A DNA stretch of 63,595 nt from an uncultured Alphaproteobacteria bacterium (GTDB lineage Bacteria; Pseudomonadota; Alphaproteobacteria; HIMB59). Shown one piece after another: positions 1-63,595 of this stretch. The notes beneath the pieces were generated by a model. The model was given only the letters and a program-made list of their open reading frames with translations. It was not told where the DNA came from and did not search any database. The translations under genes were made by a program, and so were the position numbers. The stretch covers positions 1-63,595 of the forward strand of contig CABZNL010000006.1 in assembly GCA_902527045.1 (NCBI GenBank). The letters are read 5' to 3'. Position 1 is the stretch's first letter, and each line of letters starts with the position of its first letter.

Positions 1-252
1 AAAGTTTTCATATTTCAAAGAATAATCTTTTAATATTCCTCTTATAATACTGCTCTTACCACTACCTCGCACACCCCATAAAAGACCATGATTATATGCC
101 AATCCCTCTAAAAAGTTTTTTGTATTTTCTTCAATTTTAGCTATTTGCTTATCAACTCCGTACAAAAGCTTTAAATCTAAGACCTTATTGAAAGGTATTT
201 TTTCTAATGAATTTTTAGAACCATTCCAGCAGAGTAAATGTTTATTTTTCAA
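1..252 (-). CDS. DUF815-family P-loop ATPase, N-terminal part (runs off the window)
   Basis: The minus strand reads as an open frame from a TTG at 252 to the window edge, giving 84 codons. It contains a Walker A motif, GVRGSGKSS, around residues 60-68, preceded by an aromatic GLLW stretch. This arrangement fits the DUF815 (AAA-like) ATPases that commonly sit next to yajC in Alphaproteobacteria. An in-frame stop lies a few codons upstream of the TTG and there is no in-frame ATG, so TTG is the best start but is inferred. The gene diverges from yajC. Its cellular role is not known; only nucleotide binding can be claimed. Confidence 0.75.
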   Translation of the reverse strand, partial: MKNKHLLCWNGSKNSLEKIPFNKVLDLKLLYGVDKQIAKIEENTKNFLEGLAYNHGLLWGVRGSGKSSIIRGILKDYSLKYENF

Positions 253-259
253 TTTTATG

Positions 260-289
260 TTGACTTCATTGATGATTGTGAGATTTTAG
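260..289 (+). promoter_or_regulatory. possible promoter for yajC-secD-secF
   Basis: A TTGACT hexamer (260-265) matches the -35 consensus at five of six positions. It is followed 17-18 bases later by a weak AT-rich -10 candidate (about 283-289). It lies about 30 bases upstream of the yajC start, between two divergent genes. The -10 match is poor, so this is tentative. Confidence 0.3.
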
Positions 290-321
290 TGCTTATTTTA
301 TTAATTTAAAGGATTTATATC

Positions 322-585
322 ATGGATCAACTTGCAGGAATTTTACCATTAATACTAATTTTTGTAGTATTTTATTTTTTACTTATTAGACCACAACAAA
401 AAAAGCTAAAAGATCATAAAAACATGATCTCAAATTTAAAGAAAGGTGATCGTGTCGTAACACAGGGAGGTATAATTGGAAATATCCACTATGTAAATGA
501 CGATGGAACTCTTTCAGTTGAAATTGCTGATAATGTCCAAGTAAAAGTAGCTAAAGGTATGATAGCTGATATAGCAGCGAAATAG
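322..585 (+). CDS. yajC: preprotein translocase subunit YajC
   Basis: This 87-residue protein has one N-terminal transmembrane helix (about residues 5-23) followed by the RPQQKK stretch and a small cytoplasmic domain with GDRVVTQGGIIG. These are hallmarks of YajC, an inner-membrane accessory of the SecYEG translocon that associates with SecDF. The length is at the short end of the normal range. It is the first gene of a tight yajC-secD-secF operon, 22 bp ahead of secD. Confidence 0.95.
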   Translation: MDQLAGILPLILIFVVFYFLLIRPQQKKLKDHKNMISNLKKGDRVVTQGGIIGNIHYVNDDGTLSVEIADNVQVKVAKGMIADIAAK

Positions 586-607
586 CTTAAATAAATAAAA
601 ATTTATA

Positions 608-2065
608 ATGTTAATTCTTAAACAGTGGAGATTATGGGTATCTTTATTACTGTTAATAGGGAGTTATTTATTTATTAAACCTAATTTTGAAAAACAAACT
701 CAAGATAATAAAATAAATTTTGGATTAGATATTCAGGGAGGTTACTCATATCTTTTAGAATTGAATGAAGAGGAATATCTTAATAACCTTTTAGTAAAAA
801 CATCTCAATATATTGAAAATACTTACTCTATAAACTCTAATATAAATAATGGACAAATAGTAATTTTTAAAAATCAAAATTTAGATGCCCTAAGCAATAT
901 AGTTATTCAAAATTTAGGCTTAGAAGTTCTGGAAAAATCTGATACAGAAAATAGTTATATTTTTTCTAAACAAAGTTTTAATAAGTCATTGTCAGATATG
1001 ACTTTGAATGCTGTTGAAATAGTAAGATCCAGAGTTGATTTTTTAGGGAATAAAGAACTATCTATTCAAAAAGTTGGGTTAAATAAAATTTTATTAGAGA
1101 TCCCAGGTGACTTAGATAATAACGTAAAAGAAGTTATATCTAAAACAGCTAAATTAACATTACACATCGAAAAAAGTAATATTGTTGGATCTAAGACTTT
1201 CACTAATGAAGAAACAGGAGAACAAGTTAGAGTTCAAGAAATCCCAAATATTACAGGTGACTTTATTCAAGATGCATCCCTTCAGTATAATCAAAATGAA
1301 CCAGTCGTCGCTTTTTCTTTTAATAAAGAAGGTTCAGATTTATTTGCAAAAATGACCTCAGAAAATGTGGGTTCACGATTTGCTATAGTCCTGGATGGTT
1401 CGTTAATTACAGCCCCTGTAATAAGAGAGTCAATTACTGGAGGCAGTGGTCAAATATCTGGGGGATTTACAAATGAAACTGCAAATAATCTTGCTATTAT
1501 TTTAAAATCAGGATCTTTGCCAACTAAAATTAAAATTATTCAAGAAAAACAGATAGGCCCAACCCTTGGTCAGGAGGGCGTAGAGAAAGGTGTGATAGCT
1601 TCTGTAATTGCACTTATTGCAATTACTCTTTTTATGATCCTTTACTATAAAATTTCAGGATTTTTTACTGTGATAACAATTGTTAGTTGCCTTTCCTTGC
1701 TTTTTGCCATGATGTCTTTGTTGAATACAACACTTACACTTCCAGGAGTTATTGGGATAGTTTTAACAATAGGAATGTGCGTAGACGCAAATGTGTTAAT
1801 TTTTGAGAGAATTCGTGAAAATTTCAAAAATAATATTGATGATCCCAAAAACCATGGTTTTAATTCTGCTTATGTTACAATTTTAGACTCTAACTTAACT
1901 ACATTATTTGCAGCTGTATTTTTATTTGCTTTTGGTTTTGGTCCTATAAGAGGTTTTTCAATATCTTTAATTATTGGTATTATTTCATCCTTAATAGTTA
2001 CATACATTATACTTAAATTATTTCTTAATATTACATCTATAAAGTACTTAGGACTTCAAAAATGA
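608..2065 (+). CDS. secD: protein translocase subunit SecD
   Basis: The 485-residue protein is SecD, the RND-family membrane subunit that uses proton flux to pull exported proteins into the periplasm. An N-terminal transmembrane helix is followed by the FGLDIQGG motif near residue 40, then a large periplasmic region, and a C-terminal bundle of five helices with the conserved GMCVDANVLIFERIRE segment around residues 389-404. It is compact compared with E. coli SecD (about 615 residues) because the periplasmic part is shorter. Its stop codon overlaps the secF start (ATGA), indicating translational coupling. Confidence 0.96.
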   Translation: MLILKQWRLWVSLLLLIGSYLFIKPNFEKQTQDNKINFGLDIQGGYSYLLELNEEEYLNNLLVKTSQYIENTYSINSNINNGQIVIFKNQNLDALSNIVIQNLGLEVLEKSDTENSYIFSKQSFNKSLSDMTLNAVEIVRSRVDFLGNKELSIQKVGLNKILLEIPGDLDNNVKEVISKTAKLTLHIEKSNIVGSKTFTNEETGEQVRVQEIPNITGDFIQDASLQYNQNEPVVAFSFNKEGSDLFAKMTSENVGSRFAIVLDGSLITAPVIRESITGGSGQISGGFTNETANNLAIILKSGSLPTKIKIIQEKQIGPTLGQEGVEKGVIASVIALIAITLFMILYYKISGFFTVITIVSCLSLLFAMMSLLNTTLTLPGVIGIVLTIGMCVDANVLIFERIRENFKNNIDDPKNHGFNSAYVTILDSNLTTLFAAVFLFAFGFGPIRGFSISLIIGIISSLIVTYIILKLFLNITSIKYLGLQK

Positions 2066-2934
2066 TTAATTTCTACTCATTCAAAAACATATCTTACTTA
2101 GTTTCTCTAATGCTAATAATTTTAACAGTATTTGTTATTTTTTTTAAAGGTTTGAATTTAGGTATAGATTTTAAAGGAGGTTTAAATTTTGAAGTAAAGA
2201 CAAATTTGACAACTAGTCAACTCAATCAATATTTAAACTTTGTTGATACTGAGAGGGAGGTTTTAATAAAAAGAGAGGTTGGTAGTGATGTTTATAGCAT
2301 TAGAATAGAATCAGGAGATAACAACCCTGTTTTTATTGAAGAAATAAAAAATATAATTGCACAAAATTCTAATATACAAATTCTATTATCTGAATATATA
2401 GAACCAACTTTTAGCGAAGAACTTATAAAAAATTCTATATATGCTTTAGCATCCTCTCTTCTAGTGATAGCTGCCTACGTTTGGATTAGGTTTGATTGGC
2501 AGTTTGCAGCATCAGGTATATTTGCATTATTACACGATGTTTTTGTAGCAATTGGTTTTATGTCTTTATTTAATATTGAATTTAATTTAACTATGATTGC
2601 TGCTTTGCTTTTAATTGCTGGTTACAGTATTAACGATACTATAGTTCTGTTTGATAGGCTAAGAACTTTAACTTCGAGTGAAGAAAACAAAGATAACTTT
2701 GAAATTAATGTAAATAAATCAATTAAATTGAACCTTCGTAGAACTATACTTACAAGTTTTACAACAATATTAGCATTGTTGTGTTTAGTTTTTCTAGCTC
2801 CTGTAAATTTAACTGAAATGCCAATAGTTTTTATATTTGGTGTTTTAATTGGAACTTTTTCATCATTATTTTTGGTACTGGGAATTGTGGGTGATTTAAA
2901 TTATGAAGCGGTGCTTAAAGCAAGAGACTCTTGA
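2062..2934 (+). CDS. secF: protein translocase subunit SecF
   Basis: The 290-residue protein is SecF, partner of SecD. It has an N-terminal helix, the GIDFKGG motif near residue 35, and the C-terminal helical bundle with GYSINDTIVLFDRLR around residue 187. It starts inside the last four bases of secD. The last 34 bases overlap the 3' end of the converging uvrA gene, so any terminator for the operon would have to lie within uvrA coding sequence. Confidence 0.96.
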   Translation: MINFYSFKNISYLVSLMLIILTVFVIFFKGLNLGIDFKGGLNFEVKTNLTTSQLNQYLNFVDTEREVLIKREVGSDVYSIRIESGDNNPVFIEEIKNIIAQNSNIQILLSEYIEPTFSEELIKNSIYALASSLLVIAAYVWIRFDWQFAASGIFALLHDVFVAIGFMSLFNIEFNLTMIAALLLIAGYSINDTIVLFDRLRTLTSSEENKDNFEINVNKSIKLNLRRTILTSFTTILALLCLVFLAPVNLTEMPIVFIFGVLIGTFSSLFLVLGIVGDLNYEAVLKARDS

Positions 2935-5702
2935 TATTTTTTTAGATACACACCTGTTTGGTTATTTTTGTTTTTAATTAATTCCTTTGGTTTACCTTCA
3001 AATAAAATTTTACCACCTTTTTCTCCTCCCTCTGGTCCCAAGTCTATAATCCAATCGCTTGTGTTTATTACGTCTAAGTTGTGTTCAATGACTATTACAG
3101 TATTACCGTAGGAAACTAATTTATGAAGTATCTCTAAAAGTTTCTTAATATCATCAAAGTGAAGACCAGTTGTTGGTTCATCTAAGATGTACAAAGTTTT
3201 TCCTGTTTGTCTTTTAGATAATTCTTTTGATAATTTAATTCTCTGGGCTTCACCACCTGATAAGGTTGTTGCTGATTGACCAATAGAGATATATCCCAAT
3301 CCTACATCTTTGAGTGTTTTTAATTTTGAATACACTTGGGGGTTATTTATAAAAAACTCTTCCGCATCATCAACAGTCATTGATAAAATATCATTTATAT
3401 TTTTTTTATTATATTGGATACTAAGTGTCTCTTTATTATACCTTTTACCTTCGCATACTTCACATTTAACATACACTGGAGCTAAAAAGTGCATTTCAAT
3501 TTTTTTTAAACCATCTCCTTCACAGCTTTCACATCTACCTCCTTTGACATTAAAAGAGAATCTTCCAGGCTTAAATCCTTTTACTTTAGCTTCAGGCAAA
3601 TTAGCAAACCATTCTCTTATTGGTGTAAATAATCCTACATATGTTGCTGGGTTTGATCTTGGCGTTCTACCAATGGGTGATTGATCAATATTTATCACTT
3701 TATCAATATTTTCAATTCCTTTGATATCTTCATATGGAAGAGTTTTAATAATTTTTTCGTAAATTCTATTATTTGTTGCCCCGTACAAAGTTTCGTTAAT
3801 CAATGTTGATTTTCCACTACCAGAAACTCCCGTAATAGTAATAAATTTACTTAATGGAAATCTTACACTTACGTTTTTTAAGTTATTTCCGTTTGCTTTT
3901 TTAATTTCAATAAATTGTTTTGACGGAATTTTGTTAATACTAGATGGATACCTTCCAATCACACCTCTGATGTAGCTACTTGTTAAACTTTCTTTACTAT
4001 TTATTATTTTTTTAAATTCACCAACTGCAATTATAGAACCACCTTTAATACCTGCGTATTTACCAATATCTACAACATAATCTGCTTCACGTATTATATC
4101 TTCATCATGCTCAACAACTATTATAGTGTTACCTAAATCTCTTAGGTTTTTTAGAGTGTTAATTAGCTTTTGATTATCCCTTTGATGAAGACCTATTGAG
4201 GGTTCGTCTAAAACATATGTGACACCAGTTAATCCAGATCCAATTTGACTAGCTAATCTAATTCTTTGTGACTCTCCTCCAGATAAAGTAGAACTTTTTC
4301 TAGATAAACTTAAATAATTAAGTCCAACTTCATTTAAAAAATTTAATCTAGAAAAAATTTCTTTTTTTAACGGGGCAGCTATTAATTTTTCTTGTTCTTT
4401 TAACTCGTTTTCAAATTTATTAATCCAATCTAACGAGTTAGAAATACTCAAAGAAGTAAAATCTGAAATAGTTAAATTATTTATCTTAACACACAGTGCT
4501 TTTTCATTAAGTCTTTGGCCGTTACATTCATTACAGATTTTTGAACTTCTAAACTTTTCAAGTTCCCACTGCCTCCACCAACTTGAAGATCCATCGTAAA
4601 TATTATCCATAATGTTTATAAGACCTTCAAAAAGTCTACCTCCATAAAGTATTTCATTTTGAAAACTTTTAGGAATTTTTGACCAAATTATATTTTCTAG
4701 TTTCTTTGATTGGAATATCTTTTTAAGCTTTGGATATATTCGTGACTTAGACTTTTCTGACCAGAAATTAATTGCACCCTCATTAAAAGATAAATTTTTA
4801 TCAGGTATTATTATATCTTCATCGAAAGCATCTATCTCACCAAGACCATCGCATGTTTTACATGCTCCATATGGATTATTAAAACTAAATAAGCGTGGTT
4901 CTATTTCATCTATGCTAAATCCACTGACTGGACACATAAATTTATCTGACAATGTTATGATTTCATCGTTATCAATATTATAAATCTCTACACTTCCTTC
5001 ACTCTCTTTTAAACTAATTTCTATGCTATTTGCTAATCTATCTCTGTTATCTTTTGAGGGCACAATTCTGTCAATGACAACACTAATTGTATGCTTATAA
5101 TTTTTACTTAACTCAGGGATCTCCTCTTTTTGATAAAGCTTATTATTTATTAAAAACCTTTCATAACCTTTCTTAAAATATTCCTCAAATAGTTTTTTAT
5201 ATTCTCCTTTTCTACCTTTAATTAACGGAGACATAATCATTACTTTTTTTGAATTAAACTTTGAATTAACTTCATCTATCATTTCAGAACTTGTTAAACC
5301 TTTGATTGGTTTTCCTGTAGCTGGTGAATAGGGGATGCCAACTCTTGAAAATAATACTCTCAGATAATCATAAATTTCAGTTACAGTTCCTACTGTTGAT
5401 CTTGGGTTCTTAGATGTTGTTTTCTGGTCTATAGAAATTGCTGGTGACAACCCTTCTATTTTATCTACCTTAGGTTTGTCCATCATGTCTAAAAATTGAC
5501 GAGCATAGGCACTAAGTGATTCGATATATTTTCTTTGCCCTTCGGCATAAATAGTATCAAATGCCAATGTTGATTTACCTGAACCACTAACACCCGTTAT
5601 GACAACAAGTTTATTCTTTGGTAAATTTAAGTTTATATTTTTCAAATTATGCTCATGAGCGTTATGAACTATAATGTGAGTAAGTGGTGATTGTTTATCC
5701 AT
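2901..5702 (-). CDS. uvrA: excinuclease ABC subunit A
   Basis: This is UvrA, the damage-scanning ATPase dimer of nucleotide excision repair, about 933 residues. It has two ABC ATPase modules: Walker A GVSGSGKST near residues 37-45 and near 630, and signatures LSGGESQR (about 480) and LSGGEAQR (about 815). Zinc-finger cysteine pairs are visible; the second (GRCESCEGDG ... CEVCEG) is complete. In the first, the usual CPxCG reads CPVSG, which I believe is common in Alphaproteobacteria. The ATG at 5702 is preferred over an in-frame TTG at 5717 because the conserved sequence starts just after it. It diverges from ssb. Confidence 0.97.
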   Translation of the reverse strand: MDKQSPLTHIIVHNAHEHNLKNINLNLPKNKLVVITGVSGSGKSTLAFDTIYAEGQRKYIESLSAYARQFLDMMDKPKVDKIEGLSPAISIDQKTTSKNPRSTVGTVTEIYDYLRVLFSRVGIPYSPATGKPIKGLTSSEMIDEVNSKFNSKKVMIMSPLIKGRKGEYKKLFEEYFKKGYERFLINNKLYQKEEIPELSKNYKHTISVVIDRIVPSKDNRDRLANSIEISLKESEGSVEIYNIDNDEIITLSDKFMCPVSGFSIDEIEPRLFSFNNPYGACKTCDGLGEIDAFDEDIIIPDKNLSFNEGAINFWSEKSKSRIYPKLKKIFQSKKLENIIWSKIPKSFQNEILYGGRLFEGLINIMDNIYDGSSSWWRQWELEKFRSSKICNECNGQRLNEKALCVKINNLTISDFTSLSISNSLDWINKFENELKEQEKLIAAPLKKEIFSRLNFLNEVGLNYLSLSRKSSTLSGGESQRIRLASQIGSGLTGVTYVLDEPSIGLHQRDNQKLINTLKNLRDLGNTIIVVEHDEDIIREADYVVDIGKYAGIKGGSIIAVGEFKKIINSKESLTSSYIRGVIGRYPSSINKIPSKQFIEIKKANGNNLKNVSVRFPLSKFITITGVSGSGKSTLINETLYGATNNRIYEKIIKTLPYEDIKGIENIDKVINIDQSPIGRTPRSNPATYVGLFTPIREWFANLPEAKVKGFKPGRFSFNVKGGRCESCEGDGLKKIEMHFLAPVYVKCEVCEGKRYNKETLSIQYNKKNINDILSMTVDDAEEFFINNPQVYSKLKTLKDVGLGYISIGQSATTLSGGEAQRIKLSKELSKRQTGKTLYILDEPTTGLHFDDIKKLLEILHKLVSYGNTVIVIEHNLDVINTSDWIIDLGPEGGEKGGKILFEGKPKELIKNKNNQTGVYLKKYQESLALSTAS

Positions 5703-5766
5703 TAAATTAGATACCAATTAAAGATGATTTAATATATATTAACAATATCTTTTAATAAAAATATTC

Positions 5767-6237
5767 ATGGCTGGATCAGTAAATAAAGTAATTCTTCTTG
5801 GCAACTTAGGTAAAGACCCTGACATCAGAGCAACTCAAGCTGGCTCCAGATTGGCTAGTTTTTCTATCGCCACTTCAACCAAATATCGTAACAAAGACAC
5901 TCAACAACTAGAGGATAAGACTGAATGGCATCGAGTCGTTGTATTTAACGATAAGCTTGCAGATATATGTGAAAAATATTTGAGAAAAGGCTCAAAGATA
6001 TATATTGAAGGTCAGCTTCAAACAAGAAAATGGACAGATAACAATGGTGTAGATAAATACACAACTGAAGTAGTAATTCCAAATTATTCTGGAGTATTAA
6101 CAATGTTAGATACTCGCTCCCAATCTTCTGTAAGTGATGAAAGCAATAATAATCAATTAGACTCAGCCGCAGATGAAGCAATGGGTGGTTCAGAGACTTC
6201 AACAGCTGAGCAACTCGATGATGATATTCCTTTTTAG
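5767..6237 (+). CDS. ssb: single-stranded DNA-binding protein
   Basis: The 156-residue protein begins with the SSB OB-fold ([19 protein letters not shown]), continues with the WHRVVVF and YIEGQL motifs, then a low-complexity linker and the acidic tip DDDIPF that recruits repair and replication partners. It binds single-stranded DNA as a tetramer. The uvrA/ssb divergence followed by gyrA is a conserved alphaproteobacterial order. GyrA begins 8 bases downstream. Confidence 0.97.
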
Positions 6238-6245
6238 ATAATTCA

Positions 6246-8912
6246 TTGGCAAAAAAGAAAAAAACTAAAGCAAAACAACTAGATGTATTGGATACAAAGA
6301 TTTATCCAAATATTGATATAACTGATGAATTAGAGAAAAGTTACTTAGACTATGCTATGAGTGTCATAGTCTCTAGAGCTTTACCCGATGTTCGTGATGG
6401 ACTTAAACCTGTGCATAGACGAATATTATATTCTATGTATGAGGCCTCTTATCATCATAACAAGCCTTATAAAAAATCAGCAAGAATAGTTGGAGATGTT
6501 ATGGGTAAATATCATCCTCATGGTGACTCAGCTATCTATGAGTCTATGGTAAGAATGGCTCAAGATTTTACAATGCGTTTACCCTTAGTTGATGGTCAAG
6601 GAAATTATGGGTCAATGGATGGAGATCCTGCAGCTGCTATGCGTTATACCGAAGCAAGGTTAGATAAAATTTCATCTTTTATGTTAGAAGAGTTAGAGTA
6701 TGAAACAGTTCAGCTTAGAGATAATTATGATGAAACTCTTACCGAACCTAAAGTGTTACCTTCTAGATTTCCAAATATATTTGTAAATGGTGCTAGTGGT
6801 ATTGCAGTAGGCATGGCAACTAATATTCCCCCTCATAATTTGGGAGAAATTATAGATGCCACTTTACTGCTTATTGATGAGCCAAACACAACATCTAAAC
6901 AACTTCATAAGATTGTAAAAGGTCCAGATTTTCCAACAGGAGGAATTATATCTGGAACAGCTGGATTGAGTTCAATGTATGAGACTGGGCGAGGAAGTGT
7001 TACATTGCTCTCGAAATTACATGAAGAAAAAATAAAGAACAGAAATGCAATTGTTATTTCCGAGATACCTTATTTACAAAATAAATCAAAATTATTAGAG
7101 CGTATTGCTGATGTGGTAAATAATAAAACTATAGAAGGTATAAATGATATTCGAGATGAGTCTAATAAAGAGGGTGTTAGAATTGTCGTAGAGTTAAAAT
7201 CTTCTGCAGTTCCTGAAATTATAAAAAACCAGTTATTTCAATACACTCCTTTAAAAACTTCATTTAGTAGTAATATGTTAGCTTTAAAAGAGACAAAACC
7301 TCTTACGTTAAATCTACGAGATGGTCTTTCATACTTTGTTAATTTTAGAAAAGACGTTATTACAAAAAGAACTGTTTATAAGCTAAATAAAGCTCGTGAA
7401 AAAGCCAATATTTTAATTGGATTATCAATAGCTGTTAACAATATCGATGCTGTTATAAATTTAATTAAAAAATCTAAGACACCCTCTGAAGCTAAAGAAA
7501 AATTATTATCAACCAAATGGACTATAAAATCTAATATAGCTCAATATATTAAACTCATAAATTCTTCTAATAAGGCCTCATCGTCTAAAGTTTCTTTAGA
7601 CGAAGAACAAGCTAAAGCAATACTAGAACTTAGATTACAAAAGTTAACAGCTTTAGAAAGAGACGATATACTCAATAATCTTAAATCATTAGTTGAAGAT
7701 ATTAATACATACCTAAAAATATTAAATTCCGAAAAGCAATTATTAAAGGTATTAAAAGGTGAGTTGACTGAAATTAAAGATGGTTTTGCTACACCAAGAA
7801 AAACTGAAATTCAAAAGCATGATATAGAAGATATAGATACTGAAGATTTAATAATTGAAGAGGATGTTGTCGTTACAGTTTCACATCAAGGTTATATTAA
7901 AAGAGTATTAAAATCTTCATATAAGGTTCAAAAAAGAGGTGGTAAAGGGAAGAACGCAATGACTACTAGAGACGAAGATTTTTTAGAGCAAGTTTTTGCT
8001 GCAACAACAAGAGATACTATTTTATTCTTTACCTCAGTTGGTAAGGTTTATTCTATGAAAGCTTATGAACTTCCTGCAGGTACTCCAAATTCACGAGGTA
8101 AAGCTATAGTCAACTTAATACCAATTTCAAAAAATGAAAAAATCTCATCTATTCTCTCTCTTCCAAAAGAAATTAACGACTTTGATAATTATAATTTGGT
8201 ATTTGCAACAAACCTCGGAAATATAAGAAAAAATAAATTAAAAGATGTGGCTATGAGTGGAACTAGAAAACTATCTCGTTCTGGTAAAACTGCTATAAAA
8301 CTAAAAACAGGTGATAGACTAATAGGTGTTATTTCAGTAATTGAAAATGATGATGTTCAACTAGCTACCACTAATGGAAAATCTATTAGATTTGCTACAA
8401 AAGATTTAAGAGAATTTTCCGGTTTAGGTTCAGCGGGTGTTAGAGGTATTAAACTTGCCAAGGATGATAAAGTAGTCTCAGTTTGTAGTCTTGTTCATAA
8501 TAAAATATCCATCGACGTAAGAGAATCTTATTTAAAAGCAAAGAACGAAGCTAAAAAAGACTTATCTAAAATAAATAAAAAATTTCAAGAACTTGCCGAA
8601 ACCGAAGAGTATCTTCTTTCGATTACTGAAAACGGATATGGAAAATTAAGCTCTGCTTATGAATATAGAATTACCAATAGAGGAGGATCCGGAGTAACTA
8701 ATATTACAATAACACCGAAAAATGGAAGAGTAATTCAATCTATTAAAGTAAATTTAGATGATAATATAGCTTTAATATCAGACTCTGGTAAATTATTAAG
8801 ATGTAATGTTGGAGATAATATTCGAGTTGTAGGTCGTGTATCACAGGGTGTATCTGTCTTTAAGATAGATGCAAAAGAAAAAATAGTATCTGTAGCTCGA
8901 TTAGAAGATTAA
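6246..8912 (+). CDS. gyrA: DNA gyrase subunit A
   Basis: The 888-residue protein is the breakage-reunion subunit of DNA gyrase. The catalytic tyrosine is Y134 in RYTEARL. The quinolone-resistance region [10 protein letters not shown] keeps Ser95 (E. coli Ser83) and has Glu99 at the Asp87 position. The C-terminal beta-pinwheel carries a GyrA box, QKRGGKG, which distinguishes it from ParC. The start is a TTG giving MAKKKK; no in-frame ATG exists before the conserved core, so this start or a slightly later TTG must be used. It has no acidic C-terminal tail of the E. coli type. Confidence 0.95.
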
Positions 8913-8919
8913 ATTATAA

Positions 8920-9408
8920 ATGTCAAAAATAGGTATCTACCCAGGATCTTTTGATCCAATTACTTATGGTCATCTTGATATAATTCAAAGGAGCCTAAAT
9001 GTTGTTGATGAGTTGATAATTGGAGTATCAAACAATAAATCTAAAGATCATTTAATATCAGTTGATGATAGATTAGAATTGATAAATCAATCTATTCAAT
9101 CATTGCCAAAAAAGGATTTAGATAAAATTAAAGTTGAAAAATTTAATAATTTACTTGTTCATTATGTCAAATCAAAAAATGCTTCTTTAATCATAAGAGG
9201 TTTAAGAGCTGTATCAGATTTTGAGTATGAATTTTTAATGACAGGAATGAATAGAACTATAGACAAAGAGATAGAAACAATATTCTTAATGTCTTCAGAA
9301 AAATATCATTTTATTTCATCAAGATTTATAAAAGAAATTCATAAATTAGGTGGGGATATTTCTAAAAGTGTTCCTAAACCAGTTCTTGATTTCTTATCAA
9401 AAATTTGA
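8920..9408 (+). CDS. coaD: phosphopantetheine adenylyltransferase
   Basis: CoaD (162 residues) transfers AMP from ATP to 4'-phosphopantetheine, making dephospho-CoA in coenzyme A synthesis. It shows the nucleotidyltransferase motif GSFDPITYGH at residues 8-17 and the C-terminal ISSRFIKE motif. The length is normal. It follows gyrA by 7 bases, a gene order seen in many Alphaproteobacteria. Confidence 0.97.
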   Translation: MSKIGIYPGSFDPITYGHLDIIQRSLNVVDELIIGVSNNKSKDHLISVDDRLELINQSIQSLPKKDLDKIKVEKFNNLLVHYVKSKNASLIIRGLRAVSDFEYEFLMTGMNRTIDKEIETIFLMSSEKYHFISSRFIKEIHKLGGDISKSVPKPVLDFLSKI

Positions 9409-9428
9409 AATGTTCACATTTTCTACTT

Positions 9429-9504
9429 GGGCCCATAGCTCAGCCGGTAGAGCACCTGACTTTTAATCAGGGTGTCGCAGGTTCGAATCCTGCTGGGCTC
9501 ACCA
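9429..9504 (+). tRNA. tRNA-Lys (anticodon TTT)
   Basis: The 76 bases fold as a cloverleaf. The acceptor stem pairs GGGCCCA with TGGGCTC. The D arm contains AGCTCAGCCGGTAGAGC. The anticodon stem CCTGA/TCAGG encloses the loop CTTTTAA with anticodon TTT, and the T arm contains GGTTCGAATCC. The 3' CCA is encoded. Confidence 0.97.
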
Positions 9505-9524
9505 CTTCTTTCACAAGAAGTTTT
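9504..9524 (+). terminator. hairpin just after tRNA-Lys, possible terminator or processing signal
   Basis: ACTTCTT (9504-9510) and AAGAAGT (9515-9521) form a perfect 7-bp stem with a TCAC loop, ending in TTTT. The first stem base is the last base of the encoded CCA. The stem is weak in GC, so termination is likely inefficient and read-through into the next gene is possible. Confidence 0.4.
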
Positions 9525-9535
9525 GAGAAGATAAA

Positions 9536-9982
9536 ATGATCACAGTATATTTAGCAGGCGAAATTCATAGTAATTGGCGTGAAGAAATTATTAATCTTTG
9601 CAAAGTAGATAAATTAGATATTAAGTTTACCTCACCTGTAACAAATCACGAAAACTCCGATAATGTTGGTGTAGAAATATTAGGTGGTGAAAAAAAGAAT
9701 TTTTGGAAAGACCAAAAAGGAGCTAATATAAATTCAATTAGAACTAAAAAATCTATCCAAGATTGTGACTTAGTAGTTGTTAAGTTTGGAGAAAAATATA
9801 AGCAATGGAATGCTGCTTTTGATGCAGGTTATGCAGCAGCTCTCAACAAGTCAATAATTGTCATTCATAACGAAGATCAACAACACGCTTTAAAAGAAAT
9901 AGATGCCTCTGCTTCAGCAGTAGCAAGTGATACAAATCAAGTTGTTCGTATCTTAAAATATGTATTAGAAGGCTCTTTATAA
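9536..9982 (+). CDS. YtoQ family protein
   Basis: The 148-residue protein opens with MITVYLAGEIHSNWREEI, the signature of the YtoQ family, which is related to nucleoside 2-deoxyribosyltransferases. The VKFGEKYKQWNAAFDAGYAAAL segment in the second half resembles the conserved nucleotide-binding-like core. The enzymatic role of this family is not established. It lies directly after tRNA-Lys and converges with the SDR gene, leaving only two bases between the stops. Confidence 0.8.
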   Translation: MITVYLAGEIHSNWREEIINLCKVDKLDIKFTSPVTNHENSDNVGVEILGGEKKNFWKDQKGANINSIRTKKSIQDCDLVVVKFGEKYKQWNAAFDAGYAAALNKSIIVIHNEDQQHALKEIDASASAVASDTNQVVRILKYVLEGSL

Positions 9983-9984
9983 AT

Positions 9985-10752
9985 TTATTTTGCTGTCCAT
10001 CCACCATCTATGACTAATGATGATCCTGTCATCATTGATGATGCATGAGAGGCCAAATAAACAACAGCGGTGGCTATATCACTTTCAGTAGCAAATCTTC
10101 CAAGAGGAATATTATTCAAAGTTTTCGCTTTAAAACTTTTATCTAGGAAGAATTTTTTTACCATAGGTGTTTCAACAAAAGTAGGACATATAGAATTCAC
10201 TCTAATGTTATTAGAAGCTAAGTCTATCGACATACCTTTAGTTAATCCCTCAATACCAAATTTTGTCATGTTATAAGTGCTTCTATTAGGGGCTCCAACT
10301 TTGCCTAATTGAGAAGACATATTAATAATACTCCCCCCAATAGATTTTCTATTTTTGGATTGCAACATTTTATTAGATGCTAATTGAGCTATGTGAAAAG
10401 CTGATTTTATATTTAAATCAACCATATAATCCATATCTTTCTTTTTAATTTTTGTAAAATGTGAAGGAATATTAGTACCAGCATTATTTACTAGAATATC
10501 AAGTTTCTTAATTTTACTAAAAATATTAATCACTTGATTATTATTTAATATATCACATACAAAATATTTACATTTTCTTTTTAATTTTATTATTTCTTTT
10601 TCTACTTTTACAAGATCTGATTCAGTCCTACTTAAAATAATTAAATTTGCACCAGCTTCAGCGAGGGCTATTGCTGAAGCTCTTCCAATGCCTTTTCCTG
10701 CACCTGTGACTAAAGCTATTTTATTTTTTAAATCAAAACTCTTTAAATACAT
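9985..10752 (-). CDS. short-chain dehydrogenase/reductase
   Basis: The 255-residue protein is a classical SDR. It has the cofactor motif TGAGKGIG (16-23), NNAG (89-92), catalytic Ser147, and Tyr160-x3-Lys164. It is the third gene of a minus-strand operon behind an NTF2-like protein and an HpsN/HisD-like dehydrogenase. It probably oxidises or reduces a hydroxyl or keto group of the same substrate. In C3-sulfonate (DHPS) pathways an SDR, HpsO, accompanies HpsN, but no sulfite-releasing enzyme is present here, so that assignment is only one possibility. Confidence 0.85.
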   Translation of the reverse strand: MYLKSFDLKNKIALVTGAGKGIGRASAIALAEAGANLIILSRTESDLVKVEKEIIKLKRKCKYFVCDILNNNQVINIFSKIKKLDILVNNAGTNIPSHFTKIKKKDMDYMVDLNIKSAFHIAQLASNKMLQSKNRKSIGGSIINMSSQLGKVGAPNRSTYNMTKFGIEGLTKGMSIDLASNNIRVNSICPTFVETPMVKKFFLDKSFKAKTLNNIPLGRFATESDIATAVVYLASHASSMMTGSSLVIDGGWTAK

Positions 10753-10763
10753 TCTTAATATTT

Positions 10764-12089
10764 CTAGTTATTTTTAATTTTAGATACAGGTTTTCCGTAT
10801 CCAACATTAATACCACCATACCTTCTTGCTCGAACATTACATTGTTCTGCATGACCTATAAAGCCCTCTAAGTGTGATAATCTCGAGCCATATTCTGCAA
10901 TTTTTGTTGCTGCTTCATCTGTTGTTATTTTTTGATAAGTATGTGTCTTAATAAATTTTCCAACCCATAGCCCACCTGTGTATCTTCCTGCTTTTTTGGT
11001 TGGCAAAGTATGATTTGTTCCTATTACTTTATCGCCGTTAGCAACATTAGTTCTTGCACCTAAAAATAAAGCTCCATATGAGGTCATATTTTCTAAAAAC
11101 CAATCATCTCTGTTAGTCATTACCTGAACATGTTCAGAAGCAATTTCATTAGCTTTTAACAACATCTCCTCATAAGTTTCACAATAAATTACCTCACCAT
11201 ATTCGCTCCAGCTTATACTAGCTGTATCTTTTGTAGGTAGAATTTCTAGTAGCCTATCTATTTCTTGCAGAGTTTCTTGTGCCAATTTTTTCGAGTTTGT
11301 TATCATTATTGCAGGGGAATTGTAACCATGTTCTGCTTGACCGAGTAAATCTGTAGCGCATATCTCTGCATCTACAGTATCATCACAAATAACCATAGTT
11401 TCTGTAGGTCCTGCAAAAAGATCAATACCAACTCTGCCAAATAATTGTCTCTTAGCTTCAGCAACATATGCATTCCCTGGTCCAACGAGCATATCTACAG
11501 CTTTTATTGTTTCTGTTCCAATAGCCATGGCACCAACACCTTGCATGCCACCTAAAACATATATCTCATGTGCACCACCCATTTTCATAGCTGTAACTAC
11601 TGCAGGATTTGGTTTTCCCTGAAAAGGTGGCGTTGTGGCTATAATTCTTGGTACACCAGCAACTGATGCTGTAACAACTGACATATGAGCAGATGCTACC
11701 ATTGGAAATTTTCCAGCAGGTACGTAACATCCTACAGCTTGTACAGGAATATTTTTGTGACCAAGAATAACACCTGGTTGAGTTTCTATTTCCATCTCAT
11801 TTAATGTCTTTAATTGTGCTACAGCAAATGATCTAACTTGTTCTTGAGCAAATTTAATATCATCAATATCTTCTTCAGATACTTCATTGATTAATTCATT
11901 AATTTCTTCTTCTGATAGTTTAAAGTGAGTAGGGGAGTAATTATCAAATTTTTCTGAGAGTTCTCTGATATATTCATCACCTCTTGACTCAATTTCTTTT
12001 AATGTATTTTCAACAATATCTTTGACTTTTTCGTTATCATCAAGCCTTTGTTTTTCATTAATGCTTTTCTTAATATATTCTATTGCCAT
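10764..12089 (-). CDS. HpsN-like dehydrogenase of the histidinol dehydrogenase superfamily
   Basis: This 441-residue protein belongs to the HisD fold, an NAD-dependent zinc enzyme oxidising an alcohol to a carboxylate in two steps. Visible features are VGPGNAYVAEAKR (202-214), IDLFAGPTE, Zn-type ligands Gln251 and His254 in GQAEHG, a catalytic Glu-His pair at 319-320, and His413 in GHAEQ. The stretch NHTLPTKKAGRYTGGLWVGKF is, to my knowledge, typical of sulfopropanediol 3-dehydrogenase (HpsN) and its relatives rather than histidine-biosynthetic HisD. There are no his genes around it. It is separated by 2 and 11 bases from its operon neighbours. Substrate is unproven. Confidence 0.75.
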   Translation of the reverse strand: MAIEYIKKSINEKQRLDDNEKVKDIVENTLKEIESRGDEYIRELSEKFDNYSPTHFKLSEEEINELINEVSEEDIDDIKFAQEQVRSFAVAQLKTLNEMEIETQPGVILGHKNIPVQAVGCYVPAGKFPMVASAHMSVVTASVAGVPRIIATTPPFQGKPNPAVVTAMKMGGAHEIYVLGGMQGVGAMAIGTETIKAVDMLVGPGNAYVAEAKRQLFGRVGIDLFAGPTETMVICDDTVDAEICATDLLGQAEHGYNSPAIMITNSKKLAQETLQEIDRLLEILPTKDTASISWSEYGEVIYCETYEEMLLKANEIASEHVQVMTNRDDWFLENMTSYGALFLGARTNVANGDKVIGTNHTLPTKKAGRYTGGLWVGKFIKTHTYQKITTDEAATKIAEYGSRLSHLEGFIGHAEQCNVRARRYGGINVGYGKPVSKIKNN

Positions 12090-12091
12090 AG

Positions 12092-13201
12092 TTATTTTTT
12101 ATGTATCAGTTTTAAAACATCAACATCTAACTGAAACAAAATATGAGCTATATCAATAGGCACCCAATTTTCTCTAATCAATCCTTCGTTGTGCAAATAA
12201 AAATCCATTACTCTCATTGTTATTATTTTTTGTGTAGCCTCATAACCAAGCCAGTCACTTGAGCCATGTGTTGCCTGAATACTGTGCCAACCACCTGTCA
12301 TCGAATAATTGCCATCACCAATTTCTATGTAATGACCAATTTTCCAATAGTCTCTCTCTTTAAACGTTAATCTAAATGGTAATTGATGGTGTTCAACAAA
12401 TCCTTTTAATCCCCTTGCTGTGCCAATACCGCAAGGTCCATACCACATCATTTTTGGATGCCAATAATCTTTTTGAGGATGGTTTATTAATTTTTCTCTG
12501 ACTGTATTTTTAGTAGATCCAAACTCGGTTTCCGGTTTTATGTTTAAACTTCTTTGCATTGTAAGATTTTGATTTAAGTTTTTTGATGATAAATCTGAGT
12601 CAAGATTTTCAAAAGTTACTCCATCTCCAGTGATAGGTCCTGGCCACATTTCTTCGATTCCTAAAGATGGATTTATAGGCCAAAAACCTGCCTGTCTTAT
12701 AAAGTCCATAATATCGATTAAGATATGAGAGTTTATAATTTTTTCATTTTCTATTTGATGAACTTCACATATTCGTAAATGTATAGTTTTTCCATTCGAT
12801 GGAACTCCTAACCAAGGATTGGCAAAGGTCCCTGTTAAATGACCAACTGTAGATACATAAACTCTATTTTGAAAACTTCCTCCGATAATTAAATTATCTC
12901 TTCTTTCTAAGTCGGGAAAAGAATAAATTAAAGGTTTCCAAAGAGTATTGATTATTTCATCAATTCCTTTTAATTCATTTACTGGATGAAAAGCATAGAT
13001 CTCAGCATTTTTATGGTATGCATCCTTAATATTATTGCTTAAGTTATCAAGATTGGACTCAGAAATTTTTTTTAATATATTTCTTATTTTTTTTTTATTT
13101 AAAATATTTTCTTTAGGATCTAAACTTATAATTTTAATTCCACTTTCTATCGGAATCCCAGTATCAAAATTTTTAATTTCACTCAAGTTATATTGCCTCA
13201 C
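12092..13201 (-). CDS. two-domain NTF2/SnoaL-like protein, subfamily A, copy 1
   Basis: The 369-residue protein has two NTF2/SnoaL-like domains, roughly residues 45-175 and 235-360. The N-domain carries HPVNELKG (72-79) and GHLTGTFANPWLG (120-132). The C-domain carries MMWYGPCGIG (251-260) and the ending RENWVPIDIAHIL (343-355). The same motifs in the same order occur in the protein at 17071-18072, so the two are paralogues. This fold makes small cyclases, isomerases, hydrolases and dehydratases; its job here is unknown. It leads the operon with the HpsN-like and SDR enzymes. The start codon is GTG. It diverges from the cupin gene with 84 bases between. Confidence 0.75.
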   Translation of the reverse strand: MRQYNLSEIKNFDTGIPIESGIKIISLDPKENILNKKKIRNILKKISESNLDNLSNNIKDAYHKNAEIYAFHPVNELKGIDEIINTLWKPLIYSFPDLERRDNLIIGGSFQNRVYVSTVGHLTGTFANPWLGVPSNGKTIHLRICEVHQIENEKIINSHILIDIMDFIRQAGFWPINPSLGIEEMWPGPITGDGVTFENLDSDLSSKNLNQNLTMQRSLNIKPETEFGSTKNTVREKLINHPQKDYWHPKMMWYGPCGIGTARGLKGFVEHHQLPFRLTFKERDYWKIGHYIEIGDGNYSMTGGWHSIQATHGSSDWLGYEATQKIITMRVMDFYLHNEGLIRENWVPIDIAHILFQLDVDVLKLIHKK

Positions 13202-13285
13202 CTATTAACATTAATAAATATTACTTTGATTAACTTTACAATTCGAATAATATTAAGAAATAATAAAATATTTAAATTCTAATTA

Positions 13286-14260
13286 ATGACGCAGGATATT
13301 AATAATCGTTTGGTTAAGTTTAGTGAGCTTGTTCCAAGTAAAATACCTTTTGTTGAAGGCAAACTTAAAGGACATCAAGATAGATTAAATTATTCTATCG
13401 TTGGTCCTGGCGTTAGTGAAGATACAAAACAAAATGTTAAGATAGCTGAGGAGCACGGATTTAATATTGGTGCTGTAAGTGCTGCACCAATGAATGGATC
13501 AGGGCTTCACAGTCACACGACAGCAGAAGTATTTTTAATATTCTCTGGCTCTTGGCGATTTTATTGGGGAGCAGAGGGAAAAGAAGGTGAAGTTACTTTA
13601 AATAAAGGTGATGTTGCTTCTTTTCCTACAAATATGTTTCGAGGGTTTCAAAATGTTAGTGATGAAAATGCTTTAATATTTGTTGTCTTAGGAGAGAATG
13701 ATCCAGGTGTTATTACTTGGACTCCAAAAGTTTTAGAAAAAGCTAAGGAGTCAGGAATGGTTTTACTTGATGATAATACATTAATAGATCTCGATAAAAC
13801 TAAAATCCCCGAAGGCAAAGAAGCTTTAGAACCTATAAAAGAAAAAGATTTAGAAACTTATGATCATTACACATCTGAAGAAATTGAAAATTACGTTATA
13901 CGTTATAAGGATAGAGATAAATATCTAAAAGATGACGAGCATTATGACTCTAATTCAATCTTAAACTATCTTGATCATTTTAATATCCACAATAAAGATT
14001 TTGATCCAAATATAGATCACAATACTGGTTTTGGCCTTACCATGTTAAAAGGAGTAAATGCTCACATTCATCCATACACTTTAAAAGAGTCTGAAGTTTA
14101 TTTATGTTTAGATGGTGAGTGGGAGGTAACATGTAATGATCAGAAAACTGTAATTGGTCCAAACGACTCCTTCTCATCTCCACGAGGGTCAACTAGAAGT
14201 TTAAAAAATATTAGTAATCAAGAAGGAAGCATTTTTATTATTCGACAAAAAAATCTCTAA
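13286..14260 (+). CDS. double cupin protein
   Basis: The 324-residue protein contains two cupin beta-barrels. The first has His75, His77 and Glu81 (GLHSHTTAEV). The second has His260 and His262 (AHIHPYTLKESEVY) with a following Glu. In both, the position where most cupins have a fourth metal-binding His appears to be Arg (NMFRGFQN and GSTRSLKN), so a three-ligand metal site is expected. Bicupins include dioxygenases and sugar or keto-acid isomerases; the reaction is not identifiable. It starts a four-gene operon with an NTF2-like protein two bases downstream. Confidence 0.75.
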   Translation: MTQDINNRLVKFSELVPSKIPFVEGKLKGHQDRLNYSIVGPGVSEDTKQNVKIAEEHGFNIGAVSAAPMNGSGLHSHTTAEVFLIFSGSWRFYWGAEGKEGEVTLNKGDVASFPTNMFRGFQNVSDENALIFVVLGENDPGVITWTPKVLEKAKESGMVLLDDNTLIDLDKTKIPEGKEALEPIKEKDLETYDHYTSEEIENYVIRYKDRDKYLKDDEHYDSNSILNYLDHFNIHNKDFDPNIDHNTGFGLTMLKGVNAHIHPYTLKESEVYLCLDGEWEVTCNDQKTVIGPNDSFSSPRGSTRSLKNISNQEGSIFIIRQKNL

Positions 14261-14262
14261 AT

Positions 14263-15234
14263 ATGAAGGGGTTTGATAAAAATTTTTTAGATCTTCCAGA
14301 TTATATTATAAAAATCACTTACCAAATCTGGGAAAAGAAAGATGTTGAGTCAATTAGAGATTATTATGCTGAGGGAATTCCAGTTAGATCTCCTGATGGT
14401 GTAATATATGGACCTGATGTAGTTGTAAAAGCCACTTATGCTACCTTAAATGAATTTCCAGATAGACAGTTATTAGGAGAAGATGTCATCTGGATTGGCG
14501 ATGAAGAACATGGATATTTATCTTCTCACCGAATTTTGTCAAAAGCTACACATTTAAATGATGGTATATACGGAAAGGCAACTGGAAAAACTTTAAAGTA
14601 TAGAGTTATCGCAGACTGCGCTTGTAAAAACAATCAAGTATATGATGAATGGCTTGTAAGAGATCAGGGTGCTATTGTACGTCAGTTAAATATTGATCCT
14701 AAAAAACAAGCTGCAAACTTAATTGAATTTCAAGGTGGCAAAGATAAATGCTCAATACCTTTTAACAACAGTACTTCACATGAAATTAAATACCTACAAA
14801 TACCTATATCGTCAAATAATACTGGAATTAACTATGCAAATATATTAAAAGAAATTTTTTATAACAATTTCAATATCATAGATAAGTCTTATGATAGATC
14901 TGTAAATCAAGAGCAGCCAGGAGGATTTAAAGCCTTAGGTGTAGATGAAGTAAAAAACTTTTGGATCTCACTAAGATCTACTTTTCCTGACTCTATTTTT
15001 AAAATTGAGCATATAAGCTATCTGGAAGAAAAAAATGAGTATAAAAAGGCGTCTGTTAGATGGTCACTAGAGGGACAACACTCAGGCACTGGTCTCTTCT
15101 CTAATCCCAGTAATGCAAATGTGCACATAATGGGAATATCTCAAGCTGAATTTGGTCCTAAAGGTATAAAAAATGAGTGGGTATTATTTGACGAAACTAT
15201 AATTTGGAAACAAATATTACTTCAAACAGGATAA
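14263..15234 (+). CDS. two-domain NTF2/SnoaL-like protein, subfamily B, copy 1
   Basis: The 323-residue protein carries two SnoaL/ester-cyclase-like domains, about residues 10-150 and 185-320. The N-domain motifs (IKITYQIWEKKD, NEFPDRQLLGEDVIWIGD, SSHRI, TGKTLKYRVIADCACKNNQ) are repeated in the protein at 18184-19323 in the same order. The C-domain has FPDSIFKIEHISYL and SVRWSLEGQHSGTG. No signal peptide is seen, so it is cytoplasmic. It sits between a cupin and an RraA-like gene with 2-3 base gaps, so the four proteins are probably co-translated and act on one pathway. The reaction is unknown. Confidence 0.75.
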   Translation: MKGFDKNFLDLPDYIIKITYQIWEKKDVESIRDYYAEGIPVRSPDGVIYGPDVVVKATYATLNEFPDRQLLGEDVIWIGDEEHGYLSSHRILSKATHLNDGIYGKATGKTLKYRVIADCACKNNQVYDEWLVRDQGAIVRQLNIDPKKQAANLIEFQGGKDKCSIPFNNSTSHEIKYLQIPISSNNTGINYANILKEIFYNNFNIIDKSYDRSVNQEQPGGFKALGVDEVKNFWISLRSTFPDSIFKIEHISYLEEKNEYKKASVRWSLEGQHSGTGLFSNPSNANVHIMGISQAEFGPKGIKNEWVLFDETIIWKQILLQTG

Positions 15235-15237
15235 GAA

Positions 15238-15942
15238 TTGAAACCCTTAACTAAAACAGAAAATAAAATTATCGAATACATAAGAAATTATGACACTCCA
15301 ACTATTTCTAATTCTCTAGAACTGTTAGACTCTTCACTAAGATCTAAAGGACATACTCAAAAAACTATGCATTGCTTAAATCCAAGATTAAAACCAATTA
15401 TCGGTTTTGCTAAGACTGCTATTATCACATCGACAAAAAAGAAAAATACAAACATTATAAAAAACAGAGATAAATATTATGAATATATGTTTGATGGAAA
15501 GTTTCCAAAAATTTGTGTTATAGAAGATAAGGATAAGAGTAATACAATTGGAGCATGGTGGGGAGAATTGAATGCTTCAATACATTTAAATTTTGGTTTT
15601 AAGGGAGCTATAACTAATGGAGCTATGAGAGACCTACAAGAGATAGATAAAAAATTTCAAATACTTAGTGGTGAAATAAGGGTAGGTCATGGATACAATC
15701 AAATTCATAATATAAATTGTGAAGTAAATATTTTTAATATGAAAGTAAAGCCCAATGATCTTATACATGCAGACTTTCATGGTGCTGTGATAATAAAAAG
15801 AGAATATTTAAAAAAATTACCAAATTTAATTAAAAGAATGATAAACAAAGAAAAAATTATTTTTAATTTTTTAAAAAAGAATAAAAATTTTTCAAAAAAA
15901 CAATTTGTTGAAAAATATAAAGAATTTTTAAATTCAAAATAG
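15238..15942 (+). CDS. RraA/HMG-aldolase family protein
   Basis: The 234-residue protein matches the RraA fold, which includes 4-hydroxy-4-methyl-2-oxoglutarate aldolases and related lyases. The recognisable core is GAWWGELNAS followed by GFKGAITNGAMRD (Arg131-Asp132), then the C-terminal PNDLIHADFHGAVIIKRE. The aldolases conserve Asp-x20-Arg-Asp; here the position 21 residues before Arg131 is Glu110. This may alter or abolish canonical aldolase chemistry. The extended lysine-rich C-terminus is unlike the family core. The start is TTG three bases after the NTF2-like gene; no better ATG is present. Confidence 0.7.
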   Translation: MKPLTKTENKIIEYIRNYDTPTISNSLELLDSSLRSKGHTQKTMHCLNPRLKPIIGFAKTAIITSTKKKNTNIIKNRDKYYEYMFDGKFPKICVIEDKDKSNTIGAWWGELNASIHLNFGFKGAITNGAMRDLQEIDKKFQILSGEIRVGHGYNQIHNINCEVNIFNMKVKPNDLIHADFHGAVIIKREYLKKLPNLIKRMINKEKIIFNFLKKNKNFSKKQFVEKYKEFLNSK

Positions 15943-15943
15943 T

Positions 15944-17074
15944 ATGGTATCTAAAATTCTTACTACACACGTTGGAAGTTTGCCAAGATCTAAACAATTA
16001 TCGGAGTATTTATTTGCAAAAGATAAAGGTGAAAAAATTGATAATGAAAAATTTGAAAATATTTTAATTTCAAATGTTGATCAAATAGTTAAAAGACAAT
16101 TAGAAGTTGGAATAGATTTTATAAGTGATGGTGAGATGAGTAAAATAAGTTATGCTACTTATATCAAAGACAGGATTGATGGTTTTTCAGGCGAGAGCGA
16201 AAGGAGAGCACCTGCAGATTTAGATGATTTTCCAGAGTACAAAGAAAAATTAGCTAATAGTGGAGGAACTCCAACTTATTCCAGACCTTGTTGCACAAAA
16301 GAACTTAAAATTAGAGATGAAAATTTATTATTGAACGATATTAATAATTTTAACAAATCATTAAAGAAATCGAACCACAAAAAAGCATTTATGAACTCAG
16401 CTTCTCCTGGTGTAATAAATGTATTTATGCCAAATAAATATTATAAAAATGAAGATGAATACCTCGATAAATTATCTATTATAATGTCAAAAGAATATGA
16501 ACAAATTACAAATTCTAATATTCATGTTCAATTGGACTGTCCAGATTTAGCACTAGCAAGACATATGAATTTTAAGGATTTAACAGAGGAAGAATTTTTA
16601 AAACGAGCAGAAATGCAAATTGAATGCCTAAATAATGCTTTATCAAATGTTGATAGTGAAATGACTAGAATGCATATTTGTTGGGGCAATTATGAAGGTC
16701 CTCACACTCATGATATAGCTCTTGAAAAAATATTACCTATCATTTTAAAATCTAAAATAAAATATTTTTTAATTGAGTCATCAAATCCTCGTCATGCACA
16801 TGAGTGGAAAGTTTTTGAAAAAATAAAATTACCAAAAGATAAAGTTTTGGTTCCCGGTGTAATAGACTCCACTTCAAATTTCATTGAACATCCCGAAGTA
16901 GTTGCAGAAAGATTAATAAAATATTCAACTGTTGTTCCAAAAGATCAATTAATGGCTGGTACTGATTGTGGTTTTAGTACTTTTGCTGGCTTTGGAAAAA
17001 TTGATGAAAATATTTGTTATGAAAAACTTCATGCACTTGTTGAAGGTACAAAACTAGCATCAAAAGTTATCTAA
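15944..17074 (+). CDS. MetE-like (cobalamin-independent) methyltransferase
   Basis: The 376-residue protein corresponds to the C-terminal barrel of MetE (UROD/MetE-like family) and lacks the N-terminal barrel of full-length MetE. It opens with LTTHVGSLPRS. A zinc site is intact: His244 and Cys246 (HICWGN), Glu278 (IESSNPRHAHE) and Cys342 (GTDCGF). Short relatives include core-MetE, epoxyalkane:CoM transferase and demethylases, so it likely moves a methyl or alkyl group to or from a thiol. As the last gene of the cupin-NTF2-RraA operon it probably handles a group from that pathway's substrate. Its stop overlaps the converging NTF2-like gene by four bases. Confidence 0.75.
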   Translation: MVSKILTTHVGSLPRSKQLSEYLFAKDKGEKIDNEKFENILISNVDQIVKRQLEVGIDFISDGEMSKISYATYIKDRIDGFSGESERRAPADLDDFPEYKEKLANSGGTPTYSRPCCTKELKIRDENLLLNDINNFNKSLKKSNHKKAFMNSASPGVINVFMPNKYYKNEDEYLDKLSIIMSKEYEQITNSNIHVQLDCPDLALARHMNFKDLTEEEFLKRAEMQIECLNNALSNVDSEMTRMHICWGNYEGPHTHDIALEKILPIILKSKIKYFLIESSNPRHAHEWKVFEKIKLPKDKVLVPGVIDSTSNFIEHPEVVAERLIKYSTVVPKDQLMAGTDCGFSTFAGFGKIDENICYEKLHALVEGTKLASKVI

Positions 17075-18072
17075 TTATTTAATTTTTTGTTTCTCTCAAG
17101 TAAATCAATACCAACACATTTTAAAAAATGTAAATGATCAATTAATATCCAATTTTCTGCAATTTTATCCTTATCTCTTCTATAAAGATCAACAACTCTC
17201 ATTTCCCCAATCAGATCTGTGTTTTGAGTTAATCCCATGTAATTTCCCTTGGGTCTCATTTTTAAATTCGGCCAACCAAACCATCCACCAAAGTTTCCCT
17301 CAGAATTTTCAAGAACATGGCCAGAAAACTCAATAAATTCCAAATTTTCTTCAAATGGTCCAGTATGCCCCTTTAAATATCCATCATATGTATATGATGC
17401 ACCAATACCTCCGGGACCCCACCATATCATATCGTCATGCCAGTCTTTTTCTAAATCTGAAACTGTTGTTCTCATTCCTTCACCAATTAATCTGTTTGCC
17501 ATTCTCATCATAAGATCCAGTGTTTTGTTTCCTTCTTCATCACTTTGTTTTTCAAAGTATAAACCATCATGAGTTTTTGGTCCGGGATTGAAACCGATCA
17601 TTCCAGTTGAGTCTGGCACTACAGATAATTTTAAGTGTTGCATAAATTTCAAAATATCTAAAAAAAATGCACCTTCAGTAATTTTGTTATTTTCTACTTT
17701 GTAAAACTCGCAGTACCAAAGCATTACTGTTTTTTTTGTTGGCTCGATTCCAAAAAATGGATTATTAAAACTACCAAGTAGATGTCCCATATTTACAACC
17801 CATTTTGATGAATGGTTATCAACTAAGTTTGTTCCAGCATAAAAAATATCCATCCTTCTTTGTATTGGTTTAAAAGATTTTTTAATTGGAGACCAAAGAT
17901 ATTTGGCAATTTTATCAGCTCCTTCAAGTTCATTAAAAGGATGTGTACATTTCATATTAAAATTTTCAGATGTATATTTAGATATTATTTCAACTAAATT
18001 ATTTTCATCTGCATTATCAATTGCATTTAAAAATTTTAATACTAATAATTTTTCTGTTTGAAAATCTGGCAT
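17071..18072 (-). CDS. two-domain NTF2/SnoaL-like protein, subfamily A, copy 2
   Basis: The 333-residue protein repeats the architecture of the 12092-13201 product. The N-domain has HPFNELEG (44-51) and GHLLGSFNNPFFG (97-109). The C-domain has WHDDMIWWGPGGIG (211-224) and ENWILIDHLHFL (306-317). It lacks the N-terminal extension of copy 1. It stands alone on the minus strand, converging on the MetE-like gene and diverging from subfamily B copy 2. Function unknown; a role as cyclase, isomerase or lyase is possible from the fold. Confidence 0.75.
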   Translation of the reverse strand: MPDFQTEKLLVLKFLNAIDNADENNLVEIISKYTSENFNMKCTHPFNELEGADKIAKYLWSPIKKSFKPIQRRMDIFYAGTNLVDNHSSKWVVNMGHLLGSFNNPFFGIEPTKKTVMLWYCEFYKVENNKITEGAFFLDILKFMQHLKLSVVPDSTGMIGFNPGPKTHDGLYFEKQSDEEGNKTLDLMMRMANRLIGEGMRTTVSDLEKDWHDDMIWWGPGGIGASYTYDGYLKGHTGPFEENLEFIEFSGHVLENSEGNFGGWFGWPNLKMRPKGNYMGLTQNTDLIGEMRVVDLYRRDKDKIAENWILIDHLHFLKCVGIDLLERNKKLNN

Positions 18073-18183
18073 AAATTTATTTATAATATAAAAAATAAAA
18101 TAACAATATTCATTTTATAAAAATATTATTGCTTTAAATTTTATTTAGTAGTATTTCTTGAATTGTACAATTTAAAAAATTTA

Positions 18184-19323
18184 ATGAGAAATAAGTTAAT
18201 AAAAGATATAAAACCAACTCCCTTAAAAGATCATCATATGCCTAAGAACTTTAATGTATCTCTTAAAGCCTATGGCGGAGGAGGTAATACTAAATCCTTA
18301 AACCCGAAACCTAAATCTCTATCTCCTCAATCAACAAAAGGTTTTGAGAGACAATATAAAAATATTATTGATTATATTGTAAGAATTACCTACACAATTT
18401 GGGAAGAAAAAAACATAGGTTATATTTATGATACCTACAGTCCAGAATGCCGTGTTTGGGACGAACTTGGACTACAATTTGGATCTGAAAAAATAGTATC
18501 TGACACAATTCATACGATTAATGCCTTTCCTGATATTAGATTATTTGCAGATGAGGTTATATGGGCTGGAGACGATAAAACTAGTTTTCATACTTCACAC
18601 AGAACTATTATTACCGGAACTAATACAGGTTATAGTAAGTTTTCAAAACCAACTGGTAAATCAGTGCGATTGTTTTGTATAGCTAACTGTGTCGCAAAGA
18701 ATAATGAAATATATTATGAAAATGTTGTTTATGATACTGCAGGTTTAATTAAACAATTAGGCTTAGATCTAAATGAAATTGCAAAACAAATTGCAAAAGA
18801 GGGAAATATTGGTCCTTTTGCTCCTAATTTTAAAAATTCAAAACCAAGAAGGAATATAAAAAAATTAAAGCCAATTAGTTATGAAATTCCAGATAAAATT
18901 ACAAATTTAAGAAAATTTGTACATGCTGTTTTCGATACGATTTGGAATAGAAGAAATTTTTCCGCAATAAAAAAAGTTTATTCAGTTAATATAGAATTTG
19001 AAGGATCAACAAGTCGTAAGTTTAAAGGATTACCTAAACTTAAAAATTTTATAATTTCACTAATAGCTTCTTTTCCTGACCTCGCACTTAGCATCGAAGA
19101 TCTTTATTGGATGGGGAATGATAAAGAAGGTTATTTAGTATCTATACGTTGGGGAGCGATAGGAACTCACAAAGGAAATGGTATATACGGAGATCCATCA
19201 AACAAAGAATGTTATTTGTGGGGTATTACTCAATGGGAGATAAAAAATAATAAAATCATAAAAGAATGGACTGGTTTTAACGAATTAGCAATTTTAATAC
19301 AAATTTTAGGAGAAAAAAAATGA
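18184..19323 (+). CDS. two-domain NTF2/SnoaL-like protein, subfamily B, copy 2
   Basis: The product (about 379 residues) is a paralogue of the 14263-15234 protein. Shared N-domain motifs are IVRITYTIWEEKN, NAFPDIRLFADEVIWAGD, TSHRT and TGKSVRLFCIANCVAKNN. C-domain motifs are FPDLALSIEDLYWMG and SIRWGAIGTHKGNGIYG. Unlike copy 1 it carries about 55 extra N-terminal residues rich in Lys, Pro, Ser and Gly, including a GGGG run, which looks disordered. The ATG at 18184 is chosen over an in-frame TTG at 18163; neither has a clear Shine-Dalgarno. It overlaps the next small NTF2-like gene by four bases. Confidence 0.72.
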   Translation: MRNKLIKDIKPTPLKDHHMPKNFNVSLKAYGGGGNTKSLNPKPKSLSPQSTKGFERQYKNIIDYIVRITYTIWEEKNIGYIYDTYSPECRVWDELGLQFGSEKIVSDTIHTINAFPDIRLFADEVIWAGDDKTSFHTSHRTIITGTNTGYSKFSKPTGKSVRLFCIANCVAKNNEIYYENVVYDTAGLIKQLGLDLNEIAKQIAKEGNIGPFAPNFKNSKPRRNIKKLKPISYEIPDKITNLRKFVHAVFDTIWNRRNFSAIKKVYSVNIEFEGSTSRKFKGLPKLKNFIISLIASFPDLALSIEDLYWMGNDKEGYLVSIRWGAIGTHKGNGIYGDPSNKECYLWGITQWEIKNNKIIKEWTGFNELAILIQILGEKK

Positions 19324-19739
19324 ATTTAGATGAGAGTAAAATTTTATTGGAAAAAATGTATGACGCTTTGAATGCTCAGGATTTAGAAGCACAACATCAA
19401 TATTGGAATGATGATATGATTTGGCATGGACCTCCTGGTTTTGGTGACATACACGGTATAGAAAATTTTAAGTATAAAGTTCTCAAGCCTTTTTATGAAG
19501 CTTTTCCAGACTATCATGTAAAAAATGATATTGTTGTCGCAGAAGGTGACTGGATAAGTGCAACAGGTTTTTTAACTGGAACTCATAGTGGAATATATCT
19601 TGGAGTAGAGCCAACTGGTAAGTCCATTAAAATGCAGTTTTCAGACTTTTGGACAATAAAAAATGGTAAATTTATGGACAATTATGTGATGGTTGATAAC
19701 CATGGTGTTTTTGAACAGATGGGTCTAAATTTTAAGTAA
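19320..19739 (+). CDS. single-domain NTF2/SnoaL-like protein
   Basis: The 139-residue protein is one SnoaL-like domain. Its WNDDMIWHGPPGFG (about 29-42) closely resembles the C-domain motif of subfamily A (WHDDMIWWGPGGIG), followed by the FPDYHVKNDIVVAEGD and GTHSG segments typical of SnoaL/polyketide-cyclase-like proteins and a VDNHGVFEQMG ending. Its start overlaps the end of the subfamily B gene (ATGA), so they are co-translated. It may act as a stand-alone equivalent of the subfamily A C-domain. Reaction unknown. Confidence 0.78.
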   Translation: MNLDESKILLEKMYDALNAQDLEAQHQYWNDDMIWHGPPGFGDIHGIENFKYKVLKPFYEAFPDYHVKNDIVVAEGDWISATGFLTGTHSGIYLGVEPTGKSIKMQFSDFWTIKNGKFMDNYVMVDNHGVFEQMGLNFK

Positions 19740-19863
19740 TTAAAAAAAATAGCGAAGAACCACATTTAATTTTCCGCGACGATTTCTCTAACATTCTTAA
19801 TTTATTTAATTTTGTATAAATAGCTTATATTAAATAAATATATTTAAATAGAAGAGGAAATAA

Positions 19864-21099
19864 ATGAAAAAACTACTAATAGCTTTATTGTTCTCGTTTG
19901 TATCTGCTAGTGCTTTTGCTGGTAGTCACTCACCATGTGGTGTTACCAACGGTTCAATAAATATTCTAGCTAACGAATTTACTACATACAGAATTTTTAT
20001 GGATGAAGTAAAAAGTTGTGCTGGACCAGATGCAGACTTTAATGTTACGCACTCTGTCGATCATAACAAATTACAAGTAGCAGCATTATCAGCTAACCCT
20101 GCAGAATTTTCTGCAAAACTAGTTACTAACGGATCAATAACACCTTTGATGAATGATGGTTTAATTCGTCCATTAGATGATCTAGTCGCAAAATATGGTG
20201 CCAACTTGAATGAAAACCAAAAAATTACTATTGATGGTAAAATTTACGCAGTTGCTTTTATGGCAAACGCTCAACATCTTTGGTACAGAGAGAGTATTCT
20301 TAACGATCTAGGTATTGATGTCCCATCTACATATGAAGAAGTAATTGCTGCTGCAGAAAAAATTAAAGCTGCTGGAGTAATGCCTAACCCATACGCAGGT
20401 GCATTTAAATCTGGATGGAATCTTGGACAAGAATTCGTAAACATGTACCTAGGTCATGGTGGAGAATTCTTTAAATCTGGCTCTGCCCAACCAAATGTTA
20501 ATAATGAAAAAGGAGTGGCAGCTCTTAACGTAATCAAAAAATTAACAGAATTAAGCAATCCTGACTTTTTAACACAAGATACAAACGCTGTTAAAGAGGA
20601 ATGGGAATCAGGCAATGTAGCATTGATGCATGTTTGGAATTCAGGAGCAGCTTCATTACTTGACGATGAAGGAGATCAAGCTATCAAAGCAGATACAAGA
20701 TTAGCTCCTTCTCCAAGTGTGGGTGGTGGTAGTAAGCCAGCTACAACTCTTTGGTGGGACGGTATAGGTATTTCAACTAACACATCTGATGAAAATGCTG
20801 AAGCATCTTTTAGGGCTCTTGTTGGAGCTGCTTCATCATCTGAACTAGCTAATGACAACCCAAACGCCACAGTTTGGTTAATTAAAGGCTACACACCAGG
20901 TGATACAGCTGGACCGGTTGTTGATGCAGCTAATAGAGGTGCAACTCCTTATCCAAGTTTTCCTCACATGAGTTTAATGCACGGTGCATTAAGTTCTGAA
21001 CTAGTGGAATTTCTTCAGGGTAATGAGTCTGCAGAAAAAGCTTTAGCAGACGTTGAAGCTGCTTATGTAGCTAAAGCTACTGAGCAAGGTTTTTTATAA
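19864..21099 (+). CDS. ABC transporter extracellular solute-binding protein (sugar type)
   Basis: The 411-residue protein starts with a cleavable signal peptide (MKKLLIALLFSFVSASAFA) and is a family 1 solute-binding protein. It shows FMANAQHLWYRESILNDLGI and the STYEEVIAAAEKIKAAG segment common to sugar-binding proteins such as the AglE type. It binds its ligand in the periplasm for the two permeases that follow. The leader GAAGAGGAAA gives a good ribosome binding site, and a strong hairpin follows the gene, fitting higher expression of the binding protein. The ligand is unknown; the neighbouring dioxygenase and dehydrogenase suggest it need not be a plain sugar. Confidence 0.85.
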   Translation: MKKLLIALLFSFVSASAFAGSHSPCGVTNGSINILANEFTTYRIFMDEVKSCAGPDADFNVTHSVDHNKLQVAALSANPAEFSAKLVTNGSITPLMNDGLIRPLDDLVAKYGANLNENQKITIDGKIYAVAFMANAQHLWYRESILNDLGIDVPSTYEEVIAAAEKIKAAGVMPNPYAGAFKSGWNLGQEFVNMYLGHGGEFFKSGSAQPNVNNEKGVAALNVIKKLTELSNPDFLTQDTNAVKEEWESGNVALMHVWNSGAASLLDDEGDQAIKADTRLAPSPSVGGGSKPATTLWWDGIGISTNTSDENAEASFRALVGAASSSELANDNPNATVWLIKGYTPGDTAGPVVDAANRGATPYPSFPHMSLMHGALSSELVEFLQGNESAEKALADVEAAYVAKATEQGFL

Positions 21100-21121
21100 A
21101 CTAACACAAATAAAATTTGAT

Positions 21122-21152
21122 AGAGTGGATCTTAATGATCCACTCTTTTTTT
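21122..21152 (+). terminator. intercistronic hairpin with T tract after solute-binding protein gene
   Basis: AGAGTGGATC (21122-21131) and GATCCACTCT (21137-21146) form a perfect 10-bp stem with a TTAAT loop, followed by a run of T. It lies between the binding-protein gene and the first permease gene. It probably acts as a partial terminator or as an mRNA 3'-end stabiliser that raises binding-protein output over permeases. Confidence 0.75.
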
Positions 21153-21165
21153 CTGAATAAACTTA

Positions 21166-22194
21166 ATGCCTCATAAAACTTTCTTTTGGTTTATTTTTCC
21201 TACGGGATTAGCAATGATACTCTTCATAGGACTTCCTATAGTATCAAGTTTTTTTCAATCTCTTCATATTGAGACCCAGCAAGTTTTAATGGAAGTTGAG
21301 AACTGTGATCCCTTCGGATGCCAAACTAATGTTCGTGTTGATGTAGAGGCAACTGATAAATTAAGAGAAGAAAACCCTTTAGGGAGATTTAATGGATTTG
21401 GTACTTATTTAGATAGAAATCATTTAGCTTTTGATGAAATAGGAGAAGCTTGGAATAGTTCTTCATCAATGGGTGAATTTAAAGATATAGTATTAAATCT
21501 TCCATTTTATAAAGCTTTATTATTTACTTTAACCTTTTGTTTTGCTGTCACACCACCAGTAATCTTTTTAGGTTTCATAGTAGCTTTAAGTATAAATACT
21601 TTAGCAAAAATCATTAAAGGTCTCATAGTCTTTGGAACAATTTTACCAATGATTGTTACACCTCTAATTGGTTCTCTTGTTTTGTTTTGGATGATTGACT
21701 CACAAGGTATAATTGGTGCAAGTATTCAAATTCTTTTTGATGACCCTAATCTTTCTTTAAAAGCCTCAAGTAATCTAACTTGGATTACACTTATTATTTA
21801 TGGAATATGGCATAATACTCCTTTTGCATTTGTTGTATTTTACGCAGCCCTACAAACTGTACCTCAAGATCCAATTGAAGCAGCTTATATAGATGGCGCT
21901 TCGAGATTTCAAAGAGTTCGTTACATTGTAATTCCACATTTATACCCTGTTGCAACATTTATAATGTTAATTTGTTTGATGGATAATTTTAGAGTTTTTG
22001 AACCCATAATTGGGTTCTCTGCAGAAGGAGTAGCGCAGTCTCTTTCATGGATGATTTATCAAGATTTAAGAAATGAAAACAAAATGCTTTTTGGATCTGC
22101 AGGTGCCACTTCTATGTTAACTATAATTGGTATAGCAATTTTACTAACCCCTGTGCTTATAAGAACATGGAAAGAATTTAGAACTGAGAGATAA
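21166..22194 (+). CDS. ABC transporter permease (sugar type, MalF/AglF-like)
   Basis: This 342-residue integral membrane protein has an N-terminal helix and then a periplasmic insertion of roughly 75 residues (about 30-105) with a CDPFGC cysteine pair. Five further helices follow. The cytoplasmic EAA loop reads EAAYIDGASRFQRVRYIVIPHLYP. It pairs with the permease immediately downstream and with the preceding binding protein. No ATPase gene is in this operon. Confidence 0.85.
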   Translation: MPHKTFFWFIFPTGLAMILFIGLPIVSSFFQSLHIETQQVLMEVENCDPFGCQTNVRVDVEATDKLREENPLGRFNGFGTYLDRNHLAFDEIGEAWNSSSSMGEFKDIVLNLPFYKALLFTLTFCFAVTPPVIFLGFIVALSINTLAKIIKGLIVFGTILPMIVTPLIGSLVLFWMIDSQGIIGASIQILFDDPNLSLKASSNLTWITLIIYGIWHNTPFAFVVFYAALQTVPQDPIEAAYIDGASRFQRVRYIVIPHLYPVATFIMLICLMDNFRVFEPIIGFSAEGVAQSLSWMIYQDLRNENKMLFGSAGATSMLTIIGIAILLTPVLIRTWKEFRTER

Positions 22195-23076
22195 ATGGAT
22201 ACTAGAATACATAAATATTCAAAACAGCTGATAATCATAAACAGTATTTTTATTTTATTTTGGCTGACAATTTCAATTTTTCCATTTATTTGGACTTTAT
22301 GGGGATCATTCAAAGTAAAAGCAGATTTCTTTTCTAGAGCTGAATGGACTTATGCACTAAGTGGCTTCAATACTTTAATAGAAACAGGAGCAACTACTAC
22401 AGTTAAAGCTTATATCGAGTCATGGACAGAAGGTGAATTTTGGAGAGCCTCTATGAATACAATAATCGTAACAGTATCTGTTGTATCCATTTCATTGTTT
22501 CTTGGAACTTTAGGTGCCTATGCTCTATCAAGATCAACCTATAAGTATACTTTTTATATTTTAATTGCTGCTCTTATATTTAGAGCAATGCCTCATATAA
22601 CTTTAGTCTCAGGTTATCTATTTCCATTTTTTCAATTAAATATTTGGGGAATTTTACCAACTACAATCATTGTGCTTGTTGCAATTAATCAACCATTTAC
22701 ATTATGGCTTCTTTATTCATTTTTTAAAACTGTGCCAAAAGAATTAGATGAAAGTGCATTAATTGATGGTTGCTCTTACTTCCAAGCTTTTCGATATATA
22801 ATTATGCCTGTTATGTGGCCAGGTGTTGTTACAGCGGGTTTATTTAGCATGATGTTAGCCTATAACGATTTTACTGTTACTGCTTTATTGTTAAATCAAG
22901 AGAACTACACAATGGTTCCAAAAATCAATGCTTACTTAGGAACAGTTGAATACGGTGGTAATTATATGTGGGCTGTCTCTAGTGTTGTTTCAGCGACGGC
23001 ACCACTATTCATGATTATATGGTTTTTTCAACGTCAACTGATTAGCGGTTTAACTGCTGGCGCTGTAAAAGGTTAA
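22195..23076 (+). CDS. ABC transporter permease (sugar type, MalG/AglG-like)
   Basis: The 293-residue membrane protein starts directly after the stop of the first permease. It has six predicted helices, and an EAA loop reading DESALIDGCSYFQAFRYIIMPVMWPG. It is the second half of the translocation pore. The next gene encodes a dioxygenase rather than the expected ATPase, so the energising subunit must come from elsewhere, perhaps the MalK-type ATPase at 51521-52567. Confidence 0.85.
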   Translation: MDTRIHKYSKQLIIINSIFILFWLTISIFPFIWTLWGSFKVKADFFSRAEWTYALSGFNTLIETGATTTVKAYIESWTEGEFWRASMNTIIVTVSVVSISLFLGTLGAYALSRSTYKYTFYILIAALIFRAMPHITLVSGYLFPFFQLNIWGILPTTIIVLVAINQPFTLWLLYSFFKTVPKELDESALIDGCSYFQAFRYIIMPVMWPGVVTAGLFSMMLAYNDFTVTALLLNQENYTMVPKINAYLGTVEYGGNYMWAVSSVVSATAPLFMIIWFFQRQLISGLTAGAVKG

Positions 23077-23120
23077 TATTTAATTTTAATTTTATTATTT
23101 TTATTATAATGATTATTTAA

Positions 23121-23969
23121 ATGACTGATTACCAAATTAACAATTTAACTCCAACAATAGGTGCAGAAATTTCAGGTATAGATTTATCCAAAGATCTCAA
23201 TTCACAAAACTTAGACAACATTTACAAAAATTTAATACAACACAAAGTAATTTTTTTTCGTAATCAGAACTTAAAACCAGAGGACCACATCGCATTTGCT
23301 AAGAGCTTTGGTGATATTGAACCCCCACATCCTATCTATCCACATGTGGAAAATTTCCCTGAAATTACTTTATTGGAGAACGATCCTTCTAACCCCCCTG
23401 ACACAGATGAATGGCATACTGATGTAACTTTCAAAACAAAACCACCTTTCACTTCCATACTTTATAGTAAAGAAATACCACCATCGGGTGGAGATACATT
23501 ATGGTGTTCACTAACAGCGATTTATGACGATCTTCCAGAAAATATTAAATCTGACTTAGAGACAAAAAGAGCAGTACATGATATGGGCGCATTTAGAAAT
23601 AACTTTAGCAGCGATGATAATGAAGAATACTCAAAAAAATTAAATGCAGGTTTTGAAAAATTTGGAAATGCTGTTCATCCAATCATTAAGGTTCATCCAA
23701 TATCTAAAAAAAAGTTTTTATATATTAATCCGAGCTTTACACGTCATATAATCGGTCTAGACATGACTGACTCTAATAATTTACTCTCTTACCTATTTAA
23801 CTTTATGACAAAGCCACAGTATCAAGTTAGGTTTAAGTGGACTCCAAATACTTTAGCTTTATGGGATAATAGATGTACTATGCATTATGCTATTGGCGAT
23901 TACCTACCACATCGTAGAGTTATGAACAGAATAACTGTTCTTAATGATAAGAGAGAAATTTTATTATAG
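23121..23969 (+). CDS. TauD/TfdA-family 2-oxoglutarate-dependent dioxygenase
   Basis: The 282-residue enzyme shows the Fe(II) triad His99-x-Asp101 (EWHTDVTF) and His255 (RCTMHYAIGDY). Arg266 follows in the usual position for binding the 2-oxoglutarate carboxylate. Members hydroxylate a carbon next to a sulfonate, amine, ether or quaternary nitrogen, which often breaks the molecule and releases an aldehyde. An aldehyde dehydrogenase gene follows, fitting that logic. It is 44 bases downstream of the permeases, so the imported compound is likely the substrate. Confidence 0.88.
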   Translation: MTDYQINNLTPTIGAEISGIDLSKDLNSQNLDNIYKNLIQHKVIFFRNQNLKPEDHIAFAKSFGDIEPPHPIYPHVENFPEITLLENDPSNPPDTDEWHTDVTFKTKPPFTSILYSKEIPPSGGDTLWCSLTAIYDDLPENIKSDLETKRAVHDMGAFRNNFSSDDNEEYSKKLNAGFEKFGNAVHPIIKVHPISKKKFLYINPSFTRHIIGLDMTDSNNLLSYLFNFMTKPQYQVRFKWTPNTLALWDNRCTMHYAIGDYLPHRRVMNRITVLNDKREILL

Positions 23970-24028
23970 TTAAGTTTAGATTTTATTAATAATTTTAACA
24001 TTGAATATATTATGTTAATAATCTTCCT

Positions 24029-25459
24029 ATGATTGATAAAAGGAAATTTTATATAAATGGTGATTGGGTAGATCCTGTAAATAAAAATGATTGTAATGTA
24101 ATTGATCCATCTACAGAAGAACCATACGTTACTATTTCACTAGGAAGTAAAGACGATACCAATAAAGCTGTTGAAGCTGCAAAAAAATCTTTTTTAACAT
24201 GGAAAAATACCTCGAAAGAAGAGCGTATTGAACTTTTAGAAAAACTTTTGAAAATTTATAGAAATCGCTCTGAAGAAATGACAAATGCAATATCAAAAGA
24301 ACTTGGGGCACCTTTAGACTGGGCATCGTCCGCACAGATGGGTTCTGGTGAGTCTCATATAGAGGACTTTATTAAAAGATTAAAAGAGTTTGAATTTGAG
24401 TCAAATTTTGATGAGAACTCTGACAATTATATTGTCTATGAACCAATAGGAGTTTGCGGTTTAATAACTCCTTGGAATTGGCCAATTAATCAAATTGCTT
24501 TAAAAGTTATACCTGCCTTTGCTACTGGGTGTACGATGATCTTAAAACCATCTGAGATGGCACCTTTATCAGGTTTATTATTTGCTGAAATGATACATGA
24601 AGCCGGTTTTCCTGCTGGTGTTTTCAATTTAGTAAATGGAGACGGTGCTGGTGTTGGATCACAAATTTCAGGTCATCCAGATATAGACATGGTTTCTTTT
24701 ACTGGTTCAACTCGTGCTGGAAAACTGATTTCTAAGAATGCTGCTGATACAATTAAAAGAGTTTGTTTAGAACTTGGTGGAAAGGGCGGAAATATAATTT
24801 TTGCAGATGCATACCCAAATGCTGTTAGAGATGGTGTAAGAAATATTATGAGCAATGCTGGTCAATCGTGTGATGCCCCGACCCGTATGTTAGTTGAAAA
24901 ATCTATTTATGAAAAAGCTGTTCAAGAAGCTGCAGACGAAGCTAATAAGATAGGTGTAGATTTACCTTCTAAACCAGGTGACCACATTGGACCTGTGATT
25001 AATAAATCACAATTTGATAAAATACAGTCATTAATTCAAAGTGGTATTGATGAGGGGGCAACACTCGTAGCTGGTGGAGCTGGTAGACCATCTAATTTTG
25101 AAAAAGGCTACTATGTTAAACCAACCGTATTTACGAATGTTAAAAATGAAATGAGAATAGCTAAAGAAGAAATTTTTGGTCCAGTTCTGTCTATTATTCC
25201 ATTTGACTCTGAAGAAGAAGCAATCTCAATCACTAATGATACCCCTTATGGTCTTGGTAATTTTTTACAAACAGAAGATAAAGAAAGAGCTAGAAGAGTA
25301 TCGAAACAACTCAGAGCTGGTGTAGTTCAAATTAATGGAAATGCTCCAGACTCAGGAACACCTTTTGGTGGATACAATCAATCTGGAAATGGCCGAGAGG
25401 GCGGAACATGGGGCCTACATGAATATTTGGAAGTTAAAGCGATAAGTGGGTGGAAGTAG
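24029..25459 (+). CDS. NAD(P)-dependent aldehyde dehydrogenase
   Basis: The 476-residue enzyme has the complete aldehyde dehydrogenase set: Asn150 (TPWNWP), cofactor loop FTGSTRAG (224-231), general base Glu248 (LELGGKG) and nucleophile Cys281 (GQSCDAPTRM). It would oxidise an aldehyde to the acid, plausibly the product of the preceding dioxygenase. The VOC gene begins at the base after its stop. The exact substrate class cannot be fixed from these motifs. Confidence 0.9.
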   Translation: MIDKRKFYINGDWVDPVNKNDCNVIDPSTEEPYVTISLGSKDDTNKAVEAAKKSFLTWKNTSKEERIELLEKLLKIYRNRSEEMTNAISKELGAPLDWASSAQMGSGESHIEDFIKRLKEFEFESNFDENSDNYIVYEPIGVCGLITPWNWPINQIALKVIPAFATGCTMILKPSEMAPLSGLLFAEMIHEAGFPAGVFNLVNGDGAGVGSQISGHPDIDMVSFTGSTRAGKLISKNAADTIKRVCLELGGKGGNIIFADAYPNAVRDGVRNIMSNAGQSCDAPTRMLVEKSIYEKAVQEAADEANKIGVDLPSKPGDHIGPVINKSQFDKIQSLIQSGIDEGATLVAGGAGRPSNFEKGYYVKPTVFTNVKNEMRIAKEEIFGPVLSIIPFDSEEEAISITNDTPYGLGNFLQTEDKERARRVSKQLRAGVVQINGNAPDSGTPFGGYNQSGNGREGGTWGLHEYLEVKAISGWK

Positions 25460-25840
25460 ATGATAGGATTTGTCATGGTTGGAACAAACGATTTAGACAG
25501 AGCTATTGATTTCTATGACACTATTCTTGAAATAATCGATTTAAAAAGAGTTGAAAAAACAGAAACATACGGGTCTTATGCCCCAAAATCAAATTCCGAC
25601 GCAATAGAATTCTACGTTACTGTTCCTCACAATAAAGAAAATGCCACTGTGGGTAATGGAACTCAAATTTCTTTTTACATTGACAAAAAAGAGACTGTTG
25701 ACTTGTTTCATTCAACTGCAATAAGCTTAGGCGCTAAAGATGAAGGCGCACCTGGTGAAAGATATGAGGGCGAGTATTATTCATACCTTAGAGATTTAGA
25801 TGGTAACAAGATTTGTGGTTACACGTATTTCACTAAGTAG
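25460..25840 (+). CDS. glyoxalase/VOC-family protein
   Basis: The 126-residue protein is a single VOC module made of two beta-alpha-beta-beta-beta units: an opening FVMVGTNDLDRAIDFYDTIL and a closing YYSYLRDLDGNKICGY. The C-terminal position that is Glu in metal-binding glyoxalases (DGNxxE) is occupied by Cys, and the N-terminal His is absent, so a classical metal site looks incomplete. It may be a divergent isomerase or a binding protein. It abuts the aldehyde dehydrogenase without a gap. Confidence 0.8.
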   Translation: MIGFVMVGTNDLDRAIDFYDTILEIIDLKRVEKTETYGSYAPKSNSDAIEFYVTVPHNKENATVGNGTQISFYIDKKETVDLFHSTAISLGAKDEGAPGERYEGEYYSYLRDLDGNKICGYTYFTK

Positions 25841-25857
25841 AAATATAATTAATTTCA

Positions 25858-26778
25858 ATGTCTTACTCTAATATTGAAAATAAATTAAATTCTGGTGACA
25901 TTGTACTATTAGATGGTGGAATGGGTGCAGAATTAGAAAACCTTGGAGCTTCTATGGATAAAGATCTTTGGTCGGGGAGATGCTCAATTGATGAACCTGA
26001 TATTGTATACAAAGCACATCAAAACTTTATAAATTCAGGTGCTGATATCATAACTACAAACACATATGCTAGCACTCCTATTTCTATGAGAGAGTATGGT
26101 TATGAACATCACATTGAAGAATGGAACAATGCCAGTGTAAATATAGCTAAATCAGTTGCAAATAATTCTGATCGTGAAATAGCTGTAGCTGGTTCAGTAT
26201 CAACATATGGTAGTTGGGATAAAATTGAACCTAAATATTTAAAACCAGGTTTTATCCAACAGATAAACATTTTATCTAATGCTGGTGTAGATTTAATTAT
26301 TCTTGAAGCAATGACTTCATCAACGAGAACTATTGAGTCTTTATTAGATAGCTCTGATCAATTTGATCTACCAGTTTGGCTTTCAATATCATGTGCTTTA
26401 GATAGAAAAAGTAATAAGCTTATGCTTGGCTATCAAGAAAGTTTAAATAACTCTGAAGCTTTTTTTTATGATGATTTTGAAAGCACGATAATTAAATTTA
26501 AAGATATTCATAATGGACCTATTTTAATAGCTCACTCTGATATTAAGGTTGCTAATCAAGCAGTTATGATTGCTAAAAAAAACTACGGTGGAATTGTTGG
26601 TGTATACCCTAATAATGGTTTTTTTAAAAAACCTAATTGGAATGTTATAGAAAGTATTTCCCCAAAAGATTATTTAGAAGAAGCACAACAGTGGGTTGAT
26701 AATGGTGCCCAAATAGTAGGGGGCTGTTGTGGAATTAGTCCTAACCATATCAAAGCACTATCAAATTTAAAAAATTAA
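25858..26778 (+). CDS. homocysteine S-methyltransferase family protein, copy 1
   Basis: The 306-residue barrel begins LLDGGMGAELENLG and ends with the zinc motif GGCCG (288-292); a third cysteine lies upstream (SISCALD). The family moves a methyl group from a donor such as S-methylmethionine, betaine or another methylated compound onto homocysteine. It is last in the ABC-dioxygenase-ALDH-VOC operon and its stop overlaps the converging enolase-superfamily gene by four bases. Methyl donor unknown. Confidence 0.85.
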   Translation: MSYSNIENKLNSGDIVLLDGGMGAELENLGASMDKDLWSGRCSIDEPDIVYKAHQNFINSGADIITTNTYASTPISMREYGYEHHIEEWNNASVNIAKSVANNSDREIAVAGSVSTYGSWDKIEPKYLKPGFIQQINILSNAGVDLIILEAMTSSTRTIESLLDSSDQFDLPVWLSISCALDRKSNKLMLGYQESLNNSEAFFYDDFESTIIKFKDIHNGPILIAHSDIKVANQAVMIAKKNYGGIVGVYPNNGFFKKPNWNVIESISPKDYLEEAQQWVDNGAQIVGGCCGISPNHIKALSNLKN

Positions 26779-27905
26779 TTCTTATCTAAGATTGATAATT
26801 TATAAGAAGATGTATTTTCCATTAGTAAATTCGTATCTATTTTTACTCCTAATCCCTCTCTATTATCTAATTCAATAAATCCATTATTTATTTCGAAGTT
26901 TTTATTACAAAACTTTAAAGTATAGGGAATATACTCAGGGAAAAATTCAGCCATCTCTGTATTAGGAAAACTCATACATAAATGGACCATCGCTGATGCT
27001 GCTATTGACATAGAATTCCAACAATGAGGAGAAACTCTAACATTATTTTTATTTGATAGTTCTATTATTTTTATCATATCAATAATTCCTCCAACACTTG
27101 AAATATCTGGATTAAATATATCAACAGCATCTGCAGCTAGAGTTTCAATGAAATGATTTATTCCACATTGTTTTTCTCCTGTAACAATTCTCAAACCTGT
27201 TTGATTTTTAATTTCTTTTAGTGCTGAAGTAGCTTCACCATCAACTGGCTCTTCAAACCAATAGGGTTTAAATTCCTTTACAAGAGGAGCTAATTTTAAC
27301 GAAACATTTTTATTTTTAGGACATGCTAGGTCTAACATAAGAGGTATATTAAGTCCCATTGTTTGCCTTATTTTTGAAATACAGATTGCAGCTTGATCAA
27401 TTGTTCTTTTTTGAAGAGGATATATTTTTATACCTCCATAACCCTGATTTAATATTTCTTCACATCTAGATGATAATTTTTCATCATTTTTAAAATCTTC
27501 ACTCCAAATAGTAGCGTATACAGGAACTTTATCTCTGTATTTATTCGATAAAATTTTATAGAGAGGTTTTTTTTTCTTTTTACCTTCAATATCCCAAAGA
27601 CTCATTTCAATAGCACTTGTTGCAGCAGAAAAATCAATCCCACGATGCCCATCTGCTATCACTTCAACTTCCTTATGAAATCTATCTGGTGTTAAATTTT
27701 CTATATGTGATAGTGAATTAACAAGATTATGAACAATTTCTACAATACCTTTTTCTCTTGTAGGTAATGTAAACGCTTCACCCCATCCATAATATCCCCC
27801 ATCGGTAGTCAGCTTAAGAAATATAAAAGGTTTAATTTGCGACCATCCATCATCACTTGGTATAGACTTGGAAATCCAGGTTTCTACTTTATTTAAAAAA
27901 CTCAT
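26775..27905 (-). CDS. mandelate racemase/muconate lactonizing enzyme (enolase superfamily)
   Basis: The 376-residue protein has the enolase-superfamily capping domain and barrel. Metal ligands are Asp192 (MLDLACPK), Glu218 (YWFEEPVDG) and Glu244 (TGEKQCG). Candidate acid/base residues are Lys160 (GGIKIYP) and the dyad His294 (VSPHCWN) with Asp267. The Asp-His dyad suggests the mandelate racemase subgroup, which contains sugar-acid dehydratases and racemases. It is the last gene of a five-gene minus operon with Fe-ADH, amidase, a DMT transporter and a homocysteine methyltransferase. Confidence 0.85.
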   Translation of the reverse strand: MSFLNKVETWISKSIPSDDGWSQIKPFIFLKLTTDGGYYGWGEAFTLPTREKGIVEIVHNLVNSLSHIENLTPDRFHKEVEVIADGHRGIDFSAATSAIEMSLWDIEGKKKKKPLYKILSNKYRDKVPVYATIWSEDFKNDEKLSSRCEEILNQGYGGIKIYPLQKRTIDQAAICISKIRQTMGLNIPLMLDLACPKNKNVSLKLAPLVKEFKPYWFEEPVDGEATSALKEIKNQTGLRIVTGEKQCGINHFIETLAADAVDIFNPDISSVGGIIDMIKIIELSNKNNVRVSPHCWNSMSIAASAMVHLCMSFPNTEMAEFFPEYIPYTLKFCNKNFEINNGFIELDNREGLGVKIDTNLLMENTSSYKLSILDKN

Positions 27906-27913
27906 TTATTTAT

Positions 27914-28900
27914 TTAAAATTTTTCAATTAATTTCTTTAAATGTGTGTCACTTACACCACAACACCCACCAATTATTTGTATTTGATCATCAATGAACTC
28001 TAAACAGGAATTTGCAAACTCATCTTCTGTGCTCATAGCAATAGCCTCATGAGTACTAGTATCAAATTTATGTATTTCTGGATAATACATCATTGGACCT
28101 TTCCAATGATCTTTTATTATTTTCAATCCACCAGAACTATCTTGAAACCATGTGTGCATAATACCATAAACATCTCCACCAATATTTGTAAGTGTTTTTA
28201 TTATGTCTTCAAATTGAATAATTTCGTCTTCGGGTAAAAATTTTGGTTGCTCCTTGTACTTTTTCTCATCATAAATTAATGATTTTTCTTTTTCTGCTCT
28301 AAAATTTCTCCCAACTATACTGTTGTCAAATTTACTTTCACAACAACTTAGACCAACCCATATAGGAAGACCAGTCTTTAACGCTGCATTTAGTAATATT
28401 TCAGAGTGGTTTATATCAAGTAACATTTCTAAAATTAATAGATCTACTCCAGAGTCTTTTAGTATGTTAGCAGCTTCAATATAATTTCTTTCTTCTTGTT
28501 TATATGAAGGTATAAACTTCGGATTAGGTACAAATTCATTTTCTTTCAATGCAAAAAAATTTGACAGACTTCCAGCTATAGCAACTTTTTCAGTTTTATT
28601 AGTATTTATGATTGCTTTTCTTGCTAATTCAACAGATTTAATTAAAAACTTTTCTGTTTCATTTTTGCGATTCAAGCTATCGAGTACGTGTCTACTTGTT
28701 GCAAATGTATTTGCGGTAATAATATCACAACCTACATTTATAAAATTTTCATGAACTTTGACTACTATATCAGGTGAGTTAATCGTAGCTAGAGCAGCAA
28801 ATGCTGGACTCATATCTCCACCTAGTTTTGCTATCTCTGAACCATTTCCACCATCTAAAAAAATTTTTGATTTATTTTTTAATTTTTCTTTAAATATCAT
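27914..28900 (-). CDS. homocysteine S-methyltransferase family protein, copy 2
   Basis: The 328-residue barrel starts IFLDGGNGSEIAKLGG and ends with GGCCG (311-315), with another Cys in GLSCCESK. It is a diverged paralogue of the 25858-26778 product and lies just across the enolase-superfamily gene from it. It overlaps the DMT transporter gene by four bases and is 8 bases from the enolase-type gene. Two such enzymes within 3 kb, on opposite strands, suggest two different methyl donors. Confidence 0.82.
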   Translation of the reverse strand: MIFKEKLKNKSKIFLDGGNGSEIAKLGGDMSPAFAALATINSPDIVVKVHENFINVGCDIITANTFATSRHVLDSLNRKNETEKFLIKSVELARKAIINTNKTEKVAIAGSLSNFFALKENEFVPNPKFIPSYKQEERNYIEAANILKDSGVDLLILEMLLDINHSEILLNAALKTGLPIWVGLSCCESKFDNSIVGRNFRAEKEKSLIYDEKKYKEQPKFLPEDEIIQFEDIIKTLTNIGGDVYGIMHTWFQDSSGGLKIIKDHWKGPMMYYPEIHKFDTSTHEAIAMSTEDEFANSCLEFIDDQIQIIGGCCGVSDTHLKKLIEKF

Positions 28901-29790
28901 GTATTTTTTGGATTTGGTGCTAGAACAACTGCTAAAATTCCTCCAATCACAATCATCGAGCTTCCAATTATTTCTCGTAAACCAAATGGTTCATCTGTCA
29001 GAATACTTGAGCTTGTGACTCCAACTAATATTTCGGATAAAAAGAGTATTGAACATAAACCAGCTCCTAATTTACTCGGTGACCAAAATATAACCACGCC
29101 TGTAGGTATAAAATAAAAAACAGATATGAAAAAAAGAAATGAGGACATAGCAACAAATGAATCTATTGTAGGCATTGGTCCTAGATAATCTGTTAAAAAG
29201 AAGCCAGCAACTATGTTGAACAAAGTACCATAAAAAAAGAAAGAAAAAATTGTAGGAAATACACCATCAGTCTTAACAATTTCCAAACGTATCATTCCAG
29301 CTGCAAATAAAGCTCCACCAGCAAGAGCCAACCAATCACCTGCATTCTCTGGCAATGGAATGATTGTTTGTTTACTAAACACAATCCATAAACCTCCAAG
29401 AGCTAAACCAAGTGTTAATGCTCTTTCAACACCTGGTTTTTTCTTCAAAAATAAAATCTCAAAAATAGTTGTCCAAATAGGAGTCATATAAAAAAGAATT
29501 AATGCACGAACTACGTCCGTTAGAAGAAAACTTAATGCATAACAAATAAAACCACCTCCGCAAAGTAACCCTGTTATTGGCAACTCTAAACCAAAAGTCC
29601 TTCCTTTAACTTTTCGCCATAATGCTATAGGGGATAATATTAGAACTCCAATAATCATTTGTGCAATAGTTCCCCAACCACCTGTAAGCCCACCATCTTC
29701 TAAAATTCTTTGTGGTAACCAATATATTCCCCATGATCCAGCTGATATAGCTAATGCAAATGCTATTTTGTAATGATGAGGATGTCTCAT
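28897..29790 (-). CDS. EamA/DMT-family transporter
   Basis: This 297-residue integral membrane protein has ten hydrophobic helices in two repeated halves, the DMT (drug/metabolite transporter) layout. Its residue composition (Ala, Gly, Leu, few Lys and Asn) differs from the other DMT protein at 32448-33359, so the two are not recent duplicates. Such proteins export or import small metabolites. It sits inside a catabolic operon between amidase and homocysteine methyltransferase genes. Confidence 0.85.
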   Translation of the reverse strand: MRHPHHYKIAFALAISAGSWGIYWLPQRILEDGGLTGGWGTIAQMIIGVLILSPIALWRKVKGRTFGLELPITGLLCGGGFICYALSFLLTDVVRALILFYMTPIWTTIFEILFLKKKPGVERALTLGLALGGLWIVFSKQTIIPLPENAGDWLALAGGALFAAGMIRLEIVKTDGVFPTIFSFFFYGTLFNIVAGFFLTDYLGPMPTIDSFVAMSSFLFFISVFYFIPTGVVIFWSPSKLGAGLCSILFLSEILVGVTSSSILTDEPFGLREIIGSSMIVIGGILAVVLAPNPKNT

Positions 29791-29796
29791 GATTAA

Positions 29797-31209
29797 TTAA
29801 TCTAGCAGAGGTTTAAACTTACTAAAGTTAAATATCTCTTCATACTTTTTTACAAAAGCAAATAATTTCAAATCACTTTTGTTTTTTCCAATTATTTGCA
29901 TACCCATAGGCATACCTTTCTCATCAAACCCCACAGGAACAGTAATTGTGGGTAATTCAAGAAGACTTGATAATATGAAAATTTCCAACCAACGATGATA
30001 AGTATCTAATTCAAAAGAATTTATTTTTTTTGGAAATTGAAGAGTTTTATCAAATGGAAAAATTTGCGCAGATGGAAGGGCAAGAAAATCAAAATTTTTA
30101 AATATATTTTCTATCTGCTTATAACATTTATTTTTTTGATCTTTTGCAATTTGTAAATCTTTATCACTTATATTTTTACCATTATTATATTCCCATATGG
30201 CTTGATAAGTCATTGTATTAATATCTTTTATATTCATTGCTAAAGTATCATCATAAATACTTTTCGATCTAAAAGTAATCCAACTACTCCATAAAGTATC
30301 ATGATCAAAATCTGGTTTTAGTTTTTCGATTTTAATATTTAAATTCTCTAATTTTTTAAGTTGTTTTTCACAAATATCTATAATTTTATTTTCAATTTTA
30401 TAATATGCATTCATATCTGATAACCATCCAATTTTGATATTTACAAAATCCTTTTCATCTATTTTTTGATTTTTAAAAGGCTGATTTAAATCAAATGAAT
30501 AATCATCTTTAATGTCACTTCCAACTATCTCGTCTAATAAAAATGCCATATCATCTGGAGTTCGTGCTAAACATCCTGGTGTCGTGAGGACAGGTATTTT
30601 TCTATCTTTGCTTCTATCTACAGAAATTAAACCTGGCGTAGGTCTATACCCATATATATTAGCATATGCAGCTGGCCCTCTGCATGATCCCATCTGATCT
30701 GTGCCATCTGCAAATGGTAGTAATCTGGTGGCAACTGCAGTACTTGCTCCTCCACTTGATCCTGCTGCAGATTTCGAGATATCAAAACAATTTGATGTAG
30801 GACCAAATAATCTATTAGTTGTGTGCCCACCAATACCTAATTCTGCAGTATTAGTTTTGCCTATGATAATAACTCCACTTTTGATAAGTCGATCTACAAA
30901 TAGAGTGTTCTTTGAGGGTAAATAATCTTTTGTCCCAGGGAAGCCATAAGTTGTTTTTAAACCAACAACATCACTTAGGTCTTTTATAGCTATTGGAATA
31001 CCATTTAAAGGTTTATGAGTTTCATTTAAATTATCTTTTTTTATAGCTTCATTAATAAGTGTTTCTCTGTCTTTAAGAAGAATTATTGCGTTTAAATCTG
31101 GATTGATTTTATCAATTCTATTTAAATAGTATTCCATTAACTCTTTAATAGATAATTGACGAGATTTTATGCTTTGTAATATTTTTTCAACTGATTGATC
31201 TTCAAGCAT
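29797..31209 (-). CDS. amidase (amidase signature family)
   Basis: The 470-residue enzyme carries the Ser-cisSer-Lys triad: Lys76 (IAIKDLSD), Ser151 in AAGSSGGAS, and nucleophile Ser175 (MGSCRGPA). It hydrolyses an amide bond. The amide is unknown and GatA is unlikely because no gatB or gatC is nearby. It is 6 bases from both the Fe-ADH and DMT genes in the minus operon. Confidence 0.87.
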   Translation of the reverse strand: MLEDQSVEKILQSIKSRQLSIKELMEYYLNRIDKINPDLNAIILLKDRETLINEAIKKDNLNETHKPLNGIPIAIKDLSDVVGLKTTYGFPGTKDYLPSKNTLFVDRLIKSGVIIIGKTNTAELGIGGHTTNRLFGPTSNCFDISKSAAGSSGGASTAVATRLLPFADGTDQMGSCRGPAAYANIYGYRPTPGLISVDRSKDRKIPVLTTPGCLARTPDDMAFLLDEIVGSDIKDDYSFDLNQPFKNQKIDEKDFVNIKIGWLSDMNAYYKIENKIIDICEKQLKKLENLNIKIEKLKPDFDHDTLWSSWITFRSKSIYDDTLAMNIKDINTMTYQAIWEYNNGKNISDKDLQIAKDQKNKCYKQIENIFKNFDFLALPSAQIFPFDKTLQFPKKINSFELDTYHRWLEIFILSSLLELPTITVPVGFDEKGMPMGMQIIGKNKSDLKLFAFVKKYEEIFNFSKFKPLLD

Positions 31210-31215
31210 AAATGC

Positions 31216-32406
31216 TTAACGTGCTTGTTTTATACTTTGAAGAACAATTTCTTTCATTTCCAACATGGATGCTTCTTTAGGATTTGTGGCGTAGGCTTGA
31301 TCTTGCATTGCTTTTTGTGCAATTCTTTCAGCACAGTCCTCTGGTATATTGATCTCATTAAGGCCTTTTGGAATATCTAGTCTGTCAAGTATTTGCATAA
31401 TATTTTTGATAAATTCATTTACTGAATGATTTTCAAATTGCATAGCTTCAGACATTCTTTTAACTTTTTCGTCCATTCCTGGTAAATTGAATTTTAGAAC
31501 GGGTGGTAAAACTATAGCGTTAGTTAAACCATGATGAGTATTATATTCTGCACCAACCATGTGAGAAATAGAGTGAACATTTCCAAGGCCTTTAAGAAAT
31601 GAAATCCCACCCAAATAAGAACCTATTATCATACCTCCTCTGGCTAATAAATTACTTGGCTCTTCAACAGCTAAGACAAGAGACTTTGATATTAGATTGA
31701 GACTCTCTAAGGCTGCACCATCACAAAGAGGATTAAAACCTGGCACACAATAACCCTCAATACTATGAACCATAGCATCTACACCTGTCCATGCAGTTAA
31801 TTTAGGTGGTAGTTCTAATGTTAATTCGGGGTCAACTAATGTAAAAATAGGCCTTACATCTGGGTGCCAAATACAAAATTTCATCCCTTTTTCTAGGTGT
31901 GTAACCATTGCTGTAATTTCCGTTTCAGCACCAGTTCCTGATGTTGTAGGAATTGTTATTATTTTTGGAAAAGCATTTTCTTTTGTAATTTTTGGAACAG
32001 GTTGTTCAAACTCAAAATCCCATAATGGAGTATCGCTATTTACAGTTAAACATATCGATTTCCCACCATCCATTGCACTTCCGCCTCCAATAGCAATAAT
32101 GGCATCATGTTTACCACTTCTAAATTGATCACACCCTTTGGATATTTCATCATCACGTGGATTTGGCGATATATTATAAAAAATCTCAGATTTGATATTA
32201 TTTTTGGAAAGTAAGGTTTCTAATTTATTTATAAATGGTAGATCTTTACTACCACTATCTGTAACGATTAATGGGTTTTTAATCTCAAACTCTTCACAAA
32301 ATTTTCCTATCTCATTAAATCTTCCTGGACCGTAGTATGTTGTTGTTGGAAATGTCCAATCTTGATTAGAGAGAATTTCTATTTCGCTTAGTTTAAAGTT
32401 TTTCAT
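31216..32406 (-). CDS. iron-containing alcohol dehydrogenase
   Basis: The 396-residue enzyme has the group III alcohol dehydrogenase layout. The NAD-binding GGGSAMDGGKS lies at 107-117. Likely metal ligands are Asp210, His214, His278 and His292, with the same 14-residue spacing between the last two as in FucO. It interconverts an alcohol and an aldehyde or ketone. It is the first gene of the five-gene minus operon, whose promoter should lie in the 41-base gap before the DMT gene at 32448. Confidence 0.88.
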   Translation of the reverse strand: MKNFKLSEIEILSNQDWTFPTTTYYGPGRFNEIGKFCEEFEIKNPLIVTDSGSKDLPFINKLETLLSKNNIKSEIFYNISPNPRDDEISKGCDQFRSGKHDAIIAIGGGSAMDGGKSICLTVNSDTPLWDFEFEQPVPKITKENAFPKIITIPTTSGTGAETEITAMVTHLEKGMKFCIWHPDVRPIFTLVDPELTLELPPKLTAWTGVDAMVHSIEGYCVPGFNPLCDGAALESLNLISKSLVLAVEEPSNLLARGGMIIGSYLGGISFLKGLGNVHSISHMVGAEYNTHHGLTNAIVLPPVLKFNLPGMDEKVKRMSEAMQFENHSVNEFIKNIMQILDRLDIPKGLNEINIPEDCAERIAQKAMQDQAYATNPKEASMLEMKEIVLQSIKQAR

Positions 32407-32447
32407 TTAAGATAATAAAGTTTATAACAAGTTCATAGCTATATTAA

Positions 32448-33359
32448 ATGATTAATTTTATAAATAGTCAAAAAAATACCTTTCTAGCAATTACCGCAAT
32501 GGTAGTTGGAGTAATATTTATCGATATACATGGATTGATTGTAAAATATTTAGGAGGTGAGTATTCAACTATTCAATTAGCACTTTTTAGAAATACTTTT
32601 GCTATTATTCCTTTAATACTTTTATTAATTTATAATAAAGAAAGTTCAGATCTTTTTAAAAATTTAAGTAAAAAATTTATTTTATTTTGTTTTGTTAGAG
32701 GTTCGTGTTTTTTAGCAATTAATATTCTGTATTACATTGCTATAAATAATATGGAGTTTGCTACAGCATCCACACTTACTTTTTCATCAACTTTTTTTAT
32801 AGTTATATTGTCTATTTTTTTTTTAGGGGACAAGGTGGGTATATATAGATGGTCTGCTGTTATAATTGGCTTTATTGGAGTCGTTATGATTATGAGACCA
32901 AATAGTAGTATATTCTCATACTATTCAATTTTACCAATACTAGTTGCATTTTTATGGGCTGTACAAGTTATAGTATTAAAATTTATTCCAGATATTTTTT
33001 CTACAGGTAAAATACAGTTTTATTCTTTATTATCGTCTTTTCTTGGCTCTTTAGTTTTTATTTATTTTACAACAGGTCATACTTATATTGAGACCCAAAG
33101 TGACTTTTTTATTTTATCATTAATTGGTATTTTTGGTGGTACTGCTGCCATCCTTTTTATTTACTCTTATAGATTGATTGCAGCTAGCAAAATAGCAGTC
33201 TTTGAATATTTAGCAATACCATCTTCATTTATACTAGCCTGGATATTTTTTGATGAAGCACCTTTTGATCAACTTTTTCCTGGAGTATTATTAATAGTCT
33301 TTGCTGGTTTAATTATTATATGGAGAGATAAAAATAAAAAGATTAATAAACCAAATTAG
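32448..33359 (+). CDS. EamA/DMT-family transporter
   Basis: The 303-residue membrane protein has about ten helices in two EamA halves (FIDIHGLIVKYLGG in the first; RLIAASKIAVFEYLAIPSSFILAW in the second). It resembles S-adenosylmethionine or amino acid carriers of the DMT group only at family level. It diverges from the Fe-ADH operon and converges with proV, 9 bases from it. Confidence 0.87.
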   Translation: MINFINSQKNTFLAITAMVVGVIFIDIHGLIVKYLGGEYSTIQLALFRNTFAIIPLILLLIYNKESSDLFKNLSKKFILFCFVRGSCFLAINILYYIAINNMEFATASTLTFSSTFFIVILSIFFLGDKVGIYRWSAVIIGFIGVVMIMRPNSSIFSYYSILPILVAFLWAVQVIVLKFIPDIFSTGKIQFYSLLSSFLGSLVFIYFTTGHTYIETQSDFFILSLIGIFGGTAAILFIYSYRLIAASKIAVFEYLAIPSSFILAWIFFDEAPFDQLFPGVLLIVFAGLIIIWRDKNKKINKPN

Positions 33360-33368
33360 AAATTCAAA

Positions 33369-34403
33369 TTATTTTGATTTCATAGATTTCATAACAATTG
33401 TTCGATCGATTTCACCAACCAACTCTCCTGAATTGGAACTTATAATAGGGTAGGCGGTGTCATCTTCACAAATTTGATCGATTAAAGATTCAATTTTTAC
33501 ATTTTCATCAATGCACTTTGTTTTATCTAAAAATAAGTTTTTAGACTCGTCAGAGCATTCTTTGCGCATAACTTTTCCTGCACTTAGCACTTTATATTTT
33601 GGAACATCTTCACAAAAATCTTTAACATATTGATCGACAGGATTTGCTACTATTTCCTCAGGTGTTCCTACTTGGGATATTTCACCATCTTTCATGATAG
33701 CAATATGATCTCCCATTTTTATTGCTTCTAAAAAATCATGTGTAATAAAAACCATAGTTCTCTGTAGTTTTTTTTGAATGTCTAAAAGTTCATCTTGCAT
33801 TTCTCTTCTAATAAGAGGGTCCAATGCAGAAAAAGGTTCATCGAATATTAATATTTCAGGTTCAACCGCCATAGCACGAGCTAAACCAACTCTTTGTTGC
33901 ATACCACCAGATAATTCTCTTGGATAGTTGTTGTGCCATCCCTTTAAACCAACAAGATTTAAAGACTCCATTGACTTGTCTAATCTATCTTGTTTTTTCT
34001 CTCCTCTAATTTCTAATCCGTATGAAATATTCTCAAGCACAGTTCTGTGTGGGAAAAGTCCAAAGTGTTGAAAAACCATACTCATTTTATTTCTTCTAAG
34101 ATCTAATAAGCTATTTCTGCTAATCTTGGTAACATCAGTGTCATCAATAATTACAGATCCTGATGTAGGTTCAATTAATCTTGTCAAACATCTCACTAAA
34201 GTTGATTTACCACTTCCTGAAAGGCCCATGACAACAAAGGTTTCTCCTTTTTGTATGGAGAAACTAACATCCTTTACAGCAACAACATGACCTGTTTTTT
34301 CTTGAACTTCATCTCTAGTTAAATTTGGATCAAGATTTTCTAATATTTTCTTTTCATCGTTTCCAAAAATTTTCCATATATTTGAGCAAATAATTTTATC
34401 CAT
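33369..34403 (-). CDS. proV: glycine betaine/proline-type ABC transporter ATPase
   Basis: The 344-residue ATPase has the ProV-type leader (EKTGHVVAVKDVSFSIQKGE), Walker A GLSGSGKST, signature LSGGMQQRVGLARA, Walker B EILIFDEPFSALD and a C-terminal CBS-like tail. The tail is expected to sense ionic strength or ligand in this family. It energises uptake of quaternary amines. It diverges from the permease gene with 97 bases between them, which probably hold both promoters. The cognate binding protein is 7 kb away at 41960. Confidence 0.9.
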   Translation of the reverse strand: MDKIICSNIWKIFGNDEKKILENLDPNLTRDEVQEKTGHVVAVKDVSFSIQKGETFVVMGLSGSGKSTLVRCLTRLIEPTSGSVIIDDTDVTKISRNSLLDLRRNKMSMVFQHFGLFPHRTVLENISYGLEIRGEKKQDRLDKSMESLNLVGLKGWHNNYPRELSGGMQQRVGLARAMAVEPEILIFDEPFSALDPLIRREMQDELLDIQKKLQRTMVFITHDFLEAIKMGDHIAIMKDGEISQVGTPEEIVANPVDQYVKDFCEDVPKYKVLSAGKVMRKECSDESKNLFLDKTKCIDENVKIESLIDQICEDDTAYPIISSNSGELVGEIDRTIVMKSMKSK

Positions 34404-34500
34404 ACTAAAGCGATATATTGATATTATATTGTGAATTAATACTATTAAAATAAAATTATTTTTATAAATTTATTAGTTGAGGTTTATATATAAGAAAGTA

Positions 34501-36624
34501 ATGTCTTTAGATCGAAATTTAGAAGTAAATAAAAAGCTTAATAAAAATATAATTTTGTATTTAAGTATTTTTATTATTGGAGCTATTGCTTATTATCTTT
34601 CAATTACGAACGAAGATCCTACTGTTTTTCCTAAATCTATTACTGATGAATTTAAATTCACAGCATGGATAAATGCTGGTGAAGATTATTTAAAAGACAA
34701 TTATAGATGGATAACTAGATTATTTGCATCATTTTTACAGGCTGGTTACATGGCATTAGAAAATTTTTTCGTTGAGTCTCCATGGATTTTAATAATGTCC
34801 TTGATGACTCTACCTGCATTAGCTTATGGGGGTATAAGATTAGCTTTATTTTGCATGTTTACGGTTTATTTTTGGGGTGCTGTTGATATGTGGGAAGTCT
34901 CAATGCAAACTTTAGCCTTGATGGGACTATCAGTAATTTTGTCTGTAATTTTAGGGGTAATTCTGGGAATATTTAGTTCGCAAAGTGATAGATTTGAAAA
35001 TTTTCTTAAACCTATCTTAGATACAATGCAGGTTATGCCTGCTTTTGTTTATTTATTCCCTGCTATGTTCTTTTTTGGAATAGGAGGCGCTCCTGCAATA
35101 CTTGCTACATTAATTTACGCTATGCCACCAATTATAAGATTAACTAATTTAGGTATCAGACAAGTATCAAAAGAAACAATTGAGTCAGCTGAGTCATTTG
35201 GTTCAAACAAGTATCAACTTTTATTTAAAATTAAAATTCCGATGGCTTTACCAAGTATTATGATGGGCGTTAATCAAACAATAATGATGGCATTAGCATT
35301 AGTTGTACTTGCAACATTTATTGGTGCTGAAGGTTTAGGCGGTCAAGTATGGCAGGCTATAAGAAAATTAGATGTAGGATGGGCTATGGAGGGAGGCCTA
35401 TGTATTTTATTTATGGCAATAATGTTTGATAGATTAAGTAGTGCAATAAGCAAAGATAAAGAAATTTTACCAAATGATGTTGAAAAATTTTACATACTAC
35501 CTCAAAGTCTACAAAGATACCCCTTAGCTAATTTAATAGAATTACCATTGAGAATTATAGTCAAACTTACATATTTAATTTTTTCAAATATTATCAATAT
35601 CTTTGCAAGTTTTTTTGATAGCTCAATTTCTATCTTCAATAAGTCATATTCTGGCATAATTAAAAATTTTATGAACCAAAGATATTTTTTATTTTCTTCA
35701 TTATTAATATTTTTTTTTATTTATATATTTGATGCATACTTTTATGCTATTGGAACATTTCCAGAAACTTGGACTATCGAAATACAAAAACCGATAGAAA
35801 ATGCTGTAAAGGCTATGACTCTTGATCCTGGGTTCATTTCATTTGCAAAAGGTTTAAAATACTTTATTTATTTGTATCTACTTAAACCCTTAAATGCATT
35901 CCTTACACAAATACCTTGGTGGTATACGATGGTTGTATTTATAATTATAGGTTATGTAACTGTAGGATTAAGATTTGCAACAATTACTGCAATATTATTA
36001 GCTTTCATAGGGGCTACTGGAATGTGGATGCATTCAATGATCACTCTATCTTCTGTACTGGTTTCTGTCTTAATTTGCTTTGTTATAGGAGTACCGTTGG
36101 GCGTGTTAGCCTCATACAATAAATGGTACAGAGACATACAAAATGTAGTTTTAGATGCTATGCAAACTCTGCCATATTTTTGCTATTTAATTCCTGTTTT
36201 AATGTTCTTTGGTGGCAATATTGTTTCTGCTGTCATAGCAACTGTAATTTACTCTGTCCCACCAATTATAAGGCTAACTGCTCTCGGTTTATCACAAGTA
36301 TCAGGTGGTTATTCTGAAGTTTCAAAATCTTTTGGTGGAACGGGTATCCAAACATTAAACAAGGTAAAATTCCCTTTAGCTGTACCTAGTCTAGTGATGG
36401 GTTTCAATCAAACTGTTATAATGGCATTTGCTATGCAAATTGTTACTCCTTTAATTGGAGGTAAAGGACTTGGTCTTCAAGTATTTAATGCTCTTCAAAG
36501 ATCTGATACAGGTAGAGGTTTATCAGCTGGTTTAGCTATTGTCCTTCTTGCTATTATCATAGATAGAATTACTCACGCATGGACTAAAAAACAAAGACAA
36601 GCACTTGGACTAGATCACTCTTAA
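34501..36624 (+). CDS. fused double permease of a betaine-type ABC transporter
   Basis: The product (about 707 residues) is roughly twice the size of ProW and contains two BPD_transp domains. Each half has a periplasmic lead-in, then the permease core. The cytoplasmic loops correspond clearly: ESAESFGSNKYQLLFKIKIPMALPS near residue 230 and EVSKSFGGTGIQTLNKVKFPLAVPS near 605. One polypeptide therefore supplies the whole pore. The ATG at 34501 is preferred to an in-frame TTG at 34477 because it follows AAGAAAG closely. The stop TAA overlaps the ATG of the molybdoenzyme gene. Confidence 0.87.
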   Translation: MSLDRNLEVNKKLNKNIILYLSIFIIGAIAYYLSITNEDPTVFPKSITDEFKFTAWINAGEDYLKDNYRWITRLFASFLQAGYMALENFFVESPWILIMSLMTLPALAYGGIRLALFCMFTVYFWGAVDMWEVSMQTLALMGLSVILSVILGVILGIFSSQSDRFENFLKPILDTMQVMPAFVYLFPAMFFFGIGGAPAILATLIYAMPPIIRLTNLGIRQVSKETIESAESFGSNKYQLLFKIKIPMALPSIMMGVNQTIMMALALVVLATFIGAEGLGGQVWQAIRKLDVGWAMEGGLCILFMAIMFDRLSSAISKDKEILPNDVEKFYILPQSLQRYPLANLIELPLRIIVKLTYLIFSNIINIFASFFDSSISIFNKSYSGIIKNFMNQRYFLFSSLLIFFFIYIFDAYFYAIGTFPETWTIEIQKPIENAVKAMTLDPGFISFAKGLKYFIYLYLLKPLNAFLTQIPWWYTMVVFIIIGYVTVGLRFATITAILLAFIGATGMWMHSMITLSSVLVSVLICFVIGVPLGVLASYNKWYRDIQNVVLDAMQTLPYFCYLIPVLMFFGGNIVSAVIATVIYSVPPIIRLTALGLSQVSGGYSEVSKSFGGTGIQTLNKVKFPLAVPSLVMGFNQTVIMAFAMQIVTPLIGGKGLGLQVFNALQRSDTGRGLSAGLAIVLLAIIIDRITHAWTKKQRQALGLDHS

Positions 36625-38963
36625 TGAATATAAAAAAAGATCTACCCCTAACTAGTTCACATTGGGGGACTTACAGAGCTAAAGTGAAGGATGGTAAAGT
36701 TGAAGAATTAATTGGATGGGAAAATGATAATGACCCTTCTCCTATAGGTCCCGGAATCGTAGATGTTCACAATCATCATACACGTATAGACTCACCTATG
36801 ATTAGAAAAAGTTGGAAGGATAAAGGACCAGGTTCAAATAATAATTTAAGAGGGACTGAGCCTTTTATTGCTATTTCTTGGGATGAAGCTGAGAAAATCG
36901 TAGCTAATGAATTAAATAGAGTTAAAAATGATTTTGGTAATTCGTCTATCTTTGGAGGATCTTACGGTTGGGCAAGTGCGGGTAGATTTCATCATGCTCA
37001 AAGTCAACTTCATCGTTTTTTAAACTGTATTGGAGGGTACACAAGATCTAAATATACTTATAGTTTTGCTGCAGCGGAGGCGATGGTTCCTCATATATTG
37101 GGAAGTTATAGAACTTACCTTGATACATGTACCAGTTGGGATTCAATTGAGGAAAATACAGAATTATTTTTATGTTTCGGAGGAGTCCCTTTAAAAAATG
37201 GACAGATAGCTCAAGGTGGAACTGGAAGTCACTATCAAAAAGAAAAACTTATTCGTTCAGCAGATGCAGGAATAAAATTTGTAAACTTTAGTCCATTAAA
37301 AAGTGATTTATTAGATCAAATTAATGGCGAGTGGCTAGCATTAAGACCTAATACTGATGTCGCTATAATGATGGGCCTTGCTCACACACTCTATAAAGAA
37401 AATTTATATGATGTTGAATTTATTAAAAAATACACTGAAGGTTTTGATATGTTTCTTCCTTATCTACTTGGAGATATTGATGGAACACCTAAGGACGCTA
37501 GTTGGGCATCAGATATTAGTGAAATTTCATCTGATAAAATTATCTCTTTAGCAAAGGAGATGTCATCAAAACGAACTATGATATCTGTTAGTTGGTCCTT
37601 GACAAGGCAAGATCATGGTGAGCAACCCTTTTGGACTGCAATTATGTTAGCATCCATGCTAGGTCAGATAGGTTTGCCTGGTGGTGGTTTTGGATTTGGC
37701 TATAGTGCAACTAACCACATCGGGGGTCAATTTTCTATCATACCTGGTGCAGCATTCCCACAAGCTCAAAATAAAATTGATAATTTTATTCCTGTTGCAA
37801 GAATTAGTGATTTACTCTTAAACCCGGGTGAAAATTTTGATTTTGATGGTAAGGAATACAAATATCCTGATATAAAGTTGATTTATTGGGCAGGAGGAAA
37901 CCCTTTCCACCATCATCAAGACTTAAATAGACTTCTACAAGCTTGGCAGAAACCAGAAACAATTATTTCTAATGAATGGTGCTGGAATTCCTTAGCTAAA
38001 TATTCTGACATTGTTCTCCCTTGTACAACTTCACTTGAGAGACAAGATATAATGCTCACACCTCGCGATCCCTATGTTGTTTCAATGTCAAAATTAGTTG
38101 AACCTTTTGCTCTCGCAAAAAATGATTTTGATATTTTTAAAGGAATAGCAAATAAAATGGGTGTTGAGAAAATTTTCACAGAGGATAGAGATGAAGAAGA
38201 ATGGCAGAAATGGATTTATCAAGAAACATCTACTAAATCTAAATCATCTAACATAAATTTTCCAAGCTATGAGGAGTTTAGAAATTTAGGATGGTTCAAA
38301 GTACCACCCCCTAAGGAAAATACATTAATGTTAAAAGATTTTAGAAGTGATCCATTAAAAAATCCTTTATCTACTCCCAGTGGAAAAATAGAAATATTCT
38401 CAAAAACAGTTGATAGTTTTAAATATGACGATTGTCCAGGACATCCTACTTGGTTAGAACCTTGTGAGTGGTTAGGAAATAAAAATAATAATTACCCTTT
38501 ACATTTAATATCAAATCAACCAAAAAATAAATTACATAGTCAAATGGACCACGGCAGTTATAGTAAATCTTTTAAAATCAAAGATCGTGAACCCGTTGAA
38601 ATGCATCCGGATGATGCAAGTAGTCGTGGAATAAATCATGGAGATATTGTTAAACTTTATAATGACAGAGGTGCTTGTTTAGCTGGAGTAAATATAAATG
38701 ACAAAATACGAACTGGTGTAGTCCAAATGAGCACGGGTGCATGGTACGATCCTGAAAATCCCAAAAATAAAAATACGATATGTAAACATGGCAATCCTAA
38801 TATACTCACGAAAGATAAGGGTACCTCGAAACTTGGTCAAGGACCTATAGCACATTCTTGTCTTGTAGAAATTGAGTTAGTGAAGGATACTATCTCACCT
38901 GTTACTGCTTATAATCCGCCTGAAATTATTCGTGATAATAAGAAAATATTAAGACAGTCATAA
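36624..38963 (+). CDS. DMSO/TMAO/biotin-sulfoxide reductase family molybdoenzyme
   Basis: The 779-residue enzyme belongs to the DMSO reductase family with bis-MGD cofactor. GGSYGWASAGRFHHAQSQLHRFLN and the following KYTYSFAAAEAM place Ser147 as the probable molybdenum ligand, equivalent to the serine of DMSO/TMAO reductases. There is no Cys4 motif for an N-terminal iron-sulfur cluster and no Tat signal, so it should be cytoplasmic like BisC. It may reduce an S- or N-oxide or a related compound. It is translationally coupled to a betaine-type permease and followed five bases later by a GcvT/DmdA-like gene. No dedicated electron-donor subunit is adjacent. Confidence 0.85.
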   Translation: MNIKKDLPLTSSHWGTYRAKVKDGKVEELIGWENDNDPSPIGPGIVDVHNHHTRIDSPMIRKSWKDKGPGSNNNLRGTEPFIAISWDEAEKIVANELNRVKNDFGNSSIFGGSYGWASAGRFHHAQSQLHRFLNCIGGYTRSKYTYSFAAAEAMVPHILGSYRTYLDTCTSWDSIEENTELFLCFGGVPLKNGQIAQGGTGSHYQKEKLIRSADAGIKFVNFSPLKSDLLDQINGEWLALRPNTDVAIMMGLAHTLYKENLYDVEFIKKYTEGFDMFLPYLLGDIDGTPKDASWASDISEISSDKIISLAKEMSSKRTMISVSWSLTRQDHGEQPFWTAIMLASMLGQIGLPGGGFGFGYSATNHIGGQFSIIPGAAFPQAQNKIDNFIPVARISDLLLNPGENFDFDGKEYKYPDIKLIYWAGGNPFHHHQDLNRLLQAWQKPETIISNEWCWNSLAKYSDIVLPCTTSLERQDIMLTPRDPYVVSMSKLVEPFALAKNDFDIFKGIANKMGVEKIFTEDRDEEEWQKWIYQETSTKSKSSNINFPSYEEFRNLGWFKVPPPKENTLMLKDFRSDPLKNPLSTPSGKIEIFSKTVDSFKYDDCPGHPTWLEPCEWLGNKNNNYPLHLISNQPKNKLHSQMDHGSYSKSFKIKDREPVEMHPDDASSRGINHGDIVKLYNDRGACLAGVNINDKIRTGVVQMSTGAWYDPENPKNKNTICKHGNPNILTKDKGTSKLGQGPIAHSCLVEIELVKDTISPVTAYNPPEIIRDNKKILRQS

Positions 38964-38968
38964 GATAA

Positions 38969-40165
38969 ATGGGAAATTTACAAGAAGAGATTGATTTAAA
39001 AAAAACTATAGAAATTAGTGCCCGTAGATTTGAAGAGTCACCATATATTGAGAGAACTCAAACTTCAAATATGGTGAGAGGTGTTTATGCAGGTCGATAC
39101 TTCCCAATGAAGATTGATGAAGATCCATCTGAAAAATATTGGTTATTACGACAAAAGGCTCTTATATTTGATGTTCCAGAAAAACCCATTGAAGTATCTG
39201 GAAAAGACTCTGTTTCCTTTTTAAATAAAGTCTTAACAAGAGAAATATCGACAACAAAAAAAGGTAGAGGCTATTATGCACTTGCATGTACGCCACAAGG
39301 TGGGATATTTATGGATGGTGTCTTATTTAGATTTTCTGAAAATAAGTTTTGGTATGTCCAAGCAGATGGTCCATTTGAAGATTGGTTGTTAGCTCACAGC
39401 TCTAGTTACGATATAAACATTAAAGATCCTAAATCTAGAGTTCTTCAAATACAGGGGCCTGCATCAATTGAAATTATGAAAGCTGCATCGAATGGCAAGA
39501 TTGATGAAAACATGTCTTACTTCAGTTCTGATTTCTTTGATCTTGGTGGCCAAGAACTTTATGTCTCCAGAACTGGTTTTACTAATGAACTTGGTTTTGA
39601 GATTTTTTCAGATGGTTTTAAAACTGATCATTTAGCTTTGTGGGATCATCTAATTGAATGTGGTCAACCCTACGGTATGCAATTTTCTGCTTCAAGAGCT
39701 ATGACTATTAGAAGAATTGAAGGTGGCATATTAGGTAATTTAACTGATATAGACACAACAATGACCCCTTTCGAAGCTGGACTTGGATATTTTGTAAATA
39801 TGGATAAAGACTTTATAGGTAAAGATGCTTTAGTTCGTAAAGATAAAAGATGTTGCTTATTTGGAATTACATGTAAAACAGCAATACCATCAGCTAAAAG
39901 TAAAATTAAATTTAATGGTATGAATATAGGTTATATCACTGCTGGAGTCCCTTCACCAACACTCCAAAAAGGCATTGGCTATGTAAGATTTTATAATCCT
40001 GATGATTGGGAGGGCAAAGAAGTAGAAATATTACTTCCAGATAATTCTTCTCACAAAGGAATTATTGTTGATTTACCCTTTTATGATAAAGAAAAAAAAA
40101 TTGTTAAAGGAATAGATAGATCAATTCCTTCCAAACCCGATAATATATTTTTTGATGCTAAATAA
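38969..40165 (+). CDS. GcvT-family folate-binding protein, DmdA-like
   Basis: The 398-residue protein is an aminomethyltransferase-type (GcvT) protein. Its beginning (RFEESPYIERTQT), the KYWLLRQKALIFDVPEKPIEVSGKDS and YYALACTPQGG segments, LQIQGPAS and SRTGFTNELGFEIF recall DMSP demethylase DmdA and related methyltransferases that pass a methyl group to tetrahydrofolate. It is not close enough in my reading to call DmdA. Directly after the molybdoenzyme and next to betaine transport genes, it could demethylate a methylated sulfur or nitrogen compound. Confidence 0.75.
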   Translation: MGNLQEEIDLKKTIEISARRFEESPYIERTQTSNMVRGVYAGRYFPMKIDEDPSEKYWLLRQKALIFDVPEKPIEVSGKDSVSFLNKVLTREISTTKKGRGYYALACTPQGGIFMDGVLFRFSENKFWYVQADGPFEDWLLAHSSSYDINIKDPKSRVLQIQGPASIEIMKAASNGKIDENMSYFSSDFFDLGGQELYVSRTGFTNELGFEIFSDGFKTDHLALWDHLIECGQPYGMQFSASRAMTIRRIEGGILGNLTDIDTTMTPFEAGLGYFVNMDKDFIGKDALVRKDKRCCLFGITCKTAIPSAKSKIKFNGMNIGYITAGVPSPTLQKGIGYVRFYNPDDWEGKEVEILLPDNSSHKGIIVDLPFYDKEKKIVKGIDRSIPSKPDNIFFDAK

Positions 40166-40943
40166 TTTTCTTAAAAATAAAAAAATAATTATATCTGCTG
40201 GCGCTTCCGGCATCGGTCTTGCTTCAGTAAAATTATTACTATCCCAAGGTGCTACTGTATATACTTGTGATATTGATAAAAAATATATTAATAAACTAAA
40301 AAGACACTCAAAATTTAATAAGAAATTATTTATCTTTGAATGTGATGCTTCTAAAGAAATTGATGTTAAAACTTTCTTTAAATTTATTTCAAATAAAACT
40401 AACAAAATAGATGGATTAATAAACAATATAGGAATTGCAGGTCCCACAACTTCTTTGGATAAAATTAATTCAGAAGATTGGGAGAAAACTTTGCATATAA
40501 ATGTTAACAGTCACTTTTATTTTACTAAATATTCAATACCAATGATCAAAAAATCAAAATATGGATCTATAGTAAATATTTCTTCAACTGCAGGAATAGA
40601 TGGTTTTCCTAATAGAGCTCCTTATTCTGCAAGTAAATGGGCTTTAATTGGTATGACAAAAACTTTAGCAATGGAACTAGGAAAATTTAATATTCGAGTA
40701 AATGCTATATGTCCAGGATCTGTTAAAGGTTCAAGAATGAATAGAGTAATTAGAGCTAAAGCCAAAATCCTAAATCAATCTGTAAAATCTATTGAGAAAG
40801 ATTTTGTATCTATGAGTTCTTTAAAGCAGTGGGTTTACGAAGAAGACATAGCAAAAATGTGTTCTTTTTTAATTTCTAACGACTCACTTAGGGTTTCTGG
40901 TCAAGTCATCTCAGTTGATGGTAATACTGAGAGAATGGATTAA
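40155..40943 (+). CDS. short-chain dehydrogenase/reductase
   Basis: The 262-residue SDR has GASGIG for cofactor binding, NNIG in place of NNAG, INVNSHFYF, NISST and YSASK with catalytic Tyr and Lys. The ATG at 40155 is chosen over a TTG one codon earlier; it overlaps the preceding GcvT-like gene by 11 bases. It converges with the BKACE gene, their stops overlapping by four bases. A hydroxy-acid or carnitine-type dehydrogenase role feeding BKACE is an inference from position. Confidence 0.85.
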   Translation: MLNNFLKNKKIIISAGASGIGLASVKLLLSQGATVYTCDIDKKYINKLKRHSKFNKKLFIFECDASKEIDVKTFFKFISNKTNKIDGLINNIGIAGPTTSLDKINSEDWEKTLHINVNSHFYFTKYSIPMIKKSKYGSIVNISSTAGIDGFPNRAPYSASKWALIGMTKTLAMELGKFNIRVNAICPGSVKGSRMNRVIRAKAKILNQSVKSIEKDFVSMSSLKQWVYEEDIAKMCSFLISNDSLRVSGQVISVDGNTERMD

Positions 40944-41824
40944 TTTTTATTAAGTTTTAAATATTCGCGTGTTTCTTTAGGGTTCATTATTGAGGATCCT
41001 AATTCATGTACTATTTTAATTGCTTTTTCAACTAACTGTGGGTTAGTTGCTAGTTTCCCTTTTGATAAATATAAATTATCCTCAAGTCCAACTCTTGGAT
41101 TTCCACCAAGTAAAACTGTTTGTGCAACAAAAGGCATTTCATTTCTTGATATTGCAAAACCAGACCAAATAGCATTTTTAGGCATGACATCTAACATAGC
41201 AAGCATAGCTGAAGTTTTAGCTGGTGCCCCCCATGGAATACCTAAACACATTTGATATAGTGGTGGATCGCTGAGAAGACCTTCTTCATAAAGTTGTGCT
41301 CCAAACCACATGTTACCTAAATCAAAAGCTTCAACTTCAGGTTTAACACCAATTTCTTTTAATCGCTTAGCTGCTTTTCTTAGATCATTAGGAGTGTTAA
41401 CTGCTAACACCGAACTATCGCCAAAATTTAAAGTTCCTGCATCAAGTGTACATATTTCTGGAAGTAATTCTTCAACATGAGATATTCTTTCCATAATATT
41501 TGCCATATCAGTATAAGGTCCAAAATCCATAGGGTTTTCTCCTTCACCAATATCTAAATCTCCACCCATACCTGTTGTAAGATTAATAACTACATCAGTA
41601 TTGCTTGATCTAATAATTTCAACTACCTCTTTATAAAATTCAAATTTTCGGCTTGGTGTTCCATCTTCCTCTCTGACATGAATATGAACTATAGAGGCGC
41701 CAGCTTGAGCAGACTCTATTGCAGAACTGGCAATTTGTTTCGGCGTCTTAGGAAGATCAGGGTGTTTTGAAGCAGTATCACCAGAACCGTTTACTGCACA
41801 TGTAATAAAGACTTTATTTTTCAT
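40940..41824 (-). CDS. beta-keto acid cleavage enzyme (BKACE, formerly DUF849)
   Basis: The protein (about 294 residues) is a zinc barrel of the BKACE family. It shows ITCAVNGSGD at the N-terminus, the Zn-binding His47-x-His49 in VHIHVREEDG, and the glycine-rich LTTGMGG. Members condense a beta-keto acid with acetyl-CoA, giving acetoacetate or acetoacetyl-CoA and a new CoA or betaine product; characterised substrates include beta-keto-5-amino-hexanoate and dehydrocarnitine. The ATG at 41824 is preferred to a TTG at 41833. Confidence 0.9.
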   Translation of the reverse strand: MKNKVFITCAVNGSGDTASKHPDLPKTPKQIASSAIESAQAGASIVHIHVREEDGTPSRKFEFYKEVVEIIRSSNTDVVINLTTGMGGDLDIGEGENPMDFGPYTDMANIMERISHVEELLPEICTLDAGTLNFGDSSVLAVNTPNDLRKAAKRLKEIGVKPEVEAFDLGNMWFGAQLYEEGLLSDPPLYQMCLGIPWGAPAKTSAMLAMLDVMPKNAIWSGFAISRNEMPFVAQTVLLGGNPRVGLEDNLYLSKGKLATNPQLVEKAIKIVHELGSSIMNPKETREYLKLNKN

Positions 41825-41959
41825 AATTATCAATATTATTACACTAGATTGTTTAATAATATCAAATTTTTAAGAAAATTATAACTATTGATGAATAAAT
41901 TGCATATGTACTTTTTAATTTATTTGGTAAAATAATTAACTTAATGGGAGGAATAATCA

Positions 41960-42961
41960 ATGAGATTATCTAAAACAATAATTACTTTTATTCTATCCTC
42001 TATTCTTTTTACTGCAACATTCAGTAAAGCTAATGCAGAAAAATTATTAGCTGCTATTGCTGACTGGACTGGTGGAGAGATTTCATGTCAAGTTGCTGTA
42101 AGCATCCTTGAAGATGAATTAGGATACGAGATTGATAGAATAGTATTCGCCTCAGGAACAGGCCTTTGGGAAGCTATAGCTGCTGGAGATATTGATTTTG
42201 CATGTGAGTCATGGCCTAGTTATGCTGAAGCTGATGAAGTCATGTTAAATGGCGACCTTATTCACGGTGGAGAAGTTAAAATGACATACAGTGGTGACGG
42301 AAGTGTCAAGCTTCTTGGAACTGTAGGTATTACAGGTATGTCAGATTACTATGTTCCAAAATATTGGGCAGATGCACATCCAGATTTTTCTGGTTTTGCT
42401 GATTTGAATAAATACAAATCTGATTTTGCAACTATGGAAAGTGGTGATAAGGGCAGATTAATTGGTTGTCCAGTTGCTGGTTGGAACTGTCACGATCAAA
42501 AAAGACTTGACCTTCTTGGTTTAGATTTTGTTGCTGATGAACTAGGAACAGAAACAGCCGCACTAGCTGAAGCACAAGGTATGTATGACAGAGGTGAGCC
42601 TTTCTTAATGTATCTTTGGGAACCACACTGGTTCTTTGGAGTTAATGATTTAGTAGGGGTAAAATTAGCACCAAATCAATCATGTGATACTTTCACAGAA
42701 GCTAATAACTGGGAAACTTGTGGTGCTGACTATTGGCCAGCTACAGGTTGGGCTGTTGACTATCCAATGAACTACGGTAATCCTGATACATTTGCTAAAC
42801 CAGAAAATCAAAAAGCTTTAGAGTTTTTTGGTAAAATGGCTTTATCCAATGCTGACCAAGCTGCAATGCTCGTTCAAGTTCGTGAAGGCGGAGAACTTAA
42901 TGATGTGGTAGCAGAATGGAAAGCTAACAATAAATCTACATGGGAGAAATGGTTACCATAA
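41960..42961 (+). CDS. proX: glycine betaine/proline-type solute-binding protein
   Basis: The 333-residue periplasmic protein has a signal peptide ending at SKANA, then the OpuAC-type fold (WTGGEISCQVAVSILEDELGYE, DFACESWPSYAEADE). It is rich in tryptophan and aromatic residues suited to caging a quaternary amine. A strong GGGAGG ribosome binding site (41946-41951) precedes the ATG. It is the likely receptor for the ProV/permease pair at 33369-36624. The ligand could be glycine betaine, carnitine, choline or DMSP. Confidence 0.88.
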   Translation: MRLSKTIITFILSSILFTATFSKANAEKLLAAIADWTGGEISCQVAVSILEDELGYEIDRIVFASGTGLWEAIAAGDIDFACESWPSYAEADEVMLNGDLIHGGEVKMTYSGDGSVKLLGTVGITGMSDYYVPKYWADAHPDFSGFADLNKYKSDFATMESGDKGRLIGCPVAGWNCHDQKRLDLLGLDFVADELGTETAALAEAQGMYDRGEPFLMYLWEPHWFFGVNDLVGVKLAPNQSCDTFTEANNWETCGADYWPATGWAVDYPMNYGNPDTFAKPENQKALEFFGKMALSNADQAAMLVQVREGGELNDVVAEWKANNKSTWEKWLP

Positions 42962-42996
42962 TTGTTGGATAACCAAAAATTCCTTATTTAATTTTA

Positions 42997-43019
42997 AGGT
43001 CCTGCTTAATGCAGGACCT
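42997..43019 (+). terminator. strong hairpin after the betaine-binding protein gene
   Basis: AGGTCCTGC (42997-43005) pairs perfectly with GCAGGACCT (43011-43019) around a TTAAT loop. No T tract follows, so it may stabilise the upstream mRNA 3' end rather than terminate. The loop is the same as in the hairpin at 21122-21152, which also follows a binding-protein gene. Confidence 0.6.
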
Positions 43020-43051
43020 ACAATTACTCTCTTTAAAACACTTGAATTACT

Positions 43052-44548
43052 TTGACCAATTCACTTTATTCAAATCTAATAGAACCGAATTTAAACAATA
43101 ATAAAACTTTTTTAATACTAGACGATGGAACTGAGATTTCTTATAAAGATTTTATTTCACTTTCTTCAAAAATTTCTAATAAATTAACTAATCTAGGTCT
43201 AAGACCTGGTGATCATATACTTGTTAAATCTCCAAAATGTAAAGAGACATTATCTCTTTATTTAACATCAATTCTAACTGGATCAGTTTTTTTTCCCCTT
43301 AATTCAAATTACACTTTAAATGAAACTATTTATTTTATTGAAGACTCAAAACCATCTTTCTTAATTTGTGAAAGCTCAGAAGTTGAGAGTATTAAACCTT
43401 TTTGTGATGATATTGGATGTAGAATTTTATCATTAAATTCAAATGGAGAAGGGGATGTCACTAATGATTTAGAAAATTTCGATAGTTCATTTAAACCTAA
43501 TATTAGAGTAAAAGAGGATTTAGCTGCACTTCTGTATACATCAGGAACTACTGGTAAACCAAAAGGTGCTATGTTAACTCATCAAAATTTAGTATCAAAT
43601 GCTTATCAGCTAATAAAATTATGGAATATTGAAACTAGTGACACTCTTATCCATTCACTTCCCATTTATCACACTCATGGATTATTTGTTGCTATAAATA
43701 CGTCTATGATGAGCGGTACTACCATCAGATTTATTAAAAATTTTAATATAGATTCAGTAATTGAGGCATTTAAATATTCCACTCTTATGATGGGAGTGCC
43801 TACTTTCTATACAAGGTTGATTAAAGACAAAAGGTTAGATAGGTCATTAACAAAAAATATGAAATTATTTATTTCAGGTAGCGCTCCTTTATTAACTGAA
43901 ACACATCAAGATTTTTATAAAATTACTGGTCATCAAATATTAGAACGTTATGGCATGACTGAAACAAATATGAATACTTCCAATCCTTTTCATGGAGAAA
44001 GAAAAGCAGGGTCAGTAGGTAAGCCTTTAAAAGATATAAGTATAAGAATTAATAAAACTAAAGGTGATAAAGATACAGTGCTTAATAAAATTGGTATGAT
44101 TGAAATTAAAGGCCCAAATGTTTTTAAAGGCTATTTAAATAATTCTAAAAAAACTCAAGAGGCCTTTACAAAAGACGGGTATTTTATTACAGGTGATATT
44201 GGTTACTTTGATAAAGATGGATACTTATTTATAGCAGGTAGAAATAAAGATCTAATTATAAGTGGTGGTTTTAATGTATATCCTAAAGAAATAGAGGATG
44301 TAATTAATAAACATAAATCTGTAATAGAGTCTGCTGTATTTGGTATAAAAGATAATGATTTAGGTGAAGTTCCTTTAGCAGCAGTGGTTATGATTAATGA
44401 TAATAAAGAAATAAAAGATCTTTCAGTTTTTGTAGAAAATAATTTGGTTAAATATAAAATTCCAAAGAAGTATATAGTAATAAATGAACTTCCAAAAAAC
44501 GTGATGGGGAAAGTGCAAAAAAATATCTTAAAAGATAAATATTCTTAA
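43052..44548 (+). CDS. malonyl-CoA synthetase-like acyl-CoA ligase (MatB type)
   Basis: The 498-residue ANL-family ligase has P-loop YTSGTTGKPKGA, SLPIYHTHGLF, MGVPTFYTRL, ERYGMTETNMNTSNPFHGERKAGSVG and the hinge/C-terminal GRNKDLIISGGFNVYPKEIED and MGKVQKNILKD. The segments around the acyl site match MatB-type malonyl-CoA synthetases. It activates malonate or a methyl-malonate with ATP and CoA. A TTG at 43052 is the only plausible start before the conserved region. Confidence 0.85.
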   Translation: MTNSLYSNLIEPNLNNNKTFLILDDGTEISYKDFISLSSKISNKLTNLGLRPGDHILVKSPKCKETLSLYLTSILTGSVFFPLNSNYTLNETIYFIEDSKPSFLICESSEVESIKPFCDDIGCRILSLNSNGEGDVTNDLENFDSSFKPNIRVKEDLAALLYTSGTTGKPKGAMLTHQNLVSNAYQLIKLWNIETSDTLIHSLPIYHTHGLFVAINTSMMSGTTIRFIKNFNIDSVIEAFKYSTLMMGVPTFYTRLIKDKRLDRSLTKNMKLFISGSAPLLTETHQDFYKITGHQILERYGMTETNMNTSNPFHGERKAGSVGKPLKDISIRINKTKGDKDTVLNKIGMIEIKGPNVFKGYLNNSKKTQEAFTKDGYFITGDIGYFDKDGYLFIAGRNKDLIISGGFNVYPKEIEDVINKHKSVIESAVFGIKDNDLGEVPLAAVVMINDNKEIKDLSVFVENNLVKYKIPKKYIVINELPKNVMGKVQKNILKDKYS

Positions 44549-44576
44549 ACTTTAAATTATAATATATAAAATTAAT

Positions 44577-45227
44577 ATGTCTTCTGCTGTAATTTTTGGT
44601 GGTACTGGTCTCGTTGGAGGTTATTTAATTAAAACTTTAATTAACGATGAATATTATACTAAAGTTAAAGTATTCACTCGGTCAGAAATTAATATTACAA
44701 ACTCAAAGTTAGAAATTATTAATACAAATTTTGATAACCTTGAAGAGGTTAAAGATTTAATACTAGCTGATAGTTGCTTTTTTTGTATTGGTACAACAAA
44801 AAAAAATTCTCCAAATAAAGATGACTATCAGAAAGTTGAACTTGAATTACCTAAAAAAATTGCTCAAATTTGTAAAAAAAACTCAATAAAATCATATGTT
44901 TTCGTCTCATCTGGTTTTGCAAACTCTGAAAATAAAGGAGAATATTTAAGATTTAAGGGTTTAGTTGAGGAAGAATTAAAAAGATTAGATTTTGATAATC
45001 TTGGTATATTGAGACCATCTTTTTTATTAGGAGAAAGAAAACAGTTTAGAATTGCAGAGAAAATAGGAATACCTATTTTTAAATTATTAACACCATTATT
45101 TATCGGACCACTTAAAAAAATGAGACCAATTCACGCTAATACTGTAGCTAAAGCAATGTCCAATATTGTAAAGAAAAATTTAGATCAAGTAACATATGAG
45201 TCTGATGAAATAGTAAAAATCAGTTAA
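44577..45227 (+). CDS. NAD(P)-binding protein, atypical SDR (TIP30/YbjT-like)
   Basis: The 216-residue protein starts with the Rossmann motif FGGTGLVGGYL and has CFFCIGTTKKNSPNK and YVFVSSGFANSENKGEYLRFKGLVEEEL, the pattern of the HTATIP2/TIP30-like atypical SDRs. The usual YxxxK pair is replaced by YLRFK. It follows the MatB-like gene by 28 bases. Function is unassigned beyond NAD(P) binding. Confidence 0.75.
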   Translation: MSSAVIFGGTGLVGGYLIKTLINDEYYTKVKVFTRSEINITNSKLEIINTNFDNLEEVKDLILADSCFFCIGTTKKNSPNKDDYQKVELELPKKIAQICKKNSIKSYVFVSSGFANSENKGEYLRFKGLVEEELKRLDFDNLGILRPSFLLGERKQFRIAEKIGIPIFKLLTPLFIGPLKKMRPIHANTVAKAMSNIVKKNLDQVTYESDEIVKIS

Positions 45228-45253
45228 TTCAATATTAATTAAACGTATGATAA

Positions 45254-46162
45254 ATGAATAAACTTAATGTTGTTTATAATCAGAACTATGATATTCCCTT
45301 GCCAATTGGTCACAGGTTTGTGGGTACAAAATTTTCTGACCTATATAATTTTATTAAAGACTCTAATCTATTTAAAGATTTGATTATTCATCAAAGTGTA
45401 TCTGCACCTATAAAAGATGTTCAAAATGTTCATGATAGTGAATATGTAATGAATGTTAAAAAAGGTAATCTATTGAGCAATCAAGAGAGAAGAATAAATC
45501 TACCTTGGAGTGAGAGATTAGCTATGAGATCTTTTTTAGCAATACAAGGTACACTACAAACATCTTATTTAGCTTTAGAAAATGGTGTAGCATGTCATTT
45601 GGCAGGGGGAACACATCATGCTTTTAAAGATTGTGGATCTGGTTTTTGTGTATTCAACGATTTAGCTTATGCTTCAATAAACTTACTAAATCAACAAAAA
45701 GTAAATAAAATATTAATCTTAGATTTAGATGTCCATCAAGGTGATGGTACAGCTTCAATTTGTCAAAATATTGACGATATTTTTACATGTTCTATACACT
45801 GTAAAAACAATTTCCCTTTTGATAAAAAAACAAGCGATTTAGATATACCTATCGATGACGGTATAGGAGATGATGAATATTTAAATATCCTTAAAAAAAC
45901 TCTTGATCGAGTGGATGCAAAGTTTGAACCTGATATTGTATTTTATGATGCAGGAGTTGATGTTCACTATAATGATGATCTTGGAAACTTAAACCTTACT
46001 GATGAGGGTTTAAAAAAAAGAGACGAAATTGTATGCAATTATTTTAAGGATAAAAAAATACCCCTATGCACGGTTATTGGCGGTGGTTACAGTAAAAGCA
46101 GAAAAGAGTTAGCCTCGAGGCACTACTCTATATTTAATACTGTATTTGAAGTTTATTTATGA
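45254..46162 (+). CDS. HDAC-like deacetylase
   Basis: The 302-residue protein is an arginase/HDAC-fold hydrolase. HLAGGTHHAFKDCGSGFCVFNDLAYA and LDLDVHQGDGTA carry the zinc ligands (Asp and His of DVH), with YDAGVDVHYND supplying the second Asp. Bacterial members deacetylate polyamines or other small acetylated amines. It looks nearer the short class IV-type group than acetoin-utilisation AcuC, but I cannot be exact. Its end overlaps the converging bioY gene by ten bases. Confidence 0.85.
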   Translation: MNKLNVVYNQNYDIPLPIGHRFVGTKFSDLYNFIKDSNLFKDLIIHQSVSAPIKDVQNVHDSEYVMNVKKGNLLSNQERRINLPWSERLAMRSFLAIQGTLQTSYLALENGVACHLAGGTHHAFKDCGSGFCVFNDLAYASINLLNQQKVNKILILDLDVHQGDGTASICQNIDDIFTCSIHCKNNFPFDKKTSDLDIPIDDGIGDDEYLNILKKTLDRVDAKFEPDIVFYDAGVDVHYNDDLGNLNLTDEGLKKRDEIVCNYFKDKKIPLCTVIGGGYSKSRKELASRHYSIFNTVFEVYL

Positions 46163-46710
46163 TTTTTTGTATTAACCCTTTGAATCAACCCAAAAATTAT
46201 TGCTATAACTAATAGAATCTTTAGAAACTCGCTATATAAAAAGGGCATTAAACCTACAGTAACTGCTTGTTCAAAACCTATAAAGAACGATAGGTGACTT
46301 AAACCACATAAAAATATTAAAAGAGCACCAATAAAAATTGTCAGAGATAATTTAATTAAATTAGTGCTTGCTTCCTTATTGAAAATGAAAGAAATGAAGA
46401 AGGCAGCAACTACCATGCCGTATAAAAACCCGAAAGTAGGAGAGAATATATAACCAATTCCTCCACCATTGGCAAAAATAGGTAAACCAAGTGTACCTAA
46501 AACTACATAAATAAAAGTTGAGTAAAATCCAACCATTCCCATAGAAGCTGCAATGAAATAAACCACGAGAGTTTGTAATGTCATTGGTACAGGGTAAAAA
46601 GGAATTGAAATCTTTGATGATACAGTAAGTAAAATCACACCTAATATAGTTAAATAGTATTTGGAGAAGAAATGGGTACCAAAAATATTTTCTGAAATTG
46701 TTCTACTCAT
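46153..46710 (-). CDS. bioY: biotin transporter BioY
   Basis: The 185-residue membrane protein has six helices and the BioY pattern IPFYPVPMTLQTLVVYF followed by LGLPIFANGGGIGYIFSPTFGFLYG. BioY is the substrate-binding S component for biotin uptake. No EcfA or EcfT (BioM/BioN) is nearby, so it either works alone or uses a shared energising module. It follows a 70-residue gene by 6 bases on the same strand. Confidence 0.93.
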   Translation of the reverse strand: MSRTISENIFGTHFFSKYYLTILGVILLTVSSKISIPFYPVPMTLQTLVVYFIAASMGMVGFYSTFIYVVLGTLGLPIFANGGGIGYIFSPTFGFLYGMVVAAFFISFIFNKEASTNLIKLSLTIFIGALLIFLCGLSHLSFFIGFEQAVTVGLMPFLYSEFLKILLVIAIIFGLIQRVNTKNHK

Positions 46711-46716
46711 TTAATT

Positions 46717-46929
46717 TTATCTTACTTTATCTTCGTCCTTATAAAATCTTGGATCAAATTCATCTAATTTGATACCTCTAAATGTCTTGTAAAATGAACC
46801 AAATTTATAACTACCAAGCTGTTCTAAAGGTGTGCTTGTAAATTTAGCTTTGGCTTCTTCTTCTGATTCAGCCTCAATAGTGACTTGAAAGTCGTATGAC
46901 ATGGTCATATCGATAACAAATTTTCTCAT
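46717..46929 (-). CDS. small conserved-looking protein of unknown function
   Basis: The 70-residue protein has the layout beta-strand (RKFVIDMTMSYDFQVTIEAES) and acidic helix (SEEEAKAKF), then a charged tail. It has no signal peptide or membrane segment. A perfect AGGAGG six bases before its ATG, rare for ordinary genes in this window, argues it is real and well translated. It is the first gene of a two-gene operon with bioY. I do not recognise a family. Confidence 0.65.
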   Translation of the reverse strand: MRKFVIDMTMSYDFQVTIEAESEEEAKAKFTSTPLEQLGSYKFGSFYKTFRGIKLDEFDPRFYKDEDKVR

Positions 46930-46935
46930 AAGTAA

Positions 46936-46941
46936 CCTCCT
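46936..46941 (-). promoter_or_regulatory. consensus Shine-Dalgarno for the 70-residue gene
   Basis: On the minus strand AGGAGG lies six bases upstream of the ATG at 46929. It supports that start. Comparable strong sites in the window are seen mainly before the solute-binding protein genes. Confidence 0.75.
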
Positions 46942-47058
46942 AGTTTTTAAATACCTTAAATATCATTAAAAAAGCTCATTTGAACTAAAAAAATATAAAA
47001 ATATTGATAAATAATACGTATTGGGATTGTTAAAATCTTTGATATAAAATTGATAATT

Positions 47059-47493
47059 ATGGATAAAAAAATTGCAATAATAAATGGACCAAATCTTGAA
47101 ATGTTAGGTAAGCGCAAAGAGAGTGTTTATGGAAATTTCACCTTAAAAGACTTAGAAAATGAGTTACTTAAAGAGTCAGAGTCACTTGGCTATAGCCTTG
47201 ATTTTTTCCAAAGCAATATTGAAGGTGAAATCATAAATAAAATAAACGGTCTTGATGAGTCATATGTTGGAATTATCATAAATCCAGGCGGTCTTACTCA
47301 TACCTCAGTTTCATTGCACGACTCATTAGAAATTAAATCAATTTTGAAAATCGAAGTTCATTTATCTAATATATACTCAAGAGAGGACTTCAGAAGAAAG
47401 TCTTTAATAGCCCCAGCCTGTGATTGTTCAATTATTGGAATGGGTAAAGACGGATTTATTTATGCGTTAAGATATTTAACAAAAAAGCACTAG
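47059..47493 (+). CDS. aroQ: type II 3-dehydroquinate dehydratase
   Basis: AroQ (about 144 residues) converts 3-dehydroquinate to 3-dehydroshikimate in the shikimate pathway. It shows NGPNLEMLGKR, the catalytic Tyr in SVYGNF, INPGGLTHTSVSLHD and His in EVHLSNIYSREDFRRKS. The ATG at 47059 is preferred to an in-frame TTG at 47050. It stands alone between the bioY operon and the Ugp operon. Confidence 0.95.
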   Translation: MDKKIAIINGPNLEMLGKRKESVYGNFTLKDLENELLKESESLGYSLDFFQSNIEGEIINKINGLDESYVGIIINPGGLTHTSVSLHDSLEIKSILKIEVHLSNIYSREDFRRKSLIAPACDCSIIGMGKDGFIYALRYLTKKH

Positions 47494-47569
47494 TTCGATA
47501 TTTTTTCATAAATATATAATATTTTTTCCATAAGTTATACACAACCAATCTGTTCCTGTGTTAAAATAT

Positions 47570-47608
47570 TATAATATAATATGTACTTATGAACGTTCCT
47601 ATAGGAGG
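47570..47608 (+). promoter_or_regulatory. probable -10 element and ribosome binding site of ugpB
   Basis: Two overlapping TATAAT hexamers (47570-47575 and 47575-47580) sit about 35 bases upstream of the ugpB start, with no convincing -35 box. AGGAGG at 47603-47608 lies five bases before the ATG. The Shine-Dalgarno is certain by sequence; the promoter is a guess in an AT-rich background. Confidence 0.45.
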
Positions 47609-47613
47609 ATATA

Positions 47614-48921
47614 ATGAAAAAACTAATTAGTATTTTTGTACTTTTAGTTTCTTTTGCATTCACATCAAACAGTTACAGTAAAACCGAAATTCATTGGTGG
47701 TACGGTAACAGTGGTTTTCTAGGTGATGTAATCATAGAAATAGCTAATCGATTCAACGACTCACAAGATGAATACATGGTTATTCCTACTGGTAAAGGAA
47801 GCTATGAGGACAACATGGCAGCTACAATTGCTGCTTTTAGAGCAGGGGACCAACCTCACTACTCACAAGTCTATGACGCAGGTGCAGCTATCATGGTAGC
47901 ACAAGTTAAAAATGGAGTTGTAATCGGCTTTGAAGAGATGGCTGAGAAATATGGTATTAGCGTTGATGCTGATAATTACATCCCAGGTATAAAAAACTTT
48001 TATGCTGATGGTGATGGAAAAATGATCGGTGTCCCTTTTAATAGTTCTACTTGTTTAATGTATGCAAATATGGATATTTTAAATGAAGTTGGTATTGAAG
48101 AAGTTCCAAAAACATACGAAGAGTTCGAAGGTATGGCCCAAAAGATACTTGATGCTGGTTATATACCACTTCTTCAAAGTCACAGCCCTTGGATTTGGAC
48201 CGAAAACTTTTTTTCAAGACATAATTTATTAATGACTGATGGAAATAATGGTTACGACGATGTGCCTACAACAACTCTTTTTGCTGATACAGAAGCGTTT
48301 GTTTACCATTGGACTAAAGTTAAGGAGTGGTATGAAAAAGGTTACTACGGTTATAAAGGAAGAGCATGGGGAGACAATCAAGCGCCTTTCACTAATGGTG
48401 AAGCTGCATTTTGGTTTGGATCTGCTGCCTCTTTTGGTGGTATGAAAGGTGTGCTTCCAAACTTTACAACTAATCCAATTCCATATTGGGACTCTGTAAC
48501 TGGAGGTAAAGAATATCCAACATTCATTGGTGGTGCTGCTAATTGGATCTTAAATGGTCATACTGAAGAGGAGTACAAAGGACTTGCTAAATTTATTGAA
48601 TTTATGGGTTCACCAGAAATGGATCTTTACTATCACAACATGACGGGTTACGCAGCAGTAACAAAAGGTGGAATTGAGCTTGCAGAAACAATTAATTTCT
48701 ACAGAGCCTCACCTTATCACAAAGCTGTTGGTGATCAATTAGGTCTAGAGGGTTCTACTATTCCAGGTGGATATAGAGCAGGAAACTGGCCTCAAATTCG
48801 TGAAGTAATTTATGAAAATGTTGAGCCAATGCTTAACGGAGATATTTCTGTCGAAAAAGCTCTAGGAAATATGGATAAGGGTGCAGCAAAGCTTTTAAAA
48901 CAGTTTGCAAAAACTCTATAA
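47614..48921 (+). CDS. ugpB: sn-glycerol-3-phosphate ABC transporter binding protein
   Basis: The 435-residue protein has a signal peptide and follows E. coli UgpB segment by segment: EIHWWYGNSG, TGKGSYEDNMAATIAAFRAG, PFNSSTCLMYANMDIL, TYEEFEGMAQKILDAG, WIWTENFFSRHNLL, and GNWPQIREVIYENVEPM near the end. UgpB captures glycerol-3-phosphate and glycerophosphodiesters in the periplasm, supplying carbon and phosphorus. Specificity could have drifted. It is first in a five-gene operon and is followed by a strong hairpin. Confidence 0.87.
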   Translation: MKKLISIFVLLVSFAFTSNSYSKTEIHWWYGNSGFLGDVIIEIANRFNDSQDEYMVIPTGKGSYEDNMAATIAAFRAGDQPHYSQVYDAGAAIMVAQVKNGVVIGFEEMAEKYGISVDADNYIPGIKNFYADGDGKMIGVPFNSSTCLMYANMDILNEVGIEEVPKTYEEFEGMAQKILDAGYIPLLQSHSPWIWTENFFSRHNLLMTDGNNGYDDVPTTTLFADTEAFVYHWTKVKEWYEKGYYGYKGRAWGDNQAPFTNGEAAFWFGSAASFGGMKGVLPNFTTNPIPYWDSVTGGKEYPTFIGGAANWILNGHTEEEYKGLAKFIEFMGSPEMDLYYHNMTGYAAVTKGGIELAETINFYRASPYHKAVGDQLGLEGSTIPGGYRAGNWPQIREVIYENVEPMLNGDISVEKALGNMDKGAAKLLKQFAKTL

Positions 48922-48935
48922 ATTATAATCTTTAG

Positions 48936-48965
48936 TTAAGGAGGGTATTTATATATCCTCCTTAA
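48936..48965 (+). terminator. intercistronic hairpin after ugpB
   Basis: TTAAGGAGG (48936-48944) pairs with CCTCCTTAA (48957-48965), and the stem can extend by three more pairs toward a six-base loop. No T tract follows. It separates the binding-protein gene from the first permease gene, like the hairpin at 21122. It probably protects the upstream transcript segment or attenuates. Confidence 0.6.
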
Positions 48966-48971
48966 ACATCC

Positions 48972-49850
48972 ATGAAAAAAGTACAATTTAAATCATATTA
49001 TTCTCAATATTTTTTTTTAGCACCGCAGTTATTAATTCTTTTAATTTTTTTATATTGGCCAATCATTCAAACATTTAAAGATGCTTTTACGATGCAAGAT
49101 GCTTTTGGCTTTGGTTCTCAGTTTGCTGGTTTTGATAATTTTTTATTTGTTTTTTCTGATCCGTCATATTTTACAGCTTTCAAATTTACTATAATTTATA
49201 GTTTTGTTATAACCCTCATTACTGGTTCAATCGGTTTATTACTTGCAGTGCAAGCTAATAAAGTACTACATGGTAAAAATGTTTATAAAACACTTTTAAT
49301 TTGGCCTTATGCAATTGCTCCTGCAGTTGTTGGTGTTATGGCAAATTATTTCTTTAGTGAAAGGTACGGCCTTTTACATCATTTGTTTAATAATCTTTGG
49401 GGATTTAACTGGTATGAGGATGTCTTCGATGCTTATATTTATGTAATTATCGCAGGTTCTTGGAAACAAATAAGTGCGAATTTTATTTTCTTTCTTGCAG
49501 GTCTTCAAGCCATTCAAAAAACAGTTATAGAGGCCTCTATTATAGACTGTAAAAGCAATATTAGACGATTTTGGACGATTACATTTCCTTTACTAATGCC
49601 CACAACATTTTTTTTGATAATAATTAATATCACCTATGCTTTTTTTGATACATTTGGAATTATAGACACTACAACAATAGGTGCCCCAGGCAGTGAAACC
49701 AAAACATTAGTTTATAAAGCATATATTGATGGTTTTAAGGGATTAGACCTCGGTAGCGCAGGCGCACAGTCAATTATGATGATGATAATCGTTTTATTTA
49801 TAACGATTTTCCAATTTAGATACATAGAAGGGAAAATTCACTACAATTAA
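48972..49850 (+). CDS. ugpA: glycerol-3-phosphate-type ABC permease UgpA
   Basis: The 292-residue membrane protein has six helices and an EAA loop reading EASIIDCKSNIRRFWTITFPLLMP. The opening FFLAPQLLILLIFLYWPIIQ is typical of UgpA. It forms the pore with a UgpE-type partner. Its stop shares a base with the next ATG (TAATG), implying translational coupling. Confidence 0.88.
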   Translation: MKKVQFKSYYSQYFFLAPQLLILLIFLYWPIIQTFKDAFTMQDAFGFGSQFAGFDNFLFVFSDPSYFTAFKFTIIYSFVITLITGSIGLLLAVQANKVLHGKNVYKTLLIWPYAIAPAVVGVMANYFFSERYGLLHHLFNNLWGFNWYEDVFDAYIYVIIAGSWKQISANFIFFLAGLQAIQKTVIEASIIDCKSNIRRFWTITFPLLMPTTFFLIIINITYAFFDTFGIIDTTTIGAPGSETKTLVYKAYIDGFKGLDLGSAGAQSIMMMIIVLFITIFQFRYIEGKIHYN

Positions 49851-50671
49851 TGACAAGGCATATCTCATCAACTATCAATCATTGTATTCTTTTAATCGGA
49901 CTTCTGATTATGATTGTTCCAGTATGGATTATTTTTGCAAGTTCAACACATTCAAGCCTATTTATTAACACAAATGGTTTACAATTTTTTTTAGGAGATA
50001 ATTTTATTGAAAATTACTCAAGAGTTTTATTTAAAAAATCAGGTTTTTTTAATGAAATAACAGCTCTCAAAATGTTTTTTAACAGTTTTGTTATGGCAAC
50101 AGGCATTGCAACTCTCTCAGTAATTACATCTTTAATGGCTGCTTATGGTTTAGTTTATTTTAAAATTAAGTATGCAACTATAATATTTTGGTTAATTTTT
50201 ATTACTTTATTAGTTCCTTTAGAGCTAAGAATTATGCCTTCATACATAGTTATGTCAAAATTAAATCTTGTAAATACATTTGCAGGTTTAATTCTTCCTA
50301 TCTCAGCTTCAGCAATTGCTACATTCTTTTTTCGTCAATTTTACAAATCAATTCCAGATGAGTTATTAGAAGCAGCTAAATTAGATGGAACGAGTAGTTG
50401 GAGATTTTTTATCGATTTCTTAGTCCCTTTATCTAAAACTATGATAGCTGCGGTTTTTATTTTTATGTTTGTTTTTGGTTACAACCAATATCTATGGCCA
50501 CTAATCATGACAACGAGTGAACAATATTGGACTGTTGTAATGGGTCTTAAGACCATGTACGGATCTATATCCGATCGTTTTGCATTTGTTATTATGTCAA
50601 TGATACCGCCAGTATTAATAATAGTCTTTCTTCAAAAGTTGTTTATTCAAGGGATATTTCAAAATAAATGA
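49850..50671 (+). CDS. ugpE: UgpE-type ABC permease, copy 1
   Basis: The 273-residue membrane protein has six helices and the loop DELLEAAKLDGTSSWRFFIDFLVPLSKTM. It matches its downstream neighbour along its whole length, with near-identical stretches such as FWLIFITLLVPLE and YLWPLIMTT. It has diverged mainly in the periplasmic segment around residues 30-70. Its last four bases overlap the start of copy 2. Confidence 0.87.
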   Translation: MTRHISSTINHCILLIGLLIMIVPVWIIFASSTHSSLFINTNGLQFFLGDNFIENYSRVLFKKSGFFNEITALKMFFNSFVMATGIATLSVITSLMAAYGLVYFKIKYATIIFWLIFITLLVPLELRIMPSYIVMSKLNLVNTFAGLILPISASAIATFFFRQFYKSIPDELLEAAKLDGTSSWRFFIDFLVPLSKTMIAAVFIFMFVFGYNQYLWPLIMTTSEQYWTVVMGLKTMYGSISDRFAFVIMSMIPPVLIIVFLQKLFIQGIFQNK

Positions 50672-51519
50672 AAATTAAACCTTTAGAAATACTTTCACAT
50701 ATTATTTTAATATTAGGGGTTTTATTAATGGTACTACCAATTTGGTTTTCTTTTGCAACCTCTACCCACGATAATGTCTCGATAATGACTGAGGGTATGA
50801 AATTCTTTCTAGGCGAGAGTTTTTCTCAAAATTATAACGAAGTTCTCAATGAAAAAGGAGGATGGTCTGAAGAAGTTACAGCAGCTAAAATGTTTATGAA
50901 TAGTTTCATTATGGCTCTTGGTATTGCTACATTGAAAGTTGTAATTTCTGCAATGTCAGCATATGCACTAGTTTATTTCAGATTTAAACTTGCTGTTCCT
51001 ATTTTTTGGTTAATTTTTATTACATTGTTAGTTCCGTTAGAGGTAAGAATTTTTCCAAGTTATAAAATAGTATCTGATCTTGGTCTTACAAATACTTATA
51101 CGGGACTCATATTACCATTAGTTGCATCTGCTACTGCTACTTTTTTCTTTAGGCAATTTTATAAAACAATACCTGATGAGTTATTAGAGTCTGCTAAGTT
51201 AGATGGTGCTAATAGCTGGAGATTTTTTATTGATTTCTTGTTGCCACTCTCAAAGACAATGTTAGCTGCGATGTTTATTTTTATGTTTGTCTATGGTTAT
51301 AGTCAGTATTTATGGCCTTTAATTATGACTACTGATGAAAAATATTGGACCGTTGTGATGGGAATGAAAATAATTTTTACAGAAAATTATGAGGGTGTCG
51401 CTTTACCTAGAACAGGGGAGAGATTTGCATATATAATTTTATCTATGTTACCTCCTGTGTTAGTTGTTGTAATTCTTCAAAGATGGTTTATCAAAGGGTT
51501 AATCCAAACAGAAAAATAA
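50668..51519 (+). CDS. ugpE: UgpE-type ABC permease, copy 2
   Basis: The 283-residue protein is a tandem paralogue of copy 1, with the loop DELLESAKLDGANSWRFFIDFLLPLSKTM. It has about ten extra residues (NYEGVALPRTGER) before the last helix. This extra segment also occurs in standard UgpE (I recall a KGAMIAG-like insertion only loosely), so copy 2 may be the ancestral form. It is one base from the ATPase gene. Confidence 0.85.
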   Translation: MKIKPLEILSHIILILGVLLMVLPIWFSFATSTHDNVSIMTEGMKFFLGESFSQNYNEVLNEKGGWSEEVTAAKMFMNSFIMALGIATLKVVISAMSAYALVYFRFKLAVPIFWLIFITLLVPLEVRIFPSYKIVSDLGLTNTYTGLILPLVASATATFFFRQFYKTIPDELLESAKLDGANSWRFFIDFLLPLSKTMLAAMFIFMFVYGYSQYLWPLIMTTDEKYWTVVMGMKIIFTENYEGVALPRTGERFAYIILSMLPPVLVVVILQRWFIKGLIQTEK

Positions 51520-51520
51520 A

Positions 51521-52567
51521 ATGAGTTTTTTAGAATTACAAAATATTACGAAAATTTATCCTAACGGAACAAAGGCTGTAAATGAAACATCTTTGAATAT
51601 TGATAACGGTGAATTTGTTGTATTTGTAGGTCCTAGTGGATGTGGTAAATCAACATTATTAAGAATGATTGCTGGTTTAGAGGATATTACAAGTGGTGAA
51701 ATATCATTAGATGGCAATATAATTAATAATATTGACCCCTCAGAAAGAGACGTGGCTATGGTTTTTCAAAATTATGCTCTCTATCCACATATGTCTGTAT
51801 TTAATAATATGTCTTATGGCCTGAAAAATAGAGGGATATCTAAAGATGAAATCAATAATAAAGTTAATGATGTTGCTAAACTATTAGAAATAGATCAATT
51901 ACTCACGAGAAAACCAAGTATGCTTTCTGGCGGGCAAAGACAAAGAGTTGCTATGGGTAGAGCTATCGTCAGAAATCCAAAAATATTTTTATTTGATGAA
52001 CCATTATCTAATCTAGATGCAAAACTCAGAAATCAAATGAGATTAGAAATAAAAAAACTACAGCGTCAGATGGGTGTAACAAGTATTTTTGTAACACATG
52101 ATCAAACTGAAGCTATGACCTTGGGTGATAGAATTGTAGTTATTAATAACGGAGTAGTGGAACAAGTTGGCACTCCTAAAGAGATTTACTCTAAACCAAA
52201 CACTAAGTTTGTTGCAGAATTTATTGGTTCACCTCAGATGAATTTATTTCAATGCAAAATAGAAAACGGATTAGCTAAAATTTCAGATATGCAAATTAAT
52301 TTAAATAATTCATTAAATATTCAAGATGCATGTATTGGCGTTAGACCAGATGATATTTTAATATCAGATCAAGGAGAATATTCTAGCTCAGCTAATCTAG
52401 TTGAGTATTTAGGTTCTGACATGATCATCTACTCAAGTGTCGGAGGACAAGAGTTTAGCTGCAAATTATCATCTAAAATTAATTTGAAAGCTGGAGATAA
52501 TTTTAAATTCGACATTTCTCCATCAGTACTTCATATTTTTGACAATACCTCTGGTCAAAGAGCCTAA
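51521..52567 (+). CDS. ugpC: MalK/UgpC-type ABC transporter ATPase
   Basis: The 348-residue ATPase has Walker A GPSGCGKST, signature LSGGQRQRVAMGRA, Walker B IFLFDEPLSNLDAKLR, the MalK-type DPSERDVAMVFQNYALYPHM, and a C-terminal regulatory OB domain (IGVRPDDILIS). It drives the Ugp transporter. MalK-type ATPases can serve several sugar importers, so it may also energise the ATPase-less system at 19864-23076. It converges with nadE, 19 bases apart. Confidence 0.9.
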   Translation: MSFLELQNITKIYPNGTKAVNETSLNIDNGEFVVFVGPSGCGKSTLLRMIAGLEDITSGEISLDGNIINNIDPSERDVAMVFQNYALYPHMSVFNNMSYGLKNRGISKDEINNKVNDVAKLLEIDQLLTRKPSMLSGGQRQRVAMGRAIVRNPKIFLFDEPLSNLDAKLRNQMRLEIKKLQRQMGVTSIFVTHDQTEAMTLGDRIVVINNGVVEQVGTPKEIYSKPNTKFVAEFIGSPQMNLFQCKIENGLAKISDMQINLNNSLNIQDACIGVRPDDILISDQGEYSSSANLVEYLGSDMIIYSSVGGQEFSCKLSSKINLKAGDNFKFDISPSVLHIFDNTSGQRA

Positions 52568-52586
52568 TAACTAATTATAATAAATT

Positions 52587-53318
52587 TTATTTAGGTAAAA
52601 TACAAACTGGTATAGGGTTCATTTTATGAACATTATTTTTTCTTATCTCTAAATATTTATCTCTATTGGAGGAATATTCATTAATCATTGCTTCTTCAAT
52701 TTCTGCATAATTTAATCCTACCTGGTCTTCATCTGATCTTCCATCAGACCATAAACCATCTGTTGGTGCAGCATCAATAATGTCTTGATTGATCATTAAT
52801 TCTTTACCCATATCCCATATTTCAGTTTTTAGACAGTCAGCGATTGGTGATATGTCAACACCACCATCTCCATATTTTGTGTAAAAACCAATTCCAAAAT
52901 CCTCAACTTTATTTCCTGTACCAACTACAATACCGTTGTTACTTGCAGCTATTTGATATAAAGTAGCCATCCTTATTCTTGCTTGAGAATTAGCATAACC
53001 GTGTTCTGAGTTATTTTTGTTTAGAGCACTTTTAAAATTTTTAAAAACATCAGATAAATCTATTTTTAAGTCCTCTACATTTTCAAAGTTTTCTTTAAGC
53101 CAATGTATATGAGACATACCTCTATCGTTAGTTATCTTATGATCTAATATGGGCATATTTGCTACGATAGTTTTTAATCCAGTTTTTGCACTCAAGGTGC
53201 TAGTAACAGCAGAGTCAATACCACCAGATATTCCTATAACTAGGGACTCAAAATTGTTAGAAGTAGCGTAGGATTTAATCCAATTACCTATAAAATCTAT
53301 TTTATCATTTGTATTCAT
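52587..53318 (-). CDS. nadE: ammonia-dependent NAD+ synthetase
   Basis: The 243-residue protein has the PP-loop GISGGIDSAVTS and later VGTGNKVEDFGIGFYTKYGDGGVDISPIAD and APTDGLWSDGRSDEDQVG, the NAD synthetase core. The N-terminal nitrilase/glutaminase domain of glutamine-dependent NadE is absent, so it should use ammonia. It makes NAD from deamido-NAD. Confidence 0.93.
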   Translation of the reverse strand: MNTNDKIDFIGNWIKSYATSNNFESLVIGISGGIDSAVTSTLSAKTGLKTIVANMPILDHKITNDRGMSHIHWLKENFENVEDLKIDLSDVFKNFKSALNKNNSEHGYANSQARIRMATLYQIAASNNGIVVGTGNKVEDFGIGFYTKYGDGGVDISPIADCLKTEIWDMGKELMINQDIIDAAPTDGLWSDGRSDEDQVGLNYAEIEEAMINEYSSNRDKYLEIRKNNVHKMNPIPVCILPK

Positions 53319-53449
53319 ATTATAAAATTACGATACTTATCTTAACTAGTTTACAAAATATTTTCATATTTTAATTCATTTTATCAATCAATATATGATA
53401 AAATTCTATAAATTTAACTGATATAAAATTACTAACCTTTTTATACCTT

Positions 53450-54637
53450 ATGTCTTTTAGAATACTTAAATTTATCCTAAAAAAATTAATAAAATCTAGG
53501 TCAATATTAATTAAAACTGATGATACAGAATATTTAATTGACAATGGTAATGATCCCTTAATTTTAAGAATAAATAATAAAAATTTCCTTAAAAAAATTT
53601 ATTATGCTCCATCGCTTGTTTTAACTGAAGGTTATATGGATAAAGATTATGAATTAGAAAATACCTCTTTTTTTGAATTTTCAGATCTACTGATTGAAAA
53701 TTATAATAAATATCTTGAAAAAATATCAAATACTATTTTTTTTAGAATGTTTCTTATTATCAATCCTTTGTTTCAACTCAATTTTATAAAAAGTTCTAAA
53801 AATAATGTTGCCAGTCATTATGACTTATCTGACAAGCTTTATGACTTATTTTTAGATGAAACTAGACAATATTCATGTGCCTATTTTGAAAAAGATAATG
53901 ATACATTGAGCGATGCTCAAAACAATAAAATGTATAGATTAGCTGATAAACTATTACTTAATTCATCTGATAATGTTTTGGATATTGGCTGTGGTTGGGG
54001 ATCTTTGAGTAAAAATTTTGCAAATAATTATAATTGTAATGTTAAAGGAATATCACTATCTGAAGAACAAATTAAATATTGCAATGAACAACTTGAAAAT
54101 AACGAAAATAAAGAAAAATTAAATTATTCTCTCCAAGATTATAGAGATGAAAATAATAGTTACTCAAAAATAGTATCGGTTGGTATGTTTGAACATGTTG
54201 GAAAGCCTTTTTATAAAACTTATTTTAAGAAAATATATGAATTGTTATCAGATGAAGGAATAGCTGTAGTTCACACTATTGGCAATATAAGGACACCTAA
54301 GTTAACCCCAACTTTTATAAGAAAATATATATTTCCAGGTGGATATATTCCATCACTATCAGAAATTATGCCTGCAATAGAAAGATCAGGATTAATAATA
54401 TCTGATATTGAGGTTTTAAGATTACATTATGCTAAAACTCTCTCACACTGGTTTCAAAATTTCAAAAATTCTAAAGATGAAGTTTTAAAATTATACGATG
54501 AACGCTTTATTAGAATGTGGGAGGCTTATTTAAATTTAAGTGAATTATCCTTTTTAAAGGGAGATAATGTTATTTTTCAGCTTGTATTAACAAAAAAAAG
54601 AGACTCTTTTCCTTTGGTTCGAAAAAAAATAAATTAA
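53450..54637 (+). CDS. cfa: cyclopropane-fatty-acyl-phospholipid synthase
   Basis: The 395-residue enzyme has an N-terminal lipid-binding region and a SAM methyltransferase domain (NVASHYDLSDKLYDLFLDETRQYSCAYF; DIGCGWGS; SVGMFEHVGKPFY). It methylenates unsaturated phospholipid acyl chains in the membrane. A SAM-dependent fatty acid methyltransferase of the same family with a slightly different product cannot be excluded. Confidence 0.88.
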   Translation: MSFRILKFILKKLIKSRSILIKTDDTEYLIDNGNDPLILRINNKNFLKKIYYAPSLVLTEGYMDKDYELENTSFFEFSDLLIENYNKYLEKISNTIFFRMFLIINPLFQLNFIKSSKNNVASHYDLSDKLYDLFLDETRQYSCAYFEKDNDTLSDAQNNKMYRLADKLLLNSSDNVLDIGCGWGSLSKNFANNYNCNVKGISLSEEQIKYCNEQLENNENKEKLNYSLQDYRDENNSYSKIVSVGMFEHVGKPFYKTYFKKIYELLSDEGIAVVHTIGNIRTPKLTPTFIRKYIFPGGYIPSLSEIMPAIERSGLIISDIEVLRLHYAKTLSHWFQNFKNSKDEVLKLYDERFIRMWEAYLNLSELSFLKGDNVIFQLVLTKKRDSFPLVRKKIN

Positions 54638-54679
54638 TTATTATTATTTTTTAAGACTATACTTAAATATACCTACAAA

Positions 54680-55630
54680 ATGTCTAACGAGGAAAAAATA
54701 ATAAATTATTTTATAAAAAATTATAAAAACATTGGAGATGACTGTGCCTATTTAAGTCAAACTAAACAGTTAATTTCATCAGATACACTTGTTGAAAATA
54801 TACACTTTGATTTAAAGTATTTTACACCTAAAAATATAGCTCATAGACTATTTACTGCAAATTATAGTGATATCCAATCATCAGGCGGAAAACCTAAGTA
54901 CGTACTTTTAAATTTAAGTTTCCCAAATAAAAATTTTAAATTTGTGAACCAAATAATTAATAACTTTCATAGATATTGTTTAAAATACAAAATTGAAATA
55001 ATAGGAGGTGACACAACTGCTTCTGATAAAATCTTTCTATCTCTGACCATTATTAGTGATGTAATAAATAAAAACGAGATAATAAAAAGATCTAATGCTA
55101 AAATTAACGATAAAGTTTATACATTTTCTGATATTGGGTATTCTAAACTCGGTTATATGAATATTTACAATAATTTAAAATTACCAAAAAACATAAGTGC
55201 ATTCTCAAAAGAGCAATTTTTAAGCCCCAAGATTTTTACTTATTATGACTTATTTAAAAAATTTAAATTAAATAGCTGTATGGATATATCTGATAGTCTC
55301 TTAACTACGTTAAGATCTATTTCATCTCAATCAAATAAAAAAATTGTATTAGATAACCTTTTAAATATTAATAAAAAATTACATGATTACTCTAAAAATG
55401 ATCAACATTACAATTCATTAATATTATCTAGTGGTGAAGAATTTGTCCCAGTTTTTAGTTCTCCTATGGATCTATTAAAATTTAATGATAAAGGATCTTT
55501 TAAAAAGAGAGGTATTAAAATAATTTGTATTGGTCATATAGAAAAAGGACAGGGTGTTTATCTTAAAAATTTTAATCTAAATAAAGTTAAAACATTTGAT
55601 CATTTTAAAAGTAATTATTCCGCTTTATAG
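54680..55630 (+). CDS. thiL: thiamine-monophosphate kinase
   Basis: The 316-residue protein has the ThiL layout: IGDDCAYL near residue 19, SSDTLVENIHF, HRLFTANYSDIQSSGG, IIGGDTT and DISDSLL. ThiL phosphorylates thiamine monophosphate to the active diphosphate. It lies without other thi genes, and its end overlaps mnmH by 26 bases. Confidence 0.9.
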   Translation: MSNEEKIINYFIKNYKNIGDDCAYLSQTKQLISSDTLVENIHFDLKYFTPKNIAHRLFTANYSDIQSSGGKPKYVLLNLSFPNKNFKFVNQIINNFHRYCLKYKIEIIGGDTTASDKIFLSLTIISDVINKNEIIKRSNAKINDKVYTFSDIGYSKLGYMNIYNNLKLPKNISAFSKEQFLSPKIFTYYDLFKKFKLNSCMDISDSLLTTLRSISSQSNKKIVLDNLLNINKKLHDYSKNDQHYNSLILSSGEEFVPVFSSPMDLLKFNDKGSFKKRGIKIICIGHIEKGQGVYLKNFNLNKVKTFDHFKSNYSAL

Positions 55631-56645
55631 CCTTTTTTATATTTAAAAGATTAATTTTATCTAAATATATTTCATTAAAAATATTACTTACACTTTCAGC
55701 TCTTGTTTTTTTGTATGCTCTATCATAGTGATACTCAATTAAAGACTTTACAAACTGAAAGTATTTTTCTTTTTTTAAATTCTCCTCTATCATTAAAAAT
55801 TCCTCTTTTGGAATAATTTTTCTTAAAACCTTTAATGCCTCTTTCATTAGTGTAGGAGTATTTGTAAAATATTTATAATCTTTGAGTATAAATCTGACAC
55901 GTTCCTCTATACTACTAATAACTTTTACATTCTTACCTAATGGCATATTTTTCCAAATTTTATTCGGTATACTTAATTTACCAACTTTTATACTTTCAGC
56001 TTCTACCCATATATTTTTTTTGGAGTTAAATGAGTTTAGTTTCTCATATATTAAAGTCTCGAAGTATTTTTGTGAGGGTTGATTTTTATTAGGAATATTT
56101 CCTAATATCGATCCTTTGTGATTTGCCAATCCTTCAAAATCTATTACCTGATAATTTTTTGATAACTCTTTAATAAATAATGTTTTACCAACTCCAGTAA
56201 CTCCCATAATTTGATTAAATTTATATTTTTCACAACTTGTTTCAAAAAATTTGACAACAAATCTTCTATAATTTTTATAACCACCATCAAGAAGTGTTAC
56301 GTCATATCCAATTTGTTTAAGAACTAAATATAAACTAAGAGACCTTAATCCACCCCTCCAACAATAAATTAATATTTTTTGTTTCTTATCAAATTTAATT
56401 TTATTTATAATTTTAGAAATATTTGAGCTAATTATACTAGCACCCACTTTTTTCGCAAAAAATGAATTTTCTTTATATTCAATACCTATTTCATGTCGTT
56501 GTTTGTTAGTTAAAACAGGATAATTGATTGAATTTGGAATATGGTCCTCTTTGAATTCTAAAGGAGTTCTTACATCAATAATTATGTTATATTCTTGTTG
56601 AGAAGTATTTTTATATACAGTTTTATTAATGCGCATATTTTTCAT
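55605..56645 (-). CDS. mnmH: tRNA 2-selenouridine synthase
   Basis: The 346-residue protein has an N-terminal rhodanese domain (IIDVRTPLEFKEDHIPNSINYPVL) with catalytic Cys in IYCWRGGLRS, then a P-loop domain with GVTGVGKT. This is the SelU/MnmH layout, which geranylates and then selenates 2-thiouridine at the tRNA wobble position. The reaction needs selenophosphate; selD is not in the window. Its start overlaps the divergent DUF3108 gene; an alternative ATG lies at 56636. Confidence 0.9.
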   Translation of the reverse strand: MKNMRINKTVYKNTSQQEYNIIIDVRTPLEFKEDHIPNSINYPVLTNKQRHEIGIEYKENSFFAKKVGASIISSNISKIINKIKFDKKQKILIYCWRGGLRSLSLYLVLKQIGYDVTLLDGGYKNYRRFVVKFFETSCEKYKFNQIMGVTGVGKTLFIKELSKNYQVIDFEGLANHKGSILGNIPNKNQPSQKYFETLIYEKLNSFNSKKNIWVEAESIKVGKLSIPNKIWKNMPLGKNVKVISSIEERVRFILKDYKYFTNTPTLMKEALKVLRKIIPKEEFLMIEENLKKEKYFQFVKSLIEYHYDRAYKKTRAESVSNIFNEIYLDKINLLNIKKAIKRNNYF

Positions 56646-57378
56646 AATAATTTTATTAATATATCCATATTACCTTAACTCTAAAGTAATTAATCTTAAA
56701 TATGAAATAGACTGGCAATCTATACATTTAGCAGATCTTAATTGGATTATTAAACTTGAAGAAAATAAATATAAAATCAATTTTATTATTAAGAGTTTTG
56801 GACTTACTGATAAAATTTATAATTATGAGTCTGTTACCAACATTACCGGTAATATTGAAAATAATCATCTAAGACCTGAAAAATACATTAGTAAAACTAA
56901 AAGTACGAAACAAGACAGGTATGAAAATATTTTCTTCAGTAAAAATGGTTTAATCACAAAACTTGATATATCAAAAGAATTAAGTTCTGATCAAATTGAA
57001 CTTCAAAATAATAGAATTACTGAACATCAATATTTTACTGATCCTATATCTCAGTTAACTCAATATATCTTATATAATAAAGACTCAGATAGAGTAATTA
57101 TAGATGGTCTCAATATTTATGAGTTACTTAAGATCTCTAAAGAAAATGATATTTTACAAAAGAACAATCCCAGTATTTATAGTGGTGATGTAAGTTTATT
57201 AGATTTAACTTTTCCATTTTTTAAAGGTCTATTTAAAGAAAATAAAAAAAACAATCTCAAACTAATAAGAATGACTTATTACAAGAATGAATTAAATAAT
57301 ATCCCTGTAATATTTGAAATTAAATCTAGAAAATTTGACGCAAATATCTATTTAAAAGATTACAATGTAATTGAATAA
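56629..57378 (+). CDS. DUF3108-like exported protein
   Basis: The 249-residue protein opens with a hydrophobic signal segment (MRIFFIIILLIYPYYLNS) followed by a beta-rich domain: KYEIDWQSIHLADLNWIIKLEENKYKINFIIKSFG and the TKSTKQDRYENIFF segment. This pattern matches the DUF3108 family, which is probably periplasmic. Function unknown. The start codon overlaps mnmH on the other strand, leaving no separate promoter region. Confidence 0.7.
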   Translation: MRIFFIIILLIYPYYLNSKVINLKYEIDWQSIHLADLNWIIKLEENKYKINFIIKSFGLTDKIYNYESVTNITGNIENNHLRPEKYISKTKSTKQDRYENIFFSKNGLITKLDISKELSSDQIELQNNRITEHQYFTDPISQLTQYILYNKDSDRVIIDGLNIYELLKISKENDILQKNNPSIYSGDVSLLDLTFPFFKGLFKENKKNNLKLIRMTYYKNELNNIPVIFEIKSRKFDANIYLKDYNVIE

Positions 57379-57393
57379 TGATAGTTAGTATTT

Positions 57394-57741
57394 GTGAGTT
57401 ATATAGTTAGAGTTGAAAAAAATTTAATAGAGCTATTTAAAGGAAATTTACCTCTTTATAAAAGTTATTGGATTTATTATGTTTTAGTAAATTTCTTAAT
57501 ATCAGCTCCACTTTTATTGGTTACAAAGATACATATTCAAAAATTTATATATTCATTTTCAATGTACCTAGTTTTGAATCTTATTTACTATTTTACATCT
57601 TGTATTGGTGTATGGAGAAGTTCACAAAAATATAAAGGAAATAAATTACTATCGTTCTTAGCAAGATTAATTGTTGTAATAGGTATATCTACAACAATTT
57701 TAGAGTTAAAAACTATTCTGACCATTATCTACAGTATTTGA
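57394..57741 (+). CDS. small membrane protein of unknown function
   Basis: The 115-residue protein starts at GTG and has three likely transmembrane helices (about 27-45, 50-68 and 85-110), with ITSCIGVWRSSQKYKGN-like polar connection between the second and third (read as FTSCIGVWRSSQ). It follows the DUF3108 gene by 15 bases. I do not recognise a named family. Confidence 0.6.
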   Translation: MSYIVRVEKNLIELFKGNLPLYKSYWIYYVLVNFLISAPLLLVTKIHIQKFIYSFSMYLVLNLIYYFTSCIGVWRSSQKYKGNKLLSFLARLIVVIGISTTILELKTILTIIYSI

Positions 57742-57789
57742 TTTGTTAAAACTCTTCAAATATGAAAAAAAAACCATATTATGAGAATT

Positions 57790-57969
57790 ATGGATGATGA
57801 GACACAACTAAAGGTAAGAAAATTTTTAAAAAGACTTGGAATTAGTTCACAACAAGAACTTAACCAATTTATTGAAAACAATCCCGATGTTCAGGACCTA
57901 TCAATAAAAGTATCATTTGAAATCAATGATAAAAATGTTTTTGAATTTGAAGATAATATAAAAAAATAA
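57790..57969 (+). CDS. small DUF6494-like protein
   Basis: The product (about 59 residues) starts MDDETQLKVRKFLKRLGISSQQELNQ. This agrees with what I recall of the short DUF6494 proteins of Alphaproteobacteria. It is soluble, a helix-turn-helix-like beginning followed by a strand and an acidic end. The ATG at 57790 is preferred over one three codons upstream. Function unknown. DUF502 begins 6 bases after. Confidence 0.6.
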   Translation: MDDETQLKVRKFLKRLGISSQQELNQFIENNPDVQDLSIKVSFEINDKNVFEFEDNIKK

Positions 57970-57975
57970 ATTCAA

Positions 57976-58623
57976 ATGAAAAAAATACAAAATCATTTTA
58001 TTAGTGGTATTTTAATTGTTGCTCCCCTAGCGTTGTCTATATACGTCGCCTGGGTTGTCGTTGGTATTGCTGATAAAATCTTTAGACCTTTCATTCCTTT
58101 AAATAAATTTGGCATTCCATCTGAAATACCTGGTGTGGGTTTAATAGTTGCTTTTTTATTCTTTACTATTTTAGGAGCTATTGCTGGAAGTTTTTTTGGT
58201 AAGCTTTATCACAGAGTTGTCGATGCTGTTTTATCAAAAATACCTGGGTTAAATTCAATTTATGGTACAGTAAAACAAATAATTGATACTTTTGCTACTA
58301 CACAATCCAATGCTTTTAAAGAAGTTGTATTAATTGAATATCCTCAAAAAGATATTTATGCACTTGCATTTTTAACTAGTGAAACAAAAGGGGAGATAGC
58401 AAAAAGAAAAAATCAAAAAATGATTAATGTTTTTATGCCATCCACACCTAATCCTACAACTGGTTTTTTAATGTTTGTTCCCTTATCTAAATGCATCAAA
58501 CTTGATATGTCTGTTGATCAAGCAATTAAATACATTATTTCTGCTGGACTGGTTACTCCAAAGGCTCCAGAAATTAAAAAAGCTCTTCCTAAGAAGAAAA
58601 AAATTAAAAAATTAACTAAATAA
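57976..58623 (+). CDS. DUF502 family membrane protein
   Basis: The 215-residue protein has two N-terminal helices, IVAPLALSIYVAWVVVG and PGVGLIVAFLFFTILGAIAGSFFG, then IPGLNSIYGTVKQIIDTF, FKEVVLIEYPQKDIYALAFLT and FMPSTPNPTTGFLMFVPLSKC. These are the DUF502 hallmarks. Function is not established. It ends in a lysine-rich tail and overlaps the recG end by 12 bases. Confidence 0.88.
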   Translation: MKKIQNHFISGILIVAPLALSIYVAWVVVGIADKIFRPFIPLNKFGIPSEIPGVGLIVAFLFFTILGAIAGSFFGKLYHRVVDAVLSKIPGLNSIYGTVKQIIDTFATTQSNAFKEVVLIEYPQKDIYALAFLTSETKGEIAKRKNQKMINVFMPSTPNPTTGFLMFVPLSKCIKLDMSVDQAIKYIISAGLVTPKAPEIKKALPKKKKIKKLTK

Positions 58624-60681
58624 CAATTTTATAGCTTCTTGTTGTTTAAAAAATAATAATAAGTTGTATATATTTTTTTTAAATTTTTCATCTTCGTATT
58701 CTTGATTTTCAATAATTTTTTTTACATATTGAAGTGAGTCAATAATCAATTCTTGGTCTTGACATACATTGACAAATTTAAATAAGGAGTCGCCACTTTG
58801 ACGATATCCCAATATATCCCCAGTCCCTCTTAGTTCGAGATCTTTTTCAGATAATTTAAAACCATCTAAATTATCTTTAAATATTTTAAGTCTCTCAATT
58901 GAATTATCTTGGATATCTTTGCCATACAGAGCAAAACAATAACCTTGATTATTACCTCTACCAACTCTTCCTCTTAACTGATGTAATTGAGATAATCCAA
59001 ATTTTTCAGCATTTTCGATAACAATGTAATCTGCATTTTTATTATCTATACCTACTTCAACTACTGTTGTAGCAACTAATAATTTTATTTTTCCATTTTG
59101 AAAATTTCGAATTATGTTTTCTTTTTGATCGCTCTTAATTTTTCCATGTAACATCTCTACTTCGGGGCCAAATATCTTTTTTAATGATTTAAAACGAGTT
59201 TCTACATCTTTATATTGTTGAGTCTCTGAAGCCTCAACTAAAGGGCATATCCAGTATACTTGCGATATGTTTGAAATATTTTTTTTTAAAAGAATTTCAA
59301 TATCTTTAATTTTATCAATATTTGATACTTTAGTGATAATAGGTTTTTGAAAAGCTGGCCTTTCTTTGAGTATTACTTGCTCTATTTCCCCGTACTGAGC
59401 TAAAGCTAATGTTCTAGGTATTGGCGTAGCAGACATTAGAAGAATATTTGTATTTATACCCTTTTCAGCTAAATAGAGTCTTTGCTGAACACCAAATCGG
59501 TGTTGTTCATCAATTATTACATAAGCTAAAGCGGAGAAATGTAAATTTTCTTGAAATATAGCATGCGTACCAATTATAAAATTATAAAAGTTTTTTTTTA
59601 TTTTTTCATAAATATCATCTTTATTTTTAGTGCTGCCTGTAAGTAAAAGAGGTTTTACCTCATGATTATTCAAAAATTTAATAACATTATTGTATATTTG
59701 ATTAGCTAATATTTCAGTAGGTGCCATGTAGGCAACTTGCAAACCTTTTTGAAGAAATGGAAGTGCTGTTAATAAAGATACGATAGTTTTACCTGAGCCA
59801 ACATCACCTTGTAATAAGATTGTTTCTCTGTACTGAGTATTATTTAAGTTATTTATATCAGTGATAACCTGTTGTTGATTTGTAGTTAGTTTAAAAGGTA
59901 ATTTTTCTATAAATTTTTGTTGTAAAATGAAGTCTAGATTTAAGCTTTTATTTTTCTTTTTTGTTTTTTCTTTTAAATATCTAATAGCAAAATAATTAGA
60001 AACTAGTTCATCAACTGCTAATCTTTTTCTATATAGATCTCTATTTTCAATATCCTCTTTTACTAAGGGAAAGTGTATTTTTGTGAGTGAGTCATTAAAA
60101 GATAAAAAATTATATTTTTTTATTAAATTACTATTAAGCCATTCATCAAAGTTTTCTAAATAATTTTTAGCTTCCTTCAAAATTATTCTTATGTCTTTTA
60201 ATGTTATTCCTCTTGTGAGAGGGTAAATATTTTCAAATGTTCTTAATTTATCCTCATTTTCAATTTCTTCTATATAATCAGGATGTGCAATACTTAGATT
60301 GCTTTTATAAAATGAAACTTTCCCACTAATTATTAATTCCTTATTTTCAGGGTACTTGGTTCTGAGAAAATTACCTTTTATTGAAAAATAAATTATATTT
60401 ATAATCAAAGATCCCTTCACGCATTCGATCACATAGGGTAACTTAGGGTTAAAAGGATAGTGATGTTTTTTGACTTTTACTAAAGTTGTAATAGTTTGTC
60501 CTTTTTCTAGATTTTTAAAATTAATATCTTGGGTGCGATCAATTGATCTACTTGGTAAATTATAAAATGCATCAATTACTGCATTTATATTTAAGTTTCT
60601 AAAATATGATGCTTTCTTTGGACCTATTCCTTTAAGTTTGTCTACATTTTGATATAAGAAATCGAAACTATTGTCACTCAT
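58612..60681 (-). CDS. recG: ATP-dependent DNA helicase RecG
   Basis: The 689-residue helicase has the N-terminal wedge domain, then helicase motifs: GDVGSGKTIVS (I), DEQHRFGVQQR (II), SATPIPRTLA (III), VATTVVEVGIDN (V) and QLRGRVGRG (VI). RecG reverses stalled replication forks. Its ATG and the sdhE ATG share bases on opposite strands (CATG at 60679-60682). Confidence 0.96.
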   Translation of the reverse strand: MSDNSFDFLYQNVDKLKGIGPKKASYFRNLNINAVIDAFYNLPSRSIDRTQDINFKNLEKGQTITTLVKVKKHHYPFNPKLPYVIECVKGSLIINIIYFSIKGNFLRTKYPENKELIISGKVSFYKSNLSIAHPDYIEEIENEDKLRTFENIYPLTRGITLKDIRIILKEAKNYLENFDEWLNSNLIKKYNFLSFNDSLTKIHFPLVKEDIENRDLYRKRLAVDELVSNYFAIRYLKEKTKKKNKSLNLDFILQQKFIEKLPFKLTTNQQQVITDINNLNNTQYRETILLQGDVGSGKTIVSLLTALPFLQKGLQVAYMAPTEILANQIYNNVIKFLNNHEVKPLLLTGSTKNKDDIYEKIKKNFYNFIIGTHAIFQENLHFSALAYVIIDEQHRFGVQQRLYLAEKGINTNILLMSATPIPRTLALAQYGEIEQVILKERPAFQKPIITKVSNIDKIKDIEILLKKNISNISQVYWICPLVEASETQQYKDVETRFKSLKKIFGPEVEMLHGKIKSDQKENIIRNFQNGKIKLLVATTVVEVGIDNKNADYIVIENAEKFGLSQLHQLRGRVGRGNNQGYCFALYGKDIQDNSIERLKIFKDNLDGFKLSEKDLELRGTGDILGYRQSGDSLFKFVNVCQDQELIIDSLQYVKKIIENQEYEDEKFKKNIYNLLLFFKQQEAIKLLFS

Positions 60682-60925
60682 GATAAGTAACGAAGATAAA
60701 TTAAAAAAATTAAAATATCGATGTCAAACATTAGGTATAAAAGAATTAGACGTAATTTTTGAGAAAATTTACATAAAACTTGAAAATACTAACAATGTTG
60801 AACTAATTGATCTCTTAGATGATTTATTAAAAAACGAAACACAATATATATTTGATGTATTTTTTAATGAGTCTTTTAAAGAGGATAAAGTTAAATACCA
60901 AAAAATTATAAATCTATCTAAATAG
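60680..60925 (+). CDS. sdhE: succinate dehydrogenase assembly factor SdhE
   Basis: The product (about 81 residues) is SdhE, which helps attach FAD to succinate dehydrogenase. Its core is KLKYRCQTLGIKELDVIF, equivalent to the RGxxE region; here the motif reads RCQTLGIKELD, with Leu in place of the usual RG context. Position between recG and mfd is the usual alphaproteobacterial location. The ATG at 60680 is preferred to a TTG three codons before. Confidence 0.87.
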   Translation: MISNEDKLKKLKYRCQTLGIKELDVIFEKIYIKLENTNNVELIDLLDDLLKNETQYIFDVFFNESFKEDKVKYQKIINLSK

Positions 60926-60927
60926 TA

Positions 60928-63595
60928 TTGGAAAACCAGGATATCAATTTTAGTAAGAAATCTATTTTATTATGTGAGGACGATAAAATAGCACTTGATT
61001 ATGAAAATATACTTAAGATGCACTATCCTCAAAAGAAAATTTGCTATTTTCCAGCTCATGACTCTCTTCCTTTTAGTCTTGAAAACTCAGCATCAGAAAT
61101 TTTACTTGATAGATCAGATAAACTAAGAGCGCTAACTGATAACGATATAATTATTTTAACATGTAATAACTTACTTAAAAAATTTCAAATCAAAAATGAT
61201 GTAGATCATTTTCTATTTCTTTCTAAGAATCAAATAATCGACTCAAATTTAATATTAAATAAATTGATCGAATTTAATCATTCAAATCAAGCAAATGCCT
61301 ATAATAAACTCGAATTTTCACTCAGAGGAGATATCTTAGATATCTACAACAATAATAACAATCCATATCGAATTTCTTTTTTTGATAACATGATTGAGTC
61401 CATAAAAGAATTCAATCCACAAACACAACTTACTTATAAAGAAGAAAAAGAAAAGGTTGTGATTATTAATCCTAATATTGAAGCCTTAGAACCAAATACT
61501 AACAATAGTTACTTAGAAGATATTATAAGTGGATATGAAGTTTATACGATTAATAGAAGTGATATAATATTAAAAGAAAAACTAAATTCTCTTAAAGCTA
61601 TTTATAATCAAATCAATCCTGAGACACCTTTTTCAGATTACTACTTAGATGAAGACAAAATTAAAAATTTTAAATTAACAAATATTTCATCTAGTTCACC
61701 AAAATCATTAAAAATCACATCTAATACCTCTTTAGATGATTTGTCTAAGATGAGCATTTCTATTTATTTTCATACTGGTAATAATCCCACTCCAATTGAA
61801 AAAGAATTCCACCAAAAACATAAAATTAATACTAAATATGGTGAAAACTTTTATTTTAATAAGACTGTAATATCTAAAGATTATTTATTTGATGGAATTA
61901 TACATTTAAATAAAAATTCTTATTCAACCAAAAAAACAAACCTAGATACAATTATAAATTTTAATGACCTTTCCTTAGGAGATGCGGTTGTCCACCAAAA
62001 GCACGGTATTGGAAGATTTGTTTCTATTGATAATATTGAAGTTAGTAACCGTATAAGAGAATTTATTCGATTAATTTATCGAGGTAACGATAAGCTTTTA
62101 TTACCAATTGAAAATTTAAATTTTATTACAAGGTACGGTTTTGATGATAGCAGCCTTCTTCTTGATAAATTAGGAACAAATGATTGGTTGTTAAGAAAAA
62201 CATCGGTTAAGAAAAAAATTAGGTTTCTTGCAAACAAGTTATTAAAAAATGCAGCTAAGAGATCGACTATTAATATTAAAGAATTTCAATATAATAACTC
62301 TGATCTTGAAAAGTTTAATAAACAATTTCCATTTGTTGAAACAGAAGATCAATTAAATTCTATAGAACAATCCTTAAATGACTTGAGACTAGAGAAACCT
62401 GCTAATCGCCTAATATGTGGTGATGTTGGTTTTGGTAAAACAGAAGTAGCTTTAAGAATAGCCTGCGCGACATATTTATCAGGTTTTCAATTTGTAATCG
62501 TTGTGCCAACAACTTTACTCGCAATACAACATACCAATACTTTTAATGAAAGATTCTCAATTTTTAATATTAAAGTTGCATCTTTATCTAGGTTTACCTC
62601 GGCTAAAGATAAAAAAGAAATTCTACTTTCATTAAAATCAGGAGATGTTCAAGTACTTATTGCAACACATAGTCTTTTTAAAAAAGATATTGAATTTAAT
62701 AATTTAGGTACATTAGTAATAGATGAAGAACAGAAATTTGGTGTAGATCAGAAAGAATATTTAATTAATAAATATCCAAATATACATTTGTTTTCTTTAT
62801 CAGCCACACCCATACCAAGAACACTTCAAATGTCTTTATTAGGATTAAAAGATTTAAGTATAATTGGAACACCTCCATCAAATAGAATAAGTATTAGAAC
62901 CTATGTTCAAAAGTATGAATCTGTAGCTCTTTTGTCTGCAATTAAAAATGAATTAGAGAGAAATGGTCAAATCTTTATTGTTGTTCCTAGAATAAGTCAT
63001 ATCCCTTTTGTAGAAAGTGAAATTAAAAAATTAAATATTGTACTCTCCTATGGTGTTGGTCACAGTAAAATGAAAGAAAAAGATATTGAAGATGTATTTA
63101 TATCTTTTACGAAAGGGGAAATTCAGTGCCTTATATCTACTAATATTATTGAATCAGGAATAGATATTAAAAATGCCAATACTCTTATAATCTTTAACTC
63201 TAACCTATTTGGTTTATCTCAATTGTATCAACTAAGAGGTAGAGTAGGTCGATCAAATAAAAGAGCGTACGCCTATTTATTTCATGATAGTGAAAAATTA
63301 ATAAACAAAACTGCACTAAAAAAACTTCAAGTTTTAGCTAACTATGAAAATTTAGGGTCTAATTTTCAATTAGCAAATGAAGATTTGGAAATACGTGGTG
63401 CTGGTAACCTACTTGGTGATGAACAAAGTGGGCACGTAAAAGACATTGGTATTGAACTTTATCAAAGCATGTTAAAAGAAGAAGTTGAAAGACAAAAAAA
63501 TAATAATTCAGAAATAGAGGATGATTATGAGGAATTTGAATTTGATGCATTTTTTGAGTATTACATACCAAAGACCTATGTATCCGATGATATTT
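60928..63595 (+). CDS. mfd: transcription-repair coupling factor Mfd (3' end cut by window)
   Basis: An open frame of 889 codons from a TTG two bases after sdhE runs to the window edge. It shows the UvrB-like start (FPAHDSLPFSLENSASEILLDR), the RNA-polymerase-interacting region (LGDAVVHQKHGIGRFVS), helicase motifs GDVGFGKTEVA (near residue 498), DEEQKFGV, SATPIPRT, STNIIESGIDI and QLRGRVGRS, and DLEIRGAGNLLG. Mfd removes stalled RNA polymerase and recruits UvrA. Walker A lies about 130 residues earlier than in E. coli Mfd, so the N-terminal half is shortened. Confidence 0.95.
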   Translation, partial: MENQDINFSKKSILLCEDDKIALDYENILKMHYPQKKICYFPAHDSLPFSLENSASEILLDRSDKLRALTDNDIIILTCNNLLKKFQIKNDVDHFLFLSKNQIIDSNLILNKLIEFNHSNQANAYNKLEFSLRGDILDIYNNNNNPYRISFFDNMIESIKEFNPQTQLTYKEEKEKVVIINPNIEALEPNTNNSYLEDIISGYEVYTINRSDIILKEKLNSLKAIYNQINPETPFSDYYLDEDKIKNFKLTNISSSSPKSLKITSNTSLDDLSKMSISIYFHTGNNPTPIEKEFHQKHKINTKYGENFYFNKTVISKDYLFDGIIHLNKNSYSTKKTNLDTIINFNDLSLGDAVVHQKHGIGRFVSIDNIEVSNRIREFIRLIYRGNDKLLLPIENLNFITRYGFDDSSLLLDKLGTNDWLLRKTSVKKKIRFLANKLLKNAAKRSTINIKEFQYNNSDLEKFNKQFPFVETEDQLNSIEQSLNDLRLEKPANRLICGDVGFGKTEVALRIACATYLSGFQFVIVVPTTLLAIQHTNTFNERFSIFNIKVASLSRFTSAKDKKEILLSLKSGDVQVLIATHSLFKKDIEFNNLGTLVIDEEQKFGVDQKEYLINKYPNIHLFSLSATPIPRTLQMSLLGLKDLSIIGTPPSNRISIRTYVQKYESVALLSAIKNELERNGQIFIVVPRISHIPFVESEIKKLNIVLSYGVGHSKMKEKDIEDVFISFTKGEIQCLISTNIIESGIDIKNANTLIIFNSNLFGLSQLYQLRGRVGRSNKRAYAYLFHDSEKLINKTALKKLQVLANYENLGSNFQLANEDLEIRGAGNLLGDEQSGHVKDIGIELYQSMLKEEVERQKNNNSEIEDDYEEFEFDAFFEYYIPKTYVSDDI

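Follow-up and report, generated by a model that had tools for sequence, protein, structure and literature searches.

A conserved operon rich in SnoaL/NTF2-like proteins in a HIMB59-type alphaproteobacterium, with a probable role in the uptake and breakdown of a small polyhydroxylated compound

The window analysed here, a stretch of 63,595 nucleotides from an uncultured alphaproteobacterium of the HIMB59 lineage (genome size, GC and gene content likewise suggest an AEGEAN-169/HIMB59-like host), carries five genes for SnoaL/NTF2-like proteins which belong to ancient orthologous groups and are arranged with their partner genes in an operon; in relatives the same set is accompanied by an importer and a LacI regulator. 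The cluster probably serves the catabolism of a small compound that is polyhydroxylated, resembling a sugar or cyclitol, and probably methylated, and that enters through a dedicated sugar-type importer; we infer both the pathway and the substrate from gene content and conservation.

Extent and gene content of the operon

The first-pass annotation delimited a cluster at 12092-19739, with five NTF2-like genes interspersed with a double cupin, an RraA-like and a MetE-like gene. Pfam matches bear out this composition (PF07883, PF03737 and PF01717 for the last three), but the unit is wider, extending over about 9985-23076 with the addition of an HpsN-like dehydrogenase, a short-chain dehydrogenase (SDR) and a sugar-type ABC importer:

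9985..10752, minus strand: SDR1, short-chain dehydrogenase with YxxxK and TGxxxGIG motifs (Pfam adh_short_C2, 5e-56)
10764..12089, minus strand: HpsN-like NAD-dependent four-electron alcohol dehydrogenase of the histidinol dehydrogenase superfamily, motif GKFPM (PDB match, orthologs)
12092..13201, minus strand: A1, two-domain SnoaL/NTF2 protein (PF07366, AlphaFold model)
13202..13285, no strand: divergent intergenic region of 84 bp separating A1 from the bicupin, a likely promoter region
13286..14260, plus strand: CUP2, bicupin (Pfam Cupin_2, 2.6e-17, two stretches)
14263..15234, plus strand: B1, two-domain SnoaL/NTF2 protein (PF07366, AlphaFold model)
15238..15942, plus strand: RraA-like aldolase/decarboxylase, GxxRD motif (Pfam RraA-like, 1e-16)
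15944..17074, plus strand: MetE-like (core-MetE) zinc methyl/alkyl transferase (Pfam Meth_synt_2, 1e-13; H, C, E, C ligand motifs)
17071..18072, minus strand: A2, two-domain SnoaL/NTF2 protein (PF07366, tree)
18184..19323, plus strand: B2, two-domain SnoaL/NTF2 protein (PF07366, tree; start 18184)
19320..19739, plus strand: C, single-domain SnoaL/NTF2 protein (PF07366)
19864..21099, plus strand: solute-binding protein (SBP_bac_1) of a sugar-type ABC importer (profile; present in 66/66 outside loci)
21166..22194, plus strand: sugar-type ABC permease 1 (profile; conserved synteny)
22195..23076, plus strand: sugar-type ABC permease 2 (profile; conserved synteny)

All five NTF2-like reading frames are present where they were first annotated. 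The B2 frame has an alternative, longer start at a TTG (18163), but stop codons interrupt this longer frame just upstream of 18184 in three close relatives, so the annotated start at 18184 is preferred. The TauD, ALDH, glyoxalase and HMT genes that follow the importer (23121-26778) were excluded from the unit because different genes lie 3' of the importer in the five relatives examined from the same genus (L141, L144, L147, L148 and L151). The SBP_bac_1 protein and two BPD permeases mark a sugar-type (CUT1) importer, the ATPase of which does not adjoin the cluster in the window; 91% of outside loci contain it. The solute-binding protein was given no ligand, its nearest solved relatives being generic sugar binders that score weakly, and a sugar-type binding protein is no proof of a sugar ligand.

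PF07366 matches all five NTF2-like proteins (E 7e-12 to 7e-25), with two stretches in four of them, giving the nine domains originally counted. Across the 1.15 Mb genome there are exactly nine such matches (seven above the cut-off and two under it with E<1e-3), every one at this locus; with about 1150 genes in all, five taken at random would lie inside nine consecutive ones with a probability of about 5e-9. Superfamily membership is given by profile match for all five proteins and by predicted fold for A1 and B1, whose AlphaFold2 models (pLDDT 87 and 93, respectively) each contain two NTF2 domains, as the first-pass annotation had anticipated; the closest PDB structures to these models are SnoaL-like cyclases, with Z up to 18 for A1. 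The acids D333 and D350 in the C-domain of A1 are conserved, as are D109 and D126 in C, a protein similar to the C-domain of the A proteins.

Conservation and origin of the NTF2-like set

In 66 complete loci from outside the window the gene order is (A2)–sugar-type ABC importer–C–HpsN-like dehydrogenase–A3–SDR–LacI–B1–bicupin–MetE-like–α/β-hydrolase–RraA-like, and synteny is kept in two families of the host's order. The solute-binding protein is found in 100% of these outside loci, A1/A3 in 98%, LacI in 97%, the HpsN-like dehydrogenase in 95%, the bicupin in 94%, C in 92%, MetE in 91%, and RraA and the SDR in 85% each. With MetE missing from about 9% of the loci and RraA from about 15%, the latter being absent from the second family of the host's order, neither gene is universal. 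Of 100 relatives, 72 have an A-type match; 69 of these also carry the bicupin, which is absent from every genome lacking an A-type match (Fisher 9e-22, uncorrected for relatedness), a near-perfect co-occurrence with the NTF2 genes; B2 is present in 51 of the 100, all among the same 72. These patterns suggest a core module (HpsN-like, A1/A3, bicupin, B1 and MetE) and, in the host's order, an optional one (A2, B2 and C), and hence a single main pathway with a side branch.

The tree splits the two-domain proteins into two superclades, A and B, comprising the ancient orthologous groups A1, A2, A3, B1 and B2, to which the single-domain C is added, with members in Roseobacters, Rhizobiaceae, Vibrio and one haloarchaeon. 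Recent tandem duplication is rejected because the paralogs are older than the split of the HIMB59-type order from the Roseobacters; judged by this tree, the NTF2 set is an old conserved unit and not the product of local duplication, and its separate groups would fit distinct roles for each protein. B1, about 50% identical to its Ruegeria relative, is the most widely conserved member, with more than 580 relatives in GTDB genomes. Hosts of the relatives are mostly marine or hypersaline.

The first-pass annotation had left the choice between a multi-enzyme pathway and a hetero-oligomer, acting on one substrate class. The conserved synteny, the dedicated importer and regulator and the co-occurrence with the bicupin support the pathway, and neither of the outcomes set against the proposal at the outset, failure to predict an NTF2 fold (A1, B1) or lack of co-occurrence in other genomes, was seen. 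An obligate A:B hetero-oligomer, on the other hand, finds no support: Halobellus has four A-type proteins and C without any B, and in a Vibrio europaeus locus the A-type gene has no B-type gene beside it. Several core genes are missing from the Halobellus and Vibrio clusters.

Proposed pathway and candidate substrates

Catalytic motifs read from the sequences are intact in the HpsN-like, MetE-like, RraA-like and SDR proteins. The HpsN-like enzyme, which scores above the broad TIGR00069 cut-off, retains GQAEHG (73/73 orthologs), ASEH, GDK and the C-terminal His, that is, the catalytic Glu-His pair and Zn ligands of the HpsN/HisD superfamily, and would oxidise a CH(OH)-CH2OH end to the acid (four electrons). 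The MetE-like protein has the His-x-Cys, Glu and Cys zinc ligands of a core-MetE and no N-terminal domain, with its zinc-ligand motifs present in 69/69 outside relatives; it may methylate (or alkylate) a thiol, for instance homocysteine. Each half of CUP2 carries a metal-type HxH...E motif (H75, H77, E81 and R119 are conserved), the usual third His being apparently Arg, and the protein could carry out an oxidative or isomerising step. The RraA-like protein belongs to its superfamily by PF03737 match and GxxRD motif (65/65 outside relatives) and would cleave or decarboxylate the resulting oxo-acid. Placed between alcohol oxidation, demethylation and aldol cleavage, the NTF2 proteins may catalyse proton-transfer (acid–base) steps, e.g. 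hydrolysis, isomerisation or elimination, in putative pockets with Asp/Asp in C and the A C-domains and His/Arg/Asp/Glu in B.

Several more specific or different readings were weighed. The best PDB match of the HpsN-like protein is a sulfopropanediol (DHPS) 3-dehydrogenase (8v35, E 5e-110), HisD ranking behind, and an SDR adjoins it, as DHPS catabolism of the known hpsN type would have it. HpsN is however defined by a GRY(A/S)H motif and the sulfonate-binding His126 (PMC11382572), in place of which the window protein and 71/73 cluster orthologs have GKFPM; this motif also differs from GSAPL of histidinol dehydrogenase, so that the protein falls in neither group. Absence of the sulfonate-binding His makes the known DHPS pathway unlikely. 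Neither the window cluster nor the annotated regions contain a recognisable SuyAB or any further sulfonate gene, and this reading is largely refuted and barely credible. Polyketide or secondary-metabolite tailoring, suggested by the Pfam name and the fold of SnoaL cyclases, is highly improbable since the cluster has no PKS or other biosynthetic gene and has in its place an importer and a LacI regulator that are near universal in the relatives; the same low standing applies to non-enzymatic ligand binding, against which polar pocket-type residues, the C-terminal Asp included, are conserved in A1, A3, B1 and C. Catabolism of an S- or N-methylated osmolyte (a sulfonium or betaine joined to a polyol) is doubtful. 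In Marinovum and Phaeobacter piscinae an SBP56-like gene (methanethiol-oxidase family) adjoins the NTF2 genes, Marinovum also has DMSP genes close by and sarcosine oxidase genes adjoin the Vibrio pelagius cluster, but such neighbours are found in none of the 66 outside loci bar two weak sox-like matches, which discards them as general clues, and the methionine synthase near the V. pelagius cluster has a DUF1852 gene as its partner, the two probably forming a system of their own.

An O-methylated sugar or methyl-cyclitol is a tentative candidate: the SDR would form a lactone, lactonases would open it, NTF2 proteins would dehydrate or isomerise the acid, the MetE-like enzyme would demethylate and the RraA-like enzyme cleave it. 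The sugar-type importer and LacI, a PcaD-like hydrolase, the L-fuconolactonase-like amidohydrolase of Ruegeria (E 1.5e-35, under cut-off) and a HAD hydrolase in the f2 relatives agree with this, whereas the conserved set lacks a sugar kinase, a glycosidase and any sugar dehydratase of known type, and the amidohydrolase stands outside the common operon (0/66 loci). Mycosporine-like amino acids (MAAs) are major marine UV sunscreens, and it is conceivable, if unlikely, that the operon is a complete pathway from MAAs or gadusol to pyruvate and oxaloacetate, whose carriers would include streamlined oceanic bacteria, Roseobacters and, for part of the set, a haloarchaeon. NTF2 proteins would release the amino acids by hydrolysis, the MetE-like enzyme would strip the ring methoxyl, the bicupin would open the reductone ring like acireductone dioxygenase or quercetinase, and the HpsN-like enzyme would convert C5-CH2OH to COOH, yielding 4-carboxy-4-hydroxy-2-oxoadipate for cleavage by the RraA-family (LigK-like) aldolase. 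Followed carbon by carbon from established structures, this chemistry would suit four enzymes; MAAs do have a ring methoxyl, and Vibrio harveyi has been suggested to remove their amino acids (PMC3083659). The mostly marine or hypersaline hosts agree with it, as does the LigK that accompanies MetE-like and DesA/LigM-like genes in Croceicoccus. Against it, the operon's RraA-like protein scores 24-29 bits, far under the LigK/CHA aldolase cut-offs of 304.5 (TIGR02798) and 179 (NF006731), the cupin is without its usual third histidine, and the SDR, LacI and lactonase-like hydrolases are left without a role.

With the broader reading of an uptake-and-breakdown operon for a polyhydroxylated compound, pathway and substrate class would be common to the streamlined host and to other bacteria, mostly marine, that number in the hundreds, and five to six NTF2-fold proteins would stand at the centre of a catabolic pathway. 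Retention of a dedicated operon by streamlined marine bacteria implies an abundant, unrecognised dissolved substrate, and function would follow for large protein groups now named merely "ester cyclase" or "NTF2 family". The open-access literature searched yielded no account of this operon, which is weak evidence. Cultured strains of Ruegeria, Leisingera, Roseibium and Halomonas have the operon, which makes the substrate question directly testable.

Comparison with known systems

Most known roles of NTF2-fold proteins lie in polyketide and steroid chemistry. The SnoaL polyketide cyclases (SnoaL, AknH, IdmH and SnoaL2) share fold, Pfam family and similar domain size with the operon's proteins, which differ from them in being 10-20% identical, paired by fusion, several per operon and placed alongside an importer in a context devoid of polyketide genes. 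The polyether epoxide hydrolases MonB and Lsd19, top Foldseek matches for both A1 and B1, also have two NTF2 domains per chain, but in a different arrangement (TM 0.3-0.4, rmsd about 16 A), with about 10% identity and a biosynthetic rather than the proposed catabolic role. HpsN is the nearest solved relative of the operon's dehydrogenase and has in common with it the residues for Zn/NAD four-electron alcohol oxidation; the latter has no His126, and its conserved GKFPM sets it apart as an orthologous group of its own. Methionine synthases of the core-MetE kind (MesA-D type) likewise consist of the C-terminal MetE domain alone with H/C/E/C zinc motifs, but they are paired with DUF1852, whereas the operon's protein scores under every NCBIfam methionine synthase cut-off and sits among NTF2 genes of a probable catabolic operon.

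The last parallel is with sphingomonad lignin O-demethylation loci (DesA/LigM, MetF, PurU and LigK). On three sphingomonad plasmids a MetE-like gene 43-45% identical to the operon's overlaps an NTF2-fold gene, inside or adjoining methoxy-aromatic O-demethylation loci with DesA/LigM-like, MetF and PurU genes, and the α/β-hydrolase there is a member of the operon hydrolase's family, which counts in favour of the main reading. Also in common are an NTF2-fold protein and an RraA-family aldolase, but the former is a SnoaL_4 protein of another subfamily, without significant sequence match to the operon's, and the latter is a true LigK, unlike the operon's; the stretches read have no HpsN-like, bicupin or two-domain NTF2 protein and no sugar importer.

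The NTF2-fold proteins of the cluster

The first-pass annotation had reported nine NTF2/SnoaL-like domains in five proteins within 7.7 kb, and the five open reading frames are present:

12092-13201, minus strand: A1, two-domain SnoaL/NTF2 protein
14263-15234, plus strand: B1, two-domain protein
17071-18072, minus strand: A2, two-domain SnoaL/NTF2 protein
18184-19323, plus strand: B2, two-domain protein
19320-19739, plus strand: C, single-domain protein

All five match the Pfam family PF07366, four of them twice. Across the draft genome as a whole (1.15 Mb, 82% complete) this family has exactly nine matches, every one between 12128 and 19718; five genes picked at random would fall into a run of nine consecutive genes with a probability of about 5e-9. 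The start of B2 at 18184 proposed in that annotation also stands, the longer TTG frame from 18163 carrying stop codons in close relatives. The NTF2 fold, on which the initial reading had been made to depend, is borne out for A1 and B1 by AlphaFold2 models (pLDDT 87 and 93, respectively), each with two predicted NTF2 domains, while the assignment of A2, B2 and C relies on Pfam matches. Both models retrieved as top Foldseek ranks the two-domain polyether epoxide hydrolases MonB and Lsd19 and single-domain SnoaL cyclases, and VIA-align of A1 with SnoaL-like proteins gave Z up to 18. A search by sequence for a solved two-domain structure of the A/B family found none.

The two-domain proteins form two superclades in the tree, A and B, inside which A1, A2, A3 (a third A-type group), B1 and B2 are distinct groups, most of them also present in Roseobacters, Rhizobiaceae, Paracoccus or Vibrio; the paralogs are therefore of old origin, and the fact that each has been kept speaks for distinct roles. 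C, with its one domain, is similar to the C-terminal domain of A: a Trp-x-Gly segment is retained in both, as are two Asp residues, D109 and D126 in C and D333 and D350 in A1. The conserved set of B1 differs from that of A and C, with H89-R90, H97, D118, D128-E129-W130 and R133-D134 in the first domain and Y210-D211-R212, R266-W267, H273, E296, E305 and D310-E311 in the second. Judging from the SnoaL fold, the conserved residues of A, B1 and C may be catalytic. Conservation is lowest in A2.

Conservation of the operon within and outside the order

Among 100 relatives of the same order, 72 have an A-type match and 69 the bicupin, all 69 inside the 72 (Fisher p 9e-22, kinship ignored); the A-type matches of the three relatives lacking the bicupin are only partial or at a contig edge. 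B2 was detected in 51 of the 100, again always with an A-type match. The gene order is stable, with the HpsN-like dehydrogenase, A1, bicupin, B1, (RraA-like) and MetE-like genes, then optionally A2, B2 and C, next a LacI regulator in several relatives, followed by the SBP and two permeases. These loci also include an SDR, and the second family of the order adds a third A-type gene. Within the order, one SBP clade is common to the loci with B2 and different variants occur in those without it, which suggests a peripheral module tied to a transporter variant.

After the importer, the window carries a TauD-like dioxygenase, an aldehyde dehydrogenase, a glyoxalase and two homocysteine S-methyltransferase-like genes (23121-28900); these occur in some same-genus relatives only, several having other genes in that place, and were left out of the operon. 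The relative G038 harbors an apparently decaying copy (L038, 4825-17249), in which the HpsN-like gene, the SBP and one permease are split over two frames and A2 contains five stop codons.

Outside the order, B1 has at least 581 relatives in GTDB genomes, and three to five annotated "ester cyclase" genes accompany a sugar-type importer on plasmids of Ruegeria, Octadecabacter, Marinovum, Paracoccus, Vibrio and the haloarchaeon Halobellus. Sixty-six full-length loci were compared, mainly from Rhodobacterales and Roseibium, with Halomonas, Thiotrichaceae, Geminicoccaceae and Desulfosarcinaceae. As percentages of these best-scoring loci, which are close kin of one another and thus non-independent samples, the importer comprises SBP (100%), permeases (98-100%) and ATPase (91%), with LacI in 97%; the NTF2 genes are A1/A3 (98%), C (92%) and A2 (50%); and the enzymes are HpsN-like (95%), bicupin (94%), MetE (91%), RraA (85%), SDR (85%) and alpha/beta-hydrolase (68%). 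Four two-domain NTF2 genes of the A type, one C-type gene, a MetE-like gene and an ABC importer are found together on a plasmid of Halobellus limi (L051, 8554-14947), suggesting a transfer across domains of life. In Marinovum and Phaeobacter piscinae (L055, 20695-22840; L057, 13711-15774), NTF2-cluster genes adjoin a gene of the methanethiol-oxidase family (SBP56-like) and a hypothetical gene about 215 codons long.

Companion enzymes and candidate substrates

The HisD-like protein is closest to the DHPS 3-dehydrogenase HpsN (8v35, E 5e-110). HpsN is distinguished by GRY(A/S)H, its His126 binding the sulfonate, and HisD by GSAPL (PMC11382572), whereas the window protein keeps the Zn/NAD machinery and displays neither motif; GKFPM is found instead, as in 71/73 orthologs. 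The protein therefore belongs to a third subgroup beside HpsN and HisD, in which sulfonate recognition as in HpsN should not be expected. Characteristic motifs are also kept in the MetE-like protein (His-x-Cys, Glu and Cys ligands, 69/69), the RraA-like protein (GxxRD, 65/65), the SDR (YxxxK, 69/69) and the bicupin (HxH...E, 73/73), the latter apparently with an arginine in place of the usual third cupin histidine.

A MetE-like gene, 43-45% identical, overlaps by 4 bp a single-domain SnoaL_4 gene, from another NTF2-fold subfamily, in three sphingomonad plasmids (L154, 9001-10517; L156, 8995-10508; L157, 5995-7520). These pairs are located within or next to loci for the O-demethylation of methoxy-aromatics, which contain DesA/LigM-like O-demethylases, MetF, PurU and an alpha/beta-hydrolase from the same family as that of the operon; the Croceicoccus locus adds LigK, an RraA-family aldolase, its DesA and LigK scoring above curated cut-offs. 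By association, the MetE-like family is thereby connected with methoxyl groups, and the SnoaL_4 protein is a possible partner subunit for a core-MetE.

The operon probably serves the import and breakdown of a polyhydroxylated and likely methylated compound: a CH(OH)-CH2OH end would undergo a four-electron oxidation, a methyl would be moved to a thiol, the NTF2 proteins would perform proton transfers, and the scheme would further include a cupin reaction and the cleavage or decarboxylation of an oxo-acid. On chemical reasoning, the substrate might be a mycosporine-like amino acid (MAA) degraded via 4-deoxygadusol, whose demethylation would give a reductone; if the cupin then cleaved the reductone and the hydroxymethyl group were oxidized, the product would be 4-carboxy-4-hydroxy-2-oxoadipate, from which LigK-type aldolases form pyruvate and oxaloacetate. 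The chemical fit is suggestive, MAAs bear a ring methoxyl, and amino-acid removal from them has been suggested for Vibrio harveyi (PMC3083659). However, profile searches do not identify the RraA-like protein as LigK, and the SDR and lactonase-like genes have no part in this scheme, which we consider unlikely; for O-methyl sugars or cyclitols as substrates the likelihood is no lower.

The region 33369-42961 probably forms another catabolic cluster, distinct from the operon and directed at a methylated osmolyte: a bisC-family molybdopterin S/N-oxide reductase, a protein resembling GcvT/DmdA/TMAO demethylase, an SDR and a beta-keto acid cleavage enzyme of the BKACE type are flanked there by a glycine-betaine-type ABC importer (ProV/ProW/ProX-like).

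No description of the two-domain A/B families, their joint use, the GKFPM group or the conserved operon was found in the literature searched; the NTF2 fold, the Pfam family and the individual enzyme superfamilies are known. The operon is of note for its breadth across marine bacteria and its unusual density of NTF2 proteins.
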